This document shows positions 1-33,845 of a DNA stretch of 33,845 nt, in pieces (within the stretch, counting starts at the first letter, position 1; every line of letters begins with the position of its first letter). Both the position numbers and the translations under genes were made by a program. The notes below the pieces were generated by a model. The model had not been told where the DNA came from. It made no database searches and was given only the letters and a program-made list of their open reading frames with translations. The DNA comes from a virus, in the IMG/VR virus record IMGVR_UViG_3300020442_001503, positions 1-33,845 of that record. One strand, 5' to 3'.

Positions 1-3
1 TTA

Positions 4-10
4 GAGAGGA
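4..10 (+). promoter_or_regulatory. Ribosome binding site of the giant baseplate gene
   Basis: A GAGAGGA Shine-Dalgarno sequence lies 8 bases before the ATG at 19. It is one of the strongest purine-rich sites in the window and fixes the start of the 4227-residue protein. The TAG just before it (2-4) could be the stop codon of an upstream gene, but too little sequence is present to tell. Confidence 0.75.
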
Positions 11-18
11 AATAAAAT

Positions 19-3000
19 ATGTCGCAATTTGAGAAGAGAGTGCAACTCAATAAAATTATTGAGAGCCAACTTCCAGAGTTTCTAGTTGCCGATTTTCCAA
101 AGGCAGTTGACTTCTTCAGACAATATTATATCTCCCAAGAACATCAGGGAGGTAATGTTGATCTGGTCGATAACCTCGATCGTTATATAAGAGTCGATAA
201 CTTAGTTCCTGAAGTTGTTGTTGGTAAAACAACTCTTTCCTCTGATATTACTAATACTTCATCTACAATTACCGTTGGATCAACCAAAGGTTTTCCCGAT
301 GAGTATGGTCTATTAAAGATTGATGATGAAATCATTACCTATACAGGTAAAACGGACACAACTTTTACTGGTTGTATTCGTGGATTTAGTGGTGTTACTG
401 GATATAATGTAGGTATTAGTAGTTTTATTAATGATGTTAATAAGCAGAATGTAATTTTTAGTACATCTGTTGCTGCATCACATACTGCTAATAGTGATGT
501 CACCAACCTCAGCGTTATCTTTTTACAAGAGTTTTATAAAAAACTTAAGAGGACTTTCACACCTGGTCTTGAAGAAGCTGATTTTGTTTCTGATCTTGAT
601 GTTGGCAACTTTGTAAAAAGTGCAAGATCATTCTATCAATCTAAGGGTATTGCAGAATCTGTAAAAATTCTGTTCAAGGTCCTTTATGGTGTAGAAGCAC
701 AGGTACTTGATCTTGAAGACAGACTGATAAAAGCATCAAGCGCAGATTATATTAGAAGAGAGGTTGCAGTTGTTGAGTCAATTTCAGGTGATCCATTTGG
801 TTTAGAAGGTCAGACAATTTATAAATCCAATGATACTTCTACCAGTGCATCTGTATCTGATGTAGAAATTTTTACTAGAAATAATAAATCATATTATAAA
901 CTTGGATTGTTTATTGGATATAATGAAAGAGATTTAATAGAAGGCATATTCAAAGTTCCAGGTTATAGTAAAGCATTAGAACCTGCATCTGTCGGTGCGG
1001 AGGTAATTTCTGTTGACTCTACGATCGGTTTTCCAGAATCTGGCACTGTAATCTCTGGTAATAATACTATTACTTACACTTCTAAGAGTGTTAATCAATT
1101 CATTGGATGCTCTGGAGTTGTAGAGGCAATATCAGCAACAGACCCAGTTCGTGCAAATGAAACTGCTTTTGGGTATGAAGGTGGAGATATTAATAAGAGA
1201 GTTGATGTAAGACTGACAGGCGTATTGTCAGAATTTGTACCTCTGGGAGAAATTTCTTTAGTAGATGTTGGTGAGGAGATCTTTGTAAAAAATATTGGTG
1301 AAGTAATTGAAAATCCTCAGACAAAAACATACAAGCAAGTATTTGCTAATTCTTGGATTTACAATACAGCATCAAGATTTAAAGTATCATCAATCTCAGG
1401 TCCAACTTTTACATTGATGACTTACATTGATAAGTCTTCTCTTAGAGTTGGAGATGAAGTTGATGTTCTGCTTAGAAATAGTGAAACTGTAGTATCAAGT
1501 AATGCTACAGTCAATACAATAAATCAATCATTAAATCAAATCACACTCAGCAATCTTTCACCAACTTTTGTTGCAGGTCCAAATACTAAGTATGATATTC
1601 GTAGAAAAATTAGAAAAGTAACATCATCTTCAGTCAGTTTAAATCATGGAAATAATGCATTTATTTCTGATATTTTGAATGTGTACACTGATGACAATTC
1701 AACCTTTGGTTATGTTGCATCTAATTCTTTACCAAATTATACTATTAACGATGAAATTATCACATCAAGTGTGCCAAATGGAAATGGTGTAAATTTTGGT
1801 GACTATGATAGTGTAAAGCAAGCATATTCAATTATTAAATTCCCATCTAATGTATCTTTCATTGATGGTGATCAGGTTGTATATAACTCAGACACACCTC
1901 TACCTGGATTGAATGTTGGAGAAATTTATTATGTAAGAATCGTTGCACCAAATCAAATTAGATTATATGTATCTAAATCTCTTCTTTCTGGTACAGCATT
2001 TGTAACATTTAAAGCAAATGGATCTACATCTTCACACAAATTTACTCTCAAGCGTCATAGAAACCCAATCTTAGATTCAAATAAGATTCTGAGAAAAATT
2101 CCAATCACAAAAAACTTACTTGATAAGGTTGGATCCAAGAGAAATGTAGGTAATATTGGTGTTTTAGTTGATGGCGTTGAAATTACAAGTCCAGACTCTA
2201 GAAATAGCATTTATAGTGGACCAATATCTAAATTCGAAGTCTTCAATGGTGGATCTAATTATGATATAGTCAGACCACCCAGTATTAAAATATCTGCAGG
2301 CATAGGAACAACTGCACTTGTAGAACCAATTATTATTGGTTCAGTTAAAGATGTATTGGTAGATCCACAGGACTTTGATATTGATGATATTCTTAATATC
2401 ACAGTAACTGGTGGAAATGGATCTGGTTGTGTTTTAAAACCAATTCTTGGTGATAGATTCCGCGAGATGGAATTTGATAGTCGTGAAATTGGATTCAATG
2501 GTGGTATTGATATTAATGATGAAACAATCAGTTTTCTTCAACCACACAATCTTGTAAATGGTGAGCACATCATTTATAATCAAAATGGTAATAATCCACT
2601 CCCAATCGGCATTTTTGATGATGCTGCACAAGCAATTACTGATTACTTGGGAAGTGGTGATGAATATGTTGCTCAAGTCGTTAATGCATCCACAATCAAA
2701 CTTTATAAAACCGATGGTGATGCTCAAGCAGGAATTAACACAATTGGATTTACCACAACAACTTCAGCACCTGGTATTCATAAATTTAGAACTCTTTCCA
2801 AGAGAACTCTAAGATCAATTAAAGTTTTAAATGAAGGTTCTGGATATCAATATCGAAAGTTGAGAGTTCCTTCTAGTGGAATTTCTACAGAATATAACAC
2901 ACTTACATTTGAAAATCATGGGTTCTCCAATGGTGATGTTGTAAATTATTCCACAAGTGGAACAGTTGCATCTGGATTATCGACTTCAAATAGATATTCT

Positions 3001-6000
3001 ATCAATTTGATTGATAATAATAGTTTCAGATTAATTAATGTTGGGGTTGGTGGAACTGTAACGACAGATCTTACACGGGAAAAATATGTAGAATTTGGTG
3101 ACAAGGGAACTGGATATCATATTTTCCAGTATCCAGAAATTGAAATTAATGCCAATGTTTCATATGGATCCTCAATTAAGGGATCGTTTACCTTTACTCC
3201 TATTGTAACTGGACCAATTGTTGACACATATTTGTATGAAAATGGTAGTGGATATGGTTCAGATATATTAAATCTTGAAAAGACTCCAACAATAACTCTT
3301 GTTAATGGTAAATCTGCACAATTGAATGCAGTTGTATCTAATGGAAGAATTATTGATGTTCAAGTTTTAAGTAAAGGATCTGAGTATTTTTCAACACCAG
3401 ATCTTATTGTAAGTGATGGTAAAGAAGGAAGCGGAGCAATTCTTAGACCTGTAATCGTCAATAATCAAATCGATAGTGTCATTATTATCAATGGTGGTAT
3501 TGGATATGATGAAGCATCTGTAAACATTCAAATTAAACCAAGAGGTGCTGGGGCAATATTTGGTATTAACATTAGAGAATTAAAAGTAAATGATGCTCAG
3601 AGATTTGGAGAGTATGCAAAACTGAGAACTCCAAAGATATTCTCAAACTTAGAAGAGAATAATACTGAAACTGGTGTTGTTTATGGAATGTATGGTTATT
3701 CTGAGGATCTTGCAAACTTCTATGGTGATGATGGACAAGATCACTCACCTATTATTGGTTGGGCGTATGATGGAAATCCAATTTATGGTCCATATGGTTA
3801 TGATGATCCAGAAAATATTCAATCTGGAGTTGTAATTCTTAAGACTGGATATGAATTAAATGCTACTGTAGTTAACGATAGACCATCAACATCAACATTT
3901 GATGCTGGATTCTTTATTGATGATTATCGTTTTACAAACTCGGGACATCTTGATGAACATAATGGAAGATTCTGTAAGACACCAGAATTTCCAGATGGAG
4001 TTTATGCTTATTTTGCTGGAGTAACTACCAGCATTACTTCTAATAAGTTAGAACCATTTTATCCATATTTTATCGGCAATAAGTTCAGATCTCCATTTAT
4101 TAGTGAAAATAGCATATTAAATCAATCCTTTGATTTCAATAATTCTAATCTTGTCAGAAATACGTTCCCATATAATGCAAATAATCCTAATGCAGGATAT
4201 GATTTTTATACAGAATCTTATGAAGATTATGAACAAATCAGTGAAATAGAATCTACTTTTAAGGGTAATATTACTGATATAAGAATTGATGATGGTGGTA
4301 CAGGATATAGGATTGGTGAAGCAATAGATTTTGATTTCACAGGAACGGGCGGAAATGGTCTCAGAGCGGAAGTTTCTGAGTTAGTAGGTAAAGACATCAG
4401 TGCCCTCCAAACAACCTTAAACAGGTACGAAAATAGTGTTCTGGTGTGGGATACTGACAATCAAGTATCTGCATATTTTAGAAGTGGATTTGATTTAAAA
4501 AATAATGATACTGTTATTGTTACTGGTCTTTCAACATCAACAGCAGGTCTTTATGGATCTCAAAGAATTGGATTGACCACAGAGACTGTCAGTCTTGCTC
4601 AGTCAATGACATCATATAATAATCTTGTTGGTGGAAAATATGAAGATATTGTTGTAAGAAATATTCCACAAAATGTTTCTATCGGTGGAAGTATTGTTAT
4701 TGGGACTGAAACAATGAAGGTCCTGAATAATTATTATAATGGTGTTATTAGAGTAAAGAGATATGCTGAAACAACTGTTGGTCATTCAGATGGATCAACA
4801 GTATCAATTCAGAATGATAGATTGTTATTATCTGCTAAAACACCCAAATTTGAGTCTAAGAGAAATGATCTTGTATATTTTAATGCTAAAGATTCCGTTG
4901 GTCTTGGAACAACATCTGGTGGTGCAATAAGTAAAACAATTACCGTTAATCAGACATCAACAAACATTTCTATCCCATATAATGCAATCTATCTGCCAAA
5001 TCATCCATTCAAAACTGGACAGAGAGTTACATTTACTAAGTCTAATCTTGCTGGTGTAGATTCTTTGATTGTTGGAAATGATGATACTTCATTGAATACA
5101 TTCTTTATTCCAGATACAAATACTTTAACATCTGACGTTTATGTAATCAACAAGGGTAGAAACTACATTGGATTAACAACACAAATTGGGTTGACGACTA
5201 ATACATATGGTTTATTCTTCTACAGTGATGGCACTGATAATTCTGAATACCTTTTAGAATCCAATTTCTCACAACTTACTGCAGATATTGATAGAGTAAC
5301 AACGGTCGTAAGTACAGGATCATCACATGGTTTACAAGGTGGTGATGAAATTAAATTAACTGTCAGACCAAATACAATCGTAGGTCTTGGCACTACAGCA
5401 GCATTATCATTATCACTTGGGACCGAAGATAAAACTCTTCTTGTCAATAGAGTTGGTGTTGATTCATCCCAATTCAGTACAGCAAATAACACAGTTACAA
5501 TAAACAATCATGGATATAAAACTGGAGATAAACTCTATTACACCAGTACTGAAGTAGCAACAGGTCTCTCAACAGGAACATATTATGCTGTTGTAGAAAC
5601 TTCTAATACATTTAGACTTGCTGAGACTAAGTATGAGAGTAATCCAATTACAGAGAAAACAATAAGTATTGCTGGTGTCGGTAACTCTGAGCATTCATTT
5701 GCATTGGTAAATCCAAAGATTGATGTTGTAAGAAATTCCGATCTTAAATTCCTTGTACATGATCCTTCTCTCAATGGATATCAATTAAAGATTTACAAGG
5801 ATAATGATTTTACCAATGAGTACATCACGTCATTTGATGATTCTAATTTCAACGTTGTTGGTGTTGGTACCGCAGGTCTGGGTATAGCAGCACCAGCATC
5901 TGTTACTCTTAAGTATTCTGACAATGTTCCATCAAAACTGTACTATACTTTAGAAAAGTCTGGATACATTAGTACCTCCGATATAGATGTTAATCAATAT

Positions 6001-9000
6001 TCTCAGATAGAGTATGTTGATAGTGAATATAACGGAACATACAATATTTTTGATGTAACTAATACAACATTTACAATTTCACCAACTACCACTCCTACAG
6101 TATTATCATATGATGATGATCAATGTGATGTCTTAGAATATAATACAAAGTCATCTACTGCAATAAATGGTTCTATTGCAAAAGCAAAGATCATCTCTGA
6201 AGGTTATGGTTTTAACCAATTACCAAAACTTTCTAAGATAACAACAGTTGATGGTAGAGATGCAAATGTTGTTGCAATTTCAACATCAGTTGGAAATATA
6301 AAGAACGTTAGAATTAGAGATATTGGATATGATTATTCTTCTGACTTAACTTTGAGACCAGAAGTATTTGTACCTCCAGTAGTTGGTGTTGATAACTTAG
6401 ATACAATAGAATCTTTTGAGATCTTATCCTCTGGTAAATATTATGTAACTCCACCCAACTTACTGGTAGTTAATAATGTAACTAATGAAGTTGTTGATGA
6501 TAGTTCTTTAATTGCAGAAGCACCAAACGGTACTATTTCGAATATAATTCAGATAGCACCGATCTTTGGTCTTAAATCACAACCACATAGAGTTGTTGCC
6601 ATTGACAACTCAAATGGTGTTGGAATTTCAACAATGACCTCAAATACTTCAGGTATTGTTACTTGTTATTTAAATACACCTCTGGTTGGTTTTAATGTTC
6701 CACCATTTAAGACTGGAGATAAGATTTATGTTGAAGGAATTGAATTAGATAGTTCCGATGGAACAGGATTTAATTCTGCAGATTATGGACATAGACTGTT
6801 TAATATTACTTCATATGTAAATAGCAATCCAGCGATACTTGAATTTAGTATTGTTGATGATAGTGGAATTGGATTAAGTACCAATACTGGAATTGCTAAG
6901 ACGGTTCAATCTGGATATGCAAATATTGTCAATGAATCAATTTATCCATCAATTGAGATTAACAAGAAGAGGGGAGTATTTTCTGAAAATGAGCAACTCT
7001 TTATCTCCCGCAACGGTAGTGGATTTATTGAACAGAATGTCTTTGTTACTAAAGTTAGAACTGAATACATTAAAGTAAAAGGAAGATTTGCACTTAGAAT
7101 TGGAGATAAAGTAAAAGGAAAAGTAAGTGGTGTGATTGCTGATATAACAAGTGTGAGCGAAAATAGATCCAAGTATAAGATAGATTATTCTTCCAAACAA
7201 GAACTTGGATGGAGAAAAGAAACTGGTATGCTTGGTAATGATTATTATGTCGTACCAGACAATGATTATTTCCAGAATCTTTCATATTCTATTAAGAGTC
7301 CAATTACTTGGGATGAGTTCTCAAATCCCGTAAATGGTGTACTTCATCCAGCAGGATTGAAAAACTTTGCTGATGTTGGAATTACTTCATCTGCAAATGG
7401 TTCAGTTGGTCTTGCCGGAACAACATCTGCAATCGCAGTTCTTGATATTATTGAAGAAAAGAGAGTTGATACCATTAACTACTTTGATACTGTTACAGAT
7501 TCCGATACAAAGACAAATCCAGAACAGTCTAAATTCCTGAAGTTTAAAAATAGAAAACTAGCAAACTTCACTGAATGTAGAACCAATAGAGTTCTTATTC
7601 ATGACGATATTAGTGACAAGTTCTCTAATAAAGATAACCAAGATTTGTTCCTTGAAGTTGATGACATCTCTCTAATCGACACTAACGTAAGATATACTAT
7701 TCAAATTATTGATCCAGATACGTCAGAGTCTCAACTTTCTGAATTGGTAGTTCAATCTACCAATACAAATATCTTCTTATTTGAAAAATTTACTCTATCA
7801 AATCTACAGAATCCTAACAAGTTGGGAACATTTACTGCAGAAATTGATAATTTCTCAAGAAAAACCTTAGTTTTCACCCCAGAAGATCCATTTAATAAAG
7901 ATCATGATATTAAAGTTATCAAGAAAACTTATCTTACATCCACAAGTGGAATTGGTACACAATCTGTAGGACAAGTAAGTATTACAGGATCTAATGTTAA
8001 TGGTATTGGTACTGTCGGCACCGCCACAAGTATTGGAAATCTTGTCAAGTTCCCTGAAGGAGAATTCAACTCATTATTTGCTAGTGTAGAAATTACAAAT
8101 TCAGTTTTAGCAGAGACTGAATATATTGAGGCAATGTTAAATTATGATGGAACAGACTTGTATCTTAGTGAGTATTATTTTGATACTCAAACATTAGCAT
8201 ATAGTGCTTCTACTGTAGGAATTTTAACTGCGAAGTTAGAAAATGGATTAGTCAATCTGAATGTAATCAATACAGATGATGAATACACAATCACTGCTAG
8301 ATCCAATATTGTCGGATTTGGTACAACCTCTGTAGGCATCGGAACATATAGTTTCTTAGTTGCTGGACAGTCTTCTGGAGAAGAATTCTCTGCAAGAAAA
8401 GAATCAACTTATGCACATGGAACTGGTCCTATTAGAGTTGGAACTTTTAGCACTATTAGAGATACATCAGTATCTTCTCTTGTAAGAGTATCTGCAGGAA
8501 GTACAATAGTAATGCATCAGGTTGCAGCACTATTCAATATACAAGAAGAAGAAGTTACAGTTACTGATGGACCATTCTCCGCTGTTAATACAACTATTGG
8601 AATTGGAACATTTGTTGGAGAATATAGTGGAGGAAGTAATTTCTACGTTAACTTTATTCCAGATGCAGGATATGATGTTGAACTTCAATCTTTTAATGAA
8701 GTAGTAAACACCTTTAGTGATTTTGATAACGAACCAGATGAATTGCAATATGGATCTGCAAATGAAGAAATCTTCTTAACTGCGTATGATGGTATCAATG
8801 GTGATAGAGGAAATAAAGATAACTTTACATTGAAGCATGATGGAAATGTTATTTACACTAAGGTATTCAATCCAGCACAATCTACACAACTAGATCTTTC
8901 AACTGGTGTATTCACTATTCAGGATCACTTCCTTAATACTGGTGAAGAATTGATTTATAAACCAGATTCTACATTTGTTGGTGTTGCTGCTAGTGCCGTT

Positions 9001-12000
9001 GGTATTGGACAGACTCTGAATAGTGTAGGTGTCTTGACTGATAGACTTCCAGAAACTGTATTTCCAATTGCTCTCACACCAGATACATTTAAGTTATCTA
9101 CAAGAAGAGATTATGCCAATATTGGAATTGGAGTTACATTCACAGATACTGGTGCAGGAAATGCACATAAACTTGAGATGACTAATAAGTTATCCAAGAC
9201 TGTTATTTCTCTTAATGGTATTGTACAGCAACCATTAACCTTTACACCTATCAATCATTCACTTGCATACAATAGTGGATCAATTTCTGCAGGTATTGCA
9301 ACATTTAATATTACTGGTATTTCTTCAGTTCAACCCAGAGATATTCTTAAAATTGATGATGAATACATGAAGGTTGTTGAAGTTGGTGTAAGCACTAACG
9401 TTGGTGGACAACTTCTTGGACCTATTAATGGTGTTATTGTAGCAGGAAGTGCGGCAACATTCCCAACAGTTTCTGTTATTAGGGGAACATTTGGAAGCAC
9501 TGCAGCATCACACACTGACGGTGCAAATGTTCAGATTTATAGAGGATCTATCAACATTGTTGAAAATAAAGTTTACTTTGCTGAGGCACCAAGAGGCAAT
9601 ACAAGAGCAAGGAGAAATGCAACTAACATTCCTTATGCTAAGACACAATACTCAGGTAGAACTTTCTTAAGATCAAATTACGATACCAATATCGTATTTG
9701 ATGATATTTCTGACCAATTTACTGGTGTTGGAAGAACATATACAATGTCAGCATCTGGTTTGAATACTTCTGGTGTTGATATTGGTAATGGTCTTGTATT
9801 GATAAATGGTGTATTCCAAACACCAACAACTATTAATAATGAAGGTAATAATTACCAATTTGTCAATGATAATATCGCAGGAATATCCACAATTCAGTTC
9901 ACTGGTATTTCTTCATCAGATGGCACAAAGATTCAATCTGATTTCGATGTAAATCAAAATCAACTTCCAAGAGGTGGTCTAATTGTTTCCTTAGGTTCTA
10001 CTCCTGGTCTTGGATATGCACCACTTCATGGAGCAGAAGTAAAGGCAGAACTTACTGGTGGAGTTATAACCGATGTAATTGGTGTTAGTACTTATCAAAA
10101 TCCTGTTGGTATTGAAACTGCAGATTATAATAAGACAACAGGTGTTATTAAAATTGAAACAAGCACCAATCACTATCTGAAGGGTGGTGATAGAGTTCAA
10201 TTAGTTGGTCTTCACTTTACTTGTGCTCAAGCACATGCTGGAGTCACCACAACAATCTTCCCAGATCACGATCGCTCATTTGATATTGTAAATATTCTTT
10301 CCAATAGAGAATTGGAAGTTCAGGTTGGTCCTAGCACAATCGCACATAATTATGTTGGATTTGGTAGTATTTTCCAATACTTTACTTTAAATACTGGATC
10401 TGGATATAGAGGACCTGTATCTATTGGTGTTACTGATCTTGCATTTGAACATAGATTTGTTAGATCTGCAGCAGATTCAATTACCGATGATGCATCAAAT
10501 ACATACACACCAACTGCAGCATCATTTACTTCGCATACAGGTCAACTGATACTTACAATTCCAGGTCACTCACTGACTACTGCAAACACAGTTGCTATTG
10601 ATACCGAATCTTTAGTATTCACCTGCTCTGAGGATGATTTCTTAACTGAACAATCATATCCAAGAGCAACTGATCCTGTTGCAGGTATTCAAACTGCTAT
10701 TACATCAGTAACTACCAATACTATCACAGTCAATGTTGGACCAGCTGGTGGTGCAGGACAAGGTGCTGCAGTTTCAGTAACAGTTGGTGCAGGTGGAACT
10801 CTTGCATTTAGTGTTGATCAGGGAGGCACTGGATACGTAAATCCAAGAATTATTATTCCAGAACCAGTATATGAGAATCTTTCTATTGAAGGTGTTTCTA
10901 GACTTGGTATTGGTACAACCACTGATACTGGAAGTAACTTACTTATGAATGTTACGATTGGTGCAGCAAGTACCAATGTTGGTATTGGATCCACATTATT
11001 TGAAGTTGATTCGTTCAAGATTACGCGACCTGGTTATTCTTTCCAAGTTGGAGATGTATTTAAAGTAGTTGGTCTTGTAACAGCAGCACATCTTAGTGAA
11101 CCAATTGAAGAATTTAAACTTGAAGTTGTTGAAATCTTCAATGACAAGTTTTCATCTTGGTCATTTGGTGAAATGGATTATATTGATAATACTAAAAATC
11201 TACAAGATGGTAAGAAGAAAAGATTCCCACTGTTCTATCAAGGTGAACTGCTAAGTTTTGAAATTGATCCAGATGATCCACTTTCTGGTGCTATTGATTT
11301 GGATGCACTTCTGATTATATTTGTAAATGGTGTTCTACAGGAACCTAAGAAGGCATTTACATTTACTGGAGGAACGTCTTTCCTCTTCTCTGAAGCACCC
11401 AAAGAATCTGACGATGTAGACATTTTCTTCTATAAAGGTCAAGATGGAGTTGATATTAGTGTTATTGATGTCCAAGAAACTGTTAAAGTAGGAGATAAAC
11501 TCCTAGTTAGAAAAAATCCTCTGTTCCCATCAACATTATCACAGACACGAAATAGGACATTGTTTGATATCTTAGGATCCGATATAATTGAAACTGATAA
11601 TTATGTTGATATTGGTATTGATGAAACCAACTTCAAACCATTAGATTGGACTAAGCAAAAGGTTGATATGTATATTAAGGGTGATGTTGTTTATAAGACA
11701 AGACCTGTCTATGAACCAAATATCTATCCGACAGCAAAGGTTATTGGTTCTATTGATGATTCTGCTACCAATATATTTGTTGATGATGCACAATTCTTTA
11801 ACTATGAAGAAGATAATTATGGAGTTCTGATTAATAATGTTGATGCTTTAGTTGTAGACAGTAATGATCCAGTTTCTGCAGCATTTACAGCAACTGTTGG
11901 TACCTCTGGAACTATTACTGCTATTACAGTTACAAATGTTGGTTCTGGATACTCTGCAACTGGAACTATTCCAATTAAGTTTAGTGCTCCAGTGACTATC

Positions 12001-12702
12001 GGTACTGGTATCGGAACTGTTGCTGCAGGTGAAGCAACCTTAACAAATGGATCTGTCTCCAGTGTTTCAATTACTAATATTGGTCTTGGATATACAAATA
12101 CAAATCCACCACAACTAATTACAGTTATTCCAGAGGCATCAACTGAAGAAATTGATAATATTTCAAATGTAGAAGGATTTGCTGGAATTATCACTGGAAT
12201 AAGTACAACTACTGGAACTGGCGGTCATGGACTTGCATTAAAAATTAACTTTAATGCACTTGCTAGTGATGCTAATGATCTTGCAGTTGGTTATCCAATT
12301 TTAATCAGTAATACTAAAGTTGGTACTGGAGTAACATCCGTTGATAGTGGAGATGGATCAACTGTTGGAATTGGAACAACATTCCTTGATAATGTTTATA
12401 TTGTCCATTCCAAGACTAATCAAGGACCAATAGCTGAAATTACTTGTAATATTCATACAAATAGTGCAGTAGTAGGATTAGCAACTACAGGGTTCTATAA
12501 TCCACTTAATGTTGGTTTAACAACTTCTCTAGGAACCCTTTCTTGGGGAAGATTATTTAATTATGATAATCGCAGTCAACCAGTTTCATTTGGAGCAACA
12601 GGGTTAACTGTTGATGCTGAATTAAGTACATTCCCTACAATTCAGAGAAGGGGATATGGATTGAAGAATAATGGATCTATTAGTGCCCGCTCTACCATAT
12701 AA
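19..12702 (+). CDS. Giant modular baseplate/fibre protein with YHYH domain (VrlC-like, gp7 position)
   Basis: This 4227-residue protein lies directly upstream of gp8, where T4 has baseplate wedge gene 7 (about 1030 residues), so it is probably the baseplate component that carries peripheral modules. The first ~290 residues (QLPEFLVADFPKAVDFF; later YQSKGIAESVKILFKVLYG) form a baseplate-like N-terminus interrupted by a small beta module. A YHYH-type domain lies at about 1235-1345, with GWAYDGNPIYGPYGY at 1247-1260 and HNGR at 1314-1317. The rest is a chain of short beta modules of at least four kinds: GxGY modules (near 745, 1070-1190, 1420, 2055-2150, 3600, 3970), HGF-x-NGD-type modules (near 615, 843, 967, 1831, 2970, 3385), NGVxQxP modules (C-terminal third) and modules ending in RG-x-xG. 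No signal peptide or transmembrane segment is seen. Marine T4-like phages carry large proteins here, often named VrlC; that name is by resemblance. The structural role is well supported, the exact T4 equivalence is not. Confidence 0.8.
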   Translation: MSQFEKRVQLNKIIESQLPEFLVADFPKAVDFFRQYYISQEHQGGNVDLVDNLDRYIRVDNLVPEVVVGKTTLSSDITNTSSTITVGSTKGFPDEYGLLKIDDEIITYTGKTDTTFTGCIRGFSGVTGYNVGISSFINDVNKQNVIFSTSVAASHTANSDVTNLSVIFLQEFYKKLKRTFTPGLEEADFVSDLDVGNFVKSARSFYQSKGIAESVKILFKVLYGVEAQVLDLEDRLIKASSADYIRREVAVVESISGDPFGLEGQTIYKSNDTSTSASVSDVEIFTRNNKSYYKLGLFIGYNERDLIEGIFKVPGYSKALEPASVGAEVISVDSTIGFPESGTVISGNNTITYTSKSVNQFIGCSGVVEAISATDPVRANETAFGYEGGDINKRVDVRLTGVLSEFVPLGEISLVDVGEEIFVKNIGEVIENPQTKTYKQVFANSWIYNTASRFKVSSISGPTFTLMTYIDKSSLRVGDEVDVLLRNSETVVSSNATVNTINQSLNQITLSNLSPTFVAGPNTKYDIRRKIRKVTSSSVSLNHGNNAFISDILNVYTDDNSTFGYVASNSLPNYTINDEIITSSVPNGNGVNFGDYDSVKQAYSIIKFPSNVSFIDGDQVVYNSDTPLPGLNVGEIYYVRIVAPNQIRLYVSKSLLSGTAFVTFKANGSTSSHKFTLKRHRNPILDSNKILRKIPITKNLLDKVGSKRNVGNIGVLVDGVEITSPDSRNSIYSGPISKFEVFNGGSNYDIVRPPSIKISAGIGTTALVEPIIIGSVKDVLVDPQDFDIDDILNITVTGGNGSGCVLKPILGDRFREMEFDSREIGFNGGIDINDETISFLQPHNLVNGEHIIYNQNGNNPLPIGIFDDAAQAITDYLGSGDEYVAQVVNASTIKLYKTDGDAQAGINTIGFTTTTSAPGIHKFRTLSKRTLRSIKVLNEGSGYQYRKLRVPSSGISTEYNTLTFENHGFSNGDVVNYSTSGTVASGLSTSNRYSINLIDNNSFRLINVGVGGTVTTDLTREKYVEFGDKGTGYHIFQYPEIEINANVSYGSSIKGSFTFTPIVTGPIVDTYLYENGSGYGSDILNLEKTPTITLVNGKSAQLNAVVSNGRIIDVQVLSKGSEYFSTPDLIVSDGKEGSGAILRPVIVNNQIDSVIIINGGIGYDEASVNIQIKPRGAGAIFGINIRELKVNDAQRFGEYAKLRTPKIFSNLEENNTETGVVYGMYGYSEDLANFYGDDGQDHSPIIGWAYDGNPIYGPYGYDDPENIQSGVVILKTGYELNATVVNDRPSTSTFDAGFFIDDYRFTNSGHLDEHNGRFCKTPEFPDGVYAYFAGVTTSITSNKLEPFYPYFIGNKFRSPFISENSILNQSFDFNNSNLVRNTFPYNANNPNAGYDFYTESYEDYEQISEIESTFKGNITDIRIDDGGTGYRIGEAIDFDFTGTGGNGLRAEVSELVGKDISALQTTLNRYENSVLVWDTDNQVSAYFRSGFDLKNNDTVIVTGLSTSTAGLYGSQRIGLTTETVSLAQSMTSYNNLVGGKYEDIVVRNIPQNVSIGGSIVIGTETMKVLNNYYNGVIRVKRYAETTVGHSDGSTVSIQNDRLLLSAKTPKFESKRNDLVYFNAKDSVGLGTTSGGAISKTITVNQTSTNISIPYNAIYLPNHPFKTGQRVTFTKSNLAGVDSLIVGNDDTSLNTFFIPDTNTLTSDVYVINKGRNYIGLTTQIGLTTNTYGLFFYSDGTDNSEYLLESNFSQLTADIDRVTTVVSTGSSHGLQGGDEIKLTVRPNTIVGLGTTAALSLSLGTEDKTLLVNRVGVDSSQFSTANNTVTINNHGYKTGDKLYYTSTEVATGLSTGTYYAVVETSNTFRLAETKYESNPITEKTISIAGVGNSEHSFALVNPKIDVVRNSDLKFLVHDPSLNGYQLKIYKDNDFTNEYITSFDDSNFNVVGVGTAGLGIAAPASVTLKYSDNVPSKLYYTLEKSGYISTSDIDVNQYSQIEYVDSEYNGTYNIFDVTNTTFTISPTTTPTVLSYDDDQCDVLEYNTKSSTAINGSIAKAKIISEGYGFNQLPKLSKITTVDGRDANVVAISTSVGNIKNVRIRDIGYDYSSDLTLRPEVFVPPVVGVDNLDTIESFEILSSGKYYVTPPNLLVVNNVTNEVVDDSSLIAEAPNGTISNIIQIAPIFGLKSQPHRVVAIDNSNGVGISTMTSNTSGIVTCYLNTPLVGFNVPPFKTGDKIYVEGIELDSSDGTGFNSADYGHRLFNITSYVNSNPAILEFSIVDDSGIGLSTNTGIAKTVQSGYANIVNESIYPSIEINKKRGVFSENEQLFISRNGSGFIEQNVFVTKVRTEYIKVKGRFALRIGDKVKGKVSGVIADITSVSENRSKYKIDYSSKQELGWRKETGMLGNDYYVVPDNDYFQNLSYSIKSPITWDEFSNPVNGVLHPAGLKNFADVGITSSANGSVGLAGTTSAIAVLDIIEEKRVDTINYFDTVTDSDTKTNPEQSKFLKFKNRKLANFTECRTNRVLIHDDISDKFSNKDNQDLFLEVDDISLIDTNVRYTIQIIDPDTSESQLSELVVQSTNTNIFLFEKFTLSNLQNPNKLGTFTAEIDNFSRKTLVFTPEDPFNKDHDIKVIKKTYLTSTSGIGTQSVGQVSITGSNVNGIGTVGTATSIGNLVKFPEGEFNSLFASVEITNSVLAETEYIEAMLNYDGTDLYLSEYYFDTQTLAYSASTVGILTAKLENGLVNLNVINTDDEYTITARSNIVGFGTTSVGIGTYSFLVAGQSSGEEFSARKESTYAHGTGPIRVGTFSTIRDTSVSSLVRVSAGSTIVMHQVAALFNIQEEEVTVTDGPFSAVNTTIGIGTFVGEYSGGSNFYVNFIPDAGYDVELQSFNEVVNTFSDFDNEPDELQYGSANEEIFLTAYDGINGDRGNKDNFTLKHDGNVIYTKVFNPAQSTQLDLSTGVFTIQDHFLNTGEELIYKPDSTFVGVAASAVGIGQTLNSVGVLTDRLPETVFPIALTPDTFKLSTRRDYANIGIGVTFTDTGAGNAHKLEMTNKLSKTVISLNGIVQQPLTFTPINHSLAYNSGSISAGIATFNITGISSVQPRDILKIDDEYMKVVEVGVSTNVGGQLLGPINGVIVAGSAATFPTVSVIRGTFGSTAASHTDGANVQIYRGSINIVENKVYFAEAPRGNTRARRNATNIPYAKTQYSGRTFLRSNYDTNIVFDDISDQFTGVGRTYTMSASGLNTSGVDIGNGLVLINGVFQTPTTINNEGNNYQFVNDNIAGISTIQFTGISSSDGTKIQSDFDVNQNQLPRGGLIVSLGSTPGLGYAPLHGAEVKAELTGGVITDVIGVSTYQNPVGIETADYNKTTGVIKIETSTNHYLKGGDRVQLVGLHFTCAQAHAGVTTTIFPDHDRSFDIVNILSNRELEVQVGPSTIAHNYVGFGSIFQYFTLNTGSGYRGPVSIGVTDLAFEHRFVRSAADSITDDASNTYTPTAASFTSHTGQLILTIPGHSLTTANTVAIDTESLVFTCSEDDFLTEQSYPRATDPVAGIQTAITSVTTNTITVNVGPAGGAGQGAAVSVTVGAGGTLAFSVDQGGTGYVNPRIIIPEPVYENLSIEGVSRLGIGTTTDTGSNLLMNVTIGAASTNVGIGSTLFEVDSFKITRPGYSFQVGDVFKVVGLVTAAHLSEPIEEFKLEVVEIFNDKFSSWSFGEMDYIDNTKNLQDGKKKRFPLFYQGELLSFEIDPDDPLSGAIDLDALLIIFVNGVLQEPKKAFTFTGGTSFLFSEAPKESDDVDIFFYKGQDGVDISVIDVQETVKVGDKLLVRKNPLFPSTLSQTRNRTLFDILGSDIIETDNYVDIGIDETNFKPLDWTKQKVDMYIKGDVVYKTRPVYEPNIYPTAKVIGSIDDSATNIFVDDAQFFNYEEDNYGVLINNVDALVVDSNDPVSAAFTATVGTSGTITAITVTNVGSGYSATGTIPIKFSAPVTIGTGIGTVAAGEATLTNGSVSSVSITNIGLGYTNTNPPQLITVIPEASTEEIDNISNVEGFAGIITGISTTTGTGGHGLALKINFNALASDANDLAVGYPILISNTKVGTGVTSVDSGDGSTVGIGTTFLDNVYIVHSKTNQGPIAEITCNIHTNSAVVGLATTGFYNPLNVGLTTSLGTLSWGRLFNYDNRSQPVSFGATGLTVDAELSTFPTIQRRGYGLKNNGSISARSTI
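3721..4053 (+). other. YHYH-type domain inside the giant protein
   Basis: Residues about 1235-1345 contain DHSPIIGWAYDGNPIYGPYGY, then DEHNGRFCKTPEFPDGVYAYF after some 50 residues. This pair of blocks is characteristic of YHYH proteins, which occur as free bacterial proteins and as insertions in cyanophage virion proteins. The literal YHYH tetrapeptide is not present; the flanking blocks carry the match. Function is unknown; a surface-exposed binding role is an inference. Confidence 0.7.
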
Positions 12703-12705
12703 ATA
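12698..12705 (+). promoter_or_regulatory. T4-type late promoter (TATAAATA) before gene 8
   Basis: A perfect TATAAATA octamer, the sigma-gp55 recognition element of T4 late promoters, overlaps the TAA stop (12700-12702) of the giant gene and lies 17 bases before the ATG of gp8. T4 late promoters need no -35 element. Assignment is by sequence and position only. Confidence 0.75.
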
Positions 12706-12722
12706 CATAAAAAAAGATAACA

Positions 12723-14282
12723 ATGCCAGCACTTGTTACTGATAAATTTAGAATTCTGAATGCCAGTAATTTTGTAGATTCAGTTGATAATACATCCAAT
12801 TCATATTATATAACTGTAAATCTTGCAAATCCTACTGCCGTTGGATTTGGTAGAACTACAACTTGGAATACATCACCCCCATCTCCATTGGATAGCATTT
12901 CTTCTAATGCTCATTCGGGCGATGTCTCTCTTTATGGTAAGAAAGTTTCTTCTGCTAATATTCGAAGAATTATTAGAAGAATTGATTGGGTTGCAGGGAC
13001 AAGATATGAAATGTATCGGGATGACTACAGCATTCAAAATCCATCTCCACTGACAAATGCATCTAGATTATATGATGCAAATTACTATGTAATGAACTCT
13101 GATTTTAGAGTTTACATCTGTATTGAGAATGGGTCTGATGGAGATACACCTAAGGGCAATGTTTCTCAAGATGAACCAACATTTACTGATCTAGAACCTT
13201 CAAGAGCTGGTGATAGTGGTGATGGATATATTTGGAAGTATCTGTTTACAATTTCACCAAGTGACATTATCAAATTTGACTCCACAGAATATATAACTGT
13301 TCCCAATGATTGGGCAACAAGTACAGATCCACAAATTAGAGCTGTTAGAGAATCTGCAGACTCTTCTGTAAATTCAAATCAAATTAAGACCGTATTTATT
13401 GAAAAAGGTGGATCTAATTACTCAAATGGATTAGGACAAGAGTTAGATATTATTGGCGATGGAACTGGTGGAAGAGTAAGGGTTGATGTTGTTGGTGGAA
13501 AAATTACAAAAACTACTGTTACCTCTGGTGGTAGTGGATATAGTTATGCTTTAGTTGATTTGGGTCCATTAAATTCATTTACAACTGGAACAAGCGCAAA
13601 GTTAGTTCCAATAATTCCACCATCTAGAGGTCATGGATATGATATCTACAGTGAATTAGGAACTGATAAAGTTCTCGTTTATGCAAGATTTGATGATTCC
13701 ACTAAAGATTTTCCAGTAGATACAACATTTGCTCAGGTTTCTATTGTAAAAAATCCAACTAGTGTTGGAACCGCACAAGTATACACAGAAAATACTTTTA
13801 GTGGATTGAATTCACTGAAATTCTCTTCAGTAACTGGAAATCCAGTTGTGGGAGAAAAGATTCAACAAGGTGTAGCAAATGGAGTTGGTATTGCGTTTGG
13901 ATATGTTGCATCATACGATACTGAGACCAAGGTTCTAAAATATTTCCAAGATCGATCTCTGTATTTTAACGCAACTACTTTTGATCAGCAAGATTATGTT
14001 GGAATTTCTACTAATGGTAGAGCATATCCATTTGAATCATCAGCAAATCAAATTTCAGGACAAACTTCTGGATTCAGTGGATCTATTGATACAGGATTTT
14101 CTGGAATCACAACAAATCCATCTGGTCAAAAGTTAATTAACCTTGGTGTTAATTTCACAGCAGGGTTGGCGTCTCCTGAAATAAATAAAGGGTCAGGGGA
14201 TTTAATTTATCTGGACAATAGACCTTCTATTTCTAGAAACTCGCGCCAAAAAGAAGACATCAAAATTATACTGGAATTCTAA
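12723..14282 (+). CDS. 8: Baseplate wedge protein gp8
   Basis: This 519-residue protein matches T4 gp8, the wedge protein that joins the gp7-gp10-gp8-gp6-gp53 baseplate arms. Matching blocks are the N-terminus MPALVTDKFRILNASNF; DVSLYGKKVSSANIRRIIRRIDW with the tryptophan of the T4 RRDW block; GDSGDGYIWKYLF at about 163-175; EYITVPNDW; and the C-terminal LIYLDNRPSISRN followed by an acidic end. T4 gp8 has 334 residues. The extra length is a GxGY module at about 221-285 and a second insert near 370-460 (VVGEKIQQGVANGVGIAFGYV and FSGSIDTGFSG-type sequence). The ATG is chosen because it lies just downstream of a late promoter and aligns with the T4 N-terminus. The next gene starts 3 bases after the stop. 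Confidence 0.93.
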   Translation: MPALVTDKFRILNASNFVDSVDNTSNSYYITVNLANPTAVGFGRTTTWNTSPPSPLDSISSNAHSGDVSLYGKKVSSANIRRIIRRIDWVAGTRYEMYRDDYSIQNPSPLTNASRLYDANYYVMNSDFRVYICIENGSDGDTPKGNVSQDEPTFTDLEPSRAGDSGDGYIWKYLFTISPSDIIKFDSTEYITVPNDWATSTDPQIRAVRESADSSVNSNQIKTVFIEKGGSNYSNGLGQELDIIGDGTGGRVRVDVVGGKITKTTVTSGGSGYSYALVDLGPLNSFTTGTSAKLVPIIPPSRGHGYDIYSELGTDKVLVYARFDDSTKDFPVDTTFAQVSIVKNPTSVGTAQVYTENTFSGLNSLKFSSVTGNPVVGEKIQQGVANGVGIAFGYVASYDTETKVLKYFQDRSLYFNATTFDQQDYVGISTNGRAYPFESSANQISGQTSGFSGSIDTGFSGITTNPSGQKLINLGVNFTAGLASPEINKGSGDLIYLDNRPSISRNSRQKEDIKIILEF

Positions 14283-14285
14283 ACC

Positions 14286-17200
14286 ATGCCACAGAAGACT
14301 AATTTAAACGTAAGTCCTTATTACGACGACTTTAATAAGGATGATAATTTTTACAGAGTTCTTTTTAAACCTGGATATCCAGTTCAAGCGCGAGAACTGA
14401 CGGGTCTTCAATCGATTTTACAAAACCAGATAGAATCCTTTGGTAGTCACATCTTTAAAGAAGGTTCTATGGTGATTCCTGGCGGAATCACTTGTGATAA
14501 TAATTTTACAACAGTTAAAGTTTTAAATAATCATCTAGGTATAGATATAACCGTTTATCTAGATTCACTCGTTTCTGCTAATAATGGCAGGGGTGCTCTT
14601 GTTTCTGGTCAATCTTCCGATGTTGTTGGAAGAATTAAGGGATATCTATTACCTCCAGCAGAGGGTGTAAGTGATATTACATTATTTGTAAAATATCGTG
14701 ACGGTGGTAGTGACAACGAAACTGTAGAATTTCAAGATGGTGAAATATTACTTCTTCAAGAAAATGTAACCTATGGAAATACAACTTTAAATAGTGGCGA
14801 TAGTGTAATTACTCTTACATCAACAGGTGCGACTAGCATTGGATATTCTGTTGGTGTAGCAAAAGGCGTATATTTCATTAGAGGAACTTTTATAGATGTT
14901 CCCACATCATCTATTGTTCTTGATCCATATACTACAGATGTATCATATCGTGTCGGATTTGATATTCTTGAGCAAGTAGTTACTGCTGATGAAGATGGAT
15001 CTCTTAATGATAATGCTAAGGGATTTACTAACTATGCAGCACCTGGTGCTGATAGATTAAAAATTACAGTCAAGTTAACTAAAAAGCAACTTCAAGACTA
15101 CGAAGATGTTAACTTTGTAGAGTTGGTAAGAATTGATAAGGGTGAAATTAAAAGCATTCAAGATAGTTCAACTTATAGTGTAATTAAGGATTACTTTGCT
15201 AAGAGAACGTTTGATGAGTCTGGTAGTTATGCGGTAGATGCATTTAAAGTCGATATTGCCGAAACTTTAAATGATGAAACTGGAAATGGTGGACTTTACA
15301 GATCCGATGAACTGACTGAGCAAGGAAATGTCCCTACAGAGGATTTAATGTCGATTAGACTGTCTGCAGGGACAGCATACGTTAGAGGATATGATATTGA
15401 TCTAGATTCTTCTGTAGTTGTTGATGTAGAAAAACCAAGAACAACAAAGAAAGTTAACAGTGCATTAATCCCATTTGCAATGGGAGGACTTCTAAAAGTT
15501 CACAATGTACGAGGAACTCCTTACATTAATATTGGAGCACCAATTTCTGGTAATAATGATAATACAATTGAACTTTATAATAGAGTAAGAAATTCTAGCA
15601 ATACTGCATCAATTGGTAATAGTGCCAAGAAAATTGGTGAAGCAAGAGTTTATTGGTATGGAGTTTCTGATGCACCATATACAGGTGCTACAACTCAATG
15701 GGATCTATATCTGTATGATATACAGACTTTCACCACAATCTATCTTGCAAATGCATTCCCTGCAGCAGACGTTCCACTTACATCTTATGTAAGAGGTGTT
15801 TCTAGTGGTGCTACAGGATATATCCATGAAACTGTAAATAACGTTGGTGGATATAATCTTGTTCAAACTTCTGGAACTTTCTTAGTTGGTGAAAAAATAA
15901 TCATCAATGAGAATGAAAGATTCCAGACAAGTTTAATAGCAGTAAATCAGTATACTGTTGAGGATATTAAATCAGTTTATCAAAATTCTGATGCACTGAA
16001 TACTGATTTAGGAAGTGATTTTATTGCAGACACTGTACTTCATGAAAAAATTCTCCCTAATTTCTCTGCACTAGATAAACTGACAATATCTGGAGGAAAT
16101 ACTGGCGCAGTTTCTGGCAAGTTCTTCAATGCTGTTACTGGTATTAAGACTGAAGCAATTATCAAATATCAAACTGGAACTGCTGATCCAAACTTCAATA
16201 TCATTACAGGTATTGCTGCAAATGGAACTTCTATCACTTTATCTTCTGGATCACCATCATCTGTTAACGGAATTTATAGCAACAATGTTACCAATGGAGA
16301 CTCACAATTCTCCTTGATGGTTCCCAAGATTAAAAATTCTCTTAATTCTGGATTATATGCAGATTTGCCTAGAGCAAATATTGCTTCAGTAGATCTTGCA
16401 AGTTCAAATCTTACTATTAGTAAGCAAATTACTGGTCAAAGCACAGATGCTGTAGGCACACTAACTATTACTTCTACTGATGCTTTAGATACTTCAGCAG
16501 GAATCACTAGTGCTTTCTTTGAAACATTTGATGCGGAAAGATATGGTGTATTTTATGCTGATGGTACTATTGAGCAACTTACTTCAGATCAATTTGTTCT
16601 GGGTAACAACGGTAATTCAATTACATTGAATAACTTAACTCCAAATCAGAGTAATAATGTTACTGTCAGTGTAACTCTGAAGAAACAGCAAGTTACAAAT
16701 AAGATCAAAGACTTTGTAAGGAGTAAGCAGTTACTTATTAGAAGAACTGCAGGAATTTCTACAGCGACTGGTCTTTCTACAAGTCCATATTATGGTCTAA
16801 GGGTTGAAGATAAAGAAATTTCATTGAATACTGCTGATGTTGTAAAAGTTCGTGCCGTATACGAATCTACAAATAATACTGCACCAGTATTAGATAGATT
16901 GACTTTTTCCACTGGATTGTCACTTGATGTCAATGCCATTGTTGGTGAAAAAATTGTAGGAAAGAATAGTAGAGCAATTGGACAGGTTGTTAATAGAACA
17001 GCAACAACTATTGATTATGTACCATTAAATGAAAATACTTTTGAAGTCGATGAATTTGTAGATTTTAAAGATTCTTCGATTAATGCTGCAGTTCAAGAAA
17101 TAAGACTTGGTAGTTATGTTGACAGAACGTCTAATTACTATCTGGATAAAGGTCAAAGAAATCAATATCTTGATTATTCAAGAATTGTTAGAGTTGCAGG

Positions 17201-20200
17201 TAATGCTGCTCCAGCAAGACGATTATTAGTAATCTTTGATGGATATGAAACTGCAGCTGGAGGTTCTGGAGATATCTACACAGTAAATTCATATACTCAA
17301 GAAAGATATAAGAGTGATATTCCCAAGTTCCCAACTGGAGAACGTGCTAGTGATAGTTTAGACTTTAGACCAAGAGTTCAGGATTTTGATCCAGATACAA
17401 CTAACGGATCACCATTTGCATTTAGTAGCAGAGATTATGATTCAACATACAGATATGTTGTAAAACCAGATGAAACTTCTCTCGTTGGATATAGTCACTA
17501 CTTACCTAGAGTTGACTTAGTAACTTTAAACAGATTAGGTGAGGTAGAAGTCATTAAGGGTGAACCTGGAGATGGTGCTCAAGCACCAGTTCTTGCTGAT
17601 GATGCAATGGAAATTGCACAGATTAATTATCCTCCTTATGTTTATAATACGAAAACAGGTCCTAAAATTGCATTAAGAGATAATAGAAGATTTACAATGC
17701 GTGACATTGCAAATCTTGAAGATAGAATTGAAAATCTGGAAGAAGCAACAAGTCTGTCATTGTTAGAATTGAGTGCTCAGAGTTTTGATGCAACAGATGC
17801 TAATGGTCTTAATAGATTCAAGTCTGGATTTATTGTATCCAACTTTACAGATAAATCTTTATTTGAACCGAAGTATACTACTGTTGACATTGATAAAACA
17901 AATAATTTTGCAGTTTCACCAGTTGATTTCTGGTCTCTACCAGCAGAACTTGCTCTAGACCCCTCGATTGATAGAACAACTGCAGATGTTACTCAGAATT
18001 TAAGACTTTTAGATCCAAACATTCAAAAAACTGGTGATATTCTCACTCTAAAATATGATGAAGTTGATTGGTTAGAGCAACCACATGCAACAACTGTTGA
18101 AAATGTAAATCCATTCAACGTTATTGTATATGTTGGTGGTGTGACGTTGGATCCAGCAGCTGATAATTGGACTAGAACCATTTATATTGATGATCAAAGA
18201 ACTGAAACTACTGGTGCTAATTGGGTTCAAAAAGCTACAGTTAATGTAGATGTTAATGTAGTTAAAGGAACTAAGTATGTAAGAAGAGCTGGTAGAGGTG
18301 AAAGAAGAAAAGTTACTACCCGTACAACTACTACAACTACCACAACAACATACCAACCAAAACTTGTAGGTCCTTCTAGAGAATTTGATTATGTTGAAAG
18401 TTTAAAAATCTCAAGTAGTGTAGATCCATTTATGCGTTCTAGAAACGTATACTTTAAAGCAGATGGATTGAGACCTTTCACTAAGCACTATCACTTCTTA
18501 GATAGTCAGCAAATTGACACTGCTCCAAAGGTTGTCAAGATTGCAATGTCTTCCGGAACATTCACTGTATTTGAAGATGTTGATGTTTTCAGTGGAAACA
18601 AAAAGATTGGTCACATGAGAATTCAGAGACCAAATCATAAGTTTGGCGACTCTACACGACCAGATATTACAGCAGGACTTGGATCTCCATCAGAATATGT
18701 TGAAGCATATACTGTAGATCCTTATGATAAAGATGCGCCAGCCCCATCAACCTCATATTCAGCAACATCTAAATTGTTGAATATTGATGTTAGAGCACTT
18801 GCTAATCAAGAAAAATATTATGGATATCTCACAAGAGGTGCAAGAATTGTAGGAAGAACAAGTGGTGCTGTTGCAACTGTCGAAAGATCTGAATTAATTT
18901 CAGATAACTGGGGTGATATTATTGCAGCATTCTTCTTTAGAGATCCCAACACCACACCACAACCACCAACTAAGGTAACTAGCGGTACCAAGACCGTTAA
19001 ATTAACTGCTCTCCCACCTGGTGTCACTCCAACTCCTGGATCGAACGCGTTCCAATCAGAAGCATTTGGAACTTATAGTGGTTCTGGTACTATCAGAACA
19101 CAGATAACCAAGCGTGTTGCTGTTAGAAATCCACCCAGACCAAAACCAAAACCAACAACTGTTACAAAAGCAGTTCATAGAGATCCTTTAGCACAGACAT
19201 TCACTGTTGATTCTAAGGGTGCAATGTTGACATCATTCGACCTTTTCTTTGCATCTAAAGATCCTAATGCCAAGATCTTTGTAGAACTTAGAACAGTTGA
19301 ATTAGGAACCCCAACACAGTTCTTGGTTCAGGACTACTGCCAAGTAGCACTCAATCCAGATCAGATTAACGTATCTGATGATGCTAGTGTAGCAACTAAT
19401 GTTAAATTCTCATCTCCAGTGTATCTGGAACCAGGAATTGAATATGCAATCGTAATTCTGTGTCCATCATCTGATGGATATGAAATGTGGACTGCACTGA
19501 TGGGTGAAAAGACAGTCAAAACTGCAAATCTTCCCAATGTACAGAATGTTATTGTCACTAAGCAGTATATTGGTGGAGCACTGTTCAAGTCTCAAAATGG
19601 TACAATCTGGACTCCAAACCAATATCAGGATTTAACATTCAAACTCTATAAGGCGAAGTTTGTTAACTCAGGAACATTGACTTTCTACAATACTCCTGTT
19701 ACTTCAGGTGGAACTAATGTTGCTAGACTTCAGAACAATCCTATTGAAGTATTACCAAGAAGACTCAAAGTTCCCATCGCTGGAGCACTTGATGCTGCAG
19801 TTGTACCTGGTGTTAAAGTTGGTGAAGGAACAAGTCCAAGCATCACTGGTTTCGTAGAAAATCTTGGTGGACCAATTGTCACCAAATCAATAAGTCAAGT
19901 GGGCGCAGGTTATTCAAATGGTGTATTTGCCAATGTTCCATTATATAACATTAGTGGAAACGGAAGTGGAGCACAGGCAACAGTTACATTTGCTGGATCT
20001 GTAATTAGTACATTAAGTGTTACTACTGCTGGTGAGGGTTATGTTCCAGGAGACATTCTTGGAATTACTACCGCTAATGTAGCATCTGGTGTTGGTGGTC
20101 AAGTTTCTGTTCAGACTATTGGTGCAACAAATGCACTTTATCTGACAAATGTTCAAGGTGAAAACTTCACGAATACTGAAACAATTCAGTATTATACTGA

Positions 20201-21632
20201 TCCTGACGATGAAACTTCTAGAACCTCAGCAACATCAACTGTTAATGGAAACTCTTCTTTAGTTGACGATATGTTCTCTGGCAATGTCATGAGAATTAAG
20301 CAATATAACCATGCACATCATGGCGGAAATAACAAAGTTGAAATTGTTGATATTAAACCAGATAGAGAAAGAGTTCAATTAACTGCAGAATTTGGTATTA
20401 ATGATACTTCAGTTTCCGTTGCCAATACCAGTGTATTTGCAACCTATGAAGGTCTGACTACTTCTCGTGGGTATGCACTAATACAGAATGAAGTTGTATT
20501 ATACACTAATATTGTACAGGGTTCTAATGGTGCTGGTACACTTACAATTGGTTCTAGAGGATTGAATGGATCAGTCTCTGTTTCACATGCTAGGGATACT
20601 GAAATTCAACCTTATGAAGTTGCTGGTGTTTCTCTTATGAGACTTAATAGATCACACGATCTTCCATCAACATTCTATAGAAGTGAAAATTCAAATCTTG
20701 ACAATTACTTCTTAGAATTTGATAGAACTCTTCCAACTCCAATTGCTAGAGATTCTGATGAAGGATTCCTAAACTTTAATTCACGCAAGGGTCTAGGTGG
20801 AAATACTGTCGGTATTTCTCAAAATCATCAGTTTAGTTCTATTGAACCTCTGTTTAATGTTATCACTCCAGGTAAAGGAACTGCTGTACAAGCATTAATT
20901 AGAACTGTATCTGGAACAAGTGGTGGTGGCACTGAGACTTCATTTATCGATCAAGGTTATGAACCAATTGCTCTCAATAGAGTTCTTCAGTTAAACACAC
21001 CAAGATTGGTTGCTTCTGAAATCAATGAGACTGCAAGATTGACCACTTTACCATTGAATAAGTCACTCACTATGAGAGTGAACTTCACCACTGAAGATGA
21101 AAATCTATCACCAATGATGGATATTCAGAATTCTACTTTTATTCTTGGTAGAAATAAAACAAATGCACCTATTGATAACTATGTTTCTGATGGAAGATCA
21201 AATGCAATTGATGGGGATCCTCATGCATCTGTATTTGTAACTGAAGGAATTTCTCTTGAGCAACCAGCAACATCTCTCAAAGTGTTTATTGCTGCCAACA
21301 GACAAGAGGATGCTGATTTTAGAGTATTCTACAAACTCTTTAAGGCAGATTCTAGTGAAATTCCACAATCATTTGTTCCATTCCCAGGATATAATAATCT
21401 TAAGGATACTGATGGTGATGGATATGGTGATGAGGTTATCACTTTAGGTTCAAATGATGGAAGACCTGATGCATTTGTTACCCCTGACACTATCTCATCA
21501 TTTAGTGAGTATAGATTTACAGCAGATAATCTGGAACAATTTGAAGCATTCGCTATCAAGGTTGTAAGTTCTTCTAGGAATGAATCAACTCCAGTGAAAT
21601 TCAAGGACATTAGAATTATTGCACTTGCATAA
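14286..21632 (+). CDS. DUF4815-type large structural protein
   Basis: A 2448-residue protein directly after gp8. The N-terminus (SPYYDDFNKDDNFYRVLF, then GYPVQARELTGLQSILQNQI and FKEGSMVIPGG) is the DUF4815 signature found in large virion proteins of marine T4-like phages. The middle has a second block of the family, FTMRDIANLEDRIENLEEATSL, with a short coiled-coil character. A Thr-rich linker lies at about 1340-1356 and a Pro/Lys linker (PPRPKPKPTT) near 1620, followed by DPLAQTFTVD and a beta-rich C-terminal half. A GxGY pair lies at about 1865-1950. Near the end DTDGDGYGDE (2374-2383) resembles a calcium loop. It occupies the place of T4 genes 9-12, so a baseplate-peripheral or fibre-anchoring role is inferred; none of those T4 proteins is recognised in it. 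No strong ribosome site is seen; coupling to gp8 is likely. Confidence 0.82.
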   Translation: MPQKTNLNVSPYYDDFNKDDNFYRVLFKPGYPVQARELTGLQSILQNQIESFGSHIFKEGSMVIPGGITCDNNFTTVKVLNNHLGIDITVYLDSLVSANNGRGALVSGQSSDVVGRIKGYLLPPAEGVSDITLFVKYRDGGSDNETVEFQDGEILLLQENVTYGNTTLNSGDSVITLTSTGATSIGYSVGVAKGVYFIRGTFIDVPTSSIVLDPYTTDVSYRVGFDILEQVVTADEDGSLNDNAKGFTNYAAPGADRLKITVKLTKKQLQDYEDVNFVELVRIDKGEIKSIQDSSTYSVIKDYFAKRTFDESGSYAVDAFKVDIAETLNDETGNGGLYRSDELTEQGNVPTEDLMSIRLSAGTAYVRGYDIDLDSSVVVDVEKPRTTKKVNSALIPFAMGGLLKVHNVRGTPYINIGAPISGNNDNTIELYNRVRNSSNTASIGNSAKKIGEARVYWYGVSDAPYTGATTQWDLYLYDIQTFTTIYLANAFPAADVPLTSYVRGVSSGATGYIHETVNNVGGYNLVQTSGTFLVGEKIIINENERFQTSLIAVNQYTVEDIKSVYQNSDALNTDLGSDFIADTVLHEKILPNFSALDKLTISGGNTGAVSGKFFNAVTGIKTEAIIKYQTGTADPNFNIITGIAANGTSITLSSGSPSSVNGIYSNNVTNGDSQFSLMVPKIKNSLNSGLYADLPRANIASVDLASSNLTISKQITGQSTDAVGTLTITSTDALDTSAGITSAFFETFDAERYGVFYADGTIEQLTSDQFVLGNNGNSITLNNLTPNQSNNVTVSVTLKKQQVTNKIKDFVRSKQLLIRRTAGISTATGLSTSPYYGLRVEDKEISLNTADVVKVRAVYESTNNTAPVLDRLTFSTGLSLDVNAIVGEKIVGKNSRAIGQVVNRTATTIDYVPLNENTFEVDEFVDFKDSSINAAVQEIRLGSYVDRTSNYYLDKGQRNQYLDYSRIVRVAGNAAPARRLLVIFDGYETAAGGSGDIYTVNSYTQERYKSDIPKFPTGERASDSLDFRPRVQDFDPDTTNGSPFAFSSRDYDSTYRYVVKPDETSLVGYSHYLPRVDLVTLNRLGEVEVIKGEPGDGAQAPVLADDAMEIAQINYPPYVYNTKTGPKIALRDNRRFTMRDIANLEDRIENLEEATSLSLLELSAQSFDATDANGLNRFKSGFIVSNFTDKSLFEPKYTTVDIDKTNNFAVSPVDFWSLPAELALDPSIDRTTADVTQNLRLLDPNIQKTGDILTLKYDEVDWLEQPHATTVENVNPFNVIVYVGGVTLDPAADNWTRTIYIDDQRTETTGANWVQKATVNVDVNVVKGTKYVRRAGRGERRKVTTRTTTTTTTTTYQPKLVGPSREFDYVESLKISSSVDPFMRSRNVYFKADGLRPFTKHYHFLDSQQIDTAPKVVKIAMSSGTFTVFEDVDVFSGNKKIGHMRIQRPNHKFGDSTRPDITAGLGSPSEYVEAYTVDPYDKDAPAPSTSYSATSKLLNIDVRALANQEKYYGYLTRGARIVGRTSGAVATVERSELISDNWGDIIAAFFFRDPNTTPQPPTKVTSGTKTVKLTALPPGVTPTPGSNAFQSEAFGTYSGSGTIRTQITKRVAVRNPPRPKPKPTTVTKAVHRDPLAQTFTVDSKGAMLTSFDLFFASKDPNAKIFVELRTVELGTPTQFLVQDYCQVALNPDQINVSDDASVATNVKFSSPVYLEPGIEYAIVILCPSSDGYEMWTALMGEKTVKTANLPNVQNVIVTKQYIGGALFKSQNGTIWTPNQYQDLTFKLYKAKFVNSGTLTFYNTPVTSGGTNVARLQNNPIEVLPRRLKVPIAGALDAAVVPGVKVGEGTSPSITGFVENLGGPIVTKSISQVGAGYSNGVFANVPLYNISGNGSGAQATVTFAGSVISTLSVTTAGEGYVPGDILGITTANVASGVGGQVSVQTIGATNALYLTNVQGENFTNTETIQYYTDPDDETSRTSATSTVNGNSSLVDDMFSGNVMRIKQYNHAHHGGNNKVEIVDIKPDRERVQLTAEFGINDTSVSVANTSVFATYEGLTTSRGYALIQNEVVLYTNIVQGSNGAGTLTIGSRGLNGSVSVSHARDTEIQPYEVAGVSLMRLNRSHDLPSTFYRSENSNLDNYFLEFDRTLPTPIARDSDEGFLNFNSRKGLGGNTVGISQNHQFSSIEPLFNVITPGKGTAVQALIRTVSGTSGGGTETSFIDQGYEPIALNRVLQLNTPRLVASEINETARLTTLPLNKSLTMRVNFTTEDENLSPMMDIQNSTFILGRNKTNAPIDNYVSDGRSNAIDGDPHASVFVTEGISLEQPATSLKVFIAANRQEDADFRVFYKLFKADSSEIPQSFVPFPGYNNLKDTDGDGYGDEVITLGSNDGRPDAFVTPDTISSFSEYRFTADNLEQFEAFAIKVVSSSRNESTPVKFKDIRIIALA
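18313..18352 (+). repeat. Poly-threonine coding tract
   Basis: A run of ACN codons, broken once by an arginine codon, encodes TTRT followed by eight more threonines, just after a basic RRAGRGERRK stretch. It separates two folded parts of the DUF4815-type protein and is probably a flexible linker. Several different Thr codons are used, so it is not a simple slippage-prone triplet run. Confidence 0.8.
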
Positions 21633-21633
21633 A

Positions 21634-21852
21634 ATGGCAGAAAATAATGAAGATCTAATCCCTGTAAAGGGTTATTCCAATCTTTTCAGGGACCGTGAAA
21701 CGGGGGCTATCGTTAACACCGACAAATCTGGATATAAAAATTATATGCGGATGAAGGAACAGAAAATGCGTGAAAAGCAAGAACTTGATACAATAAAGAG
21801 TGATATTGAAGAAATCAAACTACTTTTGAGGCAACTAACAAATGGATCCTGA
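21634..21852 (+). CDS. Small conserved-looking hypothetical protein (72 aa)
   Basis: A 72-residue charged protein starting MAENNEDLIPVKGYSNLFRD. The N-terminal half contains the NLFRDRETGAIVNTDKSGY block, which resembles small proteins in structural regions of marine T4-like phages. The C-terminal half is a lysine/glutamate-rich helix likely to form a coiled coil (residues about 38-68). The ATG at 21634 is preferred over an in-frame TTG at 21619, because the TTG would overlap the preceding gene and the ATG follows its TAA by one base. The gene overlaps the next by 11 bases. No enzymatic motif is seen; function unknown, perhaps a virion or assembly accessory factor. Confidence 0.7.
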   Translation: MAENNEDLIPVKGYSNLFRDRETGAIVNTDKSGYKNYMRMKEQKMREKQELDTIKSDIEEIKLLLRQLTNGS

Positions 21853-22021
21853 TCAAATTACACTTGAAAATCTTTCAAAAAGTTTTGAATACACAAAACT
21901 TGCTAAAGAAATAGACTCTTGTGATGATAGAGATATCCTGAAAGACATTGCAAAATCTTACGCAAAACTTTATTTGAAGCAACAGGAAGTAGTTTCAAGA
22001 TTGGGACTTGAAGGAATATAA
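21842..22021 (+). CDS. Very small helical hypothetical protein (59 aa)
   Basis: A 59-residue reading frame starting MDPDQITLENLSKSFEYTKL overlaps the previous gene by 11 bases (ATGGATCCTGA) and ends at the TAA embedded in the next late promoter. It fills almost all of the gap between two stronger genes, and its codon use (AAA, GAA, CTT, AGA) is that of its neighbours. The predicted protein is nearly all alpha-helical and charged, with no signal peptide or membrane segment. I do not recognise a family. A small assembly or chaperone-like role would fit its place among virion genes but is only inference. Confidence 0.7.
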   Translation: MDPDQITLENLSKSFEYTKLAKEIDSCDDRDILKDIAKSYAKLYLKQQEVVSRLGLEGI

Positions 22022-22024
22022 ATA
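22017..22024 (+). promoter_or_regulatory. T4-type late promoter (TATAAATA) before the 75-aa gene
   Basis: A perfect TATAAATA overlaps the TAA stop (22019-22021) of the 59-aa gene and lies 27 bases before the ATG at 22052. It sits between the arms of a 5-bp inverted repeat, GGAAT (22013-22017) and ATTCC (22025-22029). It would serve the 75-aa gene, the 566-aa fibre, the coiled-coil gene and possibly gp13 and gp14. Confidence 0.7.
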
Positions 22025-22051
22025 ATTCCTAGATCCTGATAAAATATATTA

Positions 22052-22279
22052 ATGGCTGAGATAAAAGTCAGAGTAGGTCAACAACCAGCAGTAAAAGTTA
22101 TATCTTCACTTGCAGGTGCCCAAGGTCTGTCTTTAGCCGAACTAAGTGATGTAAATGCCACCAACTTACAAAATGGCATGGTTCTTGTATATAATTCTGC
22201 TACTAGAAAGTGGGATGCCACTTTAGAATTGACACCAGGAGCGACACAGAATTTAGACATCAACGGGGGAAACTTCTAA
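22052..22279 (+). CDS. Small structural protein of marine T4-like phages (75 aa)
   Basis: A 75-residue protein starting MAEIKVRVGQQPAVKVIS. The centre and end (LSDVNATNLQNGMVLVYNS, then KWDATLELTPGA and a final NLDINGGNF) resemble short beta-rich segments often found in fibre-like proteins of marine T4-like phages. The following gene starts immediately after its stop (TAAATG), so the two are probably made together. The short LSDV...NGMVLVYN pattern resembles modules used in receptor-binding appendages. It could be an adaptor or a small piece of a fibre complex. Direct function is not known. Confidence 0.75.
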   Translation: MAEIKVRVGQQPAVKVISSLAGAQGLSLAELSDVNATNLQNGMVLVYNSATRKWDATLELTPGATQNLDINGGNF

Positions 22280-23980
22280 ATGGCAAGTATTATTAGGATC
22301 AAAAGATCCTCAGGTACAGCTAAACCATCGACTTTACAATGGGGTGAACTTGGATACGTAACTGGTATTGGTAGTTTTGGTGGCACCAACCAATACAAGG
22401 ATAGAGTTTTCCTCGGAGATGATGGTACTAATGCTAACCCCGTTGGTGGTTATTATTATACCTCAATGATGGAGCATTCTCCAGGTGCTGTTGCTGGACT
22501 GGCAGGTAACAACACTAGAAACCAAGATAGAGGTGTTGTTGCCGTAATGGCACCTGCAACCAACTCCGCTTTAGGTGGTGCAGAATCACTTAAAGTTGAC
22601 GAATGGAACGTCGATAATTTAAGAATCGATGGTAACACAATCAGTTCAACTAATACTGATGGTGATATCAATTTAGACCCAGCAGGAATTGGTAGTGTAA
22701 GAATTCCTGATGACACTTTCCTTAACTTTGGTAGCGATAACGACTCACATATTGAGTATGATGAGGACGGTACCAATCAGTTAACGATTACTGGTGCTGA
22801 CGTAAGAATTAATATTCCAACAGAATCTTCCAATAAAGACACCGGTGCTCTTATTGTTGAGGGTGGTGTTGGTATTGAGAAGAATCTCAGTGTTGGTGGA
22901 AATATTGAGATTGATGAACTGAGATTTCAAGATAATGTAATTTCAACCAAAACTAGCAATACTTTATATCTTGATCCATATCCCGATGGATTGAGTAATG
23001 AAGGAACGGTAGTTATTAAAGGTGATCTTCAAGTTGATGGTACAACCACAACAGTAAACTCAACTTCAGCAACAGTAAATGATCCTATTCTTCACGTTGG
23101 TGATGTAACCAGCGTAAGAACAGTAATGACTGATGTCGTTTCTGGTGTCAGCACTGTAAGACTCGACTCTATTGTTGCTATTGCAGTTGATGATGTTGTA
23201 AGTGGAAATGCTGGTCTGAGTGCTAGTGGTATCAACACAGTTACTGGTATTGACGCTACCAATAAAATTATTACTCTGCAGGATGCAACTACTGCTGGTA
23301 TTAGTACAACTACTGAGTTGACTATCACTCACGCAACTGATACCAACACTGATAGAGGTCTGTCATTTGCATATAATACTGCAACTGGAACTGCTAATCA
23401 GGTAACTGGATTCTTCGGTTTTGATGATAGTTCTATTGCAGATTCTACTGCTGATGCAGATAATCATGGAACTCACGCTGACGATAGCAGAAGATGGACT
23501 TACGTTCCTGACGCAACTATTTCTAATAGCGTAGTCACAGGAACCAAAGGTTTCCTTGATATCAAGGGTATCTACTATCAGGCAGGCGACTATAATCTTG
23601 GTGGTGTCGTTTACTTTGATGACACTGGTCTGCAGCGTTCAACTAATGCTGTTTCCACATCAATTAAAACATCAAAGCAGATCTTAACTGCATTGACAAA
23701 GGTAACTCTTCAAGTTGCTAACTCTGTCACTCTTGCAGAAGGTGATGTCGTGAAGCAAGATGGCTCTGGTGCATATGGTGTTGTTGAATCTGCTGTAACT
23801 GGTGGAACTGCAATTGCTCTTGTCGGTGTTGAAGGTACTTTCAATGCAACTGGAAACCTTAGAAAAGAGGGCAATAACGGATCTATCCAGAACTTGAATT
23901 CTGCAGTTAATGCTACACCAAGCGTGATATATACTAATAAACCCCACTGGACTACAACTCTCGATGGGGGTACATTCTGA
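22280..23980 (+). CDS. Fibre-like virion protein (566 aa)
   Basis: The N-terminus MASIIRIKRSSGTAKPSTLQ followed by WGELGYV is a leader common to fibre and appendage proteins of cyanophages and pelagiphages, probably the attachment end. A typical fibre motif, TGALIVEGGVGIEKNLSVGG, lies at about 188-208, followed by beta-rich repeats with INTVTGIDATNKIITLQD character. A distinct module WTYVPDATISNSVVTGTKGF follows near 410, and the C-terminus is NKPHWTTTLDGGTF. Its place just before a coiled-coil gene and gp13 corresponds to T4 wac (fibritin), but no sequence match to fibritin is seen. Codon use has more GAC/GAT-alternating and GTC codons than the giant gene, suggesting a slightly different history. 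A tail or neck fibre role is probable; the receptor is unknown. Confidence 0.78.
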   Translation: MASIIRIKRSSGTAKPSTLQWGELGYVTGIGSFGGTNQYKDRVFLGDDGTNANPVGGYYYTSMMEHSPGAVAGLAGNNTRNQDRGVVAVMAPATNSALGGAESLKVDEWNVDNLRIDGNTISSTNTDGDINLDPAGIGSVRIPDDTFLNFGSDNDSHIEYDEDGTNQLTITGADVRINIPTESSNKDTGALIVEGGVGIEKNLSVGGNIEIDELRFQDNVISTKTSNTLYLDPYPDGLSNEGTVVIKGDLQVDGTTTTVNSTSATVNDPILHVGDVTSVRTVMTDVVSGVSTVRLDSIVAIAVDDVVSGNAGLSASGINTVTGIDATNKIITLQDATTAGISTTTELTITHATDTNTDRGLSFAYNTATGTANQVTGFFGFDDSSIADSTADADNHGTHADDSRRWTYVPDATISNSVVTGTKGFLDIKGIYYQAGDYNLGGVVYFDDTGLQRSTNAVSTSIKTSKQILTALTKVTLQVANSVTLAEGDVVKQDGSGAYGVVESAVTGGTAIALVGVEGTFNATGNLRKEGNNGSIQNLNSAVNATPSVIYTNKPHWTTTLDGGTF

Positions 23981-23988
23981 GGCAACTA

Positions 23989-24180
23989 ATGGAACAACAA
24001 GGTGAAGTGGATGTAAATGTTCTCATCAAACTTTATAATTCTAAACTAGCAGCAGCATCCAATCAAAATGTGCTACTTGAAGCTAAATTGGCAACTTTGA
24101 ATCAAGATTATAAAGAAAAGATCGAAGCATTGATTGCTGAAAATGCTGATTTGAGAGCACAATTAGAAACATCGGAGTAA
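23989..24180 (+). CDS. Small coiled-coil protein (63 aa)
   Basis: A 63-residue protein starting MEQQGEVDVNVLIKLYNSKL. From residue about 10 to the end the hydrophobic positions follow heptads (LLEAKLATLNQDYKEKIEAL, then IAENADLRAQLE), giving a continuous coiled coil. It lies between the fibre-like gene and gp13. It could be a trimerisation partner, a fibre chaperone in the manner of T4 gp38/gp57A, or a small whisker-like component; the sequence does not separate these. It ends one base before the ATG of gp13. Confidence 0.75.
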   Translation: MEQQGEVDVNVLIKLYNSKLAAASNQNVLLEAKLATLNQDYKEKIEALIAENADLRAQLETSE

Positions 24181-24181
24181 T

Positions 24182-25012
24182 ATGGCAAAACCATCAACTA
24201 GGCAAGGATTAATCGATTATTGCTTGCGTCAACTTGGTGCTCCCGTATTGGAAATCAATGTGGATGATGACCAAATTGATGACCTAGTTGATGATGCCAT
24301 CCAATATTTCAATGAGCGTCATTTTGACGGTGTTGAAAAGATGTATCTTAAGTATAAGATTACTGAAGATGATGTAAATAGAGGTAAAGGTAAAGGTACA
24401 GGGGGTGTAGGAATTGTTACCACCACTGCTACCGATACTTCAGGTAGAACGTATAATTTTTACGAAACAGAAAACTATATTCAGGTTCCCGATTCAGTAA
24501 TCGGTATTGAAAAGATTTTTAAATTTGATTCCAGTTCCATCTCTGGTGGAATGTTTAGTATCAAATATCAACTGTTTTTGAATGATCTTTATTATTTCAA
24601 TTCAGTTGAACTTCTTCAATATGCAATGACTAAGAGTTATCTTGAGGATATTGATTTCTTACTTACAACTGATAAGCAGATCAGATTTAATAAGAGACAA
24701 GATAGATTATATCTCGATATTGATTGGGGATCCCAACCTAAAGATGAATTTATTATTATTGAATGCTATAGAGCATTAGATCCTGCATCATTTACTCAGA
24801 TTTACAATGATAGTTGGATGAAACAATATCTGACTGCATTAATCAAGAGACAGTGGGGTAGAAACTTAAGTAAGTTCAAGGGTGTCAAACTTCCTGGTGG
24901 AATTGAATTGAATGGTGGAGAAATTCTCCAACAAGCAGAATCTGAGTTAGCAGACATTAAAGGAAGAATGATGTCTGAGTATGAATTACCACCTCTCGAC
25001 TTTATTGGATAA
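24182..25012 (+). CDS. 13: Neck (head completion) protein gp13
   Basis: A 276-residue protein (T4 gp13 has 309) of the T4 gp13 family, which forms a ring with gp14 below the portal after packaging and makes the head ready to join the tail. Diagnostic blocks are LRQLGAPVLEINVDDDQI at 15-32, with T4 having LRRLGAPIINVELTPDQI; YFNERHFDG at 42-50, with T4 YGEYHFDG; a C-terminal LPGGIELNGGEILQQA; and PPLDFIG at the very end, with T4 PPFGILVG. A Gly/Lys-rich loop (GKGKGTGGVG) near 68 is not typical. The stop overlaps the ATG of gp14 by one base (TAATG). Confidence 0.95.
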   Translation: MAKPSTRQGLIDYCLRQLGAPVLEINVDDDQIDDLVDDAIQYFNERHFDGVEKMYLKYKITEDDVNRGKGKGTGGVGIVTTTATDTSGRTYNFYETENYIQVPDSVIGIEKIFKFDSSSISGGMFSIKYQLFLNDLYYFNSVELLQYAMTKSYLEDIDFLLTTDKQIRFNKRQDRLYLDIDWGSQPKDEFIIIECYRALDPASFTQIYNDSWMKQYLTALIKRQWGRNLSKFKGVKLPGGIELNGGEILQQAESELADIKGRMMSEYELPPLDFIG

Positions 25013-26124
25013 TGGCTCTTAATCCTTTCTTTCTTGGCGGCACACAGTCTGAACAGAGACTTGTTCAGGATATTGTTAATGAGCACCTTAGATTCAATGG
25101 TATTGATGTAACTTACATACCAAGAAAATTTGTCAATAGAAAGACAATTATAGAAGAGGTACAAGCATCAAAGTTTGATGATAACTATGTAATTGAAGCG
25201 TATCTCAACAACTTTGATGGATACAGTGGTGCAGGAGATATTTTAACTAAATTTGGTGTTAGTGTAAGAGATGAATTAATTCTAACAATCTCTAAGGAGA
25301 GATTTGAAGATTTTATTGCACCATTTATGGCGGGTACAGATGATGGTACTGATGATAGTCTTCTTCCAACACCTACAAGACCAAGAGAAGGAGACTTAAT
25401 ATATTTCCCTCTTGGACAAAGATTATTTGAAGTTAAGTTTGTAGAGCATGAAAATCCATTCTTCCAACTTGGAAAAAATTATGTTTATGAATTAAAGTGT
25501 GAACTCTTTGAACTTGAATTGGATGATGTTCTGGATACTTCTATCCATGAAATTGATAAAACTATTCAGCAAGAAGGTTATATTACAACTCTTCAATTAG
25601 TTGGAGTTGGAAGAACTGCTGCAGCGACTGTTCAACTCAGTGGATCTGTTAATAGTGGTTATGTTAAAGAAATTTTCTTAAATAATGATGGAAAGGGATT
25701 CACCAGTTCACCAGTAATCACATTTTCACCATCTCCAACTGGTCAACCAGGAGACAGAGCAACAGCAGTAGGATTCTTAACAACTTCTGGTGGTGTTACT
25801 TCTATAGATAGAATTCTTTTAACAAATGCTGGTGCAGGATATACAACTCCACCAACAATCACAATTAGTGGTGGAGTAGGTGCAGCAGCAACTTGTTCAA
25901 TCATAACTAATGGTAAGGGTGCTGTTAGATTCACTGTTATTGATGGTGGTGTTGGATACTCTACAGCACCTACAGTTACAGTTTCTAGTCCACCAATTTA
26001 CGCATCAGTTGTGGATGTTGGAGTAATAACTACTGTTGCACCAGGATTTGCTTATACAACATCTCAGAAATTTGATTCTGAACTGGTCACATTTGATCGG
26101 GAACTTACCTTTGACAAGAATTGA
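25012..26124 (+). CDS. 14: Neck protein gp14 with GxGY-repeat C-terminal extension
   Basis: A 370-residue protein whose first ~185 residues match T4 gp14, the outer neck protein that binds gp13. Blocks in common are FNGIDVTYIPRKFV (28-41; T4 MRGVECYYVPREYV), YLNNFDGYSG (64-73), KFGVSVRDELILTI (80-93), REGDLIYFPLGQRLFEV (125-141) and NPFFQLGKNYVYEL (148-161). From about 218 to 330 three GxGY modules follow (GKGFTSSPVITFSP, GAGYTTPPTITISG, GVGYSTAPTVTVSS). T4 gp14 has 256 residues and no such repeats. The C-terminus (FDRELTFDKN) lacks the acidic DFSExNPFG-like ending I associate with gp14 of marine relatives; that ending is instead on the 229-aa protein encoded at 31639-32328. Confidence 0.92.
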   Translation: MALNPFFLGGTQSEQRLVQDIVNEHLRFNGIDVTYIPRKFVNRKTIIEEVQASKFDDNYVIEAYLNNFDGYSGAGDILTKFGVSVRDELILTISKERFEDFIAPFMAGTDDGTDDSLLPTPTRPREGDLIYFPLGQRLFEVKFVEHENPFFQLGKNYVYELKCELFELELDDVLDTSIHEIDKTIQQEGYITTLQLVGVGRTAAATVQLSGSVNSGYVKEIFLNNDGKGFTSSPVITFSPSPTGQPGDRATAVGFLTTSGGVTSIDRILLTNAGAGYTTPPTITISGGVGAAATCSIITNGKGAVRFTVIDGGVGYSTAPTVTVSSPPIYASVVDVGVITTVAPGFAYTTSQKFDSELVTFDRELTFDKN

Positions 26125-26130
26125 TAAATA
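26123..26130 (+). promoter_or_regulatory. Late promoter-like octamer (GATAAATA) before the fibre-subtilase pair
   Basis: GATAAATA differs from the T4 late element at the first base only, overlaps the TGA stop of gp14 (26122-26124), and lies 20 bases before the ATG at 26151. It would drive the coupled fibre-like and subtilase genes. Confidence 0.6.
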
Positions 26131-26150
26131 GAAGAAAGTATTTTTAAATA

Positions 26151-26888
26151 ATGGCAAGATTAGGCATATCAACAGGAACTACGCCAAATGATGGTACTGG
26201 GGATACCCTCATCGCAGGTGCAGTTAAGATTAATAAGAATTTTGAAGAAATTTACAGTGCCATCGGCAATGGCACTACTATCTTTGCAGGAAGTCCCAAT
26301 TTAAATAATCTTGGTATTGTTACTGCCACAGAATTTTATGGCGACGGATCCAATCTTACTGGTGTCGGTGCCGATGTAACAATTCAAGATAATGGGACAG
26401 GAATTGGAACTGCCAGGGTTATCAACTTCGGAGATTACCTTGACGTATCTTCAATTACATCGACTGGCATTTGTACAGTAACGTCAACGTTCGTTGGAAG
26501 TAATCAACTTGGCGTAAGAACGGATGTCTCTCAGACCACGGGTTCTATTGCAAATGATGCTGCAGCAAATATTTCATTTGCAGGATTTAAGTCATACACT
26601 CTTTATAAGGTACAAACTTCTGAAGCGGCTTGGGTTACTTTATATACTAATGCAGCAACAAGGACGGCAGATGCAGGTAGACAGATCACTAGTGATCCTG
26701 CAGCGGGTTCTGGTGTAATTGCAGAAGTTATAACAAGTGGAGCGCAGACTAAACTTATTACACCTGCAACAATTGGATTTAATGACGACAATCCAGTTTC
26801 CACCACAATTTATGCAAAAGCAGTCAATAAGAGTGGTAGTACACAAAATATTACAGTAACTTTAACAATCCTTCAATTAGAAACCTGA
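26151..26888 (+). CDS. Fibre-like virion protein (245 aa)
   Basis: The N-terminus ARLGISTGTTPNDGTGDTL, then KINKNFEEIY, is a leader widespread in appendage proteins of marine phages. A short repeat segment follows (NNLGIVTATEFYGDGSNLTG) of the kind used in fibre shafts. The C-terminal ~110 residues (FKSYTLYKVQTSEAAWVTLY; then DAGRQITSDPAAGSGVIAEV) resemble a compact beta-sandwich tip found in cyanophage structural proteins. The gene is preceded by its own late promoter-like octamer, and its TGA overlaps the ATG of the protease gene (TGATG), so the two should be made in related amounts. It may be a short fibre or the anchor for the protease; both are inference. Confidence 0.75.
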   Translation: MARLGISTGTTPNDGTGDTLIAGAVKINKNFEEIYSAIGNGTTIFAGSPNLNNLGIVTATEFYGDGSNLTGVGADVTIQDNGTGIGTARVINFGDYLDVSSITSTGICTVTSTFVGSNQLGVRTDVSQTTGSIANDAAANISFAGFKSYTLYKVQTSEAAWVTLYTNAATRTADAGRQITSDPAAGSGVIAEVITSGAQTKLITPATIGFNDDNPVSTTIYAKAVNKSGSTQNITVTLTILQLET

Positions 26889-28627
26889 TGGAAAATACTA
26901 GAAGATATGGAGTAATAGTATGTGATTGTTGCCATTTAGATTCTTTATATGACGATTTAGAAACTCCTGGAGGTACTGAATGTATTCCAGAAAGAGAAGT
27001 TAATTGTGCAGAAAGAAAACCAACTAGCACAGTAACTTTATATGATCTGACTGATGAAGAGGCAGATAATATAAGAAATGATGATAGGGTTATTCATGTT
27101 GAAGATTATGATGCTATCAATTCAATGATAGTGAAGCAACTTGACTATGAACAATCTTCTACAAATTATGATAAAGGTGCTGCCCAAAATGCAGATCATA
27201 TCAATTGGGGACTACTAAGATGTACTGAAGGTACAAATAGATATGCTTGGGGTGCCGATGGATTTGCAACTCAAACAGGTATTTCAACTGTTACTTGTAG
27301 TGGAAAAAATGTTGATGTTGTCATTGTAGATACTACAGTTGATGGAAATCATCCAGAATTTGCAGTCAATGCTGATGGTACTGGTGGAAGCAGATTTGTT
27401 AGATATAATTGGTTTCAACATAGACATGAAGTAAATAGCGATCATCCTGCAGAATATGATTATGACTCTCCTCTACAAGATTCATCTGTTTCTGACCATG
27501 CAACACACTGTGCAGGAACTGTTGCAGGAAATACTCAGGGATGGGCAAGAGATGCTAACATCTATAATATTGATGTTTTTGGTAGTGGAAATCTTCCAAA
27601 TCTTTCTCCAGGTGAGGGTTTTGAATATGTGAAACAATTTCATTTAAATAAACCAATCAATCCAGAAACGGGTAGAAGGAATCCAACCATTATTAATAAT
27701 AGTTGGAGTGTAAAATCAGAACGTTCTCGTGTAAGACACGTTTCTGTAGCATCAACAGGAAGACCTATAGAGCAAGTCAGTTGGAGAGGAACCACATATG
27801 ATGGTCCATTTACATTAGAGCAGTTGGAATCCTTTGGTATTATGGATGCAACAACGTATGGTGGAGAATATGGAGAAGGAAGGGTTAGAGCTGGAGGACA
27901 TAGTGTCTTTCAAATAGTTGCAGCACAAGAAATGATTGCTGCTGGTGTTATTAGTGTTGGAAGTGCTGGTAATGATAAAACGAAAATTTGTAAAGTAAGT
28001 TCTGATCAAGATTGGAGTAATGCTTACCTAGGTGACTATAGATCTAATTTCAGTGGTCAGATGACTAGAGGAAGTCAGCATTATCATAGAGGAAATTCTG
28101 TAGGAACTCCACCTATGGATTCATATCCTATGCCAATAGCATTTCCCAAAGCATCCCCAATTTGTGTTGGAGCAACAAACTCTGCTGTTGTTGATGCAAA
28201 AAGATCGTTTAGTAATTGTGGTCCAAGAGTAGATGTATATGGACCAGGAACTAATATTCAATCTGCTAGACATAGTGGATATGGTTTTGTTCTTGATCCA
28301 AGAAATAGTGAGTATGGTTTATCTAAGCAGAATGGTACTAGTATGAGTGGTCCACAAATATGTGGATTACTTGCCTGTGTTTTAGAAATATATCCAAGAA
28401 AAACAATGGGAGAGATTAGAGAATATATGGAAACTTATTTTAAACAAGATCAGTTGTTAGATACTAGTGGTGGTTATACTGATGAAAACTCATTACAAGG
28501 CGGTGCAAATCTTTATGCATTCCATAAACCAGAAAGAGAAAAAGAAGGTGTAACGATTCCAAGAATTGGTGAATGGATTAGACCATCTAGTGGTCAATTA
28601 TGGCCAAGACAAAAATATTTGTATTGA
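26888..28627 (+). CDS. Subtilisin-like serine protease (S8 family) with propeptide
   Basis: A 579-residue protein with a full subtilase catalytic set: Asp148 in VVIVDTTVDGNHPEF, His204 in SDHATHCAGTVAG, oxyanion Asn362 in SVGSAGND, and Ser485 in NGTSMSGPQICG. The His block has Ala where most subtilases have Gly (HATH). Residues about 45-75 (TVTLYDLTDEEADNIRNDDR, then VIHVEDYD) resemble the end of an I9-type propeptide, so it is probably made as a zymogen that cleaves itself near residue 75-80. There are 13 cysteines, with a CDCC cluster at 12-15, which is high for a phage virion-region protein. No signal peptide is seen. Placed between neck genes and coupled to a fibre-like gene, it may be a virion-borne protease acting on host surface proteins, or it may process virion proteins; the sequence does not decide. 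Its start is fixed by the TGATG overlap. Confidence 0.9.
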   Translation: MENTRRYGVIVCDCCHLDSLYDDLETPGGTECIPEREVNCAERKPTSTVTLYDLTDEEADNIRNDDRVIHVEDYDAINSMIVKQLDYEQSSTNYDKGAAQNADHINWGLLRCTEGTNRYAWGADGFATQTGISTVTCSGKNVDVVIVDTTVDGNHPEFAVNADGTGGSRFVRYNWFQHRHEVNSDHPAEYDYDSPLQDSSVSDHATHCAGTVAGNTQGWARDANIYNIDVFGSGNLPNLSPGEGFEYVKQFHLNKPINPETGRRNPTIINNSWSVKSERSRVRHVSVASTGRPIEQVSWRGTTYDGPFTLEQLESFGIMDATTYGGEYGEGRVRAGGHSVFQIVAAQEMIAAGVISVGSAGNDKTKICKVSSDQDWSNAYLGDYRSNFSGQMTRGSQHYHRGNSVGTPPMDSYPMPIAFPKASPICVGATNSAVVDAKRSFSNCGPRVDVYGPGTNIQSARHSGYGFVLDPRNSEYGLSKQNGTSMSGPQICGLLACVLEIYPRKTMGEIREYMETYFKQDQLLDTSGGYTDENSLQGGANLYAFHKPEREKEGVTIPRIGEWIRPSSGQLWPRQKYLY

Positions 28628-28637
28628 TTAGAGTTAA

Positions 28638-28645
28638 GATAAATA
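28638..28645 (+). promoter_or_regulatory. Late promoter-like octamer (GATAAATA) before the 983-aa gene
   Basis: GATAAATA lies between the stop of the protease gene and the ATG at 28667, 21 bases upstream of it. Unlike the other copies it does not overlap a stop codon. Its last bases are one arm of an inverted repeat (28641-28660). Confidence 0.6.
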
Positions 28646-28660
28646 GTAAAAAAACTATTT
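28641..28660 (+). repeat. 7-bp inverted repeat overlapping the late promoter
   Basis: AAATAGT (28641-28647) and ACTATTT (28654-28660) are perfect complements separated by six adenines. No run of T follows on the + strand, so it is not a standard terminator. If transcription starts just downstream of the octamer, the left arm would be mostly absent from that RNA, so the hairpin would form only in read-through transcripts from upstream. Confidence 0.55.
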
Positions 28661-28666
28661 GTCATA

Positions 28667-31618
28667 ATGCCCGGAAGTAATAAGTTTACAAAAGCTATGC
28701 ATCATCTGAGGTCAACTCAGATTGATGAACGCATCAGGGCGCTTAATGAAGGACCCACAAATAATACTTCTGGATATTATGTAATAGAACCTGATACGGT
28801 TACTGTTATACCTGCGGTCAGATCAGATCTAGATCTAACTGCAGATGATCCAAGTCTTTTAGGTAAAGACACTTCAGGTCTCTTTGATCAATCTGGAAAT
28901 CCATTGACTGAAATGCCTCCTGGGGACACCAGTTTCATTTTAGGTCCAATGGTTAGTGTTTATTTTCCAGACGGAGAATATAGTGCTATTGGATATATTC
29001 AAAAAGATACAAGAAAAGTAATTAATTTAGCAAGAATTCCTGGTAGAGTTAGTGAATGGGCTACTGGTGGAAATGTTGAAGGATTTGTAAGTTATAGTCA
29101 ATTAACGTTAGAGCAAGCGTTATGGTATAGAGATAAATTGATCAATGGAAATACTTCTACATATAGAGTTTTTTATGTTGGTGTTTTTGAGCAATTGAAT
29201 TCTGAGAGTGATGTAACTGATCCTAGTACTGGTGTTGATGTTGATGAATATGGAAGATGGGAAGGAGAAGTTACTGATCAAGGAGAAATATTAGAACCAG
29301 AAAAAACTGAAGTAACTCCAGGAAAGAAAGGACCAGACCCTGATATGCCCCCTGGTATTGCAAATCCAGCATTTCAGAAATTAAGGGATAAATTTAAGAG
29401 AGGTGAAAATTTAACTATCGATGACTTCCCGTCAGCAGCAGATTTTTCTGCGTTTAAAAATGGTGGTGGAAATGCTGCTTTGAGACAGGGAAAAACTATT
29501 GGTGAAGTTATTAGGCAGGGTGTTATCAACATCAATGGTTATAATAGTGGTGCTAGACTTCCAGATTATGATGATTATATGGGTCCAGCGTTTGGAAATG
29601 ACTCTGTAGCAAATCGTGAAAGACAAAAAGCAGTAGATGCTAGAAATGATGCTCTTTATAATTATTGGCGAGACAACTATGTAAATCCAGACACGTCAGT
29701 TAATCCTCAAGGTCTTACTCAGAAACAGATAGATGATATGCCGGACTGGTATAGGGATTTATCTACCCCACCAGATCCAAATAATTTTGCTGGTGCGTTT
29801 AAAGATACTCCAGTTGGTCAGGCAGTTAATGATTTCATGAACGACCCAACTCATGGGTGGTGGAGACAAGCAGCTTTAGAACTTGGCGTAGGTGCATTAG
29901 GTGCAGCACTAGGCAAAGGAAAAGTACCATCAAAAGGAAAAGGATTGGCTAGAGGAAAAGGATTCACCGTCGGTGCAACAGGATTAAAGAAGGGTGGATT
30001 TGATGCATTAAAAGGTGGTCAAAATCTACACAAAGGTAGTAAAGGTATATTAACCAATCCTTTAGGACAGAAACAAGTATATGCTGCGCCAACAGTTGGT
30101 CAGCGTGGACCAAGTGCATTTAGACCTGGTACTGGTGGATCAAGATATGTAGAATATGGTTCTAATCCCTTTGGTGGAGCGCAAGGAAAAAGTGGTCAAG
30201 CAGGTGGTGTTGTTGGTAGTGTTGTTCCTCCTCGTGCAAGACGTATTGGTGGACCCGAACCACAATCTGCTGTAGATCCTAAAACCTTTCAGAAAGGTCA
30301 AAGAATCTTTCAGAAAGCGTTTGATCCTAAGTATGCTAATACCCCCACAGCGCAAAGGATACGTCAGCAAGCAGGTCAAGCAGGATTTGGTGCTTCACCA
30401 AATATTCCTGCATCCCAATTGCCAACAACATCTCAACCATCTGTAAAATCTGGCGGTAAGCCTTTTAGCAAATTTTCACAATCAGCATTAGGTTCTGGTG
30501 CTTCTGCAGCGGCAGCAGCAGGTATGATTGGATCACAACCTGAAGAGTCGGGAGAAAAAGTAAGCACTAAATCTAATCGTAGAGGACGTAGAAAACAACA
30601 GAAACAGAAACAACAGAAACAAGAGATACCGCCTGTGGAAATGCCAATAATAAAACAACCTAGAGGTGGAAGTAATATGCCAACACCTTCTGCATATGAG
30701 TTAATTGATCAAGATCCTAAGAAAACAACAATTGCTTCCCGTGGTAAATCTATTGGACGTAGTTTAAGATCTTCTAATGAACTTGAAGGTAAATTACTTG
30801 CAGAAAATCGCAGAAGAATTTTACATAACATTAAAAAACCATATGAGTTACCAGAAGCAAAGACTGAAAAGATTAAGCATCGTCCAAATGCAAACAGATG
30901 GTCTACAAGATCTGTTGGTGATGGTCTAATGAAGAGGGCAGAAGTTCCAACATCCTTTAAGAGACTTGAGGATAATGTATGGAAAAAACAAGATCGCCAT
31001 TGGAATGAAAGATATTCTCAAGAAAGAAAGAATATGATTCTGGATGCGGTCGGAACTTCAGATCATGCTTGGGAGTATATTACAGATCGTAGTGCATCTG
31101 GTAATGACGCAAAGATGTATGAAAACTTTGGTCAGGGTATAAAAAATCAAATTATTGAGAAGAAAAAAATAGGTAATGATTACATCATCAAGATGTACAA
31201 TGAAGAAGGGAATGTTGAAATTGTAACTCAATCAATTCTGAATGAAAGACTTCAAAGACAACACGAATTGAAAGAGCAAGAAACCATCTATGCTCCTAAA
31301 GATCCTTTAGTTGCAAGAATTAGGAATAAGTTGTATTCACAAATTGATTATCCAAATAAACCAGCAAAACTTGGATATCCAGATGAACCACCCAAACAAA
31401 TGATAGGTGGATATCACCCAGAATTTGGAGATAGGCACTCTTATTATAATAGATTGGATAGGCATAGTGCAGATACTATGCAAAATGCTCCCACTCAAGA
31501 TATGAAAATTGATATGAAAGTTCAAAAGCAAACCACAATGCAGAAAACATTGAATATTATCAATAACATAAGAGCAGCAAAAGCACAATATGCAAAGGCA
31601 ACAAAGAAAAATAAATAG
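28667..31618 (+). CDS. 983-aa mosaic protein, probable virion component
   Basis: I do not recognise a full-length family. The N-terminal ~180 residues (MPGSNKFTKAMHHLRSTQID; SGYYVIEPDTVTVIPAV; later YFPDGEYSAIGYIQKDTRKV) look like a compact folded domain. An acidic/Pro linker follows near 205-235. Around 399-420 is a hydrophobic Gly/Ala segment (ALELGVGALGAALGKG) that could contact membrane or form a helix, then Gly/Lys-rich repeats to about 480. A second Ala-rich stretch (GASAAAAAGMIG, near 612) and a very basic tract (RRGRRKQQKQKQQKQ, near 638) precede a charged helical C-terminal part from about 705 (RRRILHNIKKPYELPEAK; SQERKNMILDAVGTSDHAWEY). That C-terminal part resembles small free-standing proteins of marine T4-like phages (from memory, not checked). 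It has its own late promoter-like octamer. An ejected internal protein, a neck appendage or a DNA-binding virion protein are all possible. Confidence 0.65.
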   Translation: MPGSNKFTKAMHHLRSTQIDERIRALNEGPTNNTSGYYVIEPDTVTVIPAVRSDLDLTADDPSLLGKDTSGLFDQSGNPLTEMPPGDTSFILGPMVSVYFPDGEYSAIGYIQKDTRKVINLARIPGRVSEWATGGNVEGFVSYSQLTLEQALWYRDKLINGNTSTYRVFYVGVFEQLNSESDVTDPSTGVDVDEYGRWEGEVTDQGEILEPEKTEVTPGKKGPDPDMPPGIANPAFQKLRDKFKRGENLTIDDFPSAADFSAFKNGGGNAALRQGKTIGEVIRQGVININGYNSGARLPDYDDYMGPAFGNDSVANRERQKAVDARNDALYNYWRDNYVNPDTSVNPQGLTQKQIDDMPDWYRDLSTPPDPNNFAGAFKDTPVGQAVNDFMNDPTHGWWRQAALELGVGALGAALGKGKVPSKGKGLARGKGFTVGATGLKKGGFDALKGGQNLHKGSKGILTNPLGQKQVYAAPTVGQRGPSAFRPGTGGSRYVEYGSNPFGGAQGKSGQAGGVVGSVVPPRARRIGGPEPQSAVDPKTFQKGQRIFQKAFDPKYANTPTAQRIRQQAGQAGFGASPNIPASQLPTTSQPSVKSGGKPFSKFSQSALGSGASAAAAAGMIGSQPEESGEKVSTKSNRRGRRKQQKQKQQKQEIPPVEMPIIKQPRGGSNMPTPSAYELIDQDPKKTTIASRGKSIGRSLRSSNELEGKLLAENRRRILHNIKKPYELPEAKTEKIKHRPNANRWSTRSVGDGLMKRAEVPTSFKRLEDNVWKKQDRHWNERYSQERKNMILDAVGTSDHAWEYITDRSASGNDAKMYENFGQGIKNQIIEKKKIGNDYIIKMYNEEGNVEIVTQSILNERLQRQHELKEQETIYAPKDPLVARIRNKLYSQIDYPNKPAKLGYPDEPPKQMIGGYHPEFGDRHSYYNRLDRHSADTMQNAPTQDMKIDMKVQKQTTMQKTLNIINNIRAAKAQYAKATKKNK
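31610..31617 (+). promoter_or_regulatory. Late promoter-like octamer (AATAAATA) before the 229-aa gene
   Basis: AATAAATA overlaps the TAG stop (31616-31618) of the 983-aa gene and lies 21 bases before the ATG at 31639. It differs from the T4 consensus at one base. It would lead into the 229-aa gene, gp15 and gp16. Confidence 0.5.
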
Positions 31619-31621
31619 TTC

Positions 31622-31635
31622 ATTGGTAACCCAAT
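31622..31635 (+). repeat. Short hairpin in the leader of the 229-aa gene
   Basis: ATTGG and CCAAT are perfect 5-bp complements around a TAAC loop, ending three bases before the ATG at 31639. No Shine-Dalgarno sequence is seen in the same leader. It would be present in RNA started at the upstream late promoter-like octamer and could expose or hide the start codon. Confidence 0.4.
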
Positions 31636-31638
31636 AAA

Positions 31639-32328
31639 ATGACAAGAACAATACCTGGTAGTGGTGCTCAAGTAACGGCGGTTCTCAATCCGTCTTTTGG
31701 AGTAGCGTCTTTCAATATTATCAGTGGTGGGACTGGATATGCAACCACAGACCCCCCAAAAATTGAAGTACAAGGAACATCAACACCAACTGTTGCTGGA
31801 TCGTTTTATCCAATCATTCAAAATGGTTCTATTGTATCAATAAAAGTATTATCTTCTGGATCTGGATATATTCCAGCAGTTTCTATCGCACAGACTGCAG
31901 TTGGTATTGCCTCTGTTGGTAGAAGTGGTAGTGATGATGTTGTTAAGTCAATTTATGTTGTCAATCCAGGTTTTGGATATACAGAAACTGCAACTGTTAC
32001 TATAGCAAACCCAGACATTTTAACAGGTGTTGGAACTTACTTCTTCAATGAGATCGTATATGGTGAAAGATCTCTTACTGAAGCAAGAGTTAAGGATTGG
32101 GATCAAGATACTAAGATTTTGCAGATAACAAATGTTGGTATTGGATCCACAAGAAATGCATTCTATCCAGGTGAAACAATTATTGGTAAAGAGTCTGAAG
32201 CTAGATATTCTCTTCAGAATTTTGAACAGTATGATACAAATGATAAATATAGCGAGAATGATTTATTTGAATCGGAAGCAGATGCTATCTTAGATTTCAG
32301 CGAATCGAATCCATTTGGGACATTTTAA
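31639..32328 (+). CDS. GxGY-repeat protein with gp14-like C-terminal tail
   Basis: A 229-residue protein. Residues about 16-125 hold three GxGY modules (GGTGYATTDPPKIEVQG, SGSGYIPAVSIA, GFGYTETATVTIANP), similar to those at the end of gp14 here. Residues about 136-190 are a second beta module ending FYPGETIIGKESEARY. The last 20 or so residues (LFESEADAILDFSESNPFG, then TF) match the acidic DFSExNPFG-type ending I associate with gp14 of marine T4-like phages. It is therefore either a displaced gp14 C-terminal part or a paralogous neck/baseplate component. It is not gp53: none of the T4 gp53 blocks are present. Its TAA overlaps the ATG of gp15 by one base. Confidence 0.72.
   Translation: MTRTIPGSGAQVTAVLNPSFGVASFNIISGGTGYATTDPPKIEVQGTSTPTVAGSFYPIIQNGSIVSIKVLSSGSGYIPAVSIAQTAVGIASVGRSGSDDVVKSIYVVNPGFGYTETATVTIANPDILTGVGTYFFNEIVYGERSLTEARVKDWDQDTKILQITNVGIGSTRNAFYPGETIIGKESEARYSLQNFEQYDTNDKYSENDLFESEADAILDFSESNPFGTF
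32242..32249 (+). promoter_or_regulatory. Possible intragenic late promoter-like octamer before gene 15
   Basis: GATAAATA occurs inside the 229-aa gene, 78 bases before the ATG of gp15. The same octamer is used at two gene boundaries in this window. Being inside codons (Asn-Asp-Lys-Tyr) it may be chance. Confidence 0.25.
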
Positions 32329-33173
32329 TGTTAGGAACATACTATTATCACGAGATAATTAGAAAGACGATTATAGCGTTTGGAACGTTATTCAATGACA
32401 TAAATGTTCGTCATCAAGATGGTGATGGAAGGGATATTAGTCAAATTAAAGTTCCTCTAGCATATGGTCCAAGTCAGAAATTTTTAGCAAGACTAACTCA
32501 ACAAGCAGATCTAAACAAACCAATTCAGATCACCATGCCAAGAATGTCATTTGAAATGACATCAGTTGCATATGATTCAAGCAGGAAATCTAGTTTAGTT
32601 CAGACATTTAAGACTTGTGATGATGGCACCAAGGCAAAGAAAGTCTTTATGCCAGTACCATATAATATTGGATTTGAATTAAATATTTTATCAAAGTTAA
32701 ATGATGATTCTCTTCAAATTTTAGAGCAGATTCTTCCATATTTCCAACCACATTTTAATCTTACAATTGACCTAGTAGAGTCTATTGGAGAAAAAAGAGA
32801 TATTCCAATCATCTTAGAATCTGTAAATTTCCAAGATGATTATGAGGGAAACTTTGATACTAGAAGGGCACTCATCCATACATTAGCATTTACTGCAAAG
32901 ACATATCTGTTTGGTCCTGTTGCAGATAGCAGCGATGGTCTTATCCGTAAGGTTCAGGTTGATATGTATACAAGCACTGATCGCGCAACTGCTAAGCGTG
33001 AGATGCGTTATACAGTCACACCAACGTCCAAGATTGATAGAAATAATGATGGCGTAATCAACGAAGCAGATCACATTTTATTAGAGCCAGGAGATGATTT
33101 TGGATTTAGTGAGAACTTCGAGTTCTTACCAGACTCCAAGACTTATAGTCCAACTCGTCAAACTGATATCTAA
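32328..33173 (+). CDS. 15: Tail terminator / sheath stabiliser gp15
   Basis: A 281-residue protein (T4 gp15 has 272) of the gp15 family, the hexameric ring that ends tail-tube and sheath growth and joins the tail to the gp14 neck. Matching blocks are the aromatic N-terminus MLGTYYYHEIIRKTIIAFGT with T4 MFGYFYNSSFRRY; KVPLAYGPSQKFLAR with T4 RVPITYASKEHFM; and EQILPYFQPHFN (133-144), which is identical in T4. It also has RRALIHTLAFTAKTYLFGPV with T4 RRRIEWSLTFEVNGWMYPPV, and GLIRKVQVDMYT. Near the C-terminus DRNNDGVINEAD (237-248) has the spacing of a dockerin or EF-hand calcium loop, not present in T4 gp15. The start overlaps the upstream stop (TAATG). Confidence 0.95.
   Translation: MLGTYYYHEIIRKTIIAFGTLFNDINVRHQDGDGRDISQIKVPLAYGPSQKFLARLTQQADLNKPIQITMPRMSFEMTSVAYDSSRKSSLVQTFKTCDDGTKAKKVFMPVPYNIGFELNILSKLNDDSLQILEQILPYFQPHFNLTIDLVESIGEKRDIPIILESVNFQDDYEGNFDTRRALIHTLAFTAKTYLFGPVADSSDGLIRKVQVDMYTSTDRATAKREMRYTVTPTSKIDRNNDGVINEADHILLEPGDDFGFSENFEFLPDSKTYSPTRQTDI
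33036..33071 (+). other. Dockerin/EF-hand-like calcium loop in gp15
   Basis: Residues 237-248 are D-R-N-N-D-G-V-I-N-E-A-D. Positions 1, 3, 5, 9 and 12 are Asp/Asn, position 6 is Gly and position 8 is Ile, the pattern of a calcium-binding loop of the dockerin type. Only a single loop is visible. Confidence 0.55.
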
Positions 33174-33178
33174 TTACT

Positions 33179-33610
33179 ATGTCAAATAATTATGAGTCTA
33201 TTGACAACGCACTTGATATTGAAAGTAGCATTGTTGAATCACAACCCTCTAAACCTGTTCCACCAAAAGTGGAAAAAAATGACATAACTAAAGATTATGA
33301 ATATACTCGTGCCAATCTATATTCTCTTATAGAAAAGGGGCAAGAGGCAATCAATGGAATTATGGAACTTGCGGGAGAGAGTGCAAGTCCTAGAGCATAT
33401 GAAGTTGCTGGACAACTCATCAAGAGTGTTGCTGATACTACAGATAAGTTAGCAGATCTTCAAAAGAAGTTAAAAGATCTGGAAGAAGACAATACTAAGA
33501 AGGGACCAAGCAATGTTACTAACAATGCTTTATTTGTTGGATCTACATCTGAACTGTCAAAACTGCTGAAGCAAGGTTTTCTAAATAATAATGAGTCCGA
33601 CTCCAAATAA
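33179..33610 (+). CDS. 16: Small terminase subunit gp16
   Basis: A 143-residue protein (T4 gp16 has 164) of the T4 small terminase family, which forms a ring that recognises DNA and stimulates the large-terminase motor gp17. The core (about 36-105) is helical: [20 protein letters not shown] aligns with T4 [40 protein letters not shown] aligns with T4 [20 protein letters not shown]. The C-terminal [18 protein letters not shown] aligns with T4 IQNATVFMGSPTELMDEI. A Pro/Lys linker lies near residue 25. The order 15-16 is as in T4; gene 17 is expected downstream. The stop overlaps the next ATG by one base (TAATG). Confidence 0.93.
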   Translation: [143 protein letters not shown]

Positions 33611-33845
33611 TGGCGAAAAAATCCTGTAAAAAAGGATATTACTATTGTTACTCTTCTAAGAAGTGTAAAAGAATCCCTATGGGATATTATGTTGGCGGAG
33701 GCGGATGGCTTCGTAAAGAAGAAGAAAAGTCCGAAGATACTAATACTGAAACAAAAAAGAATGGCAATGGAAATGGTGCAAATGGCAATGGAAATGGGAA
33801 TGGGGGGTCTAATGGGGGCTCTAATGGCGGAGGAGTATCAGAGGC
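33610..33845 (+). CDS. Cys/Tyr-rich small protein with Asn-Gly tail (partial, cut by window end)
   Basis: The frame opens at an ATG overlapping the gp16 stop and stays open to the last base, so the C-terminus is missing. The first ~35 residues (MAKKSCKKGYYYCYSSKKCK, then RIPMGYYVGGGGWLRK) are basic with Cys at 6, 13 and 19 and many tyrosines, which could be a small metal-binding or disulphide-held knot. A short acidic linker (EEEKSEDTNTE) follows, then an Asn-Gly-rich repeat. I recall similar small proteins near terminase genes in marine T4-like phages but know no function. The position between genes 16 and 17 suggests a packaging-linked or minor virion role, an inference only. Confidence 0.72.
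   Translation, partial: MAKKSCKKGYYYCYSSKKCKRIPMGYYVGGGGWLRKEEEKSEDTNTETKKNGNGNGANGNGNGNGGSNGGSNGGGVSE
33760..33832 (+). repeat. Asn-Gly coding repeat with 17-bp direct repeat
   Basis: Units of AATGGN encode an NGNGNGxNGNGNGNGGSNGGSN pattern. AATGGCAATGGAAATGG occurs exactly at 33760-33776 and again at 33781-33797, in the same frame. The tract is prone to expansion and contraction in whole codons. Confidence 0.8.

Follow-up and report, generated by a model that had tools for sequence, protein, structure and literature searches.

The reading frame that opens the window, i.e., the complete 33,845-base IMG/VR virus record analyzed here, was found to encode the cyanophage orthologue of the baseplate wedge protein gp7, most likely consisting of a wedge core and a long peripheral arm of beta modules. 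The probability of this reading is estimated at roughly 0.8. The frame is uninterrupted between the ATG and the stop codon (Table 1) and the deduced protein of 4227 amino acids has a computed mass of 456.9 kDa and a pI of 4.7. All 34 aligned relatives have the start methionine in common. The frame is regarded as real, since it is open from ATG to stop and relatives are encoded at 80 viral-contig loci, which is far beyond chance. The first 8 kb of the window matched 417 phage records on the DNA level and residues 1-400 matched 462 records using tblastn, all of them named Synechococcus, cyanophage, Prochlorococcus or marine virus. The DNA similarity of the window points to the Prochlorococcus and Synechococcus myoviruses.

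The cyanophage baseplate is poorly known and the literature consulted here disagrees on whether gp7 is present in it. In a preliminary description, made from the letters of the sequence, the N-terminus had been called baseplate-like. This is borne out by PHROG 2885, annotated as "baseplate wedge subunit" (E=0, 3818 bits), as well as by the match to the T4 gp7 core described below. The best stretch of the PHROG match covers residues 4-3355, corresponding to profile positions 6-3327 of 4179. In the window, gp7 is directly followed by gp8. The order gp25-gp6-gp7-gp8 could be identified in P-SSM2, P-HM2, S-CAM7, S-T4, S-SRM01, ACG-2014f and others; the upstream gp25-gp6 pair is known from these relatives only, since the window begins at gp7. 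The gp7 proteins of P-SSM2, S-CAM7, S-SRM01, P-HM2 and S-SZBM1 share the gene position and the giant size class and are alignable over the full length (48-54% identity for P-SSM2 in the parts measured), whereas insertions and deletions relative to the window are concentrated at residues ~3400-3590 and ~3990. A sequence search of the PDB gave no match for the whole protein up to an E-value of 1 and none for the N-terminal profile up to 10. The weak Pfam rows PvlArgDC and Rho_RNA_bind were under the cut-off and were dismissed.

Table 1. Features of gp7 and its neighboring genes in the window. Residue numbers refer to the gp7 protein.
Feature	Position	Strand	Basis or remark
gp7 baseplate wedge protein	19..12702	+	4227 aa, 457 kDa; reading frame, PHROG 2885 and relatives
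N-terminal helices, residues 3-42 and 48-58	19..192	+	candidate helix-turn-helix of the core bundle; low-pLDDT model
Beta insertion between core helices, residues 66-150	214..468	+	contains module D1 (66-119); model and self-comparison
gp7 core, residues 195-322	601..984	+	homologous to T4 gp7 724-830 (helix and start of domain V), by profile and structure match
Module D2, residues 312-364	952..1110	+	repeat of D1 (66-119), prob 97 (aligned 71-119 / 317-364)
Module B copy, residues 604-659	1828..1995	+	more copies at 835-905, 948-1006, 1812-1868, 2958-3037
Module A (GxGY type), residues 736-805	2224..2433	+	more copies at 1059-1178, 2129-2200, 3941-4056
Tandem A modules, residues 1059-1178	3193..3552	+	also in neck protein and gp53-like protein
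YHYH domain, residues 1222-1341	3682..4041	+	PF14240
Variable zone, residues 3407-3590	10237..10788	+	relatives gain or lose 60-530 aa
gp8 baseplate wedge protein	12723..14282	+	next gene; PF09215, PHROG 438
2448-aa DUF4815/VrlC-type baseplate protein	14286..21632	+	DUF4815 match
Neck-like protein	25012..26124	+	carries GxGY module
Short protein with T4 gp9/10 N-terminal domain	26151..26888		directly before subtilase
Subtilase	26888..28627	+	PF00082, E 1.4e-27; structural block
gp53-like protein	31639..32328	+	PHROG 708 "baseplate wedge subunit" and position; name assigned here

T4 gp7 is stated to be absent from cyano- and pelagimyophages, where it appears to be substituted by VrlC, according to a passage of PMC7029224, and the homology to T4 gp7 was therefore tested directly. 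A profile of 18 T4-type gp7 sequences, with T4 gp7 taken from NC_000866, was compared with one of 29 cyanophage gp7 sequences (the window protein and 28 others) using HHalign. The probability was 93.7 for the full length, with the alignment reaching residue 313, 95.8 for residues 1-450, 96.3 for residues 150-420 (E 1.9e-9) and 95.5 for residues 1-260, where the helix only was aligned. Residues 195-322 of the window protein match residues 724-830 of T4 gp7 with probabilities ranging between 94 and 97%, and 29% of the 99 aligned columns are identical. On the T4 side the matched stretch starts between the Pfam domains Gp7_helical (643-689) and Gp7_5th (766-861). The negative controls T4 gp6, gp8 and gp10 and cyanophage gp6 each gave a probability of at most 1.7, whereas cyanophage gp6 against T4 gp6, the positive control, reached 100. 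None of 40 column-shuffled profiles came near the real match (best score 22 vs. 79). An HMM of T4 gp7 701-870 was searched against 251 ORFs with a best E-value of 1.3e-8, and all 25 among the matches listed were located on gp7 frames. When 12 proteins of the window were compared with T4 gp7 as single sequences, the 4227-aa protein was the only one above 1 (48.6). These profile comparisons show homology between residues 195-322 and the core of T4 gp7 (724-830).

A structure model of residues 1-700 (pLDDT 63.5, pTM 0.30) is strand-rich and most of its helical stretches are below a pLDDT of 50. In a Foldseek search against 350,542 PDB chains the top match was T4 5iv5_BJ (E 4.7e-3, prob 0.54) and no row was below 0.001. 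The entry 5iv5 contains T4 gp7 (1032 aa), and chain BJ, with 1004 residues, was taken to be gp7 from its chain length. VIA-align superposed residues 243-413 on 5iv5_BJ 760-853 (90 residues, rmsd 3.4 A), with a Z of 7.7 that lies within the quoted noise of the tool. The register is compatible with the sequence match, and the structure match is weak by itself. The remaining Foldseek and VIA matches of this model (tail proteins, an ATPase, EF-Tu, E1 barrels) were attributed to small beta barrels of a common type.

The helices of the N-terminal model were predicted at residues 3-42, 48-58, 165-180 and 195-223. By its position, the first pair is a candidate counterpart of the T4 gp7 helical domain 643-689; it is colinear with T4, with a score that is not significant by itself and helices of low pLDDT. 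Profile comparison gave no match in the window protein for T4 gp7 residues 1-640 (best E 0.44), and domain VI of T4 gp7 was not matched in the HHalign comparison of cyanophage and T4-type gp7.

T4 gp7 (PDB 5iv5, 5hx2) thus has the core and the gene position between gp6 and gp8 in common with the window protein. In T4, however, the core is located near the C-terminus after about 640 residues that have no detected counterpart in the window, whereas in the window protein it is N-terminal and followed by about 3800 residues whose module array is absent from T4. The protein had been described as four times the length of T4 gp7, which is arithmetically true and misleading at the same time, as only about 110-220 residues are common to both according to the profile comparison. 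The window gp7 is therefore not simply T4 gp7 made longer: the two have the core alone in common, and the additional chain continues from the other side of it. No statement on this difference in core position was found in the passages returned by a literature search.

A core bundle at the start of the chain is described elsewhere. The gp7 orthologue of Vibrio phage XM1, gp17, has 242 amino acids and starts with the core-bundle helices; it anchors the spikes via residues 80-106 (inter-helix loop) and 201-242 (C-terminus), as described in a passage of PMC10457771. T4 gp7 1-640 cannot have an equivalent in XM1 gp17, since that protein is only 242 aa long. In the wedge partner gp32 of Anabaena phage A-1(L), the helical core bundle is likewise found at the start, as far as described in a passage of PMC10966104. 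Both are likened to the window protein on the basis of these published descriptions and, in contrast to it, XM1 gp17 is very short and the spikes or fibres of XM1 and A-1(L) are separate proteins.

The roughly 3800 residues beyond the core are cyanophage-specific and contain recurrent small beta modules. A self-comparison of the gp7 profile, which replaced rough regular-expression counts of the modules, revealed 48 off-diagonal pairs at a probability of at least 70. The preliminary description of the region as a string of small beta modules is supported by these recurrences and by two models rich in strands, one of residues 1-700 and one, of poor confidence, of residues 1030-1490. The support covers part of the 3800 residues. 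Large parts of residues 1400-4227 lie outside the assigned modules. The A module was also detected in the neck-like protein (prob 89.6) and the gp53-like protein (93.5) and weakly in gp8 (57.8). The GxGY module of gp7 residues 1059-1178 thus recurs in the neck-like and gp53-like proteins, so that several proteins of the virion are decorated with a single type of module. In the same tail gene block, a 983-aa frame (28667-31618, plus strand) has no match in Pfam up to an E-value of 0.1 or in PHROG up to 0.01.

The YHYH-type domain noticed earlier could be confirmed. PF14240 matches residues 1222-1341 with 92.1 bits (curated cut-off 25) over profile positions 74-188 of 193. For a comparison of conserved positions, 82 cellular proteins (80 and two plasmid proteins) and 79 phage domains were aligned. 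The domain belongs to the same family as the cellular YHYH proteins and its aligned stretch has 28% identity with a protein from a Deinococcus plasmid. In contrast to these, it is embedded in a baseplate protein and has lost the histidines of the YHYH and AH-x-QP sites. The three conserved histidine columns contain H in 79, 78 and 79 of the 82 cellular proteins. In the phage rows, H was found at the first histidine of the YHYH motif in none and at the second in 5 of 79, and at the upstream AH-x-QP site the eight commonest entries, which account for 76 of the 79 rows (7 gaps), contain no H. Asp1302 and Asp1312 are kept in all 79 phage rows, and His1242, present in 78 of them, is specific to the phages. 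Asp1251 is constant as well, in rows that were selected by that very motif. A PDB sequence search with the YHYH piece gave no match up to an E-value of 10. The model of the region has a mean pLDDT of 49.2 and was therefore not used to judge the geometry of a metal site; its VIA rows have a Z of at most 4.0 and fall mostly on model residues 66-150.

The large size of the protein, which had been presented as unusual, is ordinary for cyanophages, and public records already list the protein under the name gp7. In eleven named phages (whole genes or published lengths) gp7 ranges between 3048 and 6619 aa: S-PM2 3048, S-SRM01 3895, Bellamy 4067, DSL-LC03 4107, S-CAM7 4314, P-HM2 4454, S-T4 4749, Sf-CH5 4878, P-SSM2 5195, Syn33 6376 (19,131 bases) and S-SZBM1 6619 aa. 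A size of 3000-6600 aa is therefore normal for this protein. Most complete gp7 frames of viral contigs, for which the identity in the first 900 residues is 55-68%, have a length of 4110-4240 aa. Among the 99 related frames in the collected loci, including the window's own piece, 58 have at least 3000 aa; 27 of these end at a stop codon and 31 run without one to the edge of the excised locus. Three of the 99 frames are short and stop-closed, with 493 (L088), 710 (L005) and 1220 aa (L018). The length varies mainly at ~3400-3590 and ~3990 and, in Syn33 and S-SZBM1, also at residue 113 between the core helices. A rule of two growth sites is not followed exactly: S-PM2 and P-HM2 are without stretches between 450 and 1050, S-T4 and Sf-CH5 are longer by 135 aa at 3001, and smaller inserts are present at 1561-2076 in Syn33 and S-SZBM1.

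That separate genes were fused by an assembly error, a case raised in the preliminary description, is refuted by the long frames, which occur without a stop in independent contigs, dozens in number, and in isolates; the probability of such an artefact is negligible. The lack of a product in proteomics, raised likewise, is refuted for the homologue S-SZBM1_208 (6619 aa), which was detected in virions by mass spectrometry with 71 peptides, a coverage of 13.5% and an emPAI of 0.41 according to a passage of PMC9146016. The presence of this homologue in virions makes both an assembly error and a silent gene unlikely. At the same gene position, ORF122 of S-CREM2 (5814 bases) is listed with 91 unique peptides in a passage of PMC10665884; it was matched to the window by position alone. 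The replacement of T4 gp7 by VrlC, with the 4227-aa protein as an unrelated receptor-binding or fibre protein, has the statement in the passage of PMC7029224 on its side and agrees with the fact that a simple sequence search does not find T4 gp7. The profile comparison, however, finds the T4 gp7 core in the 4227-aa protein, whereas the 2448-aa VrlC-type protein reaches a probability of 0.3 against T4 gp7, and the DUF4815 profile matches this neighbor and not the 4227-aa protein. VrlC as the substitute was rejected, as there is no T4 gp7 signal in the VrlC-type protein. The replacement is thus very improbable and, as judged from the profiles, the published absence of gp7 from these phages is not supported as regards the core.

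Two further alternatives concern the arm and are both unlikely. The arm could be cut off during assembly, e.g., by the subtilase, so that core and arm would be separate chains in the virion. The gene of this protease had been noticed downstream of gp7 and is indeed present in the same structural block (Table 1), and the tryptic data in the passages published cannot separate a whole chain from pieces. On the other hand, the 71 peptides of S-SZBM1_208 are assigned there to one protein, no cleavage site is known and the link of the subtilase to gp7 is putative. The YHYH domain, in turn, could be catalytically active and take part in breaching the envelope. A passage of PMC7824862 proposes this role for phage YHYH domains and predicts a metal-dependent hydrolase with three histidines and an aspartate. 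This would fit the domain score above the Pfam cut-off and the retained Asp1302 and Asp1312, and His1242 could be a new ligand. However, the histidines kept in 78-79 of the 82 cellular proteins are replaced in the phage rows. Because the conserved histidines are lost in the gp7 subgroup, its YHYH-family domain is a hydrolase only putatively, and it is probably not the proposed enzyme unless other ligands are used.

The window gp7 is most likely composed of a wedge core and a long peripheral arm, for which we infer position, shape and ligand. The wedge is described with a (gp6)2-gp7 stoichiometry in a passage of PMC6300606. By analogy with T4, XM1 and T6SS, one copy of gp7 would be present per wedge and six per baseplate, amounting to about 2.7 MDa in total, and the N-terminal helices would pair with two gp6 subunits in the core bundle and the trifurcation. 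The roughly 3800 residues past the core may form an arm of beta modules, flexible or built in segments, that leaves the wedge and makes up the baseplate periphery. Through this arm, contacts could be made with adjacent proteins of the baseplate, with fibres or with the cell surface, and YHYH would serve there in binding, either without catalysis or with a different metal. Long extensions that would dominate the virion surface, as suggested in the preliminary description, are hypothetical. More tentatively, and less likely than not, the cyanophages may have kept the gp7 core alone and rebuilt the rest. The arm would then grow at two sites resembling the XM1 spike anchors, i.e., the core-helix loop and the part after the core, gp7 itself would therefore be the modular, lineage-specific periphery of the baseplate and the YHYH fold would have become a binding module.

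For the T4-like marine cyanophages the core match provides an answer on the presence of gp7 at the sequence level. It separates conserved machinery from a lineage-specific arm in a protein that is among the largest of the cyanophage virion, and the domain limits of gp7 are now usable for cryo-EM model building.

In Syn33 and S-SZBM1, about 506-511 additional amino acids are found after residue 113, within the beta insertion. In S-SKS1 (NC_020851), the gp7 frame (11938 onward) is broken, with 710 aa, and the region 11946-18943 is without an annotated gene; an error in sequencing or a splitting of the gene may be the cause.

Follow-up and report, generated by a model that had tools for sequence, protein, structure and literature searches.

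A late two-gene unit of a probable cyanophage pairs a fibre-like adaptor with a subtilase and might build a fibre-mounted protease

The known phage enzymes that open the way to the host surface mostly degrade polysaccharide. In the T-even phages, the fibre gene 37 is directly followed by gene 38, whose product is thought to cap the fibre C-terminus. The closest described relatives of the protein analysed here form the family phrog_9158 (T4-GC 292), which is listed in PHROGs with function unknown. Relatives (below 60% identity) were found in 43 phage records, all of them cyanophages or marine single-cell viruses, and several had already been annotated as 'subtilisin-like serine protease' or 'peptidase' (Sf-FR1, S-H38, S-CREM1). 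At least 562 viral contigs contain family members according to an alignment-based, profile-style scan; an alignment was required as the query, and the scan with the single protein gave no matches. A literature search for virion subtilases of cyanophages revealed nothing beyond annotation. An S8 peptidase, T4-GC518, was reported only in P-HM1 and P-HM2 (PMC3037559).

The window is the whole stretch of DNA analysed, 33,845 nucleotides of the IMG/VR virus record IMGVR_UViG_3300020442_001503. Its tail-sheath stabiliser gene, a neighbour of the subtilase gene, is most similar to those of P-SSM2-like marine T4-type phages, which makes a picocyanobacterium the probable host. The subtilase of the window is a new member of this known, uncharacterised family: the phrog_9158 profile matched residues 4-555 (E 1.5e-89), the family N-terminal domain is present, and the identity is 74% to a protein of an uncultured contig and 36-38% to those of the nearest named phages. 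The gene is directly preceded by an adaptor gene, and the pair is enclosed by two late promoter cores:

26124..26130, plus strand: late promoter core of the T4 type (ATAAATA), located 27 nt upstream of the adaptor start codon
26151..26888, plus strand: adaptor or fibre-like partner, 245 aa, recognised by its gp9/10 motif, PHROG families and C-terminal domain CTD-A
26888..28627, plus strand: subtilase (S8) zymogen gene, ATG start, 579 aa, complete open reading frame
28639..28645, plus strand: late promoter core (ATAAATA) belonging to the gene that follows (28667), 28 nt before that gene, marking the end of the unit

Because the promoter cores flank the pair and none lies between 26151 and 28639, the adaptor and the subtilase are probably expressed as one late transcript. 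The evidence is the placement of the sites rather than their number, since ATAAATA is not enriched in the window (8 observed, 14.9 expected); five of the seven plus-strand sites (12699, 22018, 26124, 28639, and 31611) are located 24-34 nt before the starts of open reading frames. The cores placed in this way delineate the window's late transcription units. We consider it fairly probable that 26151-28627 is a late two-gene unit building a fibre-mounted protease, which cuts a host envelope protein.

A search for relatives at the same locus had been proposed in the initial annotation, and the five closest contigs (L019-L023) have the same gene order: a gp14-like gene, the adaptor, the subtilase, and a large variable protein. 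As far as these contigs extend, a protein of 226-237 residues and then a gene of gp15 length follow the variable protein. In other cyanophages, the adaptor-subtilase pair is located among tail-fibre or baseplate genes. Several other features of the locus were also observed. The next gene of the window (28667-31618) encodes a 983-residue protein that had no matches in Pfam or PHROG; the proteins at this position in close relatives range from 772 to 1196 residues. The family phrog_460 (Hc2, gp14 neck family) matches the window twice, at 25012-26124 (profile 14-296) and at 31639-32328 (profile 260-377). The adaptor, subtilase, and 983-residue genes thus lie between the two matches, as if they were a cassette within a split or partly duplicated gp14; close relatives show similar lengths and the same gene order. 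At 19-12702, the window encodes a baseplate-type giant protein of 4227 residues with a YHYH domain (PF14240, E 5.7e-26).

The catalytic tetrad of the window subtilase lies in four motifs (VDTTVDG, SDHATHC, AGND, and GTSMSGP, respectively), and the protein was aligned with its named-phage and metagenome relatives:

27329..27331, plus strand: catalytic Asp148, from the sequence and the alignment of relatives
27497..27499, plus strand: catalytic His204, from the sequence and the alignment of relatives
27971..27973, plus strand: oxyanion-hole Asn362, from the sequence and the alignment of relatives
28340..28342, plus strand: catalytic Ser485, from the sequence and the alignment of relatives

The tetrad is retained in every subtilase that reaches these sites (101/101, including 100 relatives and the window copy); the six flagged exceptions were five non-subtilase open reading frames and one gene cut at a contig end. 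These residues are therefore constrained, and their presence is not due to chance. The protein shows the features of the S8 family, namely the Asp/His/Ser triad in its motifs, the oxyanion Asn, the profile match (PF00082, E 1.4e-27 in Pfam), and the fold; in NCBIfam, all S8 matches were sub-threshold. The earlier observation of an intact subtilase zymogen at this position is thus confirmed, and no hydrophobic segment was found when the N-terminus was scanned, consistent with the claim that a signal peptide is absent. That the zymogen is active, as had been expected, is predicted from the invariant tetrad, the propeptide, and the fold.

It had further been held that this activity is separate from prohead maturation, and the genes of a relative agree, because S-SCSM1 encodes a separate prohead protease (gp040) in addition to its subtilase. 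A replacement of T4 gp21 by the subtilase is hardly conceivable. Nothing beyond its being a phage protease points to this role; the window protein matched S8 alone in Pfam, with no match to the prohead protease (gp21-type) family, and in relatives the gene is found among tail-fibre genes.

A structure prediction of the propeptide and catalytic domain, which had been suggested as a check, was performed using AlphaFold2 with a 49-sequence alignment as input. The model (mean pLDDT 84) contains a candidate propeptide fold followed by a proteinase K-like domain:

26888..27145, plus strand: predicted propeptide, about residues 1-86, from the secondary structure and the alignment of residue 87
27146..28531, plus strand: proteinase K-like catalytic domain, approximately residues 87-548, from structure superposition

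The best superposition of model residues 83-548, on an enzyme of the proteinase K type, gave Z 35.7 and rmsd 2.1 Å over 274 residues, and the catalytic domain has about 190 inserted residues compared with this fold. Residue 87 of the window protein coincides with mature residue 1 of proteinase K. Residues 1-78 are predicted to adopt the order beta-alpha-beta-beta-alpha-beta, as in I9 propeptides. The I9-like propeptide proposed earlier thus stands as a reading of the fold; at the sequence level the likeness is weak, since Pfam Inhibitor_I9 matched only 9 of 27 family members (best E 0.0015), and the window sequence itself was unmatched. The reported count of 13 cysteines is also correct, whereas the significance given to the N-terminal CDCC is not sustained: the motif is peculiar to the window sequence, its 74%-identity closest relative has CDSC instead, and other relatives have none. 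As candidates, a metal site at CDCC was rejected due to this lack of conservation among relatives, and conserved disulfides (C426/C444, C40/C112, and C492/C497) were rejected because no consistent co-occurrence was found.

The partner gene and the shared tail described below are additions to the initial annotation. Residues 6-43 of the adaptor contain the gp9/10 N-terminal motif (PF07880 in Pfam), its PHROG matches are to tail-fibre and baseplate families, and its stop codon overlaps the subtilase start by one base. Its C-terminal part is the following domain:

26499..26885, plus strand: CTD-A, adaptor residues 117-245, predicted docking domain, from the beta-sandwich model and conserved linkage

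The CTD-A is modelled as a beta-sandwich with pLDDT mostly 93-98. A CTD-A gene was found directly before the subtilase in 92 of the 99 loci with upstream sequence, with spacing mostly within 4 nt; of the other seven loci, one is a pair of subtilases in tandem and six belong to the P-SSM2 branch, in which the partners have CTD-B. The domain is about 120-130 residues in the partners and C-terminal in every case. The partner N-termini are varied (gp9/10-like, MxINFP, MPxxxQLP, and others), and 23 of 75 partners contain collagen-like repeats. No relationship between CTD-A and CTD-B was detected by hhalign. Mirror-tree analysis did not single out CTD-A, the subtilase correlating similarly with CTD-A (r 0.52) and with the partner N-terminus (r 0.54). 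In fold comparison, CTD-A resembles a phage cement protein, the jelly-roll domain of TkSP, and plant-virus coats (best Z about 7); a function based on this likeness was rejected, because the beta-sandwich is too common. Tandem subtilase pairs were also observed behind a single CTD-A gene (L035:4607-8963 and L319:463-3701); in the latter, the first subtilase has the A-type tail and the second belongs to the other branch. In S-BM3, the gene of a separate 2648-residue 'peptidase S8' (SBM3_00202, T4-GC 519; L103:1-2418), with Ig domains in the part seen, is located directly upstream of the CTD-A fibre gene.

The linkage was also examined in reverse, with queries led by a CTD-A without subtilase and by the CTD-A of an S53 locus. 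The gene that follows CTD-A could be assigned in 105 of 106 readable cases (S8 in 87, S53 sedolisin in 3, and family B in 15); one remaining case was unclear, and another was unreadable at a contig end. The S8 count includes 86 proteins recognised by profile and one (L221) whose visible fragment is the family N-terminal domain. The S53 sedolisin-like genes are located directly behind CTD-A (L116:4383-5660, L193:4377-5636, and L215:4187-5461). The S53 assignment is firm (E 8.8e-31 to kumamolisin for L116). The L116 protein contains the E..LD, SGDSG, and GTSASAP motifs and aligns with mature kumamolisin; the long propeptide of kumamolisin is missing.

Family B, an unrelated and tip-like family, comprises proteins that have 490-800 residues, an N-terminus of the type MAVTKTEYLVNGGNTGW..., and a FCARTT-like end; their genes also lie directly behind CTD-A (L103:5380-7206, L106:5383-7680, L107:20379-22349, L011:5485-7788, L009:4172-6502, and others). 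No Pfam family and no recognisable enzyme domain were found for them, and comparison with solved structures yielded only a weak cupredoxin-like similarity within an internal segment, an insert in some members. The S-SCSM1 member of family B has a virion-protein tag. Family B occupies the position of the subtilase with no recognisable enzyme domain, and this would fit a purely structural fibre tip or receptor-binding protein, in which protease activity is irrelevant. For the subtilase, such a role is very improbable: the invariant tetrad argues against it, and so does the fact that a second protease family was recruited independently and retains its catalytic motifs.

The two protease families share a short C-terminal peptide:

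28580..28609, plus strand: RPSSGQLWPR tail tag (residues 565-574), a predicted peptide for docking on CTD-A, from conservation and sharing with the S53 proteins

The C-terminal residues of the window protease are RPSSGQLWPRQKYLY. The tail consensus is RPxSGxxWPR, and the AlphaFold2 pLDDT of this stretch is largely below 50 despite the invariance of P573 and R574 in 49 sequences. Among the complete CTD-A-linked S8 proteins, 66 of 73 have the strict motif, and the other seven have [FYW]PR near the end. The motif is also found at the end of all three S53 proteins (RRPATGMVWPRTKTL, RRPTSGQMWPRTKTL, and KRPVSGQVWPRTKTL), and the divergent S-CAM1 subtilase behind CTD-A has RRPVEGATYPR. The background was one in 557 open reading frames. 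None of the 57 CTD-B-linked subtilases has the A-type tail; these have a different conserved tail, typically NPFxN. The CTD-B pairing was observed in P-SSM2-branch subtilases behind fibre-like genes (L004, L006, L015-L018, and L246-L318).

Two protease families share this tail only alongside CTD-A, for which a cause other than function is difficult to find, and we infer that the protease docks through its tail on the CTD-A of the fibre-like protein. Within S8, the co-variation of tail and CTD-A could reflect common descent, an explanation that leaves out only the S53 and S-CAM1 cases. The A-type tail is absent from family B, which follows CTD-A nonetheless; therefore, CTD-A binds family B in another way or not at all. 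There may be a general fibre mount: CTD-A would recognise RPxSGxxWPR, the S8 and S53 enzymes would have gained the tag, another tip family would use the same gene position, and CTD-B and NPFxN would be a parallel system.

The presence of these proteins in virions is well supported for relatives. In the S-SCSM1 record, 'virion protein' tags are attached to gp144, a subtilase with LamG, and to the upstream gp145. Mass spectrometry identified 45 proteins of S-SCSM1 (PMC9602691), and about 47 virion-protein tags were counted by hand in the record; the numbers are close, not equal, and the tag thus appears to track mass-spectrometric detection. Because gp144 of S-SCSM1 falls within the CTD-B branch, this evidence applies to the wider family and not to the branch of the window. 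The proposal of a virion-borne enzyme is favoured by the gp144 tag and by the near-constant linkage to fibre or adaptor genes. Non-structural enzymes, NMNAT among them, have been reported in cyanophage virions (PMC9602691), and a protease might likewise be packed in the virion, injected, and act on host proteins inside the cell. This is quite improbable for the subtilase, given that its partners are of the fibre or baseplate type and surface-binding modules are present; no association with head proteins or internal proteins was observed.

For the fibre-mounted protease, the following steps are suggested. The adaptor would attach to the tail through its gp9/10-type N-terminal motif. The propeptide would keep the protease folded and inhibited inside the infected cell, so that the enzyme could be tolerated before lysis, until the enzyme cleaves off its own propeptide at about residue 86/87. 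The RPSSGQLWPR peptide would hold the enzyme on CTD-A, and on the finished virion the enzyme would face outward and most likely cut a host envelope protein during attachment. Activation by sea-water calcium is a speculation.

In some relatives, the protease has LamG (lectin) and esterase-like extensions. These modules, together with the swaps of enzyme family, favour an action outside the virion over one specific assembly substrate. A maturation protease, whose presence in the virion is incidental, would instead cut nearby fibre proteins or its own partner, in which CTD-A could, for instance, be a chaperone that is removed. The tight coupling of the two genes, the constant location of CTD-A at the extreme C-terminus, where removable fibre chaperone domains are found, and the cytoplasmic synthesis of an enzyme without signal peptide would suit this role. 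It is nevertheless unlikely: the CTD-A of the 15 loci with non-protease family B partners would stay uncut, the S53 swap brings a different chemistry and argues against a single specific cleavage, and lectin-like or esterase-like extensions make little sense on an assembly factor. The other neighbour genes vary among relatives, and a different protease family or a non-protease can take the place of the subtilase; the earlier suggestion of a processor of the nearby modular proteins is thus less favoured. The broad interpretation given with it is partly supported, and a protease opening or trimming host surface protein is the best inference.

If phages cut protein in this way, the wide occurrence of such a protease among cyanophages would point to protein on the cyanobacterial surface as an obstacle or receptor that is worth cleaving. 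If enzymes are docked by the tail tag, it would provide a simple rule for fibre-tip proteins and could identify many 'hypothetical' virion proteins. If the mount reading is true, T4-like phages from marine and other waters would be equipped with fibre tips that cut protein and can be exchanged.

Neither the two-gene architecture nor the shared tail appears to have been described in the literature searched. Comparison with known systems shows both common and distinct features. The members in P-SSM2 (PSSM2_297), Sf-FR1, S-H38, and S-CREM1 are alike in full-length homology, tetrad, N-terminal domain, and gene pairing; these genes are located in the tail-fibre block, whereas the window copy and its adaptor are located between neck and sheath-stabiliser genes. 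The proteinase K-like S8 enzymes (ProteinT 8c4z, aqualysin I, and proteinase K) have the fold and tetrad in common with the window enzyme, and their I9-type propeptide resembles its predicted N-terminal fold. The window enzyme differs in that it lacks a signal peptide, has about 190 inserted residues and a conserved flexible tail tag, and is encoded by a phage late gene. Tailspike depolymerases such as LKA1gp49 (PMC5701251) are virion enzymes acting on the host surface, a role that is known there and proposed here. They cut polysaccharide and the enzyme is usually within the spike, whereas the window enzyme is a separate protein with a putative docking tag. The gp37-gp38 arrangement is similar in that a fibre gene with a conserved C-terminal domain is directly followed by the gene of a candidate tip protein. 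No gp38 family was found among the Pfam and PHROG matches of the window proteins, and the similarity is a working likeness, not homology; unlike gp38, the putative tip protein of the window is a protease.
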